Program-made: the position numbers and the translations under genes
Shown: in pieces, positions 1 to 64,000 of the stretch
Layout: each line of letters opens with the position of its first letter
Numbering within the stretch: the stretch's first letter is position 1
The notes under the pieces: model-generated
Told to the model about the DNA's origin: nothing
The model's database searches: none
The model's input: the letters and a program-made list of their open reading frames with translations, nothing else
Assembly: GCF_900167975.1 (NCBI RefSeq)
Contig: NZ_FUZU01000004.1
Span: 1-64,000, forward strand
DNA length: 64,000 nt
From: Ohtaekwangia koreensis
GTDB lineage: Bacteria > Bacteroidota > Bacteroidia > Cytophagales > Cyclobacteriaceae
Direction: 5' to 3'

Positions 1-782
1 AGCGCATCGTGCGGACGTTCATAGTTATAGTCCTGCATCCACTCGTCAGCCAGGGTTCTTACTTGACTGAGCGTTTCAAACAAGTAGGCATCAAGTATAT
101 CTTTCCTGAAGCTTCCATTAAAGCGTTCGATGTATGCGTTTTGTGATGGCTTTCCAGGCTGAATAAATTGAAGGTTAATCTGATGTTCTTCACACCAGAG
201 GCCAAGCTTGCTGGAGACGAATTCAGGACCATTATCAACCCTAATTCTTTGCGGCTTACCTCGCCATTGAATCGTTTGTTCAAGTATGCGCACCACGCGC
301 TCTGCTGGTAGCGAAGTATCAATTTCGATTGCTAATGCTTCACGATTAAAGTCATCGAGTAAGTTCAGCGTCCTGAATTTTCTACCGTTGAGGAGTGCAT
401 CACTCATAAAGTCCATAGACCAGCTGATATTGGTTGTGCTCACTGCTTCCAGTGGATATAGTATACGCGCAGGAAGCCTTCTCTTACTCTTGCGTTTCAT
501 ATTTAGCTTTAACAATTTATATACCCGATGAACGCGTTTATGATTCCACAATAAACCTTCTTTGCGAATGCGGAAATACATTTTCCAAAATCCTTCCGTT
601 GGTCGCTGCTCCGCTAAGCTTCGGAGTTTGTCAATGACTATATGATCATCGCGATGGCTTTTATAGTAATAAACTGATCGTGATAAGTTTACCAGACTAC
701 AGGCCCGTCCAAGGCTTACTGTATAGCTCTTTTGCAAATACTCAATCTGTGCTCGCTTCTCGGAGGGCCTTAGAACTTTTTT
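1..782 (-). CDS. IS3 transposase OrfB (DDE integrase core), partial
   Basis: Catalyses strand cutting and transfer for the IS. It has no start codon of its own; the frame continues from OrfA by a -1 slip. Read in that frame it gives an HTH_21-like region (VSLGRACSLVNLSRSVYYYK) and then the rve core. The first catalytic Asp is in SWSMDFMSD, the second in RVDNGPEF, and the Glu in QNAYIERFNG, with YNYERPHDAL just before the window edge. The DDE set is complete, so the element may be active. About 260 codons are visible; the last few are outside the window. No internal stop was seen in the part translated. Confidence 0.88.
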
Positions 783-1036
783 CCTAGAATGTCCTTCAGC
801 ATTTTATTATCCAGAGCAAGATCAGCATACATCTGCTTGAGCTTTCGATTTTCCTCTTCGAGCTCTTTATACTTCTTAAGTTCATTCATCTCCATGCCGC
901 CATACTTAGCCTTCCAGTTATAGATTGTGGCTTTCGATACGCCATGCTCGCGTGAGATATCCTGAATGTTTTTGCCCGCATCAAATTCCTTGAGAATGTT
1001 AAAAATCTGGGTCTCTGTAAATCGCTTCTTTTTCAT
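770..1036 (-). CDS. IS3 transposase OrfA (HTH DNA-binding)
   Basis: This 88-residue protein has an N-terminal helix-turn-helix of the HTH_8/transposase_8 type (residues about 4-45, with ISREHGVSKATIYNWKAKYG) followed by a leucine-zipper-like coiled coil (ELEEENRKLKQMYADLALD). It binds the IS ends and dimerises. It ends in ILGKKF-stop, and the codons GGA AAA AAG just before the stop form the slippery heptamer A-AAA-AAG at 776-782, so about this point ribosomes shift to the OrfB frame to make the OrfAB transposase. The ATG at 1036 is the natural start and lies close inside the element end. Confidence 0.9.
   Translation of the reverse strand: MKKKRFTETQIFNILKEFDAGKNIQDISREHGVSKATIYNWKAKYGGMEMNELKKYKELEEENRKLKQMYADLALDNKMLKDILGKKF
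776..782 (-). promoter_or_regulatory. Programmed -1 frameshift heptamer (A AAA AAG)
   Basis: On the minus strand the last codons of OrfA read GGA AAA AAG TTC TAA. Slipping back one base at AAA AAG gives AAA GTT CTA AGG, which enters the open OrfB frame directly. This is the classic IS3-family arrangement. Any downstream stimulatory hairpin was not resolved by eye. Confidence 0.85.
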
Positions 1037-1103
1037 ATGTAACAGTTTAAAGTTAAAAGACTTTCGTCTAATCTTAAACCGTCCTATTTTCAGGGGAGCT
1101 TAC

Positions 1104-1262
1104 ACACTGACAACACTGATAGAAGAAGTAAGGGACAATAAAGTGATCCTGTATAAGAATGATTCGAATGTTTATAATTGGATAGAGTACAATAGACTCA
1201 TTCAAAAAGAAAATCAGCGCGGGATTTCTTTCCAGAAAATATTTTGGAACGAAATAGACTAG
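1104..1262 (+). pseudogene. 3' fragment of a gene broken by the IS
   Basis: An open frame of about 52 codons begins at the IS edge and ends at TAG 1260-1262; it reads TLTTLIEEVRDNKVILYKND and ends in FQKIFWNEID. It has no start codon outside the IS. The composition is charged and protein-like. I do not recognise the family. Its 5' part would lie beyond the other end of the insertion, to the left of this window. Confidence 0.5.
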
Positions 1263-1278
1263 GTGGATTCAAACGACA

Positions 1279-1365
1279 CACAACAACGTATATAAATCAT
1301 GTCGGCACTGTTGACTATAATTTACTATTTTGGTGTGTCGGCACGTTTTATATACAAGCGTTGTG
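1279..1365. repeat. Imperfect 87-bp palindrome, attC-like
   Basis: The outer arms are 1279-1296 (CACAACAACGTATATAAA) and 1347-1365 (TTTATATACAAGCGTTGTG). They pair along almost their whole length with a small bulge. Inside are two direct copies of GTCGGCAC (1301-1308 and about 1337-1344). Size, a bulged long arm and a terminal GCGTTGTG resemble folded integron attC sites, but the strict R' consensus GTTRRRY is not matched. It could instead be a REP-like intergenic repeat. It lies between a broken gene and a short lipoprotein gene. Confidence 0.5.
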
Positions 1366-1409
1366 AGTCAATGCCTCAATGAAAATTTGTTAACTATTAA
1401 TATACACGA

Positions 1410-2036
1410 GTGACATCTATAAAAACTCTTTTGACAATATGTACAGTCGTCGTCATTATCTCGTGTGAGAATAGTAAAATTACCGACTCAAGACCAGAGA
1501 TATTTTTTCTTCAGGACTCGTTGTTCAGGATTGAAATTAATGTTCCAATGGAATTGGATTCATTTAACACCTGGGTTGACTATGACGACACAAGTTGTGG
1601 ACATCTGAGAAAATATAGATTTTCAAATTCAAACTATCCAATCATTCAAGAGTCTGGTTTTATTCATAAGACTTCACCTGATTCTTCGTACAGGCTAACA
1701 TTTTCTCATATTGACAACTATAACTGCCAAGATTCAACATGGAAGGTCGATTTGAAAGGGGTAGTTAAGGGACTTGAACTAAGATCTAAAATGGACAGTG
1801 TACAATTTAGGCTAATCTCCTTGGACAAAGTTGAAATTAACAAACTGACATTTGATATCTTAACATTTAAAACCGACTTATTACCAAGACAGAAATATCA
1901 ATCAATACTAATATGGGGATTCACTAAAGTTAATGGCATTGACTTGAAAGTTGAGTATGAATGTGCAAATAAAAACTGCGACTCCTTTATTGACAAAATG
2001 AATGAATCACTCAAATCACTAAGAGTCACAAAATGA
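1410..2036 (+). CDS. Hypothetical lipoprotein
   Basis: A 208-residue protein starting at a GTG codon (1410), since no ATG lies in frame before the signal peptide. Residues 1-18 form a hydrophobic signal ending in VVVIISC, a lipobox with Cys19 as the lipidated residue, so the mature protein should be anchored to a membrane facing the periplasm or surface. The rest is mixed and soluble, with a late cysteine pair (CANKNC). No family recognised. It is a stand-alone gene between the palindrome at 1279-1365 and a group II intron remnant, consistent with an accessory cassette-like context. Confidence 0.7.
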   Translation: MTSIKTLLTICTVVVIISCENSKITDSRPEIFFLQDSLFRIEINVPMELDSFNTWVDYDDTSCGHLRKYRFSNSNYPIIQESGFIHKTSPDSSYRLTFSHIDNYNCQDSTWKVDLKGVVKGLELRSKMDSVQFRLISLDKVEINKLTFDILTFKTDLLPRQKYQSILIWGFTKVNGIDLKVEYECANKNCDSFIDKMNESLKSLRVTK

Positions 2037-2062
2037 AACTGATGTATCTGGCACTACCGCCA

Positions 2063-2145
2063 ATCGAGTAGCCCTCCCCACTAATTTAGCGGGGAGAGGC
2101 TCTCACACCACTGTACGTACGGGCCTCGTATACAGCGGTTCATTA
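2063..2145 (-). mobile_element. Group II intron 3' end remnant (domains V and VI)
   Basis: On the minus strand, 2141 down to 2107 reads GAACCGCTGTATACGA then a short loop and CGTACGTACAGTGG. CCGCTGTA pairs with TACAGTGG, a two-base CG bulge follows on the 3' side, and TACG pairs with CGTA. This is the domain V fold. It is followed by GTGTGAGAGGC and a GC-rich stem (CTCCCC/GGGGAG, 2072-2098), then CTACTCGAT, as in domain VI and the 3' splice end near 2063. No reverse transcriptase frame lies upstream, so only the tail of an intron remains. The assignment is by remembered consensus; a covariance search would settle it. Confidence 0.55.
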
Positions 2146-2251
2146 AGTTGTAGAGATACTTTTTCGTAGTAGGATAGCATGGATTCATACCCTCTCTTGG
2201 CAAGCCTTTCGATTGTTATCGTTGTTACGAGTATAGGGCTTTGGGCTACGG

Positions 2252-2272
2252 TAGCGTCTAAGTAACTGTGTA
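2252..2272 (+). repeat. Solo copy of a 21-bp IS/MITE terminal repeat
   Basis: GTAGCGTCTAAGTAACTGTGT differs at one of 21 bases from the reverse complement of the right end of the MITE-like element at 31044-31163. No partner copy lies nearby, so this is an orphan element end, next to the group II intron remnant. It shows that the same transposable family has been active at both sites. Confidence 0.6.
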
Positions 2273-2415
2273 AAGGTAGGTTGACCACAAAAATATAGTA
2301 CCGATCTATACATCACTCCCACTGTAATTTTCTCTGTCGGTGAATTTGATATGATCAATCTTAAATACACGTGAACAAACTATTAAAGTGATTGAGCGTA
2401 CCTCTATATACCGTT

Positions 2416-2622
2416 TCATTCTGGTGGAAGACATTCCAATTCAATATCTTCATGATAAAGCGCATATAGCCCACCTGGTCTCCCCTCAATTTCTCCAAGA
2501 TAATTTAAGAAGTATTTATCTTCACGAAGGAAGCATCGGTTCCGTATAATAGCAAACTCACCCGTTCTTTTAAGGCGTACCACAGTACCAATCATATATG
2601 TATCCTCATCTTTCACTGGCAT
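2416..2622 (-). CDS. Small hypothetical protein, 68 aa
   Basis: A compact acidic/basic mixed protein (MPVKDEDTYMIGTVVRLKRT ... ELECLPPE) with no signal peptide or membrane segment. The pattern of short beta-strand-like stretches (GTVVRLKRTGEFAIIR) suggests a small SH3/KOW-like barrel; this is inference only. It lies 12 bp downstream of the 75-residue gene at 2635-2862 in the same direction, so the two probably form an operon. No family is recognised. Confidence 0.55.
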   Translation of the reverse strand: MPVKDEDTYMIGTVVRLKRTGEFAIIRNRCFLREDKYFLNYLGEIEGRPGGLYALYHEDIELECLPPE

Positions 2623-2634
2623 ATCAAACTGATT

Positions 2635-2862
2635 TTACTTTTTTGATATATAGCCAATGGCCTTCGCTAGTTCCGGATTAGCTTTTAAGAAATCAGCAAA
2701 ATGACGAACATCGTCAAAGCCTTTGATTGTTTCTCCGGTAGCATCTTGCCAGTAAAGCTCAATTTTAATCTTCTTAACCGGTGGGCGTACAAATACTTGA
2801 TTAGTGGGTAGAGAGTAATATTGCTTACTATCTAACAGCTTGTCTTTTGGAAATTTTGGCAT
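2635..2862 (-). CDS. Small hypothetical protein, 75 aa
   Basis: A 75-residue soluble protein (MPKFPKDKLLDSKQYYSLPT ... KAIGYISKK). A strand-rich middle (KKIKIELYWQDATGETIKGF) is followed by a helical tail (DDVRHFADFLKANPELAKAI). It is first in a two-gene minus-strand operon with the 68-residue gene. The 5' flank is a long AT-rich gap that could hold its promoter. Function unknown. Confidence 0.55.
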   Translation of the reverse strand: MPKFPKDKLLDSKQYYSLPTNQVFVRPPVKKIKIELYWQDATGETIKGFDDVRHFADFLKANPELAKAIGYISKK

Positions 2863-3406
2863 AGATGAATCAGTTTACTTTCTAGTATGCCTGATTTGCC
2901 ATTCAGATGACTCAAAGATAAAAAAAGTAAGCAACAAATGCAGACTCATTTCGTAATAAGACAACCCGTCTTTTTAGCCAGCTATATTTGCTTGTAAGAA
3001 CAATCTCAACTCGGGTCACCGTTCAGTTCTCAATTTCTTTGAATGAATTTGATGCCTGTTATCAATCTAAATTTTACAAAATATAGCACCTCGAATTATA
3101 ACTTAGGTTGAACATTTTTTCAATCCGGATCGAAGTGCCCATCATTATTTTCACGGTGCTTCACTCCTTTCTCCTCGACATCCGGTAGGGTTCAACCTAT
3201 TTTGAGTGTTACCAAAGTGATTTAATACAATTAGTACGATAAATTCAGTCGTCAAGCAATCGTTTGCTTATCCTTCATATAGGGGTGAAGGTATATACAA
3301 ACGCGAGTGTCTGACTCTCTGGATAGTTTGAAAAGTTGTGAATCATTATTTTATGATTGCTTTTTCTATTTAAAGTATATCAATTCATAGACGGTCCTGT
3401 TGGCTT
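2863..3406. other. Intergenic region, no gene seen
   Basis: About 540 bases between divergent genes (75-aa protein on minus, sigma factor on plus). It is AT-rich and has no open frame with coding character. It should hold the promoters of both flanking operons, but no convincing -33/-7 Bacteroidota promoter pair could be fixed by eye. Confidence 0.5.
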
Positions 3407-3997
3407 ATGAACGTTGATGATACAAATGATACCGATGACCTAATCCTGAAGCTGTTGGAAACAGATAATCCAACTGCGTCCAAGCTAATCTATACCTATC
3501 ATTATAAGGCAGTATATACCTATATCAAAGACTTTATTTCAGATCATGATGCAGCCAAGGATATCATACAGGAATTATTTACAGCCATCTGGATCAAGCG
3601 ACACTCACTAAACCTGATCAAACCACTTCGAAGCTATTTGCTTAGTGCAGCGCACAACAAGGCGATCAATTATCTGCGTGATAAAGGAAGACAAAACCGG
3701 ATCATGGGGGAAATAGTCAATCGCTCAGGTAACGGAAAGATAGCCCCTCCTGCCGATGCTGAATTGCAAGCCAGCGAATTAGAAATCCAAATCAGGCGAG
3801 CTCTCAGCCGACTGCCTATCCATGCAAAAAGAACGTTCCTCATGAGTCGCAAGCAAGGTATGACTTACAAAGAAATAGCGGAGCATTTGCATGTAACAGA
3901 AAAAGCGGTTGAAAAAAACATGAGCAAGGCATTGAGCCTTTTACGGCAATACCTGGGAATCTACCTTAAGATGCTGGTGATAGCCTTGATGGAATAA
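3407..3997 (+). CDS. ECF RNA polymerase sigma factor (FecI-like, Bacteroidota type)
   Basis: A 196-residue sigma-70 family protein. Region 2 spans about residues 20-90 (DHDAAKDIIQELFTAIWIKR), followed by the LRSYLLSAAHNKAINYLRD segment of region 2.4. Region 4 spans about residues 128-185 (ALSRLPIHAKRTFLMSRKQG, MTYKEIAEHLHVTEKAVEKN) and carries the -35-binding HTH. The length and domain order are normal for the ECF group that works with FecR anti-sigma proteins. The anti-sigma gene follows 75 bp downstream on the same strand. The ATG at 3407 precedes region 2 by the usual distance. Confidence 0.92.
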   Translation: MNVDDTNDTDDLILKLLETDNPTASKLIYTYHYKAVYTYIKDFISDHDAAKDIIQELFTAIWIKRHSLNLIKPLRSYLLSAAHNKAINYLRDKGRQNRIMGEIVNRSGNGKIAPPADAELQASELEIQIRRALSRLPIHAKRTFLMSRKQGMTYKEIAEHLHVTEKAVEKNMSKALSLLRQYLGIYLKMLVIALME

Positions 3998-4072
3998 CGA
4001 TAAAAAAAATACTCCCGACCAGTAGGGTGGCAACAACATTTCGTGTGATAGTAGTAACAGAAACAACAGCAT

Positions 4073-5056
4073 ATGCCCGCAACGGACTATATCATTCTCA
4101 TCCATAGATACCTGACCGGAGAGATTTCTACAGAGGATCAGAAACTACTTGAAGCGTGGCTGTCAGCGGCTCCGGAAAATCAGCAGGCCTATGAGGAAAT
4201 AAAACAAATATGGGAAAGTACCAATGATGAAAAGGAAATCACAGAAGAGCATTTCAAAGGCGAAATGGAAAAACTCGAAAGCGCTGTTCAGGAATCTGTG
4301 AGAAAAGATAACATGATTAAAACGTATCAACGAAATAACCGGGTTAGAAACATGGCACTGGTTGCAATGGTCATTGTCACGGGCTTTTGTATTGCTCTTC
4401 CGCTTCTGAAGATCGATCCGGTCAATACTGTTACTTTTTCAAATGATCAAAACAAAGAACTTGTTCTGTCCGATAGCTCCAGGATTCTGTTAAATAAAAA
4501 TTCGTCCATCACCTATAGCAGCTCCGCCAGTCTGCGCCAGGTTAAACTAATCGGTGAAGCGATGTTCGACGTAAAGAAAGAACGCAGACCGTTTCAGGTA
4601 TCTGCGAGCAATGTTATAGTGGATGTAGTCGGAACGGCATTTATAGTAAAGGTATATTCTGATTCTCTGGTTGAAATCTTTGTGATATCAGGATTGGTGG
4701 AAGTTAAATACCAGGATAAAACAATTAAGCTCGCCAGAGGAGAAAAATTCCTAACAGGAAAGGCTGGCAGTCTTAAGAAGATCATGAATGGCAATCCCAA
4801 TTTTAATTCCTGGTATACGCGAGAGTTGGTATTTAAAAATACAGAATTGGAAGATATACTTCCGCTGCTGGAGGAGCTATACAACATTTCTTTCTTGATG
4901 GATGAAAAGAGAATACTGAACTGCAGGTTTACCGGAAAATTTGATAATGCTAAACTGGAAGATGTACTCAAAACACTTTCCTATAGCATGGATATAAAAT
5001 TTACTTCACAAATAGGAAACTACTATCAGGTTTCCGGCAGAGGTTGTGTGCCATGA
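4073..5056 (+). CDS. FecR-family anti-sigma / signal-transducing protein
   Basis: A 327-residue inner-membrane protein. The cytoplasmic N-terminal part (1-90) should bind the upstream sigma factor. One membrane helix lies at about 93-112 (MALVAMVIVTGFCIALPLL). The periplasmic FecR domain (about 118-215) contains LVLSDSSRILLNKNSSITYS and VVGTAFIVKVYSD. The C-terminal DUF4974 region (about 255-323) has the typical NTELEDILPLLEELYNI and FTGKFDNAKLEDVLKTLS patterns. Genes downstream start only 15 bp after its stop, so the STN-domain barrel protein is its likely periplasmic partner. Confidence 0.92.
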   Translation: MPATDYIILIHRYLTGEISTEDQKLLEAWLSAAPENQQAYEEIKQIWESTNDEKEITEEHFKGEMEKLESAVQESVRKDNMIKTYQRNNRVRNMALVAMVIVTGFCIALPLLKIDPVNTVTFSNDQNKELVLSDSSRILLNKNSSITYSSSASLRQVKLIGEAMFDVKKERRPFQVSASNVIVDVVGTAFIVKVYSDSLVEIFVISGLVEVKYQDKTIKLARGEKFLTGKAGSLKKIMNGNPNFNSWYTRELVFKNTELEDILPLLEELYNISFLMDEKRILNCRFTGKFDNAKLEDVLKTLSYSMDIKFTSQIGNYYQVSGRGCVP

Positions 5057-5070
5057 AAATATAGTTCTGT

Positions 5071-6246
5071 ATGCGAATACTTTTACTGACTGCTTTATTA
5101 ACAGGGATCTTGACAGCGTACGCACAAGTAGATCTCACCAGGCACATTACACTCGATGTCAAAGAAGTTACTTTGGATAAACTCTTTGAAATACTCGAAA
5201 CATATCATGGAGTAGCCATCGCCTTCGGAATAGACAATATCCCCAACACCCTTAAAATATCCTTGTCGGTTAAGAACAAGACGATCTTTGAGATCCTAGA
5301 AATGGTTTGCACCCAGGCAGGATTATCCTATGATGTAATCGATCGGGCTGTCGTGTTTAAATACTCTAAACCCAATCATCCGCACAAAACAGCCAAGGTC
5401 TTGCCTGTAAACACGGACTCATCGGATATTTCGTTTACGGTAAAAGGTGATAGTGGCATCGACTCACCGATAGCAAACAGGGTTGACTCTGTAAAGCTCT
5501 CTTATAAATATACTATACCGAATGGGGCAGAGTTTCGACCTCCGAAGCGCGTGAGAAGACCGGACATAACAAATTTGGTGATCGGCCCTTCTTTATTTTC
5601 TGATGGTAATAAACGTTCAAAAATTGGGTGTTATGGAGCCGGTGTGTTTTTAAGCTATGCTGCCGACTATAACAACTTTCATTTTGTTGAGCGGAACATA
5701 GCATTCCAAAAATATAGGGTAGACTGGAACCACAGCATGGCAATTGGTGGCTATATAATTTTGTCGTCCAGGATTTATATATCACTTGGTGGTGCATACG
5801 CCACGAAAGATTTTGTGTTGAATTACAATTATCGGGTGCTTGACCCTGATGATCCTTTTCCTATACCGGATCAAACCAAAGTCAAAGTTCGCTACTTGGA
5901 AATTCCACTGACGTTGGGTTATGGAATTCTCACACGGAGAAAGTATTCACTGTGTGTGGCCGCAGGATTTTATCCATCATACCTGGTTGAAAAGGATGAG
6001 CACACTACCTATCTCAATTCAGGGAATCCTTCCACAACCTATTTCATCAATGCCAATCGGTCTACGATTTACAGCGCAACATTAGGATTCATTGCCCACT
6101 ATTCAATCGGCAACGGCTGTGGTATTTTCATCGAGCCCGGCTATATATACTTTATTAAAGCAGTGAACAAAGAAGCCATGCAATCAAACTCATCGCTTTA
6201 CAGGATAAAAGCGGGAATTCAATTTTCATTATTTCACAAACACTAA
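5071..6246 (+). CDS. STN-domain protein with small outer-membrane beta-barrel
   Basis: A 391-residue exported protein. The signal peptide is residues 1-19 (cleavage after AYA). Residues about 22-105 form a secretin/TonB short N-terminal (STN) domain, with ITLDVKEVTLDKLFEILETY and LKISLSVKNKTIFEILEMVC. A linker of about 60 residues leads to a C-terminal half (about 165-391) of alternating aromatic strands (VFLSYAADYN, YIILSSRIYISLGGAYATKD), like PorT/OmpW-type small barrels, ending in the aromatic FSLFHKH. STN domains normally signal to FecR from the front of a TonB-dependent receptor; here the STN is attached to a small barrel in the same operon as sigma and FecR. Confidence 0.75.
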   Translation: MRILLLTALLTGILTAYAQVDLTRHITLDVKEVTLDKLFEILETYHGVAIAFGIDNIPNTLKISLSVKNKTIFEILEMVCTQAGLSYDVIDRAVVFKYSKPNHPHKTAKVLPVNTDSSDISFTVKGDSGIDSPIANRVDSVKLSYKYTIPNGAEFRPPKRVRRPDITNLVIGPSLFSDGNKRSKIGCYGAGVFLSYAADYNNFHFVERNIAFQKYRVDWNHSMAIGGYIILSSRIYISLGGAYATKDFVLNYNYRVLDPDDPFPIPDQTKVKVRYLEIPLTLGYGILTRRKYSLCVAAGFYPSYLVEKDEHTTYLNSGNPSTTYFINANRSTIYSATLGFIAHYSIGNGCGIFIEPGYIYFIKAVNKEAMQSNSSLYRIKAGIQFSLFHKH

Positions 6247-6256
6247 CTCCTCTTTT

Positions 6257-6910
6257 ATGAAAACACTTTTACTGCTTTTTGCTTTACTCTTTTCTCAGCT
6301 ACCTCACGGTCTGGCCTTGAGCGTCACGATAAATCAAACAGGAACTGCCGCCAACTCGTGTTCGCGTTCATTAACCGCCTTGGTGAGCGATGGTTCCGGA
6401 AGCTATTCGTATACCTGGTCTATCGTCACTCCTGCAATCTCATGGCCCGGCTCTAATAACGTTGCCAGTGTTAGTCTCGCACTGGATCAAACGGCTGACG
6501 TGAATGTATCCGTTCAGGATCTGAATACAAATCAAATTACCTCTGCTACAGTAACCGTCTATCGAATCGTGACAGGAAGTTTCGACACGTTTATACCTAA
6601 CCTGATCACACCAAACGGAGATGGCTATAACGATACCTGGATTGTGACCGATTCCGGAAAGAACTATAGTCCTATCAACGCCTACAGTTATACCCTTACA
6701 ATTACAAATGCCAGTAGTGTACAGGTCTTTTCAGCCAGCGCCACGGTGACTGCCAATCACCTGGGTATTCTTGGTGGTGATATTAACTGGAACGCCAGGG
6801 TAAATGGTACCGGAAGTATTGTTCCAACGGGTGTGTATACCTACCAGTTGACGTTGGTGAACTGCTCTCAGTCTACTGCTTATAGCAGACAATTAAATAT
6901 ACTGTACTGA
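6257..6910 (+). CDS. Secreted protein with CHU_C (gliding motility-type) C-terminal region
   Basis: A 217-residue protein with a signal peptide (about 1-21). Residues about 22-100 form an Ig/PKD-like beta-sandwich (LTALVSDGSGSYSYTWSIVT). From about 111 it carries FIPNLITPNGDGYNDTWIVT, the signature start of the CHU_C/gliding-motility C-terminal domain used by type IX-secreted surface proteins; the end (VPTGVYTYQLTLVNC) also fits. It is very short for this family: almost a bare sorting/anchoring domain with one Ig module. It starts 10 bp after the barrel gene and is probably co-transcribed with it. Confidence 0.8.
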   Translation: MKTLLLLFALLFSQLPHGLALSVTINQTGTAANSCSRSLTALVSDGSGSYSYTWSIVTPAISWPGSNNVASVSLALDQTADVNVSVQDLNTNQITSATVTVYRIVTGSFDTFIPNLITPNGDGYNDTWIVTDSGKNYSPINAYSYTLTITNASSVQVFSASATVTANHLGILGGDINWNARVNGTGSIVPTGVYTYQLTLVNCSQSTAYSRQLNILY

Positions 6911-6969
6911 CCAAAGTATATATATACTATTCAGTAGGGTAATCTATCAAAATCAGTGTAATAGAAATG

Positions 6970-6991
6970 CAAGGACACCAAAACGTCCTTG
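6970..6991 (+). terminator. Hairpin after the CHU_C gene
   Basis: CAAGGAC (6970-6976) pairs perfectly with GTCCTTG (6985-6991) across an 8-base loop. There is no T-tract, so it may end or slow transcription only weakly. It covers the first apparent ATG (6967) of the next frame, which supports using the ATG at 7021 as the real start of that gene. Confidence 0.4.
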
Positions 6992-7020
6992 CACCTTACG
7001 GTCTCCGTTATTTACTATGC

Positions 7021-8211
7021 ATGAACGCGTCATTAAAATATGAACTGGAAAAGTTGGAGCTGATAATTGCCAACGATCTTCTTGCCACCCGTGAGAAGGA
7101 TGTTCATATCATGAAAGAACAACTCGACTCCCTCAAGAATATTTTACAAGACGAGACTGATCGGATCAAAAAGAAATTCGTGCATGAGATATATGCTTTC
7201 GAAGATGAGCGGCATCTTGAGCGGTATATTCAACTCCATCAACAGGAATTGATCCGGCTGATGGATCAACTGGCGGGAATCGGGAATCATAAAAATGTTG
7301 CCTATAATCAGGAGTATCACGAATTATACCGACATGCCTGCCGGGCAGTGGAAGAGTTACTCACCTTTATTGAACGTCATTTTACAAAGTATTTTGATCA
7401 GGATACAAAGGCTCCGGAAAGTTATATTACGCTTGCCGGCAGTGACATCGTAAAAAGTTTCGGAGAATTACAAGATCGTCTAAAAAACCTTAACGCGGAT
7501 ATATACCTCATTGATCTGGTACTGTATCCCATGAAGAAGTTTATTGAGAATATACCCCTGGGTGAGATCTCCTATCGAAAGATCATCTATGTTAAAGAAA
7601 TTCAGAAAGACCTTCACCGAATCATTGCCTCAACAAAAAATGACGGCACAATTGATGACGACCTCCGGCTTGAAATGCTTTACCTCAACTATAATACCAT
7701 TAAGTACTTTCGTTACTATACCAACTACGTTGTGGCGCAGTTGGAGAATGTTGATTCATCTTCTGGAAGAATAGAAAGGCTAGCGTATTTTCTAAAGATG
7801 GTAAACCAAACGCAGGTGAAGCCAGGCGTAGGGTATAACAGAACAGTACACACGCTAAAGGAGCAGTTGGCTGAATGGATTGCAGAGGAAGTTTTCTATT
7901 TGGAAAAGATGCACAAGCTCAACGAGAAGAATGCCGTAGGCACAGCCCTGGCAGACGACTTCAAATTGAAAACAGAAATGTCAGTATCGCAGCTTGCTTA
8001 TTTGCTTCGGGTGTTCATTGAAACCAGGATCATCAACACTAAAAACGTGTCCGACCTGATCCGTTTCTTTTCAAGGTTCTTCCAAACCAAACGACTCGAA
8101 AGCATTTCCTACGAGAGCTTCCGGGTGCGATACTATAATACCGAGGATGGGACCAAGCGAAGTGTTAGAAATATGTTATTACTAATGGTCGACTATATAA
8201 ACAAAAACTAA
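7021..8211 (+). CDS. RteC-like protein
   Basis: A soluble, helix-rich protein of 396 residues from the ATG at 7021; an ATG at 6967 would add 18 residues encoded by a hairpin. The N-terminal half is coiled coil (LEKLELIIANDLLATREKDV). The C-terminal 85 residues (MSVSQLAYLLRVFIETRIIN ... SYESFRVRYYNTEDGTKRSV) follow the same spacing of hydrophobic, ING/NT and RT-like positions as the RteC domain of the protein at 50344. RteC proteins regulate excision of Bacteroidota conjugative elements, but chromosomal homologues are common and mostly unstudied. Its function here is unknown. Confidence 0.6.
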   Translation: MNASLKYELEKLELIIANDLLATREKDVHIMKEQLDSLKNILQDETDRIKKKFVHEIYAFEDERHLERYIQLHQQELIRLMDQLAGIGNHKNVAYNQEYHELYRHACRAVEELLTFIERHFTKYFDQDTKAPESYITLAGSDIVKSFGELQDRLKNLNADIYLIDLVLYPMKKFIENIPLGEISYRKIIYVKEIQKDLHRIIASTKNDGTIDDDLRLEMLYLNYNTIKYFRYYTNYVVAQLENVDSSSGRIERLAYFLKMVNQTQVKPGVGYNRTVHTLKEQLAEWIAEEVFYLEKMHKLNEKNAVGTALADDFKLKTEMSVSQLAYLLRVFIETRIINTKNVSDLIRFFSRFFQTKRLESISYESFRVRYYNTEDGTKRSVRNMLLLMVDYINKN

Positions 8212-8218
8212 CTAAAAG

Positions 8219-8650
8219 ATGCTACGCGTTACAATCATTTCATTTATACTATTGACTCTGTTTGAGTCTTGTTCCAGAAAGGAAGTAAACCCGGAACAGA
8301 TTAACGGACGGTATGTACGAATTATCGATTTTGAGGTGCCTCATCCGGCAACGGGGAAGAAACTGGGAACAGGAATCATCCGGGATACTATTTTTATTTC
8401 AGCCAAACAGGATGGCTACGAAGTAAGAAACAACAAGTGGAGACGGAATCATTACGATACCCGTGGATGGCAGGATCTGGAACACGAAGAGAATCATCCG
8501 ATGCCTACATATATGGTTTCATTTGACCCCACAGATGGTTCACTCATTCCGGTGATGTCTGGCATTTTCCTGCCCATCAAATTGAATTTAAAAGAGCACT
8601 GGCTGCAGAAAGGAAAGAATAAACGTAATATCTATCTCAAATTGAAATGA
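8219..8650 (+). CDS. Hypothetical lipoprotein, 143 aa
   Basis: The signal peptide ends in the lipobox LFESC (Cys about 18). The mature part is short and strand-rich, with IRDTIFISAKQDGYEVRNNK and a run of basic residues (KWRRNHYDTRGW), and ends in KNKRNIYLKLK. It follows the RteC-like gene by 7 bp and is probably in one operon with it. The pattern 'INGRYVRI ... DTIFIS ... YEVRNNKWRR' resembles small Bacteroidota lipoproteins that co-occur with RteC-like genes; this is recall, not a search. No enzyme motif is visible. Confidence 0.65.
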   Translation: MLRVTIISFILLTLFESCSRKEVNPEQINGRYVRIIDFEVPHPATGKKLGTGIIRDTIFISAKQDGYEVRNNKWRRNHYDTRGWQDLEHEENHPMPTYMVSFDPTDGSLIPVMSGIFLPIKLNLKEHWLQKGKNKRNIYLKLK

Positions 8651-8663
8651 GTTACGGGTAGGA

Positions 8664-8873
8664 ATGCTAACTCCGCATGAATTTGAGAAAATTTTAAAGT
8701 CGTCAGAGTCTTTTGCATTGGATTTCAAATCTTCCATGCATGCGGTGATTGATGACAAAGACCTACTTAACACGGCCAAACTGGCCAAGGATATCATTAG
8801 CATCTCACGCATCTTCTATCCGTTGAGCAAGATGACATTCTTTTCCATCACCGAGCATAATGCAGCTAGGTGA
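8664..8873 (+). CDS. Small ORF, possible N-terminal fragment of an AlbA_2-type ATP-binding protein
   Basis: A 69-residue frame. The stretch SSESFALDFKSSMHAVIDDKDLLNTAKLAKDI resembles the beginning of Schlafen/AlbA_2 DNA-binding proteins (E..xLDFK ... LlKDIxAxxN), but the rest of that domain is missing and the frame stops soon after. It is therefore either a relic or a small unrelated gene. It begins 13 bp after the lipoprotein gene and converges on the CHASE2 gene, which ends 6 bp away. Confidence 0.35.
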   Translation: MLTPHEFEKILKSSESFALDFKSSMHAVIDDKDLLNTAKLAKDIISISRIFYPLSKMTFFSITEHNAAR

Positions 8874-8879
8874 CGTATG

Positions 8880-9626
8880 TCATTCGCCATTATATTCTAA
8901 TATTTGAGCCACAATGTTGGCCAGGTATTCTACTCCATACATGTCTGGTTCCTTTGGATGTTTATTCAAAGGGGTATAAAACTTATCTTCATTACCCGGT
9001 CCTAAAAAGCTAATCATCACTATCTTTCCCTCGATATCCTTTTTTGTTACCTTCCCATCTAATACTTCTTTAGCACTTAATATTTTAAATTGCCTTTTGC
9101 CCTCTTTATAGTCAATGTCAACTATTTTAGGGTGAGCATTGATGAACTTCATTGCTTTAATACTATCGTAAGACATAGCGGTACGAGCTGCAAAATGGTA
9201 CTTCGATGCCTGCTCACCATAGCTTTCCTTTTCCCACACTGTAAAACGCTTCAAAGTGTGATTGGTATCATTCTCCGGCAACGTATTTACAAATCCTGTT
9301 TTGGCATATGCAGAAAATTCTAACTGACTTGCTGAACTAGTAAAAATCTTACCGTTAAGATTATGCACCAGGCTTGGCATTACAAGATTTTTACATTCCC
9401 ATAAAGCATTGACAAGCTTAGTATCCTTCTCATCATGCCTGCTCTCATCAAACTGCAAGTCAATTGCAATTACCCTCGGGTTAAGCGCATTTAATGTCGA
9501 AATCTCTTGAGCTATCCCTGCTCTATCTAAGTGTTCAACATTTACGAGTACAATATTTTCATGCGTTTGCGAACTGCATGAAAATAGATTGATCGTCATC
9601 AAAAAAATAAAAAGTAACATTTTCAT
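8880..9626 (-). CDS. CHASE2-domain lipoprotein
   Basis: A 248-residue protein. A signal peptide ends in INLFSC (lipobox; Cys about 17). The rest is a CHASE2-like extracytoplasmic sensor domain: NIVLVNVEHLDRAGIAQEIS, then RVIAIDLQFDE, a middle with GFVNTLPENDTNHTLKRFTV, and GKIVMISFLGPG followed by DMYGVEYLANIVAQIL. In signalling proteins CHASE2 is followed by transmembrane helices and a kinase or cyclase; here the protein ends after the domain and is a free lipoprotein. Partner and ligand are unknown. Confidence 0.7.
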   Translation of the reverse strand: MKMLLFIFLMTINLFSCSSQTHENIVLVNVEHLDRAGIAQEISTLNALNPRVIAIDLQFDESRHDEKDTKLVNALWECKNLVMPSLVHNLNGKIFTSSASQLEFSAYAKTGFVNTLPENDTNHTLKRFTVWEKESYGEQASKYHFAARTAMSYDSIKAMKFINAHPKIVDIDYKEGKRQFKILSAKEVLDGKVTKKDIEGKIVMISFLGPGNEDKFYTPLNKHPKEPDMYGVEYLANIVAQILEYNGE

Positions 9627-9850
9627 GTTTTCAACGATGGGGGAGCACTTACGACATTTAAATTATTTTTACCTGGATCTGGTTTGTCTAAATATGAAAT
9701 TAACATATTTTCCCAAAGCAGATCGCTTAAGCAACCGCCGCAGTTCAGGTTGACCGAAGCAACCACAACTTCGAACATTCTAGGTGATGGCTGATAAGGT
9801 TAAGGTTGATTAAGTATGTTTTGATGGGCCTCATTTTGTTACATCGTGTC

Positions 9851-10017
9851 ATGCGAGAATTTCTGACACTGAACGATGTAAAACGCCTTGTAGAAACCAA
9901 ATGCAATCAACCTGTTTTGAAGGAAGAGTTTTGTTTTGTGTTTTGACTGGACTATGATCGTCTTACGTGATGCACTTGACCTGGAAGAAGTAAAGGAAAA
10001 CGAATCTCACGGATATC
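9851..10017 (+). pseudogene. Decayed tyrosine recombinase (integrase) fragment
   Basis: Reading from 9851, MREFLTLNDVKRLVETKCNQ continues as PVLKEEFCFVF and then hits a stop. In a neighbouring frame it continues LTGL (stop) and VMHLTWKK, and in a third frame EEVKENESHGYH. Joined, these give the well-known integrase block 'REFLTLxExKxL..T.C....LK..FLFxxLTGLR.SDV..LxWxEV'. At least two frameshifts and one in-frame stop are present. The catalytic Arg that should follow LTGL is lost. The relic stops where the Rhs immunity-candidate gene begins on the other strand. Confidence 0.7.
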
Positions 10018-10576
10018 ATAGTTTCAATGAATCAATGGGTATCATTTTCATTCGCTCGTTTGGTTCTGCCTCCACTGCTGGATAATTTAGGGGAACCAAA
10101 GTAAAGCTTTGCTCACCATTTGTATTTGGCGTATTTATTATTTTAACCTTACTATTCGACCTCGTTAGCATTGGAATTGCAGGTCTATCTTTTCCAATAA
10201 TTTCCGCAAAACTCGGATTTCCACCTATGACTGAATAAGAGTGTATACAATTGTCTTTAAAAAAAAGAAGCCCGCAACTCCAGTCAGTTTCAATGACATA
10301 CTGCATAGTATCTCTTACTGATTTAAGATTACAGAAATCTGATTTCAATAAGTATTTTTCTGGAAGATAAGGCAAGATAAATGCGATTGAATCCCATGGA
10401 TTTTTATTAAAGACCAAAGACAAATCAATTATATATTCTCCCTTTGTTGGTTTTCCATAGACAACCGTTACACTATCCAATTCCTTGGTGTAGTTTACAA
10501 ATCTTGCTTCGTGTTTTTCTTCTGAACACGAAAATAAAAAAAACACGAGCCACAACGAAAGTGATAAAAATTTCAT
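10016..10576 (-). CDS. Lipoprotein, candidate immunity protein for Rhs locus 1
   Basis: A 186-residue protein with a lipoprotein signal (FFLFSC, Cys about 17), so the mature protein is membrane-anchored outside the cytoplasm. The rest is soluble, with no enzyme motif seen. It starts only 6 bp after the stop of the Rhs protein at 10583-14878, the position of immunity genes in polymorphic toxin loci. A lipoprotein immunity factor would suit an effector tip acting in the periplasm. Function is inferred from position alone. Confidence 0.6.
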   Translation of the reverse strand: MKFLSLSLWLVFFLFSCSEEKHEARFVNYTKELDSVTVVYGKPTKGEYIIDLSLVFNKNPWDSIAFILPYLPEKYLLKSDFCNLKSVRDTMQYVIETDWSCGLLFFKDNCIHSYSVIGGNPSFAEIIGKDRPAIPMLTRSNSKVKIINTPNTNGEQSFTLVPLNYPAVEAEPNERMKMIPIDSLKL

Positions 10577-10582
10577 AAGTAA

Positions 10583-13500
10583 TTATTTTTTTGTTGGTAT
10601 AAGAGTTCCGTTTGCAATCTCTCTGAGAAATCCCTGGGCAACAGCTTTCATTACTACAATTGCTAAATTCTCAGTCGAAAAATGCCCTTGCGCCAAACCA
10701 CGGCTGTTCAACAAGGTGAATATATCTCTTCCTACTTGATTATTATATAGATCCATTTCCCTTCCTAGTGGATTTTCATTACGATGTAATTCATGAGCAT
10801 CTCCTAACCTCTTTGCCAAATCCAAGCCTAAGTCACGAGAATTTAAAGCGCTAAAAAGTGCATGCCTAAATGCGTCTCCATTTCCCTGGAAAAGAGTACT
10901 CTCTGAGAATAATTCTTGAGCAAGTCCCTTAGCATAATTTCCATTTACAAGATAAGCGGTTTGTTGTCCTCTCGTCATGTTATCAAAAATCGACAATTCC
11001 TGTGCCGACATTCTTGATCTATAACCATCACCATCCTGCCCACCTTGCGGGGCAAAGTACAGCCTTTCGTAATATTTATAATAACGCTGTATGCCGGCTT
11101 CCTCATCCCACCATGTATCCTTACTAACATCTACCAACCTCTCACCATAGTAGTAGCCATTTTCATCTTTTGGATAGTTGGTTAAGGGCACTGAACCAAG
11201 CGAAATACCTCCAGCCCCTCCGAACCCGGCGAGCGCATATTGGTATTGAGCCTGTTGAAGATCTGTTCCGGACCATTGTCGCTGCCCAGAGGAGCTTCGT
11301 GGATTCATTAGCCTTCCATTCACGAAAATCATACCGCTTTCTACACCACCAGGCTCATCGATTATCGGTCGCGTATAAACTTCGTGATCGGGATCGTTGG
11401 GATCTGCACCAGCAGGATCATTCCAATAAACTGGATCATTGAAAGCGTAATTGAAAGGGGAAATATCTGAATATTTTTCTGCTAACGGATCAATCTGTAA
11501 CATCCGCCCTAATGCGGGATCATAATTTCGAAATAGCATTTCATAGACTCCGGAGGTAACGTTTAGTTCAGATCCGGCATTGTACAAATAGTTATTCTTA
11601 TTCGACTCGCGTGTCCAACTGTTGACTGTCTGGAGTCCAAATGGGTAGTACTCATTATACTGTAAAATATTACCAGGGGTATAGGTAAACGTTACATCAT
11701 CAAAGTATCCTTCCACGTAAGTGCTACTTTCATTGGACAGATAGACAAAAGCATACCCGGCCTCTTTCACAGTGTATTCCCGCGACATATAATCGTGTGC
11801 TGCTTTAGGCGTTACTCCTGTCTGTGCTCCACCGTCAATCTGCTCAAATGCTATATCCAGAAGCTTGAAATTTTTGTCAAAAATCAGAATGTTTACAAAT
11901 AGCTTAGGAAATGAATTTGATCCGACTCCACCACCGCCTGCGACAACACTACCATAAGCATTTAAACCTTGATATTTCAAAGCAGCTTCTCCTGTTGAAG
12001 CGGCAGTGACACCAAATGCCGATGTTAATGCTGCTGCAAATGCCGATAAATTACTATTGGTACTTTGAACATTATAGTACTTAGCGTACGCTTCAATCTT
12101 TACCTTATCACCGGGATACACGGTATAGCTCTTTGAAACTCCTATTTGAGAATTATTACCACCATTCAAAAGTTGAGAATATGTAGGTGTAGTACCAACA
12201 CCTGTATGATTAAACAGGTCCCAACCACTTCGACTCCCTCCAGACGGATAGTTGTCCACCGAACTGTTTGAAGCGGCTTCAAAGTCAGCTGTTGCTGTTT
12301 GAGATGTAGCGGATGACGATGTAAACAAAACGCGCGTATTTCCTTGATGGTCGGCAATGGCATATTGATACTCTAAGGTAGTCCCATTCTTAACAACTCT
12401 TCCTTCTGGTGAACCGAAAAAGCTTAAATTATTATTATCGTAAACAAAGCTTCCAACATAATCAGTGCTCGACAGTAACGTCGTATTTTGAAATACTTTC
12501 GTATTTAACTTCGTACCAGAGGCATCATAGATATAAGTTATTTTTTTTCCATCGCTAAAACTGACTTCCGAAGCTTTACCTATATCATTATATATAGTTC
12601 CGGTAATACCTTTATTTGCATCTGACAGAATACTACCCGAGGTGTTATAGGTATATTCATTGGACGTATTTACAAGATTATTAAATCCGGCCTGTCCGGT
12701 AGTTCCGGTAACAGCATCCTCCACTTTATTTAGATAGTTACTAACACCACTTGTGGCATAGGTATAGGTAAGATTGTCAATGGCCTGCGGTGAAGAGGTA
12801 ACGGTCAACCCTGACATCCCACGAAGGTTTCTGTTTCGCTGCAGCGTTTTGATATTTCCATTATAATCATAGGTCAAAGTCTCATTCAATGTATTCAACT
12901 CTTTATTCCAAGAAGTACCATAAGCCTGGAACGTTGCCGAAGTCAAACGGTTAGCTTTATCATATCTGAACTTATAGCTCCTTTGATCAGACTGCCCGGA
13001 GGTATAACCAACACTCTTCCACTTGATAGCCCCTATATTGCCGTTCCAATAAACCGTGTCACCAGTTTGATTATTTAACCCCGTTTCAACGGTATTGTAT
13101 AAGAGTTCCAATCCAAAGTAATCGTCACCCTCATCATTTGACGAATTTGCTATCAATTGAGCATTGTTAATAGAACTAAGTGCTCCCTTAATAGTATATC
13201 TATAGTCAACACTTTGCAAAAAGTTTGAGCCGGTAGTGTTATGCAATTTTTTATCAACCAGTTCTCCTATTTCATTATACTCGTATTGAACGAGTAATTG
13301 ATCAGCAGAACCGTTGTTGCTCTGGTATACTCGAAGTAGTCTTCCAGTATGATCATAGTTATATTTGTTTAACACTGTCGTTTGGTTCGTACCGCCGGCA
13401 TTATGAAAAACCTTAGTGGTTTTAACGGAACCATCAAAGTTATACTCATAGCTCGACAGATTATCAGCGGTCAATGAAAGATGATTATTGCTTCTTACTT

Positions 13501-14878
13501 GTATAACTCGATTTTTAAAGTCGTAGAAAATATAATTGACAAGCCAAGAACTTGTCCCTACGATCAATGACTTGGCGCCCGTTATTTTTCCTCGCGCCTC
13601 AGCTTGCTGCCCTTCTTCTGCAAAACCTTGCGCTATATATGAATAATCATTTGTCCCATTGCTATCAAAATCGTAGTCATCATAATATTTAACAACAAGG
13701 GCTTCGGTATTTGCCGTGGGAAAACATTGGTTACTATATCCATGACTCGAGCCGGACTGCTTTTTTTCAAAATAAGGATCCGTTGTATTACTATATAGCA
13801 CATCCAATACATTGGTTTGAATGGCTGCCCGGGTGGTATACGTTGTATTCGTGTAAAGACCTTCAAGGACAGACCTGCCCTTATTATCGTACTTTATGAA
13901 ATACCACTTATTTGATGCTCTTACGTTGCCGTCTTGGATTAAAATCAATCGATCTAAAGGATCATAAGCATAATATATAGGAGCTGTACCAGGTACTTTC
14001 TTTTCTACTAACCTCCCTCTTTGATCATACACGTAACTATAGGAGTAGTTATCCAACAGAGCAGCGGAAATCGAGGTTAACGTCCCCAACTGTCTCACTC
14101 CTTCGGGTTGTAGTATATAGCGAAGACGGCCGACCTCATCATAGATAAACAAGGTTTTAAGCCATGTTGAAACCTTAGATTGAATTCTTTTTTCTACTAT
14201 CTTGCCAAGCTTATCTACAAAACTCAACCCTTTATTTCCATTCTCATCCGTTACCTCAAAAACCTGCAGCGAAGCCGCAGCATAGTATCCAGTGCTGGTT
14301 GCATCAGCCTTCCATATTCTTACTTCGTTTGCTGTATTGACACGTTGAACTTCTTTTGAAGTATGTCCGCTGCCTGGCTGCCAGCCATTTCCAACTGAAC
14401 CTTCCTCCTTGACAAGACCAATCGGAGACGCCTCAAGAACGCGAACGCCAAAAGGGTATATATCATCTGCTACTTTATCAGCTGCGTTATTATAAAAAGA
14501 TTTCTGTGCATTTATAGCTTGCCAGCGATGCATCCAGCGACCGTCAGAAAAAGAGTTTACAAAGGGAAGATAAGTAGTATCTATTCTCCCGTAATGATCA
14601 TAAGCAGGCAGGTTGTATAGGTCCTTTTGAGTCGGACTCCCTTGAATAGATACGTTGGCGATTGTTCTTCCCAGGCCATCCTGGTATCGTACCCCTGTCA
14701 ATTTGCTGGACTGAGGCAGGCTAATTAGGCCAGTCTCATTTTTTATCCCTTTAACTCGAACTATCTCAATTTGATTAGCTTTAAATTGTGCTGTCACAAC
14801 ATCCGCCTGCTGGCTATGACATACACTTGGAATGCTGGTAATCATCAGCAGAAAAAAGATATACTGTAGTGCTTTCAT
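10583..14878 (-). CDS. Secreted Rhs/YD-repeat protein with C-terminal effector tip (locus 1)
   Basis: A 1431-residue protein. The signal peptide is residues 1-23. The N-terminal DUF6443-like region contains LTGVRYQDGLGRTIANVSIQ. The middle is a long set of YD-type repeats (FIYDEVGRLRYI, YVYDQRGRLVEK, YAYDPLDRLILIQD, FRYDKANRLTSA). The Rhs core boundary is at about 1130-1165 (RNYDPALGRMLQIDPLAEKY, then NPVYW-like NDPVYWNDPAG). After it comes a variable tip of about 265 residues. The tip's last 100 residues carry GDAFRHALFSALNSRDLGLD, DAHELHRNENPLGREMDLYN and NNQVGRDI, a pattern I recall from DUF6973-type toxin tips; its activity is unknown. It lies 15 bp after the partner gene. Confidence 0.85.
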   Translation of the reverse strand: MKALQYIFFLLMITSIPSVCHSQQADVVTAQFKANQIEIVRVKGIKNETGLISLPQSSKLTGVRYQDGLGRTIANVSIQGSPTQKDLYNLPAYDHYGRIDTTYLPFVNSFSDGRWMHRWQAINAQKSFYNNAADKVADDIYPFGVRVLEASPIGLVKEEGSVGNGWQPGSGHTSKEVQRVNTANEVRIWKADATSTGYYAAASLQVFEVTDENGNKGLSFVDKLGKIVEKRIQSKVSTWLKTLFIYDEVGRLRYILQPEGVRQLGTLTSISAALLDNYSYSYVYDQRGRLVEKKVPGTAPIYYAYDPLDRLILIQDGNVRASNKWYFIKYDNKGRSVLEGLYTNTTYTTRAAIQTNVLDVLYSNTTDPYFEKKQSGSSHGYSNQCFPTANTEALVVKYYDDYDFDSNGTNDYSYIAQGFAEEGQQAEARGKITGAKSLIVGTSSWLVNYIFYDFKNRVIQVRSNNHLSLTADNLSSYEYNFDGSVKTTKVFHNAGGTNQTTVLNKYNYDHTGRLLRVYQSNNGSADQLLVQYEYNEIGELVDKKLHNTTGSNFLQSVDYRYTIKGALSSINNAQLIANSSNDEGDDYFGLELLYNTVETGLNNQTGDTVYWNGNIGAIKWKSVGYTSGQSDQRSYKFRYDKANRLTSATFQAYGTSWNKELNTLNETLTYDYNGNIKTLQRNRNLRGMSGLTVTSSPQAIDNLTYTYATSGVSNYLNKVEDAVTGTTGQAGFNNLVNTSNEYTYNTSGSILSDANKGITGTIYNDIGKASEVSFSDGKKITYIYDASGTKLNTKVFQNTTLLSSTDYVGSFVYDNNNLSFFGSPEGRVVKNGTTLEYQYAIADHQGNTRVLFTSSSATSQTATADFEAASNSSVDNYPSGGSRSGWDLFNHTGVGTTPTYSQLLNGGNNSQIGVSKSYTVYPGDKVKIEAYAKYYNVQSTNSNLSAFAAALTSAFGVTAASTGEAALKYQGLNAYGSVVAGGGGVGSNSFPKLFVNILIFDKNFKLLDIAFEQIDGGAQTGVTPKAAHDYMSREYTVKEAGYAFVYLSNESSTYVEGYFDDVTFTYTPGNILQYNEYYPFGLQTVNSWTRESNKNNYLYNAGSELNVTSGVYEMLFRNYDPALGRMLQIDPLAEKYSDISPFNYAFNDPVYWNDPAGADPNDPDHEVYTRPIIDEPGGVESGMIFVNGRLMNPRSSSGQRQWSGTDLQQAQYQYALAGFGGAGGISLGSVPLTNYPKDENGYYYGERLVDVSKDTWWDEEAGIQRYYKYYERLYFAPQGGQDGDGYRSRMSAQELSIFDNMTRGQQTAYLVNGNYAKGLAQELFSESTLFQGNGDAFRHALFSALNSRDLGLDLAKRLGDAHELHRNENPLGREMDLYNNQVGRDIFTLLNSRGLAQGHFSTENLAIVVMKAVAQGFLREIANGTLIPTKK

Positions 14879-14893
14879 TTTAATGCTGAGCTG

Positions 14894-17800
14894 TTATGGT
14901 TGTGAGCAGGATGTATTGCTGCGATAAACGATGATGTTTTTTACATTGGAGTATCCTACTCTGCCGCAAGATGAGGTAACTACGCAGCGAATATCATAAG
15001 ATGCAATATTGTTAACCGACAGATTTGCATCCGATGCACCATAGTAGGCCCAGTCCACTGATCCGTTAGGACGCTTTTGCCATCGGTAAGTATAGGTTGC
15101 CCCGACAGGACAGCCTGCCATACTCTGAACCTTAAATATGGTCGATGAAATTCCCGTAGATGTTCCGCCGCAGGCTTCAGAAATAATAGGTGTACCGCTG
15201 CATAGATCAATCGTTGTACCGCCAAGTGCACAAATACTTACTGTTAGCGGTGACAACTTTACTTCGACATTTGATTGCTTGATTTCATAGCTACCATAAC
15301 TTGAATGTGAAACTTTCAAGGTAACATCATAAAAGCCGGCAGAGGCAAATGTATAAGGCTGGTCATTGGATCCTGTAAAAAAAACACCAGAGGCTGAACC
15401 AGCAGGTTCAACTTTCCATTCAATCGAAGATACATCCAAGCATCCGGTTATAGCTTTTAAAATAGTAGCCTTGTTATCAAGTATTTCTGTTTCCAGAGCT
15501 ATTGATGCATTACCAGTAACGCCACTCACTGTTGGTAACCAGTCTTTATATTGGTACGCGGCTACTATATCTAAATTTTTATCCTTACTATATTTAAGCC
15601 GGCCACTGGGGTCATAATTAAAAACCTGATAGTCGCCCCTCGTTGATGCCGTAGAAGTTATTCCATGTATAGATCCATTTGTAATGATACTCACCTCTGA
15701 GTCTATAGGATAAAATAACACATCATCCATAATGGACATAGCTCCACCTAGTGTTCCGGTAGGTCCCGAATAAGATACTTCTACAATTACCTCTGTGTTA
15801 CTGATAGAACTAAGATCTACAGTACCTTGAATAAAACTGAACTCCTGGGTATTCTTATTTGTAACAGGAAAAGACGATGTCAGCAATTGCGTATTGGAAG
15901 TGTTTTTAATGGTGACCACGATGTTCTGAGTTCCTGTTGACAAGCCAGGCTTATACCATAGTGAAAGATTGTATTTACTTCCAGGACGTTTTATAAGATT
16001 TTTTCTCAAGTACCGGGTTGTACTATATACTTGCCCCAGCCCCTTTGAGTTATCTCTCCCGACAGCATTGAGTTGGTCAGATGAAAAGCTTCCTTGCAGT
16101 CCGAATTCATATCCTGTGAGGTTGTCAAAATTAGAACATATCACTTCGTGCGCTTCCGCCTGTTCAATCCGAGCGACGACATTTCCTGTCTGAGATTCGT
16201 ATTGTATACTTTGCACCAGGCGACTACTGTTTTCACTCCTCATCATGTCACCCTTACTATTGTACTTATAATTTGCAATAGGCCTGTAAGCTACATTTCG
16301 CTGGAAAGACCTCGAGGTAGTTCCGGTAATGCTCGACATTGAGAAACCGCTGATACCAACTCCAGCGTCCAAGGAAAGTATTTTAGATGGTGTTATAATT
16401 GGACTACTAGTTGTCCCTATATTTTCAAATAAAGTCAGCGTACCACTAATAGTTTTTTCTGTTCCACCGGAAGGAATAGTGCTAACGGTCTGCTCGATTA
16501 ATGTAGCGTTTCTATTTTTTTCAAGTAATGCGTCAATAGAAAGCACCTGACCATCGGTTGAAGTTCCGGCACCGCCTGCAGTAAAGTCCTTCGCATATTT
16601 GATTCGGGTTATATACTGTGTATTATCACTATTTGTAGAAGTAATGTTAACCGGCAGTATATGATTACTGGCGTAGGCAAAGTTTGTGGAGTTCTCAAGG
16701 TAAGAAGTTACCGTTACGCGATCTCGAACCCTGTCGAGAACCTGCTGGATGACTCTTGTCTTATCTGCATTTATTGTATAGGCTCCATACATAAAATAAT
16801 AGCTACTACCATTGACTGGAATCAAATCAAAATCAAGGCCTTTTATAGCGGTACCGTTTATGCTCTTATCTACGTAGGTATACAGCGTTTCTTTTACAGG
16901 ATTGCTTTGACCCTCCGCAAAATATTGGATCCGTTTAACTAACCCTTGTGCATAATCATAGGGGGTTGGCATAGCAAATGGGAATGTATAGTAGCTTGGC
17001 AAATTTACACCTGCAGGTGAACACGTGGCGCTTCTGGCAATATGTGAATAGGTCGAGTTCCAATCTCCTGAAGGTAAGGCACTCCATGTATTAGGAATCT
17101 CATATTCATAAACTGTACTCCCAGCGCCCTGCTGTTTTTCTCTGACTCGCTCATAAACTATAGAAGATTCAGTTGAACCTATATCTTCTGAAGTTCTGAT
17201 GATTAATCTTCTCCATTGTTCAGCAGCAGACAATCCAGACAGAGATGTATAGTCAGAAACTACACCGCTTTGGGGATCTGCGTAACATGCAGATGCGAAG
17301 GAATATGAAGGAAGTCCCAGTATTTTTCCACTTGTTGTAGTGCCCGAAGCAGCTAAATATTCATACTCCTTTACGATATCATTTCGAAAGGATACGCCGT
17401 CATGTAATTGGATTTTCTTGATACGCAAGCCACCTCCAGTGATACTAGTATTGCTCACTGGTTCAAGAAACACATGGGACTCGTAGGTAAACGTTTTAAC
17501 TGCGCCTCCAGGAAAATTTATGACTTTAAGCACCCCTATATCCGGCGTGGAATTCAGCGACCTGTCGGCTCCATCAATTATAATTTCGTCTGAAATTCCA
17601 GTTCTTTTATACAAGCTTATCCGAGAAGCATTGGAAGATGAAGGATAGACATAAACTTTTGGAAATTTGGACGTGTTACCTGGCATTGAATACCCCCAAA
17701 TATCTTGTGAATTCGACCGGTAAGGACTCACAGCCACAATATTGCCGGATAGACCTTGATATGAAAATTTATAGGGTTGATGAGCCCTGCATGCGTCTTG

Positions 17801-18925
17801 CTCTGTGACACTTATCAGAAAGGGCCGAACAAATAAATTTTGATATTCTTGTGAATAAGATGCTTGGACATAGTCAAGTTGCCAAGATCGCTTTAACGTT
17901 GATATCGCGTTACGAATCTCATTGACGGAAACACTTGATAGAAGCTTATAGTCATTGGTATAGTCATTACTTTTATAATTAAATACGACTGACTCATCTA
18001 ATGATGAAACACCAGTTAAAACTTTTTTAATGGTTTTCTCAGTTATAGTATATAATTTTTTGACTGCAAAACCTGTGGTGGTGTAGGCTGTTTGAATTTC
18101 GACATCATTGCTATAGGTAAACTCCGGTGTATCCGTATAGGTAAAGTCAATTGTTTCAGAAAATGGGCTTATAATTTGTGTGAGTTTCCATGAGGATGCA
18201 TAGGTTAACTGAGTCTTGTACAAATTATAATCCTTAGCAAAGTATAGAGGATCACTGGTATTGGCATCTTTGTTTGCTCTACGGGTAGTCATTTCTCGTA
18301 AGGAAAAAATATACCGTGTTCCCGAGGCATCTATAATCTCAATTTGTGTAATTTCTTTAGACGTAGGCCGCGTAAGAATAACTTTAACATCTTGATAGGG
18401 AACACAATTAACATTGGAAACACCGCCTGTATTGTTAATTAGGAATGATCCCGACAAGCCTTGTGTTCTAAAGCGGAATATGTCAGGTTCAGTGTCTCGC
18501 TGATATTTAAGTGCGTCGATAAAATTATAAACCGTTGGCTCTGTTGTACAAGACATTGCCGTACCATCAGATGGATAAGCAAACCCCCCAATGGTTGAAG
18601 CGTTAGAATTGAAAAGCCATCCGGTTCTAGAGTCACCGGTAACGGAAAAGTCATCAGGAAGACCTTTTAAATCCCTATATATTTCTCCTCCTGCAATAAG
18701 ATTCCAGTTTTGTCCGGCATTTGAGATTGGTTCGTCTATTCGTATGCCATCGGCATTGTAGGACAAAGCGATTAGATGTGATACTGTTCTATTATCAACG
18801 CTAGCAAGCGGAATGGTTATGGAGGGTTTACCGGTAAATGGGTCTACAGGAATTTCAAATTGAGCAATAGCATTATTAAATAGAATGCTTAGGCATAGCA
18901 CGGCCAGCAACTTTACAGGTAACAT
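14894..18925 (-). CDS. Large secreted SpvB/Rhs-type partner protein with PKD domain (locus 1)
   Basis: A 1343-residue protein with a signal peptide (1-21, FNNAIA|Q). It starts FEIPVDPFTGKPSITIPLAS, the usual beginning of Bacteroidota Rhs-partner proteins. Long strand-rich stretches follow, plus a carbohydrate-binding-like sandwich near 940-1070 (YNLSLWYKPGLSTGTQNIVV), one YD segment (NYDPSGRLKYSKDKNLDIVA), a PKD domain at about 1150-1230 and a cysteine-rich Ig-like end. It has no toxin tip. It is first in a three-gene minus-strand operon and probably forms or anchors the surface platform for the Rhs effector. The paralogue is the partial gene at 60658. Confidence 0.8.
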   Translation of the reverse strand: MLPVKLLAVLCLSILFNNAIAQFEIPVDPFTGKPSITIPLASVDNRTVSHLIALSYNADGIRIDEPISNAGQNWNLIAGGEIYRDLKGLPDDFSVTGDSRTGWLFNSNASTIGGFAYPSDGTAMSCTTEPTVYNFIDALKYQRDTEPDIFRFRTQGLSGSFLINNTGGVSNVNCVPYQDVKVILTRPTSKEITQIEIIDASGTRYIFSLREMTTRRANKDANTSDPLYFAKDYNLYKTQLTYASSWKLTQIISPFSETIDFTYTDTPEFTYSNDVEIQTAYTTTGFAVKKLYTITEKTIKKVLTGVSSLDESVVFNYKSNDYTNDYKLLSSVSVNEIRNAISTLKRSWQLDYVQASYSQEYQNLFVRPFLISVTEQDACRAHQPYKFSYQGLSGNIVAVSPYRSNSQDIWGYSMPGNTSKFPKVYVYPSSSNASRISLYKRTGISDEIIIDGADRSLNSTPDIGVLKVINFPGGAVKTFTYESHVFLEPVSNTSITGGGLRIKKIQLHDGVSFRNDIVKEYEYLAASGTTTSGKILGLPSYSFASACYADPQSGVVSDYTSLSGLSAAEQWRRLIIRTSEDIGSTESSIVYERVREKQQGAGSTVYEYEIPNTWSALPSGDWNSTYSHIARSATCSPAGVNLPSYYTFPFAMPTPYDYAQGLVKRIQYFAEGQSNPVKETLYTYVDKSINGTAIKGLDFDLIPVNGSSYYFMYGAYTINADKTRVIQQVLDRVRDRVTVTSYLENSTNFAYASNHILPVNITSTNSDNTQYITRIKYAKDFTAGGAGTSTDGQVLSIDALLEKNRNATLIEQTVSTIPSGGTEKTISGTLTLFENIGTTSSPIITPSKILSLDAGVGISGFSMSSITGTTSRSFQRNVAYRPIANYKYNSKGDMMRSENSSRLVQSIQYESQTGNVVARIEQAEAHEVICSNFDNLTGYEFGLQGSFSSDQLNAVGRDNSKGLGQVYSTTRYLRKNLIKRPGSKYNLSLWYKPGLSTGTQNIVVTIKNTSNTQLLTSSFPVTNKNTQEFSFIQGTVDLSSISNTEVIVEVSYSGPTGTLGGAMSIMDDVLFYPIDSEVSIITNGSIHGITSTASTRGDYQVFNYDPSGRLKYSKDKNLDIVAAYQYKDWLPTVSGVTGNASIALETEILDNKATILKAITGCLDVSSIEWKVEPAGSASGVFFTGSNDQPYTFASAGFYDVTLKVSHSSYGSYEIKQSNVEVKLSPLTVSICALGGTTIDLCSGTPIISEACGGTSTGISSTIFKVQSMAGCPVGATYTYRWQKRPNGSVDWAYYGASDANLSVNNIASYDIRCVVTSSCGRVGYSNVKNIIVYRSNTSCSQP

Positions 18926-19261
18926 AGGTTAGTCGTATAAATGCAAATTAAATTCTTGACTAAATAATAAACTATCCCCCCAGGGACGTGATTTGAAATA
19001 CACAAAAATCCAAGAAATCGGATGTTATGTTTATACTGGTCAACCAATTTAGACCGGTACGGGTGGCTCAATGGTGAGCGGTATATACATTACTTTTTTC
19101 AAGTCGAATGCCGGAAGGGTTTGCGCAGCCCTGATATGCTAACTGTGGATTTATAGAAAAACTCCGAAAAAAATTTCCACATCCACGGCGGGCTTACAGT
19201 CGTGGGCTGAATCAAATAGGCTGACTGTTGATACTTAGAAGTTTAAATCCTAAATTTCGAA
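18926..19261 (+). promoter_or_regulatory. Structured leader of the restriction operon
   Basis: A gap of 336 bases between two divergent operons with no open frame. It contains several short dyads: ACTGGTC/GACCGGT (19035-19058), GCTC/GAGC (about 19066-19079), and GTGGA/TCCAC arms (about 19145-19185). It probably holds the promoters of both operons and an RNA leader that ends in the terminator hairpin at 19264-19308. No known riboswitch class was recognised. Confidence 0.4.
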
Positions 19262-19263
19262 AT

Positions 19264-19308
19264 GCCCATCCCACATCTCCTGCTTAAGGGGAAGGTGGGC
19301 TTTTTTTT
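19264..19308 (+). terminator. Intrinsic terminator/attenuator just before hsdR
   Basis: GCCCAtCC (19264-19271) pairs with GGtGGGC (19294-19300), and inside it TCTCC pairs with GGGGA around a TGCTTAA loop (about 19276-19292). Eight T residues follow at once (19301-19308). The hsdR start codon is at 19313, so any transcript for the operon that begins upstream must read through this element. That suggests attenuation, or an otherwise unusual promoter position. Confidence 0.65.
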
Positions 19309-19312
19309 GAAC

Positions 19313-22132
19313 ATGAACCAAAACCCTGAGCAAATCGCGCGTGACCAAATCGATCAGATGTTGATCGACTGTGGGTGGGTTGTTCAGCGAAAAACTAAGA
19401 TCAATTTATCGGCCGGTTTAGGGGTAGCTGTAACGGAATATCAAACAGAAACGGGTCCGGTTGATTACCTTTTGTTCATCGACAAGAAACCTGTCGGTGT
19501 GATCGAAGCTAAAAAGGCAGAGGAGGGTGTTAGACTACTTCAGGTTGAAGATCAAACCAAACGATACGCAGACGGCAAGTTGAAGTATCTTAACAACGAT
19601 CCTCTATTTTTCGGATACGAAAGCACAGGAGAAGTAACACGATTTACTGATTACCGCGATCCGAAGCCGCGATCGAGAACCTTATTCGACTTTCATAGAC
19701 CGGAGACATTAGCAAAATGGCTTAGTGAAGAAAAAACACTGCGGGCCAGATTCTTTGATTTACCCGAACTTAATACGGACGACTTACGCGAGTGTCAGGT
19801 CAATGCCATTACTAAACTTGAGACCTCCTTTAAGGAAAATAGACCGAAAGCCCTTATCCAAATGGCAACGGGCTCGGGCAAGACTTTTACGGCCATCACG
19901 TTCATTTATCGCTTGCTAAAATTTGCCAAAGCGAAGCGCGTTCTTTTTCTGGTAGATACAAAAAATTTGGGAGAGCAAGCAGAACAGGAATTCATGGCTT
20001 ATGTACCCAATGACGATAATCGGAAGTTCACAGAGCTTTACGGAGTTCAACGTCTGCGAAGGGGAACATTCTCGCCCGACAACCAGGTATATATATCAAC
20101 CATTCAAAGGTTTTACTCCATCCTTAAAGATGAGGAGCTTGATGAAAGTGCGGAAGAAACAAATCCGAATGAATCACGCGCGTGGGAAAAACGCGAGCCT
20201 GTACCTGTAGTTTACAATCCAAAGATTCCCGTTGAGTTCTTTGATTTTGTTATAGTCGATGAATGCCATCGTAGTATATATAACTTATGGAAGCAAGTGC
20301 TGGACTACTTTGATAGTTTTCTCATCGGTCTAACCGCTACACCCGACAATCGTACCTTCGGATTCTTTAATCAAAATGTAGTGAGTGAGTACACGCATGA
20401 ACAAGCTGTAACGGATGGAGTAAACGTGGGCTTCGATGTGTACCTGATCGAAACCGAAGTATCTAAAAAAGGTGGTGTCGTATGGAAAGGCGAATACGTA
20501 GATCATCGCGAGAAAGACACACGTAGAAAACGATGGGAGCAACTGGATGAAGATAAAGTTTATTCAAACAAGCAATTGGATAATGAGGTAGTAAATCCCA
20601 ATCAAATACGATTGATCATTAAAACTTTTAAAGAACATCTGCCTCATATTTTTCAGGATCGTGTTGATGAGCACGGTGTATTTGAAATACCGAAGACACT
20701 CATTTTCGCCAAAACTGATTCACATGCAGATGACATTATTCAAATTGTGCGTGAGGAGTTTGCTGAGGAGAATAAGTTTTGTAAAAAAATCACTTACGGA
20801 ACTACAAAGGATAAAAAAGATGACAAGGGCAATGTGGTTGAAAAAGGTGAAGACCCTAAAAGTACACTAGCTCAATTTCGAAACGATTATTATCCCCGTA
20901 TTGCTGTAACGGTGGATATGATTGCCACGGGCACTGATGTGAAGCCTCTGGAGTGTTTGCTCTTTATGCGTGACGTAAAAAGCAGAAACTACTTTGAGCA
21001 GATGAAAGGCCGCGGCACGCGTACTATCGATCTTGATACTCTCCGTAAAGTGACCCCCACAGCCAAATTTACTAAAGACCATTTTGTGATTATCGATGCC
21101 ATTGGTGTTACGAAAAGCTTAAAGACTGATAGTAGGCCGTTGGAGAAGAAACCCGGTGTACCACTTAAGGACTTATTAGGAGCTATTACTGTAGGGGCAC
21201 GCGATGAAGAATTGTTTACTTCATTAGCCGGAAGACTTGCTCGGCTCGAAAAGCAAATCACAGAAAAGGAGAAGACCACGTTCCAGGAAAAAGCCGAAGG
21301 TAAAACTATTACGGAAGTAGTGAAGGGACTGCTTAATGCATTTAATCCCGATACTTTGGCTGATATACGCGCACAGGTGGAGCAACAATTTGCCGGTGAA
21401 GCGCCAAAGCTGAAAGACGAGAAATACGAACAGCGCGTAACGGCATTGCAAGACAAGGCAGCTGATGTGTTTAATGGCGATCTCAATGAATATATTGAGA
21501 ATGTAAGAAGAGCTCATGCGCAGGTAATTGATCACATCAATCCGGATAAACTGGTAAACGTGGGTTGGGATAAAGACAATACGGAGAAAGCTCAAACGCT
21601 CATTAAAGATTTCACACAGTGGATTGAAACGCATAAAGATGAAATTACGGCTCTGCAAGTCTTTTACAGTCAACCTTACCGCAGACGACAGCTTACGTAT
21701 ACGATGATCAAGGATGTGTACGAGTTGTTGAAAGCAGAAAAACCGATGCTGGCACCCATGCATGTTTGGAGAGCCTATGAACAATTGGGACAAAGTAATG
21801 GATCGCCTAAGAATGAATTGATCGCACTAGTGTCTTTGATCAGAGCCGTAAGTGGAATTGACCAGAGCCTTACCGCTTTTGATAGAACTGTAGACAAGAA
21901 CTTCCAGGAGTGGGTGTTTAAGAAACAAGCCGGTGCGCTCAAGTTTACTGAAGAGCAAATGCAATGGCTACGCATGATCAAAGATTACGTGGCTGCAAGC
22001 TTTCACATTACAACTGAAGATTTCGATCTAAGTCCTTTTAACGCAGCCGGTGGATTGGGTAAGTACTACCAGCTGTTCAGAGAGGACTATGAAAAAATAT
22101 TGGATGAACTCAATGAATCGTTAGCAGCCTAA
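19313..22132 (+). CDS. hsdR: Type I restriction enzyme, R subunit
   Basis: The translocating and cutting subunit, 939 residues from ATG 19313; an earlier ATG at 19262 lies in the terminator hairpin and is rejected. Residues 1-110 hold the PD-(D/E)XK nuclease, with VDYLLFIDKKPVGVIEAKKA giving the D...E-x-K set. The SF2 motor has Walker A MATGSGKT (about 183-190), Walker B VDECHRS (about 314) and TATPDN. Motif VI-like QMKGRGTRT follows at about 562-570. The C-terminal third resembles the EcoEI R-subunit C domain. It lies one base upstream of the helicase-nuclease gene. Length and motif set appear intact. Confidence 0.95.
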   Translation: MNQNPEQIARDQIDQMLIDCGWVVQRKTKINLSAGLGVAVTEYQTETGPVDYLLFIDKKPVGVIEAKKAEEGVRLLQVEDQTKRYADGKLKYLNNDPLFFGYESTGEVTRFTDYRDPKPRSRTLFDFHRPETLAKWLSEEKTLRARFFDLPELNTDDLRECQVNAITKLETSFKENRPKALIQMATGSGKTFTAITFIYRLLKFAKAKRVLFLVDTKNLGEQAEQEFMAYVPNDDNRKFTELYGVQRLRRGTFSPDNQVYISTIQRFYSILKDEELDESAEETNPNESRAWEKREPVPVVYNPKIPVEFFDFVIVDECHRSIYNLWKQVLDYFDSFLIGLTATPDNRTFGFFNQNVVSEYTHEQAVTDGVNVGFDVYLIETEVSKKGGVVWKGEYVDHREKDTRRKRWEQLDEDKVYSNKQLDNEVVNPNQIRLIIKTFKEHLPHIFQDRVDEHGVFEIPKTLIFAKTDSHADDIIQIVREEFAEENKFCKKITYGTTKDKKDDKGNVVEKGEDPKSTLAQFRNDYYPRIAVTVDMIATGTDVKPLECLLFMRDVKSRNYFEQMKGRGTRTIDLDTLRKVTPTAKFTKDHFVIIDAIGVTKSLKTDSRPLEKKPGVPLKDLLGAITVGARDEELFTSLAGRLARLEKQITEKEKTTFQEKAEGKTITEVVKGLLNAFNPDTLADIRAQVEQQFAGEAPKLKDEKYEQRVTALQDKAADVFNGDLNEYIENVRRAHAQVIDHINPDKLVNVGWDKDNTEKAQTLIKDFTQWIETHKDEITALQVFYSQPYRRRQLTYTMIKDVYELLKAEKPMLAPMHVWRAYEQLGQSNGSPKNELIALVSLIRAVSGIDQSLTAFDRTVDKNFQEWVFKKQAGALKFTEEQMQWLRMIKDYVAASFHITTEDFDLSPFNAAGGLGKYYQLFREDYEKILDELNESLAA

Positions 22133-22133
22133 T

Positions 22134-25100
22134 ATGAATTTAGAAGAAAAGATTATCGAAGTTCTTACCGAGGGCAAGCCGTTAAAGGCGAAGGAAATTG
22201 TCTTGTTACTTGCGTCAAAATATGAAGTTCAAGTGGATACGACTGCGGTTAATTCAATACTTCATAGAAAGCTGCGCGATAAGGCTGAACAAAATAAAAA
22301 CTATCAATGGTCGCTGAGGAAGAAGTCAAATGGTTCGACTGAGAGGCTAACTTCCAGCGCAAATAGCGAAACTCCTCTCTCCAAATTATCTTACTACTAC
22401 CTCGAGTGCATTTCGAAAGATATGGATGCTGGTATTTCAGTCTTTGCATCAAGTCAATTTAGTCTCGAATACTCGCAAATAAATTCCTTCCCATCAGAAC
22501 AAGGTCCAACGCAGCGAATACAAAATCATTTGCTCAATAAGGTGAAGCAAGACAAAAACAGCTTTGTATTTAAGTTGGGTTATCCCATGCTGATTAGAAG
22601 TTTCACTGCAAAGAATGGTAATTCTTATCTGATGGCCGAGCCACTCTTTATTTTTTCAGTGGATACAGAATATGCGTTGAAAGACGGGGTTGTCAGGTTG
22701 ACGGATGATGACCCGGTACTAAACCCGAAAGCGCTGGAATCAATAACAGGAGTCAATTCAAGCGCAGAGCTGCTAAGTGAAATTGTTGAGCTCTATGAAG
22801 AGTTAGGTATCAATAACGATCCGGAAGATAAACCAAGCTTGGACGAAATGTTTCAGCGCCTTGAACAATTACAAAGCGATTGGAAATGGAATGACGCATT
22901 GGATATCGCAAAACTGAAGCAAGAAACGATAGCTTCGTTAACTAAGCCGGGTATATATAATGCTGCAGCTATATTTATTGGTGAAAAGTCAAAGTATACT
23001 GTAGGTCTCGAAAAGGACCTTAAGGACTTATCTAAAATTCCAGAAAGCAGTTATAATAATTCAGCTCTTGGAAGTTGGATTAATGATTCTGTTGGCGACT
23101 CTTCTATAAGCGATAAAGTGTTAATCGAACCCATTTCGCTCAATGAGGAACAGCGTGAAGCCATTCTGAAAGGATTGGCATCTCCACTTACTGTTGTGAC
23201 GGGACCTCCGGGCACAGGGAAATCTCAAGTAGTCGCCAGTCTAATTGTAAATGCTGTTTACCAGGGACAAACCGTTTTGTTCTCTAGTAAGAACAACAAA
23301 GCCGTAGATGTTGTCAACGATCGCGTAAATGCCTTAACCAACAGGCAGGTAATGTTACGTCTTGGTTCCAAGTTTCAAGTTACATTGTCGGAATACCTTT
23401 CAGGATTACTTTCAGCACGTCCCTCAGGAGATGATGAATCGAGATACAAGGAGGCCAAGGAAATACACGACAGACTCCTTCAGCAAATTGAATCGATTAA
23501 GCAACAGCAAGAGCATGTTGTCAAACTGCGGAATGATGTTGATAGAATTGAAAGCAGTGTTGAGATCTACCGAGAAGAACTCGGTTCAGATTTCTTTGCC
23601 TCTTGCGAGTCATTGAAGTTAGACGAGCTAAACAATCTTGATCCGCTCATTCAAGGATCAAGAGTAAAATTAGATCAGGCAGATAAAACGAAACAGTCAT
23701 TCTTTGTAAAACTTTTCTGGAAGTCCTTTAGCAAATCAAGGTTTACAAGACTGAAGGAGTATATGGATAGTATTGCTTTGCACGCTTCTTCATTAGGTGT
23801 TTCAAAGCCACTGGCACCCATTGATGACTTCACCATTCATGTCTACGAAAAATTCCTGTCTGATCTTTCTATTCGAAATAGTAAGGCAAAAGAGATAAAG
23901 AAATACTTTGTTAGTCTTGCTCAGCTCAATAGTGCACAAGATCTGTTTGCGCTGTCATTAAAAGAAAAGGAGGCAACTGATCAGGTCGTGTCAAACTCAC
24001 TTGATCTTTGGAACTACTGGCTGCAACTTTTACCTAGCCGGATGACGCAAAACGATCGCAAAGTAATCGGTGACTATGTGGCTATATTAAACCTGATCAT
24101 TGCTGCGCAGGAAAAGAATCAGCAGCCGGATCGAGGAATTTGGTCGAAGTATTATACTCTCCAACCTCAGCTGATGCATGTACTTTCTGCCTGGGCCGTT
24201 ACATCGTTATCGGCAAGAGGCCGTGTGCCGCTGGAGCCGGGCTTCTTCGACCTGGTTATTATCGATGAAGCCAGTCAGTGTGATATCGCATCTGCGCTGC
24301 CTTTATTATACCGGGCAAAACGTGCCGTAATTATTGGTGACGACAAACAACTTACTCACATCAGCGCCATCAGTGAAACGCAGGATATTCACCTATTGGA
24401 GAAATACGGGCTTGATGGACAATACATGGGTTGGAGTTATGCGTCTACATCATTGTTCCGCCTGGCAGCATCCCGTTGCAAGTCTGAAAATATTATCGTG
24501 CTTCGCGATCATCACCGTTCGCATGCCGACATTATCAATTATTCAAACAAATCCTTTTACGAGAATACCCTTCGCGTTGCCACCAAGTATGAAAACTTAA
24601 AGTCCATTCCCAACGAACCCGTAGTGCGATGGCTCGATGTGAAAGGTAAATGCGTACGACCGGAGACAGGTAGTTCCTACAATGATCAGGAGGCTGAACA
24701 AGTGGTGAAAGAGTTAAGCAGGTTGGTAAGCAATGGATACAAGGGATCTATCGGTGTAGTTACACCTTTCCGTGCTCAGCACTTACGTATACAAGACAAG
24801 ATCAACCAAAACAAAGACTTGGCCGATAGGCTGATGCTGAGAGATTTTCTTTGCGACACCGTGCATAAGTTTCAGGGTGATGAAAGAGATGTTATACTCT
24901 TCTCATCTGTGGTAAGCATAGGAGTTACAGAAGGTGCAGTAAGTTTCTTGAAAAGGACAGGCAATCTTTTTAACGTAGCCATTACCCGTGCCCGCGCGGC
25001 TTTGATTGTGGTTGGCGATAGCCAAGTGTGTTACCATTCTGGTATTTCGCATTACAAGGGCTTCGTTGAATACGTGAATCAACTGGAAAACAGAGAGCCA

Positions 25101-25469
25101 CTCACCAATAAAAATCTTGTAACTGACAATGGCCCAAGATATCCGAAAGTAAATACAAGGGTGATGATTTCTGATTGGGAGAAGTACCTTTACGAAGCAT
25201 TGTACAGGGCGGGCATACCTACTATACCACAGTATCAGGTGGGACAGTACTCGCTTGACCTTGCTATTATCGATGGCGACCGAAAACTGAACATTGAAGT
25301 AGATGGTGAAAAATATCATCGTAACTGGGATGGCGAGCTGATGAGACGCGACCAACTAAGAAACAAACGACTGATTGAGTTAGGTTGGAATGTGCAACGC
25401 TTTTGGGTTTACCAGGTGAGAGATAATATGAAACAGTGTATTGAAAAGATTAAGGAATGGAAAGGGTAA
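22134..25469 (+). CDS. Superfamily 1 (DNA2/NAM7-type) helicase with C-terminal Vsr-like nuclease
   Basis: A 1111-residue protein. The N-terminus (1-65) is a winged-helix-like domain (KIIEVLTEGKPLKAKEIVLL). The helicase has Walker A TGPPGTGKS (about 355-363), a long coiled-coil insert (about 430-480), Walker B VIIDEASQCDIA (about 703-714), DDKQL, then QGDERDVILFS (about 913) and VAITRARAALIVVGD (about 948-962). Residues about 1010-1111 form a Vsr/DUF559-like PD-(D/E)XK nuclease, with YSLDLAI, NIEVDGEKYH and LIELGWNVQRFWVYQV. It starts one base after hsdR and overlaps hsdS by 13 bases, so it is translated with the type I system. Known type I systems do not need such a subunit. Confidence 0.85.
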   Translation: MNLEEKIIEVLTEGKPLKAKEIVLLLASKYEVQVDTTAVNSILHRKLRDKAEQNKNYQWSLRKKSNGSTERLTSSANSETPLSKLSYYYLECISKDMDAGISVFASSQFSLEYSQINSFPSEQGPTQRIQNHLLNKVKQDKNSFVFKLGYPMLIRSFTAKNGNSYLMAEPLFIFSVDTEYALKDGVVRLTDDDPVLNPKALESITGVNSSAELLSEIVELYEELGINNDPEDKPSLDEMFQRLEQLQSDWKWNDALDIAKLKQETIASLTKPGIYNAAAIFIGEKSKYTVGLEKDLKDLSKIPESSYNNSALGSWINDSVGDSSISDKVLIEPISLNEEQREAILKGLASPLTVVTGPPGTGKSQVVASLIVNAVYQGQTVLFSSKNNKAVDVVNDRVNALTNRQVMLRLGSKFQVTLSEYLSGLLSARPSGDDESRYKEAKEIHDRLLQQIESIKQQQEHVVKLRNDVDRIESSVEIYREELGSDFFASCESLKLDELNNLDPLIQGSRVKLDQADKTKQSFFVKLFWKSFSKSRFTRLKEYMDSIALHASSLGVSKPLAPIDDFTIHVYEKFLSDLSIRNSKAKEIKKYFVSLAQLNSAQDLFALSLKEKEATDQVVSNSLDLWNYWLQLLPSRMTQNDRKVIGDYVAILNLIIAAQEKNQQPDRGIWSKYYTLQPQLMHVLSAWAVTSLSARGRVPLEPGFFDLVIIDEASQCDIASALPLLYRAKRAVIIGDDKQLTHISAISETQDIHLLEKYGLDGQYMGWSYASTSLFRLAASRCKSENIIVLRDHHRSHADIINYSNKSFYENTLRVATKYENLKSIPNEPVVRWLDVKGKCVRPETGSSYNDQEAEQVVKELSRLVSNGYKGSIGVVTPFRAQHLRIQDKINQNKDLADRLMLRDFLCDTVHKFQGDERDVILFSSVVSIGVTEGAVSFLKRTGNLFNVAITRARAALIVVGDSQVCYHSGISHYKGFVEYVNQLENREPLTNKNLVTDNGPRYPKVNTRVMISDWEKYLYEALYRAGIPTIPQYQVGQYSLDLAIIDGDRKLNIEVDGEKYHRNWDGELMRRDQLRNKRLIELGWNVQRFWVYQVRDNMKQCIEKIKEWKG

Positions 25470-27367
25470 TAGAAAAAATCAATGCAAGTGAATCAACGTT
25501 ACCTCAAGGATGGAAATGGGTTAAGTTAGGAGAGGTATGCGACATTATTAATGGAAAGAATCAATCTGAAGTACTTGATCCAAACGGTAAGTATCCGATT
25601 TATGGAAGCAGTGGAATTTTTGGCTATGCAAATAAATACTTATGCAATGAAGGTACCACGGTTATTGGAAGAAAGGGGACTATTAACAGTCCGATTTATG
25701 TTTCGACAAAATTTTGGAATGTGGACACAGCCTTTGGTTTGAGTCCAAAAGGCACACTTATTGGAAAGTTTCTCTTTTACTTCTGTAAAGGATTTAATTT
25801 TCATGCATTGGATAAAAGCACAACCATACCAAGTCTAGCGAAACGAGATTTGCTATCAATTGATATGGTACTACCGCCTATCACCCAACAACGCGCTATC
25901 GTTTCCAAAATAGAGGAACTCCTCAGCGATCTCGACAAAGGCAAACAACAATTAGAACTCGCACAGCAGCAATTAAAAGTTTACCGCCAGGCTGTGTTCA
26001 ACCTCGCAATAAAAGGAGAAGCAAATATTCCAATTGAAGACGTTATAGATTCATTGGATCAAGGTTGGAGTCCGAGATGTCATAATGAACCCTCTCCCAA
26101 TGAAAATATTTGGGGGGTAATCAAAACCACAGCTGTTCAAGCAGGCTATTTCCTTGACGGTGAAAATAAAATGCTGCCAGGTAATCTTGAACCCCGAATG
26201 CAACATGAACTAAAAGTAGGAGATATTCTTATCACACGAGCAGGTCCAAGGGTAAGAGTAGGTGTGTGCTGTATGGTGAGGCAAACCCGCTCTAAGTTAC
26301 TAAACTGTGATAAGGTTTATAGGATCAAAGTAAATCCAAAAGTTGTCATCCCTGAGTATCTCGAAATATTGCTTAATACTCCTAAGTATTCAAAGGAAAT
26401 AGGGAAAATGAAAACGGGAATTAGCGACAGCGGTGTAAATCTAACTCAGAAAGGTTTTTTAAAAATATTGTTACCGGTTCCGATGATAAAAGAACAAAAG
26501 TCAATAGTTCTAGAAATCGAAAGCCGTCTGAGTGTATGTGATAAAGTAGAAGAAACTATAAACCAAAGCCTATCTCAGGCCGAAACCCTCCGGCAAAGCA
26601 TTTTGAAGAAGGCGTTTGAGGGTAAGCTACTTACTGAAGTAGAAAGTGAAGACATTCGAGTACTTTCGAAATCAGTAGAAAAACTCACCATTGTAACTGA
26701 ACCACTGATAAAAAACAACGTAGAGACTGATACACATTTTCTGAAAGTCATTGCCGGAATCAAAGATACTGACCTGCATGCAGGCATTCTTGCCATGGTG
26801 ATCGATGCTCATGAAAAATCACCTGAACATCATCTTAAACTCAGTCATGTAAAGGGTGAAAAGATCGCGCATCTTGTGGAGGCCTATATTGGAATTGATC
26901 TTGGCCGAAATCCCAGAAAAGACGCAGCCGGGCCAGATGATTATCCGCACCTTAAAAAGGTAGAAAGTCGTGCTGCAAAGGCAGGCTGGTTTCGTACGGA
27001 GAGGCTTCATATCGGTCAAACGTATGTTTCAAAATCTGGTATGCCGAAGATCATCAAACGCGTTAAAGAAATGCTACCTACTGAAGACCTGAATAAAATT
27101 GAAAAACTAATTCAGACCTTTCTTCCATTCGAACTCGAACATGCGGAAGTCATTGCAACCGTATATGCCGGATGGAACAATCTTCTGCTCGATGGCAGAA
27201 CTCCAACAGATGAAGAGATCGTTTACGAATCAAGAGAGAATTGGTCAAAAAGAAAATTGACTATTGAGCGAGAGAAATTCTTTAATGCATTACACTGGCT
27301 ACGTAAGCATGAGATGGTGCCTGTTGGAGTAGGGAAAACTGTTTCTAAACCTAAGACATCAATCTAA
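25457..27367 (+). CDS. hsdS: Type I restriction specificity subunit with extra C-terminal domain
   Basis: Recognises the DNA target for methylation and cutting. Two target-recognition domains are seen: TRD1 about 15-145 (LPQGWKWVKLGEVCDIINGK) and TRD2 about 200-345. Each is followed by a coiled-coil spacer (IVSKIEELLSDLDKGKQQLE; IVLEIESRLSVCDKVEETIN), the second ending ILKKAFEGKLL at about 390. Most S subunits stop here. This one continues with about 240 residues, including IAHLVEAYIGIDLGRNPRKD, YPHLKKVESRAAKAGWFRTE, EVIATVYAGWNNLLLDGRTP and FFNALHWLRKHEMVP. The function of that extension is unknown. It starts inside the helicase gene, and the ATPase gene begins 5 bp after its stop. Confidence 0.93.
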   Translation: MERVIEKINASESTLPQGWKWVKLGEVCDIINGKNQSEVLDPNGKYPIYGSSGIFGYANKYLCNEGTTVIGRKGTINSPIYVSTKFWNVDTAFGLSPKGTLIGKFLFYFCKGFNFHALDKSTTIPSLAKRDLLSIDMVLPPITQQRAIVSKIEELLSDLDKGKQQLELAQQQLKVYRQAVFNLAIKGEANIPIEDVIDSLDQGWSPRCHNEPSPNENIWGVIKTTAVQAGYFLDGENKMLPGNLEPRMQHELKVGDILITRAGPRVRVGVCCMVRQTRSKLLNCDKVYRIKVNPKVVIPEYLEILLNTPKYSKEIGKMKTGISDSGVNLTQKGFLKILLPVPMIKEQKSIVLEIESRLSVCDKVEETINQSLSQAETLRQSILKKAFEGKLLTEVESEDIRVLSKSVEKLTIVTEPLIKNNVETDTHFLKVIAGIKDTDLHAGILAMVIDAHEKSPEHHLKLSHVKGEKIAHLVEAYIGIDLGRNPRKDAAGPDDYPHLKKVESRAAKAGWFRTERLHIGQTYVSKSGMPKIIKRVKEMLPTEDLNKIEKLIQTFLPFELEHAEVIATVYAGWNNLLLDGRTPTDEEIVYESRENWSKRKLTIEREKFFNALHWLRKHEMVPVGVGKTVSKPKTSI

Positions 27368-27372
27368 GAACC

Positions 27373-28908
27373 ATGTTCAGATTAAAAGACATTTTTTTTA
27401 AGAAGAACAAAGTATTCAAGACGTTCGGTGTTGGGTTCCAGGATCTATTTGATCAAAATAAGGCTGAGCCGAATCGACCATACTTCTCATTAATCATTGG
27501 GCCAAACGGTACTGGTAAAAGTTATCTTTTAAAATTTATTGTCGAAATATTTAGAATTGCTTACGCAAAAAAAAATGTTTTAAACTATTCAGGAGAGATA
27601 ACCGGGAGGTACAAACTAGAGTACGAGATGAATGGTGCTCTTTATACTATATCCAATTTCATTGAAGTTGGTGGCACGGATCTAGAAGCAGTGGGCGGAA
27701 GCAATCCAGTGCATTTTTCTAAAGAGGTAAAGACGGAAGAAGGAATCGAAACAATACCAAACGAAATCGAATTTCCGGAAAGGATCATTGCTAATTCGTT
27801 GATGATAACTGATAAATTTCCTGTGCTTAAAGATGATATATTTCCCATTTACACATACCTGGGAATACGCAGAACATCGTCAGTTGCCGGAACAAGAACC
27901 TATGTGAGAAAAACTATCGAACTGTTGACTGAATCTATTGATGAGGAGACTTTCAGATCAAGTTTGATTGATCTTTTAGATTTCCTCGGATTGCAGCATT
28001 CACTTTATGTGAGTTACATCCCAAAATATAGGTCAAAGTTTTTTGCAGGAAATTTATCAGGAGAGTTTATTAATGAGTTTTTTGCAAATTTTACTCAATA
28101 TACAAGGCGAGACGAAAATCGAAAACCTTGGGGCTATGATTACTTCCAGAAAATTAAGACAGATAGGGCGTTGCTAGATCGAATCGCTGCATTTTGCAAT
28201 GAAAAGAGTTTAGAGCTAAAACCAATACATGAGAAGTCCAGAACACTCTATTTTGGATACGATGTGCTTTCACAACATACTTTGAAAGAAGACTATGAGA
28301 TGATCAAGCACTTAACCAAACTTGATTTAGTTTCCTTTCCATCCATAACTCTCAGGAGGCAGGGCAATGAATATGAGCTTGAAGAAAGTAGTTCCGGTGA
28401 ATATCATTTTTTCTCAACGATTGTGGGGCTTTTAGCATCAATAAAAGAAAACTCTTTGATTCTCATTGATGAACCAGAAGTGAGTTTGCATCCTAACTGG
28501 CAAATGAAGTATATGGAGTTTTTGAATCTGATCTTTGCCAAATTCTATTCCAGTCATTTTGTTATTACTACTCATTCGCATTTTTTGGTTTCGGGACTCA
28601 AATCTGAAAATTCTACAATCGTAGCGATGAGCCGTGAAAAGGATGAAATAATTCCAAGACAAATGCCGCAGGATACATTCGGATGGTCAGCAGAGGAAAT
28701 ATTGTACAATATTTTTAAAGTTAAAACTGTCAGAAACCATTTCATCGAAGCTGACTTAACAGATTTGCTTGGCTTAATCTCTGAGAATTCAAAAGACAAA
28801 AATCGTATTCAAGAAATACTCAATTCAATTCAATCGTTGAGTATCACATCAAATGATCCATTAAACGTTGTCATTGAAGAAGCAAATTCATATTTGAAAA
28901 CGATATGA
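27373..28908 (+). CDS. OLD/PtuA-like ABC-type ATPase
   Basis: A 511-residue ATPase of the AAA_15/AAA_21 (SMC/ABC-like) kind. Walker A is GPNGTGKS (43-50); the ABC signature-like ESSSGEYHFFST (about 337-348) is followed by Walker B LILIDEPEVSLHPNW (about 358-372) and the switch TTHSHFL (about 396-402). No TOPRIM nuclease domain follows. The next gene, an HNH nuclease, overlaps it by 4 bases (ATGA), the arrangement of PtuA-PtuB in Septu defence and of ATPase-HNH effectors in some retrons. It sits between hsdS and hsdM. I infer that it senses infection or loss of restriction and controls the HNH protein. Confidence 0.85.
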   Translation: MFRLKDIFFKKNKVFKTFGVGFQDLFDQNKAEPNRPYFSLIIGPNGTGKSYLLKFIVEIFRIAYAKKNVLNYSGEITGRYKLEYEMNGALYTISNFIEVGGTDLEAVGGSNPVHFSKEVKTEEGIETIPNEIEFPERIIANSLMITDKFPVLKDDIFPIYTYLGIRRTSSVAGTRTYVRKTIELLTESIDEETFRSSLIDLLDFLGLQHSLYVSYIPKYRSKFFAGNLSGEFINEFFANFTQYTRRDENRKPWGYDYFQKIKTDRALLDRIAAFCNEKSLELKPIHEKSRTLYFGYDVLSQHTLKEDYEMIKHLTKLDLVSFPSITLRRQGNEYELEESSSGEYHFFSTIVGLLASIKENSLILIDEPEVSLHPNWQMKYMEFLNLIFAKFYSSHFVITTHSHFLVSGLKSENSTIVAMSREKDEIIPRQMPQDTFGWSAEEILYNIFKVKTVRNHFIEADLTDLLGLISENSKDKNRIQEILNSIQSLSITSNDPLNVVIEEANSYLKTI

Positions 28909-29525
28909 TTTCTCAGATACCCGCTACTTTTCAACTCACTCAAGCACAGGAATTGCTACTACAGGCAATCTTCCCGTTTCAACCAGGAGCTTGGGACAGG
29001 AATGATGTTGAACCTATAAAACAAGAAATCCATGCTCAACTTTTGGCCATTCAAAATGGTAACTGCTGCTATTGTGGATTGAAAGTAAATGAAGGTGGTA
29101 GAGCGGAAATTGATCATATTGCAAAAAAAGGAGGGCCTAGACGCCCTGCATATACTGAATTCATATTTACTCCAAAAAATTTAGTCATTGCTTGTCAATA
29201 TTGCAATAGCTCATCTAAGAAGGGGCAAGATGATGTGTTGGATCAGGTTGACTTGACGAATTATGATAATTGTACTTTCAAAATTGTTCATCCTTATAAT
29301 GACGATCCAACGCACCACTATAGTTGGTCAACCGGAAGATTTAAAATCCTGATTTCTGCTGTAAGCAATAAAGGAAGATATTCTATTTCTTTATTCGAAC
29401 TGGATTCGGAAGCACACACCTTTGCCCGTGCGAAGCAGGTTATGTTCGAAACCCGATTAGCAAGGTACAATAATAGGCAAGCGATAAAGCAACGCGTTCT
29501 GGATATATTAAAATTCAATTTTTAA
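28905..29525 (+). CDS. HNH nuclease (PtuB-like)
   Basis: A 206-residue protein. The HNH/zinc-ribbon core spans 52-105: CCYCG (Cys54/55 and Cys57), the catalytic IDH (Asp70-His71), Asn92 in PKNLVIACQYC, and Cys97/Cys100. This is a full ββα-metal site, so the enzyme should be active. Its start codon overlaps the ATPase stop and its stop lies 2 bp before hsdM. The ATPase-HNH pair matches the Septu (PtuAB) composition; target (phage DNA, host DNA or tRNA) cannot be told from sequence. Confidence 0.87.
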   Translation: MISQIPATFQLTQAQELLLQAIFPFQPGAWDRNDVEPIKQEIHAQLLAIQNGNCCYCGLKVNEGGRAEIDHIAKKGGPRRPAYTEFIFTPKNLVIACQYCNSSSKKGQDDVLDQVDLTNYDNCTFKIVHPYNDDPTHHYSWSTGRFKILISAVSNKGRYSISLFELDSEAHTFARAKQVMFETRLARYNNRQAIKQRVLDILKFNF

Positions 29526-29527
29526 TA

Positions 29528-31015
29528 ATGAGTAACAACAATTCAGCAATAGTTAGTAAAGTTTGGAGTTTCTGTAATACCCTCCGCGATGATGGTGTAG
29601 GCTACGGAGATTATCTAGAGCAGCTAACGTATTTGCTCTTTCTAAAAATGGCTGACGAATACACCAAGCCACCACACAATCGTGCTTTCTCTATTCCAAA
29701 GAAATACACATGGGGCAAGCTTGTTCCATTAAAAGGCGCTGAGTTAGAAACGCACTATTCGGAAACACTTCGAGAGCTTGGAAAAGAAAAAGGAATACTG
29801 GGACAGATATTTACCAAAAGTCAAAATAAAATCCAGGACCCCGCCAAGCTTAGCAAAATCGTAGCGATGATTGATAGTGAGCAATGGCTAATGATGGGTG
29901 TGAAAGACAAAGGCGATATCTACGAAGGTCTGCTAGAGAAAAACGCAGAAGATACAAAGAGTGGGGCTGGTCAATACTTCACCCCTCGTGCGTTGATCAA
30001 GGCTATGGTCGCTTGTATACGTCCCGAACCTATGAAGACCATTGCAGACCCTGCGTGCGGTACCGGTGGATTCTTTTTAGCAGCATACGATTTCATTGTT
30101 GAGCAGAACAAACTGGATAAAGCACAAAGTAAATTTTTAAAATACTCGACCTTCTTTGGTAATGAGATCGTAGCCAGTACCAGGCGGCTCGCGCTGATGA
30201 ACTTATTCCTTCACGGCATCGGAGATATAGACTCTAATAGTTCTATTTCTGCAGAAGACGCATTACTCTCAGCACCAAAAACTACGTACGATTATGTCTT
30301 GGCCAATCCGCCCTTTGGTAAAAAGAGTAGCATGACCATCACCAATGAAGAAGGTGAAGAAGAAAAAGAGGACTTGGTTTACAACCGTCAGGATTTTGTG
30401 GTAACAACCAGCAACAAACAGCTCAATTTCCTGCAACACATTATCAGCATGCTTAAAACCGATGGTAAAGCTGCGGTCGTTTTGCCAGACAACGTTTTGT
30501 TTGAAGGTGGCGTTGGTGAAAAGGTTAGAAAATCACTACTTGAAAAAACAGAATTGCATACCATTCTTCGTCTGCCCACTGGAATATTTTATGCACATGG
30601 CGTAAAGGCCAACGTTTTGTTTTTCGATGGCAACCCCAATACTAAGAATGTAGGCACAAAAGATCTCTGGGTTTACGATTACCGAACCAACATTCATCAC
30701 ACGCTCAAAAAGAACGCACTGAAATTTGAAGACTTAGCTGACTTCATCAAATGCTATAACCCGACTAATCGAAAGAAGCGAAAAGAAACATGGAGTGAGA
30801 AAAACATTGACGGTCGTTGGCGAAAATTCAGCTACGATGAAATCATCGCTCGGGATAAAACTTCTTTAGACATCACCTGGCTAAAAGACAATTCCCTTGC
30901 CGATCTTGATAACCTTCCCGACCCGGATGTTTTGGCAAACGAGATAATTGAAAATTTGGAAGCCGGGTTGGAAAGTTTTAAAACTATTGTCGCAGCCCTA
31001 AACAGAAAGGTATAA
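29528..31015 (+). CDS. hsdM: Type I DNA methyltransferase, M subunit
   Basis: A 495-residue N6-adenine methyltransferase. The N-terminal HsdM_N helical region (about 5-130, VWSFCNTLRDDGVGYGDYLE) is followed by QYFTPRALIKAMV. The AdoMet motif I is DPACGTGGFFLAAY (about 174-187) and the catalytic motif IV is NPPFG (about 260-264). A second AdoMet-domain block (TDGKAAVVLPDNVLFEGGVG) and ILRLPTGIFYAHGVKANVLF follow. All key residues are present. The usual order is M-S-R or R-M-S; here M is last in the operon, after the ATPase-HNH pair. Confidence 0.96.
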   Translation: MSNNNSAIVSKVWSFCNTLRDDGVGYGDYLEQLTYLLFLKMADEYTKPPHNRAFSIPKKYTWGKLVPLKGAELETHYSETLRELGKEKGILGQIFTKSQNKIQDPAKLSKIVAMIDSEQWLMMGVKDKGDIYEGLLEKNAEDTKSGAGQYFTPRALIKAMVACIRPEPMKTIADPACGTGGFFLAAYDFIVEQNKLDKAQSKFLKYSTFFGNEIVASTRRLALMNLFLHGIGDIDSNSSISAEDALLSAPKTTYDYVLANPPFGKKSSMTITNEEGEEEKEDLVYNRQDFVVTTSNKQLNFLQHIISMLKTDGKAAVVLPDNVLFEGGVGEKVRKSLLEKTELHTILRLPTGIFYAHGVKANVLFFDGNPNTKNVGTKDLWVYDYRTNIHHTLKKNALKFEDLADFIKCYNPTNRKKRKETWSEKNIDGRWRKFSYDEIIARDKTSLDITWLKDNSLADLDNLPDPDVLANEIIENLEAGLESFKTIVAALNRKV

Positions 31016-31043
31016 ATGATAAGCAAAAATTTTGACAAGGGTG

Positions 31044-31163
31044 GCAGCGTCTAAGTAGCTGTATATTTAAATGTAATGGTTTTAATACCATAATTGACCT
31101 AGATCGATAGCTTTTCAACTATAGATCACCTGTCAATCCCTCACACAGTTACTTAGACGCTGC
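31044..31163. mobile_element. 120-bp MITE-like element
   Basis: The ends are inverted repeats: GCAGCGTCTAAGTAGCTGTAT at 31044-31064 and its near-perfect complement at 31143-31163 (19 of 21 bases agree). The inside is AT-rich and has no open frame. A third copy of the repeat occurs alone at 2252-2272. This is the design of a non-autonomous transposable element mobilised by a transposase encoded elsewhere. The parent IS family could not be named with confidence. It lies between hsdM and the convergent XRE gene. Confidence 0.65.
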
Positions 31164-31260
31164 TCCGATCCGAGCTTTTTAATGATGCTTGGATGTGTTA
31201 CGTGTTACAAGGAGAATGGATGAGTGGTTTTTCCGACTTTAGAAAAGTCTCACTTTTCAT

Positions 31261-31809
31261 TTAAACTTTTCGATACTGGAATTTTGACTTCTTGTCTGTT
31301 GTCAGTTTCTCAACAAGTCCTTTCCTCCTTAGTTCTTCAAGCGCATCAGAAATTCTCGTGGTCGTAAATTTTACATCGTACTTATCATGTAAATGGCCAG
31401 CAATTTCTTTCGTGAGTCTAGGAGTATCCATAAATTTTGAGTTCAGAATCTTTTCTCTGATAGCGTACATCAGACTCTTCTTAAGAAAAACATGAGGATT
31501 GATGTCGTGGAGTAATAGGTACTTATGAACATTTTTCCTCAGTAAATCAGGATCTGGAATCGGTTCATCATACTGAAACAGTTGGAAATCCTCTACGCCA
31601 AAGAAATCTGAGAGTGTAGATACAGTATCTATTCCAATACTTATTTTTCCAGATTCAATCTTTGAGATATGTGTCTGTATAATTCCTGTCGCGTAATGAA
31701 TCTGCTCCTGTGAAAGATTTACAGATTCTCGAATTGCTTTAAGCCGGTCAGCGAACTTTTTACGACTGTTCTTATCATTATTTTTTTGCACCCAACAAGG
31801 TGCTTTCAA
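31261..31809 (-). CDS. XRE-family transcriptional regulator
   Basis: A 182-residue regulator. Residues about 19-75 form a Cro/C1-type HTH (FADRLKAIRESVNLSQEQIH, IIQTHISKIESGKISIGIDT, LSDFFGVEDFQLF). Residues about 100-180 form a second, winged-helix-like unit (LTKEIAGHLHDKYDVKFTTT, RISDALEELRRKGLVEKLTT). It is convergent with the restriction operon and may control it, as small XRE proteins often do, but no operator was matched. The start may be internal; the first 15 residues (MKAPCWVQKNNDKNS) look unlike the family. Confidence 0.85.
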   Translation of the reverse strand: MKAPCWVQKNNDKNSRKKFADRLKAIRESVNLSQEQIHYATGIIQTHISKIESGKISIGIDTVSTLSDFFGVEDFQLFQYDEPIPDPDLLRKNVHKYLLLHDINPHVFLKKSLMYAIREKILNSKFMDTPRLTKEIAGHLHDKYDVKFTTTRISDALEELRRKGLVEKLTTDKKSKFQYRKV

Positions 31810-31960
31810 TATTAATCGTATATTATCTACTAAAATACTTGAATTCCGATTATTTTATTATATTTGATTTAGCAACTCAATGAATGAATTGGAGTAGTTG
31901 GTTGAATTAAATTATTTTAGCGAATTCTCAAGAAATTGACGCATTCGCACTTAGCGTCTC

Positions 31961-32067
31961 GTAAGGAAAACTGGTAATTTTCAACGGAAACGAGGCAATA
32001 AGTGAGGTGCTCACGCCATTGGCGTGGGCTCACTTATTCGTTTCCAGGTATACCAGTACCTCCTTAC
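31961..32067. repeat. Long imperfect palindrome (107 bp)
   Basis: Nested arms pair in order: GTAAGGA/TCCTTAC (31961-31967 and 32061-32067), ACTGGTA/TACCAGT, GGAAACGA/TCGTTTCC, AATAAGTGAG/CTCACTTATT and CACGCCA/TGGCGTG (32012-32026). The last arm meets at the centre with almost no loop. Short asymmetric bulges separate the arms. There is no T-tract, so it is not a simple terminator. It lies in a 500-base gap between the XRE gene and the TlpA operon, which are divergent. It could be a structured RNA, a hairpin substrate (REP-type repeat), or a protein-binding cruciform. Confidence 0.8.
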
Positions 32068-32221
32068 AGTAAGTTGGGTTCCACGCCATATTTTTTTGAA
32101 CGGGTATCCCTCTTACAATAGGCGCTCATAAGTTTCTGTACAATTAAACAGTAAACAACATGAGCCGATCAGAACGAATCTTCTTACTCTGTAAACGTCC
32201 TCCAAGTTAGGTTAATGGAGC

Positions 32222-32275
32222 CCTGTCCGGTGTATGCCCGGCATCCATCTTCAGTGTCGGTGCATCACCGGATTT
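32222..32275 (+). promoter_or_regulatory. Possible structured 5' leader of the TlpA-SusCD operon
   Basis: TCCGGTG (32226-32232) pairs exactly with CACCGGA (32266-32272), enclosing about 33 bases with GC-rich repeats (TGCCCGGCA, TGTCGGTG) that could form alternative pairings. It ends about 40 bases before the start of the TlpA-like gene. No known riboswitch is recognised. It may be an unexceptional leader stem. Confidence 0.35.
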
Positions 32276-32311
32276 ATTTATCTCATTTCTCTTAACTAAA
32301 AATCAATACGC

Positions 32312-33622
32312 ATGAAACGAATTTTATGCTGTCTGGCACTGCTATGTCTTTTTGTTAGTGCAGCAGCGCAATCATTATCTTCCCCGAGAAGTGGATTAGC
32401 CATTGGCGATTACGTTCCTGATATAACTGTTACAAACATCCTAAACCTTCCGAGTGGCACGGCTAAAATATCAGACTATAGAGGTAAACTTCTTATACTC
32501 GACTTCTGGGCAACCTGGTGCTCTCCTTGTATATCTATGTTTCCTAAGTCCGATTCGCTAAATATAGCATTCAAGGATAAAGCAGTAATTCTACCCATCA
32601 CTTATCAGTCGAAGGAAGAAGTCATAAAGCTCTTCAATAAGTCCGCTCACCTCCGGGATATTAAAATGCCCATGGCTACAAGTGATACCGAACTGCGCAA
32701 GCTTTTTCCGCACAAGGAAATACCACACTATATATGGATTGATGAGCAAGGGAAAGTTAAAGCGATAACAGGACACAACGAGGTGAATGCTGACAACATC
32801 AGTAAAATGATTGCTTCTTCTACATCAGCACTAAAAGAGAAAAAGGACATTGAGATTCTTCCCTACGACAGGGAATTACCTTTACTGTTCAACCCAGTGC
32901 AGATTGCTCCGGAAGATCTTCGATATGAAAGTATAGTTCTCGGCTATAAAGAAGGTTTCGCTTCCCGTATTGATGTACTTAGGTATCCTGATAATACAAT
33001 TGCCCGGATAACCGGCACGAACCTCGGTCTTAAAACGCTCTATGCATATGCTTTCAGTACCGATGAACAAGTCATCAAAGACAACCGGGTAATCGTGGAG
33101 GTAGCCGATACCTCCAAGCTGGTATATCCAGATCATCGCACTACATCAGCAGAGCAGCTGCTAAGCTGGGTAAAGGTAAACTCGTATTGCTACGAACTCA
33201 TGGTGCCCAATGCCATTTCAAAGAATTTTCTAAAGATGATGAAGGAAGATCTTGCCAGAATATTTAATCTATATACCGCCTCCCTGGAGAAACGCGACAC
33301 AAAAGTATTGGCACTGGTTCGAACATCATCGAACGATAAAATAAAGACAAGTGGTAAGCCACAGAAATTCAACGTTGACCATTTCGAGTTCACGATTACC
33401 AACTGTAAACTCCAGCTATTGGTAGCGAACCTCAACTACTCGCTACAACTCCTTCGCATCCCGGTGATTGATGATACAGGCTATATCGGCAATGTAGATA
33501 TGTCACTTCAAGCAAATCAATCAGACATCGAAAGCATCCGGAAAGAACTGCGGAAGTATGATCTGGACCTTGTCTACAAGACTAAAGCAATAGACATGCT
33601 GGTCATCCGCGATGCCCGCTAA
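32312..33622 (+). CDS. TlpA-family thioredoxin-like protein with C-terminal extension
   Basis: A 436-residue periplasmic or surface protein with a signal peptide (1-19, AAA|Q). The AhpC/TSA-redoxin domain covers about 28-165 and has the active site WCSPC (Cys70 and Cys73) in the FWATWCSPC context, plus IPHYIWIDEQGKV with the cis-Pro before the last strand. About 260 further residues have no recognised domain. TlpA-like proteins reduce or exchange disulfides outside the cytoplasm. It is the first gene of an operon with SusC, SusD and a response regulator. Confidence 0.88.
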   Translation: MKRILCCLALLCLFVSAAAQSLSSPRSGLAIGDYVPDITVTNILNLPSGTAKISDYRGKLLILDFWATWCSPCISMFPKSDSLNIAFKDKAVILPITYQSKEEVIKLFNKSAHLRDIKMPMATSDTELRKLFPHKEIPHYIWIDEQGKVKAITGHNEVNADNISKMIASSTSALKEKKDIEILPYDRELPLLFNPVQIAPEDLRYESIVLGYKEGFASRIDVLRYPDNTIARITGTNLGLKTLYAYAFSTDEQVIKDNRVIVEVADTSKLVYPDHRTTSAEQLLSWVKVNSYCYELMVPNAISKNFLKMMKEDLARIFNLYTASLEKRDTKVLALVRTSSNDKIKTSGKPQKFNVDHFEFTITNCKLQLLVANLNYSLQLLRIPVIDDTGYIGNVDMSLQANQSDIESIRKELRKYDLDLVYKTKAIDMLVIRDAR

Positions 33623-33663
33623 CATCTTTTATTATTTATACCTGAACCTAACTAATCGAGCTT

Positions 33664-36600
33664 ATGAAAAAATATATACTATCCTATAGTTTTCTTCTTT
33701 GCGCGGCTATACTATATGCGCAAGAGAAAAAGACGGTCACCGGAAAAGTCATCGCTTCCAGTGATGGTACTCCCCTCGCGGGTGTGAATGTTATTGTGAA
33801 AGGGACTACATCGGGTACATCAACAGATTCGGATGGTAACTTTACCATGGAAGTATCCGACAACCAAACGTTGATGGTTTCATTTATAGGATATAAGCCG
33901 GTAGAGATACCGACCAACGGTCCGGACAATTTTGAAATCAAACTCGAAGAAGATATTTCAACGTTGGGAGAAGTCACGATCGTTTCTACAGGTTATCAGC
34001 AAGTCCCGAAGGAACGTGTTAACGGATCGTTCGTGCAGATCGACAATCGCCTTCTCAACAGACGTGTAGGCACAGATCTGCTTTCACGAATGGAAGACGT
34101 CACCAGTGGATTGATATTCAACCGGAATATTGCAGGAAAGACGAATGACATTTCCATACGCGGCATGAGTACCATCAACTCGCAGTCGCAGCCCCTCATC
34201 GTTATTGACAATTTTCCTTATGAAGGAGATATAAATACAATCAATCCCAATGACGTGGAAAGTATTACGGTACTCAAGGATGCTGCGGCAGCTTCAATCT
34301 GGGGTGCCCGTGCTGGCAATGGAGTTATTGTGATCACTACAAAAAAAGGAAGCTCAAATCAGGCACCTATCGTCTCCATCAATTCAAACATTACCATCAC
34401 ACAAAAGCCTGATCTGTTTTATGAATCCAAAATGTCATCAACCCAAATGATTGAAAACGAACGAAGACTTTTCGAAAAAGGATTTTATACCACAGCAGAG
34501 ACTTCTCATTCCAGTCCATTAACACCTGCCGTTGAGTTGATGATTGCAAACCGGGATGGTTTACTCTCTGATATAGATCTGGAAAATCAGTTAGCAGTCT
34601 TGGGGACACAGGATATACGGAAGGACTATGACGCGTATCTATATCGCAAAAGTGTCAACCAGCAATACGCTGTAAATCTCAATGGTGGAAACACCATGAA
34701 CCGGTATTACCTATCTGTAGGTATAGATAAGAATCTGGATAACCTGCAGGGCAATGAATACACCCGCGTCACCTTAAACCTTAATAATTCATGGACGGTA
34801 CTCAAGGACAAGTTGACTATAAACGCAGGTATATATTATTCACAAAATAATACACAAACCAACAACGGAGGTACCTCTGCGATCACCTACAACAATAGCA
34901 ACCCTATTTATACCTATGCCAGACTGAAAGATGACCATGGCAATTCTATACCTATAACAAAAGATCACAGGCTCTCTTTTATTCAACAGGCTGAAGAAAA
35001 TGGGTTGTTGAATTGGCAATATTCACCGCTGGATGAGATTGATGCAACGGACAATCAATCTAAACTTACCGACTACCGGATCAATTCATCGCTTAACTAT
35101 CGTATCGCAGAGGGCCTGAACGCAGAGATACTATATCAGTACTGGCAAGGAAATGGTGAGCGAAGAATACTACATAAAGACAACTCGTATTTTGCGAGAA
35201 ATCTGATTAACCGTTACAGCAGTACCGATGCAGACGGTTTGGTTACACGGCCTATTCCTATAGGAGGCGTCCTGGACTTGACCCATGCGAAGTCGGAAAA
35301 TCATTCCGTAAGAGGTCAATTAAATTTTAACAAAACTTATGGCGATCATTCGATTAGTGCCCTGGCAGGATATGAAGCACGTGAAGTAAATACAATTGAA
35401 TCGACTGCAAGAAACTATGGATATAATGATGCGTTAGCCACCACACAGCACGTCAACTACACGGGGTTCTTTTATCGTTATGATGCGCCCTTCTCAGGTG
35501 GAACAATTCCCTACATCGATGCACAAGCCTCTCTGACAGATCGCTTCATTTCTTACTACGCGAATGCCAGCTATACCTATAAAATAAAATATAGTATATC
35601 GGGGAGCGCACGAAGGGATCAATCCAACCTGTTCGGGGTTCGCACCAATCAGAAGTCTGTACCACTCTGGTCAACCGGACTGGGATGGACGATCAGCGAA
35701 GAAGCATTCTATCAGTCATCGTTCCTTCCGTATCTGAAACTGAGAGTAACCTACGGTTCCAACGGAAATATCAATAAACAAACCTCCGCATTTACAACAG
35801 CCTATAGTCTGGGGTACGATGAGACAACAGGCTTGCCGTATAGTGTCATTCAAAATCCGGGAAACCCTGACTTGAAATGGGAGAAGGTAAATATCTATAA
35901 CGCGGGACTTGATTTCGAAAACCACAACCGTAGGATATACGGAAGCCTTGAATACTTTAACAAATCAGGGAAGGACTTGATCGGCACAAGGTCCTTTGCT
36001 CCTTCCTCCGGCGTGACCACATTTACCGGGAATTTTGCTTCGACAAAATCCCATGGCATTGATCTCGTCATGAACTCTCTTAATATAGACCAGCAATTCA
36101 CGTGGAATACGACACTGCTCTTTAGCACTATCAAAGAAAAAGTTACTGATTATGAATCGGAGACACCAGTCTCTTCTTTGCTGCAGAATGGTCCGGGGGT
36201 ATCGGGATTTTTTGCCCCCTTAAAAGGCAAACCTCTTTATGCGATCTATAGCTATGCGTGGGCCGGGCTCGATCCGGAGACTGGCAATCCGCAAGGATAT
36301 ATGGATGGCTTGCCCAGTACGGATTATAGTGCGATTGTGAGTACGACCACTCCCGAAAAACTGATATACCATGGATCAGCAAGACCTACGGTATATGGTT
36401 CACTCCGAAACACATTCGCCTGGAGAAATATCTCACTCTCCCTAAATATCAGTTATCGGCTAGGCTATTACTTCCGCAAGAAATCGGTACTATATAATCA
36501 GGTACTCAATGGATATGCCAGCCATGGCGATTATGGACTTCGTTGGCAAAATCCGGGTGACGAATTATATACCGATGTTCCATCCATGCCAACAACCTTC

Positions 36601-36861
36601 GACAATAACCGGGAGTCGATCTATACTTACTCGGAAGCATTGGTTGAAAAAGGTGATCACATCCGACTACAAGATATTTCCGTAAGCTATACACTCGACA
36701 AGCAATTCGTGGAGAAACTCCCTTTTGCAAGCGTAGAGATATACTCTTATATAAATAATATAGGGATCATCTGGAAAGCGGCTCCCGGTAGCATCGATCC
36801 GGACTATCCAACGTTGAAGCCATCCCGTTCCATCGCCTTCGGCGTCCGAATCAATTTTTAA
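33664..36861 (+). CDS. SusC/RagA-family TonB-linked outer-membrane transporter
   Basis: A 1065-residue TonB-dependent transporter. Signal peptide 1-19; carboxypeptidase-regulatory-like domain about 23-100 (VTGKVIASSDGTPLAGVNVI); then the TonB/plug region (about 115-230) with ISIRGMSTINSQSQPLIVID and DVESITVLKDAAAASIWGAR, the hallmark of SusC proteins. The barrel occupies the rest and ends in the aromatic SIAFGVRINF. No STN domain precedes it, so it should not signal to the FecR at 4073. SusD follows after 22 bp. The substrate is unknown; no glycoside hydrolase or other degradation gene is nearby. Confidence 0.95.
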   Translation: MKKYILSYSFLLCAAILYAQEKKTVTGKVIASSDGTPLAGVNVIVKGTTSGTSTDSDGNFTMEVSDNQTLMVSFIGYKPVEIPTNGPDNFEIKLEEDISTLGEVTIVSTGYQQVPKERVNGSFVQIDNRLLNRRVGTDLLSRMEDVTSGLIFNRNIAGKTNDISIRGMSTINSQSQPLIVIDNFPYEGDINTINPNDVESITVLKDAAAASIWGARAGNGVIVITTKKGSSNQAPIVSINSNITITQKPDLFYESKMSSTQMIENERRLFEKGFYTTAETSHSSPLTPAVELMIANRDGLLSDIDLENQLAVLGTQDIRKDYDAYLYRKSVNQQYAVNLNGGNTMNRYYLSVGIDKNLDNLQGNEYTRVTLNLNNSWTVLKDKLTINAGIYYSQNNTQTNNGGTSAITYNNSNPIYTYARLKDDHGNSIPITKDHRLSFIQQAEENGLLNWQYSPLDEIDATDNQSKLTDYRINSSLNYRIAEGLNAEILYQYWQGNGERRILHKDNSYFARNLINRYSSTDADGLVTRPIPIGGVLDLTHAKSENHSVRGQLNFNKTYGDHSISALAGYEAREVNTIESTARNYGYNDALATTQHVNYTGFFYRYDAPFSGGTIPYIDAQASLTDRFISYYANASYTYKIKYSISGSARRDQSNLFGVRTNQKSVPLWSTGLGWTISEEAFYQSSFLPYLKLRVTYGSNGNINKQTSAFTTAYSLGYDETTGLPYSVIQNPGNPDLKWEKVNIYNAGLDFENHNRRIYGSLEYFNKSGKDLIGTRSFAPSSGVTTFTGNFASTKSHGIDLVMNSLNIDQQFTWNTTLLFSTIKEKVTDYESETPVSSLLQNGPGVSGFFAPLKGKPLYAIYSYAWAGLDPETGNPQGYMDGLPSTDYSAIVSTTTPEKLIYHGSARPTVYGSLRNTFAWRNISLSLNISYRLGYYFRKKSVLYNQVLNGYASHGDYGLRWQNPGDELYTDVPSMPTTFDNNRESIYTYSEALVEKGDHIRLQDISVSYTLDKQFVEKLPFASVEIYSYINNIGIIWKAAPGSIDPDYPTLKPSRSIAFGVRINF

Positions 36862-36883
36862 TTGTCTCATTCCTAAAAATGAA

Positions 36884-38239
36884 ATGATCATGAAAAAATA
36901 TTATATAATGTTATTATGGACACTAACTATTTCCTGTAGTGACGACTATCTTGAAAAGAAACCCAACAAGTCGCTGGTGGTTCCCTCTACGCTCTCCGAT
37001 CTGGAAGCACTCCTGAACAATACTAGCGTTATGAATATAGGTCCCGGACTTGGAGTGCTGGGTGTAAATGATTTCTTTATGACGGATGAAGGTTGGCAGG
37101 GATTTACTGATCCGGTGGAGCAATTTGGCTATACCTGGGAAAGTGATATATACCGTGGCCAGGAATCATTCACCGAATGGTCTTATCCCTACCGGCAAAT
37201 ATTTTATGCGAACACTGTGTTGGATGCATTGTCAAACATCCCGATGAATTCTGGTAATGAAGCGCAGTGGAAAACGATTAAGGGAAGAGCGTTGTTTCAT
37301 CGCGCTATATCGCACTATCAGTTAGCGCAATTGTTTTGTCTGCCCTATAGCAATGAAACTATAGATCAGCCGGGTATTCCATTGCGTCTCAATTCGGATG
37401 TGGATACGCCCGTTACCCGTTCAAACATCCAGCAAACCTATACTCAAATCATTGCTGACTTAACGGAAGCAGAAACGTTGTTACCTGCTGTTGTCCCCTC
37501 TCGTACGCAACCCACGACAGCAACTGCAAAAGGATTACATGGCATTGTAAGCCTGGCTATGAATAACTATACAGACGCTGAAAAATACACCTCACAATCT
37601 CTCGACATCGATAACAGTCTGCTGGATTACAACGACCTTAATAGTGAATCGCGCCTTCCCATCACACAGTATAATAAAGAAATCAGTTTTCACTCAGTGT
37701 CCAATTACTATTCCTTCCCCTATTCGGCTCAGGCCTTTATTGATACGTTATTGTTCGATCAATACGATGAGAACGACTTACGAAAGAAAGTATATTTTCG
37801 AAATCGCGGCGTAAATCGCTATACATTCAAAGGACACTACTCGGGCCTGTACAGTTTATTTGTTGGCGTAGGTATTGACGAACTTTATTTAGTGCGAGCA
37901 GAATCAAGAGTAAGAAATCGAAACGTTGCTGGTGCATTGGAAGATTTGAATTCACTCCTGATCAAACGCTGGAAAGCCGGAACCTATTTTCCTATTACGG
38001 AAAGCAGTGAAGAAGCACTTTTGCATATTATTCTTTCGGAGCGACAAAAAGAACTTGTATTTAGACCCGCACGATGGACGGATTTACGAAGACTTAACAA
38101 GGATGTTCGTTTTCAACGGACGCTGACTCGAAAGTTGAATGGAGCTATATATTCACTCCCTCCTAATGACAACAGGTATGTATATCCTATACCGGTGGAT
38201 GAAATTACCTTCAGCGGAGTAGAACAGAATCCGCGATGA
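36884..38239 (+). CDS. SusD/RagB-family outer-membrane lipoprotein
   Basis: A 451-residue lid lipoprotein for the SusC transporter. The lipobox is TLTISC (Cys18). The mature start CSDDYLEKKPNKS and the TPR-like helices (WKTIKGRALFHRAISHYQLA; YTQIIADLTEAETLL) are typical, as is the C-terminal SERQKELVFRPARWTDLRRL. The ATG at 36884 and a second at 36890 are both possible starts. It is somewhat shorter than many glycan-type SusD proteins. A response regulator gene follows after 4 bp. Confidence 0.93.
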   Translation: MIMKKYYIMLLWTLTISCSDDYLEKKPNKSLVVPSTLSDLEALLNNTSVMNIGPGLGVLGVNDFFMTDEGWQGFTDPVEQFGYTWESDIYRGQESFTEWSYPYRQIFYANTVLDALSNIPMNSGNEAQWKTIKGRALFHRAISHYQLAQLFCLPYSNETIDQPGIPLRLNSDVDTPVTRSNIQQTYTQIIADLTEAETLLPAVVPSRTQPTTATAKGLHGIVSLAMNNYTDAEKYTSQSLDIDNSLLDYNDLNSESRLPITQYNKEISFHSVSNYYSFPYSAQAFIDTLLFDQYDENDLRKKVYFRNRGVNRYTFKGHYSGLYSLFVGVGIDELYLVRAESRVRNRNVAGALEDLNSLLIKRWKAGTYFPITESSEEALLHIILSERQKELVFRPARWTDLRRLNKDVRFQRTLTRKLNGAIYSLPPNDNRYVYPIPVDEITFSGVEQNPR

Positions 38240-38243
38240 ATCA

Positions 38244-38654
38244 ATGAGTATGGATAAGAAAACTATACTCGTGGTGGATGATGAAAGTATAAACCACTTT
38301 ATCTATGAAAAACTACTCAACACCATTGGGTGGAGTAACAAAGTATATTCAGCCTATAGTGGAAGTGAAGCCCTGGAAATAGTGAAAGATCATTGCCGAG
38401 GGCTGGTAAGTATGCCTGATTTGATTTTGCTCGATCTTCATATGCCCAGGATGAATGGTTTTGACTTCATCCGGGAATTCAAGGCACTGGATTGCCTGGA
38501 GGGAAAACAAGACCGTGTCGTCATTGCCGTAGTGTCTTCTTCCCTTGATCCTGCCGAACATGAAAAGGCGAGATCACTCGGTGCGCGGCATATCTTTAGC
38601 AAGCCGCTTTCATCTGACCAGCTTGAATCATTGGCCGAGATAGAATTCAATTAG
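38244..38654 (+). CDS. Single-domain response regulator (CheY-like)
   Basis: A 136-residue receiver domain and nothing else. Acidic pocket Asp-Asp in LVVDDESIN (about 11-12), phospho-acceptor Asp in LILLDLHMPRMNGFDF (about 62), Ser/Thr position in VVSSS and Lys in IFSKPLS (about 118). All conserved residues are present, so it can be phosphorylated. No kinase is in the window. It is unusual to find it 4 bp after a SusD gene; it probably belongs to the same transcript. It may act by protein contact rather than by DNA binding. Confidence 0.92.
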   Translation: MSMDKKTILVVDDESINHFIYEKLLNTIGWSNKVYSAYSGSEALEIVKDHCRGLVSMPDLILLDLHMPRMNGFDFIREFKALDCLEGKQDRVVIAVVSSSLDPAEHEKARSLGARHIFSKPLSSDQLESLAEIEFN

Positions 38655-38677
38655 ATTAAAAAAGTATATATTAAAAA

Positions 38678-38704
38678 AGAAGAGCAGCGTTGTGCTGCTC
38701 TTCT
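38678..38704. terminator. Bidirectional terminator
   Basis: AGAAGAGCAGC (38678-38688) pairs perfectly with GCTGCTCTTCT (38694-38704) around a GTTGT loop. A-rich sequence precedes it and a short T-run follows. It lies between the convergent response-regulator and DUF6520 genes, which fits use in both directions. Confidence 0.8.
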
Positions 38705-38712
38705 CGTTTAGG

Positions 38713-38979
38713 TTAAGGAATAACGGTATACGTCCCAAGTACCTCCGTTCCGGCAATAGGATTTCCATTCGTGTCGAACATTTGTGTACACACTATAGAA
38801 CTGGACGGGCATCGGTAGTCTGTGCCCAGGACCTGTCCGGTAATGTCTACCCATGTGCCGTTTTGATTGGCTCGCTTTGTCTGAGCAAAAGCGTCAGCGC
38901 TACGGGGCGCATTGGCAAAGGCAAGTGAAACGCCTAACACAAGCGCGAAGACAGGAAACAATTGAAGCAGCTTTTTCAT
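38713..38979 (-). CDS. DUF6520-type small exported peptide
   Basis: An 88-residue precursor with a signal peptide (1-22, GVSLAFA|N). The mature part of about 65 residues has two cysteines in YRCPSSSIVCTQMFD and the strand-like end GTEVLGTYTVIP. I recognise this as the DUF6520 kind of small Bacteroidota exported protein. Its upstream neighbour on the same strand is a MauE/DoxX-like membrane protein, and a TlpA-SusCD operon lies opposite. The two cysteines and the thiol-related neighbours suggest a disulfide-processed peptide; that is inference. Confidence 0.7.
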   Translation of the reverse strand: MKKLLQLFPVFALVLGVSLAFANAPRSADAFAQTKRANQNGTWVDITGQVLGTDYRCPSSSIVCTQMFDTNGNPIAGTEVLGTYTVIP

Positions 38980-39089
38980 AACTATTGGATTGCTTTTTTA
39001 ACACTCAAAAAGCATCAAAACGTCTTTTAACTTTGAGGAAACTGTGCCTACTCTCTTACAGGTTTTCGGCGTTCCCCTGTGTCTGCTGA

Positions 39090-39545
39090 TCAGGCAGACG
39101 TATCGCGAATATTTTCAGGAGGCAAACTATTCTTGTGCCTTCTTCTCTCCATAAGAAATCCAAGCAAAGCCAATGTGGTGAATACCACGTTGACGATTAA
39201 ATGCGTTGACCACGACATACTGCTAAATATACCAGCGCATGAACAGGGTATATAATCAAACGACCGTACTAAAATCAGTCCGGTATAGATGGTAAAGACC
39301 AGTAAGAGTGCAAAAGAAAAAAGTAATCCGTATAGACGGACTGATTTTGTAAGCAGCATCACAACCAGGATCATTTCACTTCCCGGTATAGCGAACACAA
39401 GTATATTGATAAGCCATCGAGGTAATGGTTGATTATGGATTTCGCTTGAAAACTTTGAAAAGTCAATCAGCTTGCTTAGGGCCGTATAAACAAAAAGTGC
39501 TACAAGGAGAGCCACGATGGACTCAACTGGAATTTTACGAATCAT
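39090..39545 (-). CDS. MauE/DoxX-like redox-associated membrane protein
   Basis: A 151-residue inner-membrane protein with four hydrophobic helices (about 10-28, 45-65, 72-95, 112-132). The short loop DYIPCSCAG carries two cysteines, the mark of the MauE family, thought to move thiol reducing power or to help disulfide formation. It is 110 bp upstream of DUF6520 on the same strand and probably works on that peptide or with the TlpA-like protein opposite. Confidence 0.75.
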   Translation of the reverse strand: MIRKIPVESIVALLVALFVYTALSKLIDFSKFSSEIHNQPLPRWLINILVFAIPGSEMILVVMLLTKSVRLYGLLFSFALLLVFTIYTGLILVRSFDYIPCSCAGIFSSMSWSTHLIVNVVFTTLALLGFLMERRRHKNSLPPENIRDTSA

Positions 39546-39803
39546 CGGTAAAGAGTTTAGGGAAAACTATATCAACTGCCTCTTTACCTTTATAACAGTC
39601 GCCAAAGCGTATACCCTACCAACAACTGAAAAATCGATCTCAGTTTCTTGAACTATACCTATTCCCCTTTATGCGATCACGCAATTGATCAAGGGATAGG
39701 AAATTTCCGTCAATAAAGTTTATGAAGCATCCTATGGCAATTAGGGCAAACCGATACTAAGTCATCCAAATTCACTCCCAAAAAACAGGAGATGCAAAAA
39801 CCA

Positions 39804-39914
39804 ATGCCCAAGAAACTCATGCGTATTAAATTTTTAAAAGCTAAGCATGGCGACTGTATCGTTGTGGCAATGATTCAGGGTTTGATCGCTGACGATATGA
39901 ACAAGGACAACTAA
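39804..39914 (+). pseudogene. Short relic of a metallo-beta-lactamase-fold protein
   Basis: A 36-codon frame, MPKKLMRIKFLKAKHGDCIV then VAMIQGLIADDMNKDN-stop. The start MRIKFLKAKHGDCIVV matches the beginning of ComEC/Rec2-like MBL-fold hydrolases (IKFLxAxxGDxxLI), but the metal-binding HxHxDH part is absent. It is probably the 5' remnant of a deleted gene. The last bases overlap the end of the metallopeptidase gene on the other strand. Confidence 0.4.
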
Positions 39915-40819
39915 ACATTATAAAATCGCCTTAGGTTGGTTAATCGCCTCCTGATTAGGTTATTTTTCATAGGTTCATAGCTGACAATTTCTTTGTTATT
40001 CAATTTGACCACAATACGAAATGGCTGGTTCAATTTTGTTGTCAGGTGATAAATAGTTTCCATTTCCGCTAAATCTTCAAACCAGGATGCTAATGAATAA
40101 AGAGATGCGAATGGAGTTTCTCCCAACTGTTGATAGATTTCAGGAGCTAACGCTTTGGAAACCTTAGTGCCATTTCGAAAGAGAGTTTTCTCCAATACTG
40201 AATCTATGAATCTGTTATCCGGAACATTCATTTTGAACCAGATGTTTTTGGTGTAAGACGTGGGTGATACGAGCGCATCACGCTGGTCCGGATGTGGTGT
40301 TATATTCAAAACTGCATCTACTACATGCGTTGCTTCATGCAGCAGCACGTAAACGATAGCGTCCATTTGCCCTGCATCGATACTTACCTGGTGGCCGGTA
40401 TCAATTGAATCATAATAAATGGTATTCTCTTTCTTCGTCGCCCACTCGGATATAGTCTCATTAAGCATACCTGCTCTAAAAGTAATATTGAATTTCGCAG
40501 AATCTCCACCTTCCAGCCTTGACGTAAGTGCTGTATTGGGCATATTGTCCATGAAACTAATATTGTGAAGCCAGGCATCTAGCACTTGCTTATGCAATGG
40601 TGGAAGCAATCTGAACGCCTTTTCAACTTTCAACCGCTCCTCCCCTGTCAACTCATGATTTGTAGGGTTCATTCCGGCATCTCTAAAACTTTTGAATACA
40701 CTTTCTGGTGCACTTGAAACACGAGTTGAAAGACCTGAATTGGGGTTTGGAGTTATCTGTGCCAGCGCAAACACTGTAAAGATCAATTGGAATACAGCAG
40801 TGAAAAGAAGTTTTGTCAT
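39911..40819 (-). CDS. Putative exported zinc metallopeptidase (HExxH)
   Basis: A 302-residue protein with a signal peptide (1-21, FALA|Q). The motif YVLLHEATHVVDAVL holds His161-Glu162-x-x-His165. A downstream Glu in WFEDLAEMETIYH (about 260-270) could be the third zinc ligand as in gluzincins. No close family was recognised, and substrates are unknown. It is a single gene with a separate AraC gene upstream on the same strand. Confidence 0.6.
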   Translation of the reverse strand: MTKLLFTAVFQLIFTVFALAQITPNPNSGLSTRVSSAPESVFKSFRDAGMNPTNHELTGEERLKVEKAFRLLPPLHKQVLDAWLHNISFMDNMPNTALTSRLEGGDSAKFNITFRAGMLNETISEWATKKENTIYYDSIDTGHQVSIDAGQMDAIVYVLLHEATHVVDAVLNITPHPDQRDALVSPTSYTKNIWFKMNVPDNRFIDSVLEKTLFRNGTKVSKALAPEIYQQLGETPFASLYSLASWFEDLAEMETIYHLTTKLNQPFRIVVKLNNKEIVSYEPMKNNLIRRRLTNLRRFYNV

Positions 40820-40941
40820 AGAAAGATATACTATAGAATTACTTGGGTGATTAAAGGGAAAATGAGGTTAGTGTTTTTCAGGTAAAATGAATCTAATTCA
40901 AATAAGATAGCTTCAAACAAATCTTAGGTTCTTACTAGAAG

Positions 40942-41814
40942 TCATGTCGTTGCTTCAGCATTTTGGCCAAGGAATTTCGCTCTGAAACTTGAAGGAGACT
41001 TTCCTGTTTTTATCATGAATTGTCTGCTGAAATATGCCGGATCTTCATAACCCAACTCAAAGGCAATTTCCTTAGCGGTCATTGAAGTATGAACAAGTAA
41101 TCGCTTGGCCTCCAACACCAGCCGATTTTTAATGATCTCATTTGGCTGCAAAAGATTGAGTCTCTTGAATCTATGCGTTATGGTTTTGGACGCCATTGAA
41201 AGTATTTCAGCATAATCTGAAACGGAGTGCTTATACTTATAATGTTCTTCAACCAAGCGCGTAAACTTCCTGAAAAATTCCAGCTCATTGTGTTGCTGCG
41301 CTACAATCTTGCCGAGGTGTTGTTTTTTCCATTGTCGGGCAGACTTAATGAACAATTGCTTTAAGTAAGTCCGGATCATTTCCTCATGAGTGGCATCCTT
41401 GAGGCTAAATTCAAACTCTATTTGGTCAAAAAGATATTTTATAGATGAATCTTCATCTTTTGTCAACGTAGTCATAGGCATGTTAGCTATGTTATTGAAC
41501 AAAAGACCATCACATGCAACTTCCTCATCGTGTATCTGAATACAATAGAAATCCCTATTGTAGAATATGAAGTAGCCGGAGTCCGGACCAGCCAGGTTGA
41601 TTTGGAGAAATTGATTTGGACTGATGAAGAAAAGAGTTGATTGCTTGGTGGTAAATGTATTGAAATCCACTGTCAGGCTATAGCCCTTCGGCAGATACAA
41701 GACTTTAATGTATGGTTTATAAAAATCATCATTAATGGCGTCAAGACTTTGATCGTTAGCACGCATCAATCCTAAAGTTTTCAGATTACTTTTAAATACA
41801 CTTCGCTTAATCAT
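40942..41814 (-). CDS. AraC-family transcriptional regulator
   Basis: The protein has 290 residues if started at the ATG at 41814 (MIKRSVFKS); an upstream ATG at 41895 adds 27 residues with no family character. The N-terminal cupin-like part (about 30-120) is strand-rich. The C-terminal double HTH (about 190-285) has YKHSVSDYAEILSMASKTIT, MTAKEIAFELGYEDPAYFSR and QFMIKTGKSPSSFRA. It lies just downstream of the alpha/beta hydrolase gene on the same strand and may control it. Confidence 0.9.
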   Translation of the reverse strand: MIKRSVFKSNLKTLGLMRANDQSLDAINDDFYKPYIKVLYLPKGYSLTVDFNTFTTKQSTLFFISPNQFLQINLAGPDSGYFIFYNRDFYCIQIHDEEVACDGLLFNNIANMPMTTLTKDEDSSIKYLFDQIEFEFSLKDATHEEMIRTYLKQLFIKSARQWKKQHLGKIVAQQHNELEFFRKFTRLVEEHYKYKHSVSDYAEILSMASKTITHRFKRLNLLQPNEIIKNRLVLEAKRLLVHTSMTAKEIAFELGYEDPAYFSRQFMIKTGKSPSSFRAKFLGQNAEATT

Positions 41815-41911
41815 AGAATGAAATAAACTCGACAATTTCAATTCTTGAAAGACCCAAACAATAAAAATACGGAGTTGCGCAAAACAACTCCACATATGGA
41901 TTTTGAATCAC

Positions 41912-42823
41912 TTACTTTTTCAGCGCAAACTTCTCCATCTCGGCGTTAAATTTATCAGCCTCCTCTACGAACAGCGCGTGACCACTGTTCTCGAACTTAA
42001 CAATATATGAATTGCTGATTCCCTTTTGAAGCTGCTCCGCGAAATCAAATGGACATAACTTGTCTTGTGTGCCATGAAAAATCGCTGTCGGAATTTTGAT
42101 CTTTGAAAGTGAGGGGCGTAAATCCAGATCACGTAATGCAGTGATTGAATGGGTAATGGCATAAGGCCATGCCTGCAAATTGATATTCTCTAACCACCTC
42201 TCCACGTTTTTTGAAATAGCTCCTTCCTTAGCAGGAAACGCAGCGCCAAAACCTGCAATCAAATCCTGGCGACTAGTCATGGTTGCTTTTATCAATCCAT
42301 CGGCGTCTGCTTCTGATACACCAGATGGCGAGCCATCACGTTGTTTCCAGGATGGGGCTGCTGCTGCAAAGAGTGCCAGTTTACTAACGTGAGCAGAATT
42401 ATACTTTGTGACATAATGAATGACTACTGCCCCGCCCATAGAAAATCCTCCAAGTACAGCGTTTTGAATATTAAGTTTCTCCAACACAACCTTTATATCA
42501 TCCGAGAACACGTCGAAGTCATACCTGCCATAGGGTTTATCTGATTCGCCAAAACCTCTAAGCGTGATTCCGATAACTCGAAATCCTTTCTGCGCCAGGG
42601 CCTGGTATTGGTATTCATACATTGCATCGCTAAGTGGCCATCCGTGGATCAGAACAATAGGCTGGCCTTCACCTAAATCAGTCACGTGAAGCTTTACTCC
42701 TTTTTCTACTTCAATGAATTCTTGTCTTCCTGCTGAAGCGGGTACTCTTTTCCCTTGTGCAAAAACCGTTGACCCCATAACAGAAGTCGCTAAAATACCG
42801 AGTGCATAGATGATTGTTTTCAT
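41912..42823 (-). CDS. Exported alpha/beta hydrolase (non-haem chloroperoxidase-like)
   Basis: A 303-residue hydrolase with a signal peptide (1-22, TVFA|Q). The oxyanion-hole motif is IVLIHGWPLSD (56-66) and the nucleophile elbow GFSMGG has Ser128. Asp254 (FHGTQDKLCP) and His282 (ENSGHALFVEE) complete the triad. The sequence around GITLRGFGESDKPYGRYDFD resembles AB-hydrolase-1 esterases and cofactor-free haloperoxidases; the true substrate is unknown. It is probably co-regulated with the AraC gene 97 bp downstream of its stop. Confidence 0.88.
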   Translation of the reverse strand: MKTIIYALGILATSVMGSTVFAQGKRVPASAGRQEFIEVEKGVKLHVTDLGEGQPIVLIHGWPLSDAMYEYQYQALAQKGFRVIGITLRGFGESDKPYGRYDFDVFSDDIKVVLEKLNIQNAVLGGFSMGGAVVIHYVTKYNSAHVSKLALFAAAAPSWKQRDGSPSGVSEADADGLIKATMTSRQDLIAGFGAAFPAKEGAISKNVERWLENINLQAWPYAITHSITALRDLDLRPSLSKIKIPTAIFHGTQDKLCPFDFAEQLQKGISNSYIVKFENSGHALFVEEADKFNAEMEKFALKK

Positions 42824-43009
42824 AATGTAAGTCTAGTTTTGTTTAAAATGTTTGCCTTTTACCCGCTAAATGACCATTCTTGCTGCTGAAAAATGATCAA
42901 TTCAACGATACAAAGGTGCAGGAGAACTCACCCTAATGGAATGGACAAATAGCAGAGACTCTTGTACATTCTTCCCTACGATACAAAAATGAGGAAAGTC
43001 ACTGCAGGG

Positions 43010-43573
43010 CTAAAGGATACTATTTTGTTTCAGCCACATTGGCTTTGCTTTTAAAACCTTTTTATGAACTTCACAATCCGATGAGTGAGCACCGGGTAAA
43101 AAACCGATGCTCATCAGAAATTCATTTACGATTTCACCCCCTGTGAAACGGAAAGTCTTCTTAAAGACTTTTATCCATTCTTCTTTTGTTTTTGGATGGT
43201 TGAATTCCAACCACTTTTCAAACGAACCAAACTGTTTTTGTAAAACAAGGATTGTTTTAGCATTCTCTATGGCGGCGTTTATTTTTAACCGGTTGCGAAT
43301 AATACCCGCATCAGCTAAAAGTCGCTTCCGATCCGCTTCTGTATAATTCGCAATATTCTTGATGTTGAAATTGTGATATGCTTTCCGAAATGCTTCCTCT
43401 TTCTTTAAAATCAACTCCCAGCTCAATCCAGCCTGATTAATTTCCAGAATCAATCTTCCAAACAGTTCATTGTCATCATGAATTGGAAAACCATATTGAT
43501 TATCGTGATAGTTTTTATGAAGCGTTTTTCTATCGCCTGGTTGCATTTGGTTTATTGCTGAGCAGTAACTCAT
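43010..43573 (-). CDS. tag: DNA-3-methyladenine glycosylase I
   Basis: Removes 3-methyladenine from alkylated DNA. The 187-residue protein has Cys4, YHDNQYGFPIHDD (about 22-34), LILEINQAGLSWELILKKEE with the family's QAGLSW motif, and AFRKAYHNFNI. Near the C-terminus AHSSDCEVH gives His and Cys spaced four apart, which together with Cys4 and the early His fits the Tag zinc snap. The length is normal. It is a single gene with no close partner. Confidence 0.92.
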   Translation of the reverse strand: MSYCSAINQMQPGDRKTLHKNYHDNQYGFPIHDDNELFGRLILEINQAGLSWELILKKEEAFRKAYHNFNIKNIANYTEADRKRLLADAGIIRNRLKINAAIENAKTILVLQKQFGSFEKWLEFNHPKTKEEWIKVFKKTFRFTGGEIVNEFLMSIGFLPGAHSSDCEVHKKVLKAKPMWLKQNSIL

Positions 43574-43606
43574 TGAAGTTGTTTGGTTCGGGTGGTGCCA
43601 ACCTAA

Positions 43607-43930
43607 TTATCCTGTTATTTTCAATGATTGAATAAGCCCCTCATTGATTTCAAAATTAAATTTCAGCACTGCCGGACTCCCCTCAAATGTGCCTGAAACT
43701 TTAGCCGATAATATTCCCTTGTTACCCTTCTCTGTATATTCAACAGCTTGCATGACTGACTTATACTTTTCGTTAGCTTCAGCAATCCATTTTTGAATTT
43801 CTTTTCTTCCTGTATGGGTTTTACCCTCATCATACGCTACACCAGTTTCAGAAAAAAGATTTGCATAAGCTTCACTGTCAAAGTTGTTTTGCGCTTTGAT
43901 CAATTCTTGCACTATGTTTGGTAATTTCAT
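43607..43930 (-). CDS. SnoaL/NTF2-like protein
   Basis: A 107-residue alpha+beta protein with the NTF2-fold pattern: a first helix (IVQELIKAQNNFDSEAYANL), FSETGVAYDEGKTHTGRKEI then a helix (KWIAEANEKY), and four strands ending GLIQSLKITG. These proteins are often small isomerases or ligand-binding proteins. It lies 36 bp downstream of the SDR gene on the same strand, so both are likely to be under the HxlR regulator opposite. Confidence 0.8.
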   Translation of the reverse strand: MKLPNIVQELIKAQNNFDSEAYANLFSETGVAYDEGKTHTGRKEIQKWIAEANEKYKSVMQAVEYTEKGNKGILSAKVSGTFEGSPAVLKFNFEINEGLIQSLKITG

Positions 43931-43966
43931 ATTGTTTGTTGTTTTGTTATTCCTGTTTATTTCAGA

Positions 43967-44752
43967 TTAAATGGTTGGAATTGTCCCTCCGTCAACGACA
44001 TATTCCGTTCCCGTTAGATAATTAGCCTTTGGAGAAACTAGAAAACCGATAAACTCTGCGATCTCTGCAGGTAGCGCGGGTCTGCCAAATGGAATACCAC
44101 CAAGCGCATCCATAACACTCTTCGTAGCTTCTTCAATGGTAATCTTTGCGTTTTCCGCAATCCGTTCTAGAAACCCGGTATTTGTAGTGGTAGCAATCCA
44201 ACCCGGTGAAACAGTCAATACCCGCACACCTTTCGGAGAAACTTCCTTAGATAAACCTTTGCTATAATTGATTAACCCTGCTTTTGCAGCAGCATAAGGC
44301 AAGGTAGATTCGTGCAGAGGCAACCTGCCTTGAATTGATGCAACGTGAATAATAACGCCACTTTTACGTGCTAACATTTGTGGCAAGAAACCTCTGTCCA
44401 ACCTAACTGCGGCTATCAAATTTGTTTGAATAGTTTTCTCCCAATTTTCATCTGTTATAGCCGCGAAACCACCTGCTGGTGTATCTGAGCCACCCATGTT
44501 GTTTATCAAAATGTCCAATTGCCCGAATTTTGACTGAACTTCCTTAATCACTTTCTCAGTACCAGCTGCGGTGCTTAAGTCTGCTGGAATGAAGTGCATG
44601 TTTCCGTTCGCTTCAGGTTTGCTTCTGGCTATGATGATAACCTTTGCACCTGCTTTCTCTAAGCGATCTGCAATTGCTTTTCCCAAGCCTTTTGTCCCAC
44701 CGGTTACCAAGGCGATTTTGCCAGATAACTCATTGCTGAAATGATTTTCCAT
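43967..44752 (-). CDS. Short-chain dehydrogenase/reductase
   Basis: A 261-residue Rossmann-fold oxidoreductase. Cofactor motif TGGTKGLGKAI (16-26); NNMGG at about 84-88; catalytic Ser in IHVASIQGR and Tyr-x-x-x-Lys in LPYAAAKAGLINYSKG. The end LTGTEYVVDGGTIPTI is typical of the family. Divergent from the HxlR gene, sharing a promoter region of about 140 bp, and in operon with the SnoaL-like gene. HxlR regulators often control such redox genes in response to electrophiles. Confidence 0.93.
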   Translation of the reverse strand: MENHFSNELSGKIALVTGGTKGLGKAIADRLEKAGAKVIIIARSKPEANGNMHFIPADLSTAAGTEKVIKEVQSKFGQLDILINNMGGSDTPAGGFAAITDENWEKTIQTNLIAAVRLDRGFLPQMLARKSGVIIHVASIQGRLPLHESTLPYAAAKAGLINYSKGLSKEVSPKGVRVLTVSPGWIATTTNTGFLERIAENAKITIEEATKSVMDALGGIPFGRPALPAEIAEFIGFLVSPKANYLTGTEYVVDGGTIPTI

Positions 44753-44892
44753 TTTTTACCTCTTTTTTGTTGAAATTTATATGGGCAAAAGTGGAGTGTA
44801 TGATCACTTAGCACAAGTAGGGAGATTTTATTCGCATAGGGATAATTTTAACCCCTATGCCACATTGCAAAGCATAAGACTATTTTTGATCT

Positions 44893-45276
44893 ATGAAAAA
44901 CAGAAAAATTCCATTGAATCTGAATTGTGGGTTGGACCTGGTAGGCGAAGTGCTGTATGGCAAATGGAAAATGCGCCTATTATGGTTTATTAAACAGGGC
45001 CACAAGCGGCCAAGCGAATTGCAACGCAAAATTCCGGATGCTTCACGAAGAGTATTAAATGTTCAATTGAAAGAATTGGAAGATCACGAGTTGATCTCAA
45101 AAGTTGTTTATGCAGTTGTTCCACCGAAAGTTGAATATAACCTTACCGAATTTGGAGAAAGTTTAATACCTGTAATTGGTGCAATTGGCCAATGGGGTGA
45201 TAAAAATGAGGAGCGGTTGCGCTCACTAATTATGGCTAAGCCAATAGTGAATGTCGAAGTATTGAATGAAGGGTGA
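44893..45276 (+). CDS. HxlR-family transcriptional regulator
   Basis: A 127-residue winged-helix regulator: CGLDLVGEVLYGKWKMRLLW, FIKQGHKRPSELQRKIPDAS, RRVLNVQLKELEDHELISKV and VPPKVEYNLTEFGESLIPVI. All the conserved HxlR segments are present. One cysteine near the N-terminus (Cys12) stands where redox-sensing members carry theirs. It is divergent from the SDR gene and probably represses it. Confidence 0.92.
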   Translation: MKNRKIPLNLNCGLDLVGEVLYGKWKMRLLWFIKQGHKRPSELQRKIPDASRRVLNVQLKELEDHELISKVVYAVVPPKVEYNLTEFGESLIPVIGAIGQWGDKNEERLRSLIMAKPIVNVEVLNEG

Positions 45277-45331
45277 GGCTAAGATCATCAATTAAAATGC
45301 ATCAAAAATAAATATCCAAACCATCCGGTGC

Positions 45332-45702
45332 ATGTCCCATTTCGTAAATACATCAAGAAGTACTGTAGTTAAACACGGGTTAGTTATAATCGTTGATATC
45401 AGTGGATTCACCAAATTCGTATTTGAGACGGAATTAATTGCTGGGCAAAATATTGTTTCCGACTTACTCCTTTCGATTATCAACGCTGACAAGCTTAACT
45501 TGAAATATTGCTGAGATTGAAGGAGACGCTGTGTTTTTTTTCGCTTTGGCGATCCACCATCGCAAAAGAAAATTCTCGCCCAATACGAGGAAATGCTGTA
45601 CGAATTTTTTAATACCGTCAGTAGCATTTCAGAAGAAACTGGCATTAAGCTCCAGCTCTCGATTAAGATGATAAGTGCAAAAGTAAATGCAAACTATCTT
45701 TA
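45332..45702 (+). pseudogene. Broken DUF2652-type (adenylate cyclase-like) gene
   Basis: The frame starting at 45332 gives HGLVIIVDISGFTKFVFETE, a signature DUF2652/cyclase-like start, then stops at LNLKYC. The next bases read EIEGDAVFF in another frame, and PSQKKILAQYEEMLYEFFNT then VSSISEETGIKLQLSIKMI in a third frame. Intact members run on to about 200 residues without break. Frameshifts and a stop show loss of function. It marks the left border of the mobilisation module. Confidence 0.65.
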
Positions 45703-45805
45703 AAAAGCTGCTATTGGCGTAGCAAAAATATCGCGTGACTTGATCCGAGATGAGTCAAATCTCACTTAACAGTGCTTAAAAGAGTCGGCTTTGTTGAATT
45801 GAGAG

Positions 45806-46042
45806 TTACTCGCTTATTTTTTCAATCTGCTCATTAAGCCCATGCTCATCTAAGATATCCAAAAACTCCTTCAACATCCGATACCCCGACTGTGGTTTGA
45901 ACGGAAGTTCATGCAACGAACTATCTAATATATCCTGTAAACTCTTGAATCCATTAGCCTTGGCCATCGCCTTAAACTCTTTCGTTACATCGAGGTTTTT
46001 AATGGCTTTATGCAGGATGGGATGAGTGATTTCCTGTGTCAT
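45806..46042 (-). CDS. Small helical protein, RpoA C-terminal-like
   Basis: A 78-residue protein. The segment NGFKSLQDILDSSLHELPFK, PQSGYRMLKEFLDILDEHGL resembles the helix-hairpin-helix of RNA polymerase alpha C-terminal domains (GFKTLGDIL...L..LPGFGYHMLQEL), without other RNA polymerase parts. Such small proteins occur on Bacteroidota mobile elements. It is divergent from the HTH gene at 46251, with operator-like dyads in the gap. Function unknown. Confidence 0.6.
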   Translation of the reverse strand: MTQEITHPILHKAIKNLDVTKEFKAMAKANGFKSLQDILDSSLHELPFKPQSGYRMLKEFLDILDEHGLNEQIEKISE

Positions 46043-46143
46043 AGCATAAAAGATTTTGGGTTGTTAATGTGTAAAACCAACAGGAATTTCTGCGCTTCTG
46101 CAAAAGTAAGCATCCTAGTTTTTAGAAAATCTTAAAAATATTT

Positions 46144-46193
46144 CTAACTGAATATGAGTCGGTTAGCAGGTGTCCTAGGACAGTTGTGACTGT
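46144..46193. promoter_or_regulatory. Cluster of dyads, possible operator
   Basis: A perfect 12-bp palindrome TGTCCTAGGACA (46171-46182) is flanked by CTAAC/GTTAG arms (46144-46166) and ACAGT/ACTGT arms (46180-46193). The cluster lies between the divergent 78-aa gene and the HTH gene, where a regulator of the mobile module would bind. Confidence 0.45.
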
Positions 46194-46250
46194 TTTACCA
46201 TGGGGTTACACCCGTGATTTGAACCAACAATTTTCAAAGCGGAACAAATC

Positions 46251-46559
46251 ATGGCAACCAATATTATTACCCCGGAAGATCTTCAGACATTCAAAATTGA
46301 ATTGCTCGAAGCTATAGAAAAGTTGCTGTCACAACGGCAGGCAGGCCCGATGCAACGCTGGCTTAAATCTCCTCAGGTCAGGAAGCTCCTGAACCTCTCT
46401 CCCGGAACATTACAGAACCTTCGGATTAACGGTACGCTTCCCTTCACAAAAATCGGAGGTGTGATCTTCTATGATTACCAAGACATCGAGCGAATCCTTC
46501 AGGAACGCAAGGCTAATACGGAATCTTCACCTACAAAAAATCAACCACGAAGATCATGA
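46251..46559 (+). CDS. Helix-turn-helix (MerR/excisionase-like) protein
   Basis: A 102-residue protein of the small HTH_17 class often found as the first gene of Bacteroidota mobile elements. The HTH covers about 38-90: WLKSPQVRKLLNLSPGTLQN, LRINGTLPFTKIGGVIFYDY, QDIERILQERK. It may act as a regulator or as an excision factor. Followed by the candidate oriT region and mobC. Confidence 0.88.
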   Translation: MATNIITPEDLQTFKIELLEAIEKLLSQRQAGPMQRWLKSPQVRKLLNLSPGTLQNLRINGTLPFTKIGGVIFYDYQDIERILQERKANTESSPTKNQPRRS

Positions 46560-46606
46560 AAGCGGAAAGTGAATGCTTATCGCAATTTGAAGAGCTGAAC
46601 GTTACA

Positions 46607-46711
46607 CCCTGCGGTTTTCTGCAGGGAGCAAGATGTACAAATGTTAACACATTTGGAATCTTGCCTCATCCCCTATCGGCGCTTCGGAACGAAGCCTCGG
46701 AACTCGGCTTC
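46607..46711. other. Candidate origin of transfer (oriT) with three hairpins
   Basis: Just before mobC are three inverted repeats. CCCTGC/GCAGGG occupies 46607-46626. GCAAGAT/ATCTTGC (46628-46664) encloses CAAATG/CATTTG around TTAACA. GAAGCC/GGCTTC occupies 46691-46711. No convincing gene covers this stretch. Inverted repeats immediately upstream of a MobC-relaxase pair are where oriT normally lies. The nick site itself could not be identified. Confidence 0.55.
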
Positions 46712-46736
46712 TGTGGCTTGCCAAAATCAATAAGTC

Positions 46737-47126
46737 ATGAGCCAGCGCAAATACAATAAGACCGAGCCACTGGATCACCTCATCGGTGTACGTGTATCGG
46801 AGGCATTCTACAATAAACTGGAAGGCCTGCGTAAGAACAGCAACTGCCAAACCATCGGAGAATTCACGCGAATGATTTTGCAAAAGGAACAAATCATCTG
46901 GTATCACAAAGATGCTTCAGCAGATGCTATAACTGTCGAACTGACAGCGATCAGGAAAGAGCTGAAAGCCATCGGTAACAATATCAACCAGATAACACGC
47001 TACTTCCATGGAACTGCCATTCCGAGTCAAAAAATATTTGAAGCATTGAAGATACTGGAAGAGTATAAAAAGATCTCGGGCAAGATAGACAAGCTGCTAA
47101 CGGTTCTGGATGGAATACTAAAATAA
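46737..47126 (+). CDS. Mobilisation accessory protein MobC (relaxosome)
   Basis: A 129-residue protein. The ribbon-helix-helix-like N-terminal part (about 12-58) has LIGVRVSEAFYNKLEGLRKN and IGEFTRMILQKEQI. The MobC core is AIRKELKAIGNNINQITRYF, matching the 'L..iGnNlNQiar' signature. It binds oriT and helps load the relaxase. The stop is at 47126 and the relaxase starts at 47127, so the two are tightly coupled. Confidence 0.9.
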   Translation: MSQRKYNKTEPLDHLIGVRVSEAFYNKLEGLRKNSNCQTIGEFTRMILQKEQIIWYHKDASADAITVELTAIRKELKAIGNNINQITRYFHGTAIPSQKIFEALKILEEYKKISGKIDKLLTVLDGILK

Positions 47127-48380
47127 ATGGTAGCCAAGGTGATCAGCGGAAAAGATATACAGGGGGCACTCAATTACAACGAACAGAAAGTTATGGAAGG
47201 TAAAGCGCTATGTATTCAGGCGAATCTTTTTAAGAAGGAAGCAGGCAACTTGAATTTCTATGAGAAGCTCGCGCGCTTCACTGATCTCAATGAAAAGAAT
47301 ATACGCACCAAGACCAACACTCTTCATATCTCCCTGAATTTTGACGTGACCGAAAAGCTTGGTGTACACATGCTGAATCAAATTGCCTCGCAGTATATGG
47401 ACAAGATCGGCTTCGGGGATCAACCCTACCTGGTATATCAACACACTGATACAGCGCACCCGCATGTGCATATTGTCACTACGCTCATTCAGCAAAACGG
47501 TAAACGAATTCCCATTCACTACCTGGGGAAGAATCAATCTGAAAAAGCGAGGAACGAAATAGAGACAGCGTTTGGATTGGTGCAGGCTCAAAGCAAGGGT
47601 AAAGAACAGAAAGAGATGATCCGTCCTGTAGATGTGGAAAAAGTGGTCTACGGAAAGTCTGAGACAAGACGAAGTATTGTAAACATCGTGTGCATGGCAA
47701 CACGCTCCTACAAGTATACCTCGCTACCGGAATTGAACGCGGTACTCAGGCAGTACAATGTTACGGCTGAGCGCGGGACCGAAAAGTCAAAGATGTTTGC
47801 CCGAAAGGGACTGATGTATAGTCTCATTGATCAGAAAGGAAAACGTATAGGTATACCCGTAAAAGCCAGTGCTATATATAGCAAGCCGACGCTGGCATTT
47901 CTGGAAAAGCAATTCAAGCTCAATGAAGTACTACGGTTGCCGTTGAAAGAACCGATGAAAAAGGCAGTGGACAAAGTCTTACTATCAAAGGCTGTCACTA
48001 CCAAAGAACAGTTCAAATGTGAATTGGAGAAAAGCGGCATTGCTGTACTCCTCCGAACCAATACAGAAGGTAGAACCTATGGGATAACCTTTGTCGATAA
48101 TCAAAGAAGAGTGGTCTTCAATGGAAGTGACCTTGGTAAGCCTTATAGTGCCACCGCTATTTTAGAAAAACTATCGGCCAAAGAAGATACAGTAAAACCT
48201 TACCGTCCGGGATTCACGGACAAAGTCGCCTCACAGGAAAAGTATACTCACGAAGCGGTCGCCAGTACCAATTCAATGATACAGGATTTGGTAACAGCCG
48301 GGGACCTTGACAGAAGTTCACCAGAGGCAGCTCTGAAACTTGGACGAAAAAGGAGAAGAAGAAAAGGACGTACACTTTAA
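47127..48380 (+). CDS. MOBP-type relaxase (MobA/VirD2 family)
   Basis: A 417-residue relaxase that nicks oriT and leads the DNA strand to a recipient. The candidate catalytic Tyr is Tyr17 in GALNYNEQKV. The histidine triad is HPHVH (His111, His113, His115) in YQHTDTAHPHVHIVTTLIQQ, with LHISLNFD (about 66-73) before it. Its C-terminal third is basic and ends in KLGRKRRRRKGRTL. The end overlaps an in-frame upstream extension of the coupling-protein gene. Confidence 0.93.
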   Translation: MVAKVISGKDIQGALNYNEQKVMEGKALCIQANLFKKEAGNLNFYEKLARFTDLNEKNIRTKTNTLHISLNFDVTEKLGVHMLNQIASQYMDKIGFGDQPYLVYQHTDTAHPHVHIVTTLIQQNGKRIPIHYLGKNQSEKARNEIETAFGLVQAQSKGKEQKEMIRPVDVEKVVYGKSETRRSIVNIVCMATRSYKYTSLPELNAVLRQYNVTAERGTEKSKMFARKGLMYSLIDQKGKRIGIPVKASAIYSKPTLAFLEKQFKLNEVLRLPLKEPMKKAVDKVLLSKAVTTKEQFKCELEKSGIAVLLRTNTEGRTYGITFVDNQRRVVFNGSDLGKPYSATAILEKLSAKEDTVKPYRPGFTDKVASQEKYTHEAVASTNSMIQDLVTAGDLDRSSPEAALKLGRKRRRRKGRTL

Positions 48381-48390
48381 ACTCATTGCT

Positions 48391-50328
48391 ATGCAAACCG
48401 GTGAAAACGAACAAGCCTTGCGCAAGATTATTGATCTGACCAGGATCTGCAGTATGGTCATACTGCTCATGCATTTTTATTACTACTGCCACCACGCATT
48501 CTTTCAATGGGGGTATACATTGGAATTCATTGACCATGTGATGATAAATATTTCCAGCACCGGGCTGTTCAACACGATATGGAACTCAAAGCTAATATCA
48601 CTGGCGTTGCTGATCGTTTCCCTTGTTGGGGCGAAAGGAAAGAAGGACGAGAAAATCAGTCTTCGGGCTGCGTTGTCTTGTATAGGTATAGGCCTCTTAT
48701 TGTTTTTATTGAGCCATGCTGTTCTATCCGGAAATATAGAAACCTTCATGGCGAGTGGTATCTATATAGCGCTTGTCATAGCCGGATATATACTTATTCT
48801 TACCGGAGGTACATGGCTCTCACGCCTGATCAGGCTTCAGCTTAGAAATGACATCTTCAACAAATTAAACGAGTCTTTCCCGCAGGAGGAACGCCTGCTG
48901 GAAAATGAATACTCCATTAACCTTCCGGCACAGTATATATTAAAAAGTAAACTACGCAGGAGCTGGATCAATTTCATAAATCCCTTCCGGGCTTTGCTGG
49001 TTATCGGAACACCCGGAGCGGGTAAATCTTACTTTGTTATCCGGCACATTATCACGCAGCATATTCGCAAAGGATTCAGCATGTTCATCTATGATTTCAA
49101 GTATGATGATCTGTCTATTATAGCCTATAACACGTTGCTGAAGTTTAGCAGCAACTACAAGGTATCACCAAAGTTTTACGTGATCGAGTTCGATAAGATC
49201 ATGCACCGGTGTAATCCGCTTGATCCTGTCACGATGGAGGACATTACTGATGCCAGTGAATCATCACGAACAATCATGCTCGGCCTTAACCGCGACTGGA
49301 TCAAGAAGCAAGGTGATTTCTTTGTCGAGTCACCGATCAATTTCGTGACGGCTGTTATTTGGTTCCTTCGGAAATATGAGAGTGGAAAATACTGCACACT
49401 ACCGCATGTTATTGAATTGATGCAGTTAGAATACAAGACTATGTTTCCATTGCTTCGAACAGAACCGGAGATAGATGTACTGATTAATCCCTTTGAGTCT
49501 GCCTATCGGCATGAAGCCTGGGAACAGTTAGAAGGTCAGATTGCATCGGCCAAGATCGGTATGGCGCGACTATCATCTCCTCAGCTATACTATGTGCTAT
49601 CGGGAAACGACTTTACGCTGGATATCAATAATCCAAATGAACCGAAGATCATCTGTATGGGTAACAACCCGCAGAAGCAACAGATCTTCGGAGCGGTACT
49701 CTCACTCTATATATCCCGCGTCATTAAGCTGGTTAACAAGAAAGGGAAGTTGAAAAGCAGTTTGATCTTCGATGAATTTCCAACGGTATATTTCAACAAC
49801 ATCGATAGTTTGATCGCCACAGCAAGGTCGAACAAGGTGGCAACTACCCTGGCCGTTCAGGATTATTCACAGCTTAAGAAAGACTATGGCCGCGACCAGG
49901 CCGAAGTGATCATGAACATTGTCGGAAATGTTATCTCCGGGCAGGTCGTTGGAGACACAGCAAAGTTCTTGTCGGAGCGCTTTGGAAAAATCGTCCAGCA
50001 ACGTGAAAGTATATCTATCAATCGCACGGATACTTCTGTAAGCAGGTCAACGCAACTGGACGCTGCTATACCACCATCAAAGATTGCATCGCTATCATCG
50101 GGCGAGTTCGTGGGAATGGTAGCGGATGACCCTGATCAGAAGATTGCACTCAAAGTATTTCATGCCGAGATACTAAACGATCATGCGGCCTTAAAGAAAG
50201 AAGAAGACAGTTATCAACCTATACCGGCAGTCAGGAAGGTGACTATAGACGAGGTGCAACAAAACTATATGAAGATAAAGGAAGACATCCGCTACATCAT
50301 TGAAGACCGACTACCGGATGCCGCTTAA
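48391..50328 (+). CDS. Conjugative coupling protein (TraG/VirD4 family)
   Basis: The protein has 645 residues from the ATG at 48391 (MQTGENEQALRKIID, the usual Bacteroidota start); an ATG at 48340 would overlap the relaxase and is less likely. Four N-terminal membrane helices (about 15-35, 65-80, 92-110, 120-140) include FYYYCHH, the YWFCY-type region. Walker A is GTPGAGKSYFV (about 206-216) and Walker B LIFDEFPTVYF (about 456-466). It links the relaxosome to a type IV channel. No channel genes (TraA-Q) are nearby, so this module would borrow one. Confidence 0.93.
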   Translation: MQTGENEQALRKIIDLTRICSMVILLMHFYYYCHHAFFQWGYTLEFIDHVMINISSTGLFNTIWNSKLISLALLIVSLVGAKGKKDEKISLRAALSCIGIGLLLFLLSHAVLSGNIETFMASGIYIALVIAGYILILTGGTWLSRLIRLQLRNDIFNKLNESFPQEERLLENEYSINLPAQYILKSKLRRSWINFINPFRALLVIGTPGAGKSYFVIRHIITQHIRKGFSMFIYDFKYDDLSIIAYNTLLKFSSNYKVSPKFYVIEFDKIMHRCNPLDPVTMEDITDASESSRTIMLGLNRDWIKKQGDFFVESPINFVTAVIWFLRKYESGKYCTLPHVIELMQLEYKTMFPLLRTEPEIDVLINPFESAYRHEAWEQLEGQIASAKIGMARLSSPQLYYVLSGNDFTLDINNPNEPKIICMGNNPQKQQIFGAVLSLYISRVIKLVNKKGKLKSSLIFDEFPTVYFNNIDSLIATARSNKVATTLAVQDYSQLKKDYGRDQAEVIMNIVGNVISGQVVGDTAKFLSERFGKIVQQRESISINRTDTSVSRSTQLDAAIPPSKIASLSSGEFVGMVADDPDQKIALKVFHAEILNDHAALKKEEDSYQPIPAVRKVTIDEVQQNYMKIKEDIRYIIEDRLPDAA

Positions 50329-50343
50329 ACATTTTAACAGATC

Positions 50344-51150
50344 ATGACTATGGATATTATCATATTCTCAGAAGGCCTGCAAAAGCGTATGAAAGACATT
50401 GAAGCCACCGGAACGGATGATCTGGTTGCAATGGGTAAAGCGTTGAATACGATGCGTGAAATACTGACTGAGTTAAAAAGGGTCACAGTAACCTATAAAT
50501 TCTCTGACGAACAACAAGAGATCCTGTTCTTCAAAGAAGTGAAGCCCGTGTTACTAAGCCAGTATTATTACTACCGGAAGAAGTTTGAGGTGTTATTATT
50601 TGATTCCTTCCGGGACAGAAAGAGTCGTATCGATAACTACTACAAAGTATTGCAGAAGCTTCAGCACTATGCCTATAAAAACCAATCGTTCTATGAGTAC
50701 TGCATGTCTGGCGCTACTTACCTCGATAGTCAATACTTCACCCGGAACGGTAGCCAATATTTACCCGTTGAGAAGGATGAAAAGTTTTCAACCCGCTACG
50801 ATGTAAAACTTGCCAGGATATTAGCACATGAAATGATCAAGGATTATATACTTACTTCTCTCAGGAAATCTGAAAATAGCAAGGCTGATGCATCATATAA
50901 TCCTCTTCAATGGACGACTCAAAAAGTGGCGCTGGTTGAACTTATATATGCGCTGCACGCTGCCGGTGTGTTCAACTACGGAAAGACGGATATCAAACAG
51001 ATGGTTGATTGTTTTGAAGAAGTTTTTTCAATTGATCTTGGGAATTATGCGAGGATATTCTCGGAGATCAGGATCCGCAAGAGTGGGCAAACAAATTTTA
51101 TAGACTTGATGAAAAATCGGTTACTCGAAGCCATCGAAAGAATGTCGTAA
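50344..51150 (+). CDS. rteC: RteC-family protein
   Basis: A 268-residue protein. The N-terminal half is helical (MKDIEATGTDDLVAMGKALN). The middle has FFKEVKPVLLSQYYYYRKKF and QSFYEYCMSGATYLDSQYFT. The RteC domain proper is at about 180-265: WTTQKVALVELIYALHAAGV, FNYGKTDIKQMVDCFEEVFS, IDLGNYARIFSEIRIRKSGQ. In CTnDOT-type elements RteC activates excision and transfer genes; here it closes the mobilisation module, 15 bp after the coupling-protein gene. Confidence 0.9.
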   Translation: MTMDIIIFSEGLQKRMKDIEATGTDDLVAMGKALNTMREILTELKRVTVTYKFSDEQQEILFFKEVKPVLLSQYYYYRKKFEVLLFDSFRDRKSRIDNYYKVLQKLQHYAYKNQSFYEYCMSGATYLDSQYFTRNGSQYLPVEKDEKFSTRYDVKLARILAHEMIKDYILTSLRKSENSKADASYNPLQWTTQKVALVELIYALHAAGVFNYGKTDIKQMVDCFEEVFSIDLGNYARIFSEIRIRKSGQTNFIDLMKNRLLEAIERMS

Positions 51151-51489
51151 AATTTTTAATAAGTGTTGTGACGTCAATTAAAATGAATTCTTTCTCGACC
51201 AATGCCTCGGTAATTCCCGACTAAAGTTATGATCAAAAATATAGTACCCTTTATAAACGAAGCCATTTTTACCGACTTATATAATTAAAAATCTTTAAAC
51301 GATTTAGATAGAAAATTCTATAACCTATATAAGAGTGAACAATAGAATCAAATACATAAGGAACAATGTTAAAGAATTTGTGATAGAATGAATGTTGCAA
51401 GGCTTTAACTTTGTCATTAGAGCCTGAAATTTATACCGGCCCGATTACTCAACCGTTATATATATAATCAAGAACGCTAAAAGATTTGT
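51151..51489. other. Intergenic region, nothing recognised
   Basis: About 340 AT-rich bases between rteC and the small membrane protein gene. No coding frame, no strong hairpin and no att-like repeat were seen. Contains likely promoter sequence for the gene at 51490. Confidence 0.5.
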
Positions 51490-51951
51490 ATGAAGAAAGG
51501 GAAAGTAAGCAGCAATGTTATTGAATATTCCATCGGAAGATTGGTTTATAGGTATATTGTCGTACTCGTTGTTGTGATGTTTGTTTTTAGCTCTGATTTG
51601 AAATCTCTGCATGTATTTTTATTTGTATTGGCACACACATTGTTGTTTTATCTACAGTTTAGATCCAGCTACAAAAAAATATATGTAAGTGAGAATAATC
51701 TCAGTATTTTTTATTCAAAGATTTCATTTAAGAAGCCACTGATATACAATTTTTCACAAATTGAATACTTCTTTTTTCAAATACATGGAGGATACTATGG
51801 AGACTTATATTTTAATATCCATTTTGTGAATGGTAAAAAAAAACGAGTTTATCTTTCACGAGGTGAAATCGCTGTTCTTAGGGAGTATCTTCGTGATAAA
51901 GGTCTAAAAACCAAGAATTCTAAATATACCGGAGAAGGGGCAGGATGGTAG
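51490..51951 (+). CDS. Small membrane protein with PH-like domain
   Basis: A 153-residue protein. Two membrane helices lie at about 17-35 (LVYRYIVVLVVVMFVFSSDL) and 42-58 (FLFVLAHTLLFYLQFRS). A soluble strand-rich part follows (KKIYVSENNLSIFYSKISFK, LIYNFSQIEYFFFQIHGGYY, KRVYLSRGEIAVLREYL), with the look of the bacterial PH-like (DUF304/YdbS) fold. Function unknown. It is a stand-alone gene. Confidence 0.65.
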   Translation: MKKGKVSSNVIEYSIGRLVYRYIVVLVVVMFVFSSDLKSLHVFLFVLAHTLLFYLQFRSSYKKIYVSENNLSIFYSKISFKKPLIYNFSQIEYFFFQIHGGYYGDLYFNIHFVNGKKKRVYLSRGEIAVLREYLRDKGLKTKNSKYTGEGAGW

Positions 51952-52040
51952 ATATTTAACTATGGCATGAGTTCACTCTGACTTCTTCTCGATATTTATT
52001 ATCGTAGGGCTAATAATAATCTTGGACGCGGTTACGATCC

Positions 52041-52247
52041 ATTAGCATTTTAAGCCTACTTGTCCAGCAAAAAAATAAAGTTTCGCTCGACTACCTGGTG
52101 GGTGAAGGAATAAATTCTAAACTCGACAAGCAAGCGCTTAAACGACTGCAAGATTTAGAACTGTTGGAAGATGATAAAAAGAAAACACTCTTCGATCTTA
52201 TCGACACCTATATCCGTGATGCTAAAGCTAGAAAAGCTCACTCATAA
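52041..52247 (+). pseudogene. C-terminal remnant of an XRE-family regulator
   Basis: The frame ending at TAA 52245-52247 reads VQQKNKVSLDYLVGEGINSK, LDKQALKRLQDLELLEDDKK and KTLFDLIDTYIRDAKARKAH. This matches the tail of common Bacteroidota XRE regulators (EVSLDYLVGEG...LDKETLKRLQDIE.L..ddK..lf.lID..IRDaK.rkay). No HTH is encoded upstream in this frame. The 5' half has been lost. A terminator hairpin follows at once. Confidence 0.65.
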
Positions 52248-52250
52248 AAA

Positions 52251-52276
52251 AACCAGCCGTGAGCTGGTTCTTCATT
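52251..52276 (+). terminator. Intrinsic terminator
   Basis: AACCAGC (52251-52257) pairs perfectly with GCTGGTT (52263-52269) around CGTGA, followed by CTTCATTTT. It directly follows the XRE remnant, and lies about 45 bases past the end of the convergent immunity-candidate gene at 52319. Confidence 0.7.
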
Positions 52277-52318
52277 TTATATAGTATATATCCTTGTGAG
52301 CAACAGACTGCTATTAAA

Positions 52319-52696
52319 TCAATTTAATTCTGGACTAGGCATTTGAAGCAACACCTGACGACATAACAATTCAATCGCTCCTCCTTCATAAAACTCAATA
52401 TAAAAACACTTCTTCTCCTCGTATTCATCGTACAATTCTCCATTCAATTCATATCTTCCTCGATGAAAATTATCAATAATCAGTGTCCGCAATGGAATTT
52501 GCATTTTTAAAATTATAACGTCCTTAAAACGTAGAATAACATACCCTTGTCCTTTATCGTTTTGAAACTTCAACTCTAAAATATCAGCAAAGAAGGTAAC
52601 ATTTACACAAGTGTAATCATTGTGTAAGTCAATATGAAACAAGTCATCTTTTGCCTCTAACAAATTCCCGAATAATTCTGATTCTGTTAAATCCAT
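52319..52696 (-). CDS. Candidate immunity protein for Rhs locus 2
   Basis: A 125-residue acidic cytoplasmic protein with no signal peptide (MDLTESELFGNLLEAKDDLF). It is strand-rich (VNVTFFADILELKFQNDKGQ, GYVILRFKDVIILKM) and resembles small immunity proteins in general shape only. It starts 6 bp after the stop of the Rhs effector at 52703. Unlike the locus 1 candidate it is not a lipoprotein, which suggests that the locus 2 tip acts in the cytoplasm, for example as a nuclease. Assigned by position. Confidence 0.6.
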   Translation of the reverse strand: MDLTESELFGNLLEAKDDLFHIDLHNDYTCVNVTFFADILELKFQNDKGQGYVILRFKDVIILKMQIPLRTLIIDNFHRGRYELNGELYDEYEEKKCFYIEFYEGGAIELLCRQVLLQMPSPELN

Positions 52697-52702
52697 ATGA
52701 TT

Positions 52703-55700
52703 CTATTTCTTGGGTAGCGGTAAACTCTCAATGAATTTTCTAATCGCACGTATGTCTTGTTGTGTCAAAGGATAAGCGTTTTTGCTCTCTCTGGTTATAC
52801 TCTTCACTTGACCATTTACCATATTCTTGTTATAAACTTGCTTGTGCGGAGTCTCTACATTTCCATGAGTTCTTCCTGCTAAATCAAAACGAATTTGTTT
52901 ATTAACTGTTCCTATGGTAATAGAGTTCTTTCCACCGTTCAAATTCGTTTTGATCTCAAGTGCTTGTTGCTTCAAGCTTGGAGCTCCCGGTCTGACTCCA
53001 ACTATTGGAATCGAGTTAGCATTAACTGCTGCCCTCCCTAAATGCTTCATCGTCTCACCAGTTGTTTCCGCTTGACCCGCATCCATAACATTGAGTGCGG
53101 AATTCAATCCCGGAACTGGTGCTGTTATTTCTTCAAGTTTACCCTTAATTTCTTGACTTCCAGCCACGATTGCGGGAACCGACTCTATTGCCTTACCCAA
53201 TCCGCTCGCACTTTGTAGAGTACCATCGTTTCCGTCACCGAAGAAGAAACCAACAATAGTATTCCAGGCACTTGCACCGGCATCGAGCAGAGAATTTAAG
53301 CTTGGCCCTTCATCAGCCGGTTCTTCAATCAGCGCAGCATCAAATGCCGGATCATTAAATGGTGTTGCCTCTAAACCTTCAAGCTCACGATGAGATGTAA
53401 CTTTATTCTCACTGAAAGCATATACAGAATTATATACATACTTTTCCGAGAGAGGGTCAACATTAAAGAACCTGCCTATATCTGGCTGATGATTTCTCCA
53501 CTTGAACGAGTCCCATCCTAAATTTAGATCGTCAATGTGTTCTTGCCCTTGAAACTTAATTTTATTAAAAACACTATTCTCCCTTCGATAACTATTGAAA
53601 GTCAACCCAAACGGATAGTATTCATCTGATTGTATTACCGGTGATTTCGTATGCTCCACCATAAAGTCATCAAAATATACCTCAACCGGGCTTCCACCTA
53701 AAGCCACGTTGTCATTGCTCAGGTAAAGATAAACATATCCCGGTTTCTTTATAACAAGTTCTTTTGATAGCAACTCGTGCTCATGCTGTATACCTGTACC
53801 GCTCTCCATCGCAGCTTCACTTACGCGTACGAAACCACCATCCAGTATGTTGTAATCTCTATCAAAGACTAAGTAGTTCAGATAAGCTTTTGGGGCTGTT
53901 CCTGTTTCATTTCCTTTGTTCAGGATGCTTCCAAATGGATTAACTGTACCTCCTGTGCTTCCTATAGCTCCTCCGTCTACATAGGTGGTGGTTGCTGCTG
54001 TTCCGTTAGCAATCGAAGTGATCAGGTTGGTTACAGCTGTTGACCAGTTGCTCTTGTTGGTATCCAGATACTTCGCATATACTTCTGCCTTGATCACATC
54101 ACCTGGCATAACACTCAACGACTTGGCTAAACCTGTCCGTTCATTAGCCGTACCGTTGAGACGTGTAGAATAGTATGTGGGGCCCTGATTAGTGTGATCA
54201 AATAATTTAAAGTCAACTTTCACTGCTTCATCATAGTATAGGAATTCTTTACCCTCTGTCTCTTCGTTAGCAGTCTCCATAGTAGCTACAGGGTTATCAA
54301 CCTCGACTTTAGTAGTAAATGTTACTCGTACGTTGCCCAGGTGATCTTTCAAATGATACTGATACTCCGGTGAAGCGCCAGTCATTACAATGCGGCCCTC
54401 ATCATGGTTAATGAATTTTAAGGTATCGTTCTCATAGAAGTATTCACCAGCATAGTCTGTTTGCTTGGTTGGTGCACTGCTGCTGTTAAACACTTGCTGG
54501 CATAACTTTCTGCCCGTAGCATCATAGAAGTATTTAATATACTCTCCGCTTACCTTGGTTACTTGCACAGGTAAATTCAGGTGGTTATAGGTAATGGCTG
54601 TAATGTCCTTATTCTTATCAACATTCATGCTGCCGTTCGCATCGTAAGTATAGTCTTCGCTGCCTATATTACCGTCTGTAAAGCCTTGCCGTATATCACT
54701 TGCATCGCTTACGCTCAACAACTTGTTACTCTTGGCTGCTCCTGTTCCGTAGTCATAGGTTAATACATCCAGGCTGGTGCCCTTCGTACTCTTGCGGGTA
54801 AGGTGTTGCAAGTTGCCATTCAAGTCATAATCATAACCGGTTTCGCTAAAGGCATCGCTGGTAAGCGTGTTGCCGTTTGTATCCTTGTGTTGTGGCAGAT
54901 CCCATGCAGAGGATTGTTTCTGACGGAAGTCTGCTCCACTGATACGGTTCATCGCATCATAGCTATATTTATAGGCATTCGCCTTCACATCATCATAGCC
55001 TTGACTATTGCTCCAGGTCATGGCCGATATATTTCCGTTGTACTGAGGGGCATTGTTCAGTGTCGATACCGGTTCATTATAGGCAAGGTTCATCCCAAAG
55101 TGATCACGAGGATCACCACTTGCATCTGCTGCTAAATCTGTGTTGTTGATACGTGTCAGCCAGCCGCGTATGTTATAGCGCATATCTACGTGCTGTTTAA
55201 ATGTACCTCCCTGATTTTCTGAATGAAGCTTCTTTGTAATAATCTGACCAAGCTCGTTGTATTCATTTTGAGCAAGTAAAATCCTGTCTCCATCATTTAC
55301 CTGGTGCCATACCTTTCGCAATCTTCCTGCATGGTCGTAATCAAAGGTACGGGTAACGGTCTGTGGACTATAGGAGCCAAAGGAGGAACGCACATTGTAT
55401 AGAACGCCACCTGCACTATATATGGAGAAGCGAACCACTAAAGGATCGGATGTGGCTGTACGATCTATCAAAAACTTGCCGTTTCTATAGAATTTTATCT
55501 TTCCTTGTTTTCTTTCAACTCTAAAAAAATCACCAGCCGCAAATACAGGAGAAGGCACTAGCAAATTAGATCCTCCATTTTCGATAACCTGAACTTGGGG
55601 ACTGGTGGTCAGGAATAAGCCATATTTAATTGTGCCTGCTGTATTTGCCAATTCGATTACCATACCCTTAACAGATGGCGCTATAAATTCAAACCAACCA

Positions 55701-58312
55701 TCCTGACCGGCTGGAAGTACTTCAACAGAGATACCTCCCGAAGTTCCCCAAGCATTGGCTGTACTTGTTTTTTCAATGCGGTTGGCAGAGTGTCTTGCCG
55801 CCAACAAGCCTTTCCAGCTTAGGCCATAGTGGCTGGTTCTACTCTTCAGAACTTTCCCTGTAAAATCATAGATATTAGTAATGCGATCTTTACCACCTTG
55901 AAAATTATCAGCTACAGTTTGAACGACCCTATATTTGTCATCATAGTAATTTATACTCGAAAGCCAGGTTGTAACTCCCCCGGTACCATAGTAGTCAAGC
56001 ACCTTTGTTTTGATACCCGTGACCTGTCCTATTACACCTGAAAAACTGTTACCCGCTGCATCGGATTTATACTGTTCAGTAAGCTCATCGGATTTATAGT
56101 TATAGCGGTCATCATTGAGCAAACTTCTAAAATCATATGAGTCGTAATAGGTCACTGTCAACGCATCAAACTTTGTCAAGTCAAAAGGGAAAACAGTATT
56201 CGTATAACCATGGAAAGCTGTTGTTCCATTAAAAGTTTCAGAGAAGGCTGTTGTACTGATCTGGGAAGCCATCCCTGCCTGATCAACGGCTGTTGCATGT
56301 GTATATATACCGGTTATGATCGGGCGATTCAAGGCATCATACTTGGTTACCATCCATTTATTACTCTTGCGTTGTTCACCGTCTTGTGTCATCACCAGGC
56401 GATCACGCTCATCGTATACCATATAAACCCAATCTGCACCAGGCACTTTTTTATGCGTCATGCGCCTGCGTCCGTCATACTTATACTGGAAGCCCCAGTT
56501 ATCAATAGCCAGATTTATAGCTGTCTTTACTTTGATCGGTTCACTCACAATCGTAACACCAGCGAATGAAGTATTCGTCATTCTGATCCGATATATACCT
56601 TCATCAATGGCAGCAAATGTATTGCGGGTATAATTCTGTGGAGTGCTGTTTTCATTCTGTGCATTGACACTTTCCCAGTCACCACCACCCTTTTGTTTTT
56701 CCCATATAATCGTACCGTTGCTACCAGCCGCGCGGCCCGCTATAGCTAATGATGCTCCTACGACAGGCGTTACAAACAGAACATCCTGTATGTTCTTCTG
56801 TGGTGTCAATACTACGGAACGCAATCCCGCTCCTACAAGCGGTTGCAAGGTTCCGAAGTCAAGACGGTTGTAAGAGATGTTCAGATATAGGTTAGCCTTA
56901 TTTATATGAGTCGTAAAGTCAGGTATACTGGTAAGTTCGTTGTAGCTAAAGTTAGTACTGTTAAACACGGGGAGCGATAGCAGCCCTGAAGGGAGACTGG
57001 TGAACTGATTCTTTAACGCATTTATACTCGCCAGTGCTACACATGTAGATATAGACGAAGGAAATGCTCCGGAAAACTGGTTATTCGAAATATTGATGGC
57101 CGTTACTTTATTCCATCCACTAAAAACGGTTGCTGGAAGTTCACCACTGAATTTATTATTGTATACATAGAAGGTGATCATCTGGTTCAGTGCTGAGAAG
57201 CCTGCCGGAATGTTACCCGTAAGTTGATTATCGCTAATGTAAAAGTATTTGACCTTGGTAAGGTTAGTTAAACTCGAGGGCAAGCTGCCACTCAACTTAT
57301 TGTAATGAATCTGGAAGTAAACAAGGTTAACCAGGTTACCTATGGATGAAGGTATAGTTCCGGTCAACTGATTACTGTACAGATATAGGTTTACCAGCTT
57401 AGTGAGATTACCAATTTCAGAAGGAATGGAACCACTCAATTTGTTGGTATGAAGCGTGAGGGTTTGAAGGTTGATTAGATTTTTAATGGATGATGGAATT
57501 GTACCAGTCAACTGATTCGTACTCAATTTTAAATCTACCAAAGTAGTTATGTTCCCAAGAGAAGACGGGATGTCTCCGGTTAGCTTATTGGTGTACAAAT
57601 ATAGATTAACAAGCTTTGAAAGATTCCCTATGTTGGTTGGAATGCTTCCCGTAAGTTCATTCTCATAAAGATATAATCCGGTAAGATTAACCAGGTTACA
57701 TATACTTGAAGGAATCGTACCCGTAAGATCATTGGCATGAAGCCCCAGATAGGTAAGCCCCGTTGCATTACCGACATTAGACGGAATACTACCGCTAAGT
57801 TTATTATTGGCCAGAGCCACATACTGCAATCCAGCTATATCGAATAAAGACGAAGGAATTGTACCAGTCAAATTGCAGGTATAAAGGTATATAAACTGCA
57901 AGGCACTAACTTGTCCTATGGAGGTTGGTATACTTCCGGTAATGCCTAAATTATTATACATGTTGAGTGTATTCATCGCTTGCAGCGATCCTATTTCAGA
58001 TGGTATTGTTCCTGTCAACTTGTTGCTGGGAAGAACTATTTTCGAAATATCTCCATTGGTAACAGTTACACCATACCATGTACCGAACTGTGCACTCGTA
58101 GCCGATGACGGCCAACTGCCGCTTGCAGGCCAGTTTGTTTTCGTGGTCCATCCACTGCCCCCGAGGTTATCATATATAGCTTTCAAAGCAGCAAACTCAA
58201 CAGCATCCGGAACTACATCAACAGGTGCTGTAGTAGTAGCCTGCACTGTAAAATTCAATACACAGATAAGCAGAATACTCGATAGAAAAGTAAGTAAAGT
58301 AGATCTCATCAT
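52703..58312 (-). CDS. Secreted LRR-Rhs protein with C-terminal toxin tip (locus 2)
   Basis: An 1869-residue protein with domains in order: signal peptide (1-25); LRR cap (about 38-90); about 15 plant-type leucine-rich repeats of 24 residues (about 95-470, LTGTIPSSIGNL.NL..L.L..N); an Ig-like unit (about 490-600); YD repeats from about 605 (YKYDGRRRMTHKKVPG), interrupted at about 825-975 by a lectin-like insert; Rhs core at about 1600-1640 (QPDIGRFFNVDPLSEKYV); then a tip of about 230 residues. The tip end (IRFDLAGRTHGNVETPHKQV, PLTQQDIRAIRKFIESLP) resembles what I recall as polymorphic toxin type 24. It lacks the N-terminal DUF6443 part found in locus 1; that part is encoded upstream at 58745. 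Confidence 0.87.
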   Translation of the reverse strand: MMRSTLLTFLSSILLICVLNFTVQATTTAPVDVVPDAVEFAALKAIYDNLGGSGWTTKTNWPASGSWPSSATSAQFGTWYGVTVTNGDISKIVLPSNKLTGTIPSEIGSLQAMNTLNMYNNLGITGSIPTSIGQVSALQFIYLYTCNLTGTIPSSLFDIAGLQYVALANNKLSGSIPSNVGNATGLTYLGLHANDLTGTIPSSICNLVNLTGLYLYENELTGSIPTNIGNLSKLVNLYLYTNKLTGDIPSSLGNITTLVDLKLSTNQLTGTIPSSIKNLINLQTLTLHTNKLSGSIPSEIGNLTKLVNLYLYSNQLTGTIPSSIGNLVNLVYFQIHYNKLSGSLPSSLTNLTKVKYFYISDNQLTGNIPAGFSALNQMITFYVYNNKFSGELPATVFSGWNKVTAINISNNQFSGAFPSSISTCVALASINALKNQFTSLPSGLLSLPVFNSTNFSYNELTSIPDFTTHINKANLYLNISYNRLDFGTLQPLVGAGLRSVVLTPQKNIQDVLFVTPVVGASLAIAGRAAGSNGTIIWEKQKGGGDWESVNAQNENSTPQNYTRNTFAAIDEGIYRIRMTNTSFAGVTIVSEPIKVKTAINLAIDNWGFQYKYDGRRRMTHKKVPGADWVYMVYDERDRLVMTQDGEQRKSNKWMVTKYDALNRPIITGIYTHATAVDQAGMASQISTTAFSETFNGTTAFHGYTNTVFPFDLTKFDALTVTYYDSYDFRSLLNDDRYNYKSDELTEQYKSDAAGNSFSGVIGQVTGIKTKVLDYYGTGGVTTWLSSINYYDDKYRVVQTVADNFQGGKDRITNIYDFTGKVLKSRTSHYGLSWKGLLAARHSANRIEKTSTANAWGTSGGISVEVLPAGQDGWFEFIAPSVKGMVIELANTAGTIKYGLFLTTSPQVQVIENGGSNLLVPSPVFAAGDFFRVERKQGKIKFYRNGKFLIDRTATSDPLVVRFSIYSAGGVLYNVRSSFGSYSPQTVTRTFDYDHAGRLRKVWHQVNDGDRILLAQNEYNELGQIITKKLHSENQGGTFKQHVDMRYNIRGWLTRINNTDLAADASGDPRDHFGMNLAYNEPVSTLNNAPQYNGNISAMTWSNSQGYDDVKANAYKYSYDAMNRISGADFRQKQSSAWDLPQHKDTNGNTLTSDAFSETGYDYDLNGNLQHLTRKSTKGTSLDVLTYDYGTGAAKSNKLLSVSDASDIRQGFTDGNIGSEDYTYDANGSMNVDKNKDITAITYNHLNLPVQVTKVSGEYIKYFYDATGRKLCQQVFNSSSAPTKQTDYAGEYFYENDTLKFINHDEGRIVMTGASPEYQYHLKDHLGNVRVTFTTKVEVDNPVATMETANEETEGKEFLYYDEAVKVDFKLFDHTNQGPTYYSTRLNGTANERTGLAKSLSVMPGDVIKAEVYAKYLDTNKSNWSTAVTNLITSIANGTAATTTYVDGGAIGSTGGTVNPFGSILNKGNETGTAPKAYLNYLVFDRDYNILDGGFVRVSEAAMESGTGIQHEHELLSKELVIKKPGYVYLYLSNDNVALGGSPVEVYFDDFMVEHTKSPVIQSDEYYPFGLTFNSYRRENSVFNKIKFQGQEHIDDLNLGWDSFKWRNHQPDIGRFFNVDPLSEKYVYNSVYAFSENKVTSHRELEGLEATPFNDPAFDAALIEEPADEGPSLNSLLDAGASAWNTIVGFFFGDGNDGTLQSASGLGKAIESVPAIVAGSQEIKGKLEEITAPVPGLNSALNVMDAGQAETTGETMKHLGRAAVNANSIPIVGVRPGAPSLKQQALEIKTNLNGGKNSITIGTVNKQIRFDLAGRTHGNVETPHKQVYNKNMVNGQVKSITRESKNAYPLTQQDIRAIRKFIESLPLPKK
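56900..58060 (-). repeat. Tandem 72-bp LRR-coding repeats
   Basis: The leucine-rich repeat part of the locus 2 Rhs gene is about 15 head-to-tail units of 24 codons with the consensus LTGTIPSSIGNL.NL..LYLY.N. The units differ in sequence enough to appear as divergent copies but keep fixed length. Such arrays can expand or contract by recombination, which would alter surface binding. Confidence 0.8.
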
Positions 58313-58321
58313 GGCAGCTAA

Positions 58322-58732
58322 TTATAGGGCGGTAACTTTTACAATTTTAATTTCATATATCTCCGGAAGCTCATCGCCTTTCATCAATAGTATACGAACT
58401 GTGATCTCGTTCTTTGCACGCTCAAAAGTGATCGTGCCGGATTTATCTCCGCTGTCAACCTGGTAAATCATAGAGCCACTTTGACTTGTATTGGTCCAGA
58501 TACCATTAGTTTTATTTACTATATAGGTATGTTTTACACCATCTGCATTCCTCCATTCCACCTTTTGAGAACCATACGAAACAAAGGTTTCATTCTCTGA
58601 TGACAGGCTCTCCCCGGTGTTGACATCCTGGACCTGAGAGATCTGCCAGGTCAAGGTTTCCGTTACTATATTTTGTGCTGATATTGTAATGCTCAGCAGT
58701 AAGGATAATATAAATAGTATTGATTTAGTCAT
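58322..58732 (-). CDS. Small exported protein between the two Rhs halves
   Basis: A 136-residue protein with a signal peptide (1-19, ITISA|Q). The mature part is all-beta in appearance (LTWQISQVQDVNTGESLSSE, FVSYGSQKVEWRNADGVKHT, GTITFERAKNEITVRILLMK). It resembles a lipocalin/calycin-like or META-like small barrel, but this is inference. It sits 9 bp upstream of the LRR-Rhs gene and 12 bp downstream of the DUF6443 gene, so it is part of the operon. Locus 1 has no counterpart. Confidence 0.65.
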   Translation of the reverse strand: MTKSILFILSLLLSITISAQNIVTETLTWQISQVQDVNTGESLSSENETFVSYGSQKVEWRNADGVKHTYIVNKTNGIWTNTSQSGSMIYQVDSGDKSGTITFERAKNEITVRILLMKGDELPEIYEIKIVKVTAL

Positions 58733-58744
58733 ATATAGCCTTCG

Positions 58745-64000: not shown

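Follow-up and report, generated by a model that had tools for sequence, protein, structure and literature searches.

The six-gene operon at positions 19313-31015 of the DNA analysed here (the window, a stretch of 64,000 nucleotides from Ohtaekwangia koreensis) is, with a probability of roughly three in four, a horizontally acquired type I restriction-modification (R-M) operon of Bacteroidota that carries interchangeable defence modules in two slots, most likely serving as a layered defence. This reading is favoured because hsdR, hsdS and hsdM stand in that order in 31 of 31 ordered relatives with cargo of unrelated families at the same two junctions, because the sister locus differs from the window in both slots, and because the two modules of the window, a helicase-nuclease and the Septu pair PtuAB, are each also found without the other and away from this backbone.

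The operon consists of six uninterrupted open reading frames (Table 1), whose junctions measure +1, -13, +5, -4 and +2 bp in 5' to 3' order, the negative values being overlaps of the helicase gene with hsdS and of ptuA with ptuB. All six identities were backed by Pfam, PADLOC and NCBIfam together, and catalytic motifs were found in five of the six proteins, HsdS having none to check. The mechanical reading frame of hsdR opens earlier, at 19262; the start at 19313 was favoured because HsdR of relatives begins with '(M)TNQNPEQ..'. The gene content, order and junction sizes given in a preliminary description of this DNA proved correct, and its claim that non-restriction genes with two different nuclease folds are embedded inside one compact operon was borne out. 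Judging from the gaps between them, the six genes are probably co-transcribed; scans for internal promoters and terminators in the operon gave no excess over shuffled sequence.

Table 1. Genes of the operon, with coordinates in the window and the basis of each assignment
Gene and product	Position	Strand	Length (aa)	Basis or domains
hsdR, type I restriction subunit	19313..22132	+	939	PD-(D/E)xK N-terminus, SF2 translocase, EcoEI_R_C C-terminus
Slot A cargo, SF1 (Upf1/IGHMBP2-type) helicase with C-terminal MTES_1575/DUF559 (Vsr-like) nuclease	22134..25469	+	1111	Pfam
hsdS, specificity subunit	25457..27367	+	636	Pfam Methylase_S; PADLOC Specificity_I
Slot B cargo, ptuA, ABC/OLD-type ATPase of Septu	27373..28908	+		PADLOC, motifs, structure 8ee4
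Slot B cargo, ptuB, HNH nuclease of Septu	28905..29525	+		PADLOC PtuB; H71/N92
hsdM, type I N6-adenine methyltransferase	29528..31015	+	495	Pfam, PADLOC, motifs

The three type I R-M genes lie in one operon with their domains and motifs intact. HsdR contains the Pfam domains ResIII (E 1.4e-40), EcoEI_R_C (1.3e-37) and HSDR_N (above cut-off) together with the motifs ATGSGKT, VDECH and QMKGRGTR, and it matches the HsdR structure 3h1t. HsdM is recognized by N6_Mtase (239 bits), HsdM_N and the PADLOC model MTase_I (652 bits) and carries the motifs DPACGTGGF and NPPF. HsdS, which scores 360 bits with Specificity_I, has at its C-terminus an additional domain (about residues 426-631) that among the backbone relatives is common only to the hsdS of loci L139 and L200; the AlphaFold model of this domain from a single sequence (pLDDT 46) was too poor for use.

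Relatives of HsdM were searched for in two evenly drawn samples, each comprising some 395 Bacteroidota genomes, and 44 Bacteroidota loci were fetched, 31 of them with hsdR, hsdS and hsdM ordered on one strand. The order hsdR-[A]-hsdS-[B]-hsdM was found in every one of these 31. The terminal position of hsdM, regarded in the preliminary description as departing from the usual order, is therefore the rule in the sampled Bacteroidota lineage, a statement confined to this lineage and not extended to all type I systems; at a more distant locus (L159) the order is R, M, S, with hsdS last. Slot A, the hsdR-hsdS junction, is filled in 23 of the 31 relatives and slot B, the hsdS-hsdM junction, in 22; both slots hold cargo in 16, at least one of them does in 29, and neither does in two (L193 is a cargo-less relative). 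The cargo that could be named, restricted to genes with a Pfam or PADLOC match, belongs to mutually unrelated families: KAP NTPase, DUF6615, RhuM, DUF5131, DUF3644, a NO VEIN domain, GmrSD fused to Schlafen, DUF4062 with Schlafen AlbA_2, metallo-beta-lactamase and PtuAB. Mapped on the HsdM tree, slot A shows at least 19 changes of content and slot B at least 22, counts that are raised by the many unnamed cargo genes, each of which was given its own label.

Exchange of cargo is evident from the closest backbone, L139, which is sister to the window on the HsdM tree with 98% branch support and shares 79.7% identity in HsdR and 78.8% in HsdM. Its slot A is empty, with 1 bp between hsdR and hsdS at the site of the helicase in the window, and its slot B is occupied by a DUF4062 and Schlafen pair at the site of ptuAB. 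The helicase of the window was found in slot A of none of the 31 ordered relatives.

The hsdR gene was absent from six of six congeners searched and, among 59 relatives searched, was present only in two other members of the family and two other members of the order, a sparse distribution that gives a pattern of horizontal spread. Relaxase and TraG-type genes lie 16-19 kb from the operon, and the search for flanking direct repeats marking an element boundary gave none that were convincing. The GC3 of hsdR, the helicase gene and hsdM is 0.42-0.43 versus 0.32-0.34 in hsdS, ptuA and ptuB, a split that is suggestive, though not decisive, of different gene histories.

The relaxase and TraG-type genes, the absence from congeners and the great diversity of cargo would also suit neutral accretion, in which a mobile island acts as a hot spot for defence genes and the position within the operon confers nothing beyond shared expression. 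This explanation is possible but doubtful to us, since insertions occur at two junctions only, with reading frames and tight coupling kept, and since cargo types favour one slot: DUF5131 is always in A, and PtuAB and RhuM are always in B.

The occupant of slot B in the window is a Septu pair, in which an ABC/OLD-type ATPase, PtuA, adjoins an HNH nuclease, PtuB, with catalytic motifs present in both. PtuA is recognized over its full length by PADLOC (354.6 bits), carries Walker A (GPNGTGKS), Walker B (LILIDEPE) and TTHS motifs and matches by sequence the solved PtuA structure 8ee4. PtuB scores 112 bits in PADLOC and 48.4 bits with TIGR02646, just below the cut-off of 52.15, and its residues H71 and N92 are conserved across seven PtuBs; an AlphaFold model from the single sequence (pLDDT 35) was too poor for use. 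Assignment to the PtuAB effector of a type I-A retron was rejected, as the NCBIfam scores reached 62 of 500 and 31.6 of 150 bits, and Pfam, PADLOC and NCBIfam revealed no reverse transcriptase among the six operon proteins.

Septu PtuAB also occupies slot B in four relatives (L104, L157, L161 and L223), although ptuA and hsdM are broken in L161, and hsdR is not in the stretch read of L157 and L161. In a PtuA tree (12 proteins, long branches) the slot-B PtuAs do not form one clade (AU p 0.034). No fewer than two PtuA lineages have supplied slot-B Septu, and the presence of PtuAB in this slot requires at least four changes of state on the HsdM tree. PtuA of the window is 35% identical to that of L104 versus 79% for HsdM. 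A further PtuAB relative follows an hsdM-hsdS-mcrB-mcrC-hsdR series in L105/L231, and the closest PtuA (42%) is in L228, near genes that read, judging from their sequence, as a probable type III R-M system. Other PtuAB pairs are free-standing, outside R-M operons; plasmids contained stand-alone PtuAB only and not the operon, and viral contigs contained no relative of the window's PtuA. Septu has been captured repeatedly in slot B, and its association with R-M is real. Functional coupling could lie behind the short overlaps in the operon and the repeated settling of Septu in slot B, an observation that counts against the reading of the operon as a carrier of independent cargo.

One form of coupling would be a guard, in which the type I complex silences PtuAB until a phage anti-restriction factor frees it, and cutting of tRNA or DNA stops the infection. 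A precedent is PrrC, an ABC-ATPase tRNase of a type I operon that is sequestered and then freed on T4 infection (PMC3874165). In retron-Eco7 and in one E. coli Septu, tRNA-Tyr is depleted or cleaved by PtuAB (PMC11555353, PMC13096335), and the recurrence of Septu in slot B and beside the type I and probable type III systems mentioned above agrees with such a role. However, PtuAB pairs are found without R-M as well, cargo other than tRNases (RhuM, GmrSD, metallo-beta-lactamase) is the commoner occupant of slot B, and another Septu has been reported to cut DNA instead (PMC11555353). We hold a guard function here to be rather unlikely.

The protein in slot A matches the Pfam families AAA_11/AAA_12 and MTES_1575 (E 2e-14) and is likened to Upf1, Smubp-2 and Sen1 among solved structures. 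Across 77 homologues, its Walker A and B motifs and the nuclease residues D1042, E1055 and D1057 show conservation of 97% or more. A scan for this helicase covered about 85,000 species genomes, and the best 80 of 202 loci were used. Among these 80, hosts belong to Bacteroidota, Bacillota, Proteobacteria, Chloroflexi, Planctomycetota and others, neither ptuA nor ptuB was found near the helicase, and in 41 of the 58 loci with both flanks the helicase is unlinked to its neighbours. Two loci place it with type I R-M of another family, namely an hsdM-helicase-HipA-hsdM-hsdS-hsdR region in L021 and helicase-hsdM-hsdM-AAA_13 ATPase-hsdS-hsdR in L072, which suggests that the link to type I R-M may exceed chance. 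The association of the helicase with type I R-M is recurrent, yet it concerns a minority of loci. Its place beside or inside other-family type I operons in L021 and L072 is in itself an observation that counts against independent cargo. The plasmid search yielded partial helicase matches only. Identification with Mokosh was rejected because the MkoC match covers helicase residues 335-972 only, and identification with ProA or Hhe because the scores reached 193 of 1500 and 128 of 2000 bits, respectively.

Both modules could in principle be gated by the restriction enzyme, with the type I complex acting as a sensor: HsdRMS would silence PtuAB until a phage inactivates restriction, and the helicase-nuclease would work on the ends that HsdR produces, so that exchangeable parts would form one layered, coupled circuit. 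We consider this arrangement unlikely. That all six proteins form one interdependent machine is very improbable, since, despite the compact operon with its 13 and 4 bp overlaps and intact motifs, the six-gene order appeared in none of the 31 ordered hsdR-S-M relatives and at none of the 80 helicase loci, the best of 202, the closest backbone carries other cargo, and the modules exist apart. The single integrated six-gene system of the preliminary description is thus unsupported, the helicase being mostly stand-alone and PtuAB being found also outside R-M; conservation in unrelated genomes, which that description named as support, was not seen for the six-gene order or the helicase, and only Septu in slot B recurred, on four other backbones.

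Under the favoured reading of a two-slot operon with layered defence, one transcript would carry all layers, restriction first. HsdM and HsdS would methylate self DNA, and HsdR would cut invading DNA that lacks the methylation. A phage able to block or evade restriction would then face two effectors of different mechanism: in slot A the SF1 helicase-nuclease, elsewhere mostly a stand-alone protein, which would be an effector on nucleic acid, and in slot B PtuA-PtuB, a predicted ATPase-gated HNH nuclease whose target may resemble that of its studied relatives, which cut tRNA-Tyr or nicked DNA. The V. cholerae genes tgvAB inside a type I operon protect alone, without HsdR activity (PMC11411939), which indicates that embedded cargo can be autonomous, and the case of PrrC in EcoprrI indicates that it can be coupled to the type I enzyme.

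Cargo inside type I loci is already known (rlo genes, prrC, tgvAB, DarTG). What is new here is the combination of a helicase with Septu, the fact that one slot has captured Septu repeatedly, and the pattern of two slots; in the open-access literature we found no description of recurrent Septu between hsdS and hsdM or of the window's helicase between hsdR and hsdS. Our data suggest that Bacteroidota type I operons serve as platforms that offer cargo two defined sites, at least one of which is occupied in 29 of the 31 sampled relatives. Hence, the slots are a place to seek new defence genes, such as DUF5131, DUF3644, DUF6615, DUF4062-Schlafen pairs and RhuM, and the platform makes it testable whether cargo is autonomous or gated by the restriction enzyme. 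The repeated capture of Septu in one slot resembles PrrC and offers a second, unrelated tRNase-type module for the guard idea.

Among known systems, type I loci of Campylobacter jejuni hold rlo ('restriction linked orf') genes (Miller 2005, as cited in PMC2610378), and strain M1 has rloA/rloB within its R-M region (PMC2928727). As in the window, unrelated genes are inserted inside type I hsd operons, and in the window's lineage, too, defence-type foreign genes lie between hsd genes and vary across related loci. The C. jejuni cargo, however, consists of RloA, RloB, RloC and RloF, and an SF1 helicase-nuclease or Septu is unreported in the accounts consulted. In EcoprrI (prrABD with prrC), likewise, a type I operon encloses a nuclease module of the ABC-ATPase kind, but PrrC is a single protein with its own anticodon-nuclease domain, held by a type IC enzyme, whereas the ATPase and HNH nuclease of the window are separate proteins. 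Identity with EcoprrI/PrrC was rejected on this ground and because PtuA matches AAA_21/AAA_15 and is not of the AAA_13 type.

The ptuA-ptuB pair with overlapping genes is a feature shared with Septu type I. Septu nested in Hma systems is known (PMC12255303, PMC8565338), whereas the host operon in the window is type I R-M with an N6-adenine methyltransferase and no Hma proteins. An Hma assignment (HmaA helicase, HmaB m5C methyltransferase, HmaC ATPase) was rejected, as the methyltransferase is of the HsdM-type N6 class and no Hma model was among the PADLOC hits shown for any of the proteins. Further parallels are the type I R-M systems of VPI-2 in V. cholerae (tgvAB) and of the RRDM island in EPEC (DarTG2), where, as in the window, the type I operon encloses a second defence system; tgvAB and RloF of C. 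jejuni are both placed between hsdR and hsdS (PMC11411939). The embedded systems of VPI-2 and EPEC are active against phages. Their cargo is GmrSD-like and toxin-antitoxin, respectively, with one slot used, whereas the operon of the window uses two.

The window HsdS carries an additional C-terminal domain that, among the relatives compared, is common only to the HsdS proteins of the sister backbone (L139) and of one other fetched locus (L200). Pfam gives no match for this portion of the protein.

Feature coordinates in the window and in the compared loci
Feature	Locus	Position	Strand	Remark
Large protein, RHS repeats	window	10583-14878	-	
Hairpin, GC-rich, then T run	window	19279-19299		about 14 bp upstream of hsdR start
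Additional HsdS C-terminal domain	window	26732-27349		residues about 426-631
Imperfect palindrome	window	31044-31163		arms 19 nt, 95% complementary, spacing 82 nt
HTH_3-type regulator gene	window	31261-31809	-	convergent with hsdM
Relaxase (MobA/VirD2-type) and TraG/TraD-type coupling protein	window	47127-50328		
Large protein, RHS repeats	window	52703-58312	-	
Type I genes with helicase-nuclease	L072	9995-23036		
Helicase with methylase and DruH match	L031	9989-19490		
Type I, mcrBC and ptuAB row	L231	1882-14100		L105 is the same region
Probable type III and ptuAB row	L228	2195-15660		

The hairpin upstream of hsdR could represent a leader terminator; in a terminator scan, shuffled sequence yielded such hairpin and T-run matches at least as often. 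Directly 3' of hsdM lies the palindrome, with two more partial copies elsewhere in the genome (84-85% identity), which is possibly a small dispersed repeat. The HTH_3-type regulator, weakly resembling R-M control proteins (PADLOC, 36 bits), could regulate the operon.

In L072, the helicase-nuclease gene stands immediately upstream of the first hsdM of an hsdM-hsdM-AAA_13 ATPase-hsdS-hsdR row, whose AAA_13 protein contains a candidate PrrC/RloC-like R-x3-E...H motif. The window's helicase type is flanked in L031 by an Eco57I-type methylase and a match to DruH (Druantia type III). A different type I operon, that of L231, read as hsdM-hsdS-mcrB-mcrC-hsdR-ptuA-ptuB, unites type I, McrBC and Septu in a single row. 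In L228, where gene names were assigned from sequence only, one row combines probable type III mod and res genes with a gene for a TIR-like protein, the PtuAB pair and further genes.

The relaxase and coupling protein form a mobilisation module near the operon. The RHS protein encoded at 52703-58312 also bears leucine-rich repeats, and its C-terminus matches Bacterial toxin 24, as is typical of polymorphic toxins.
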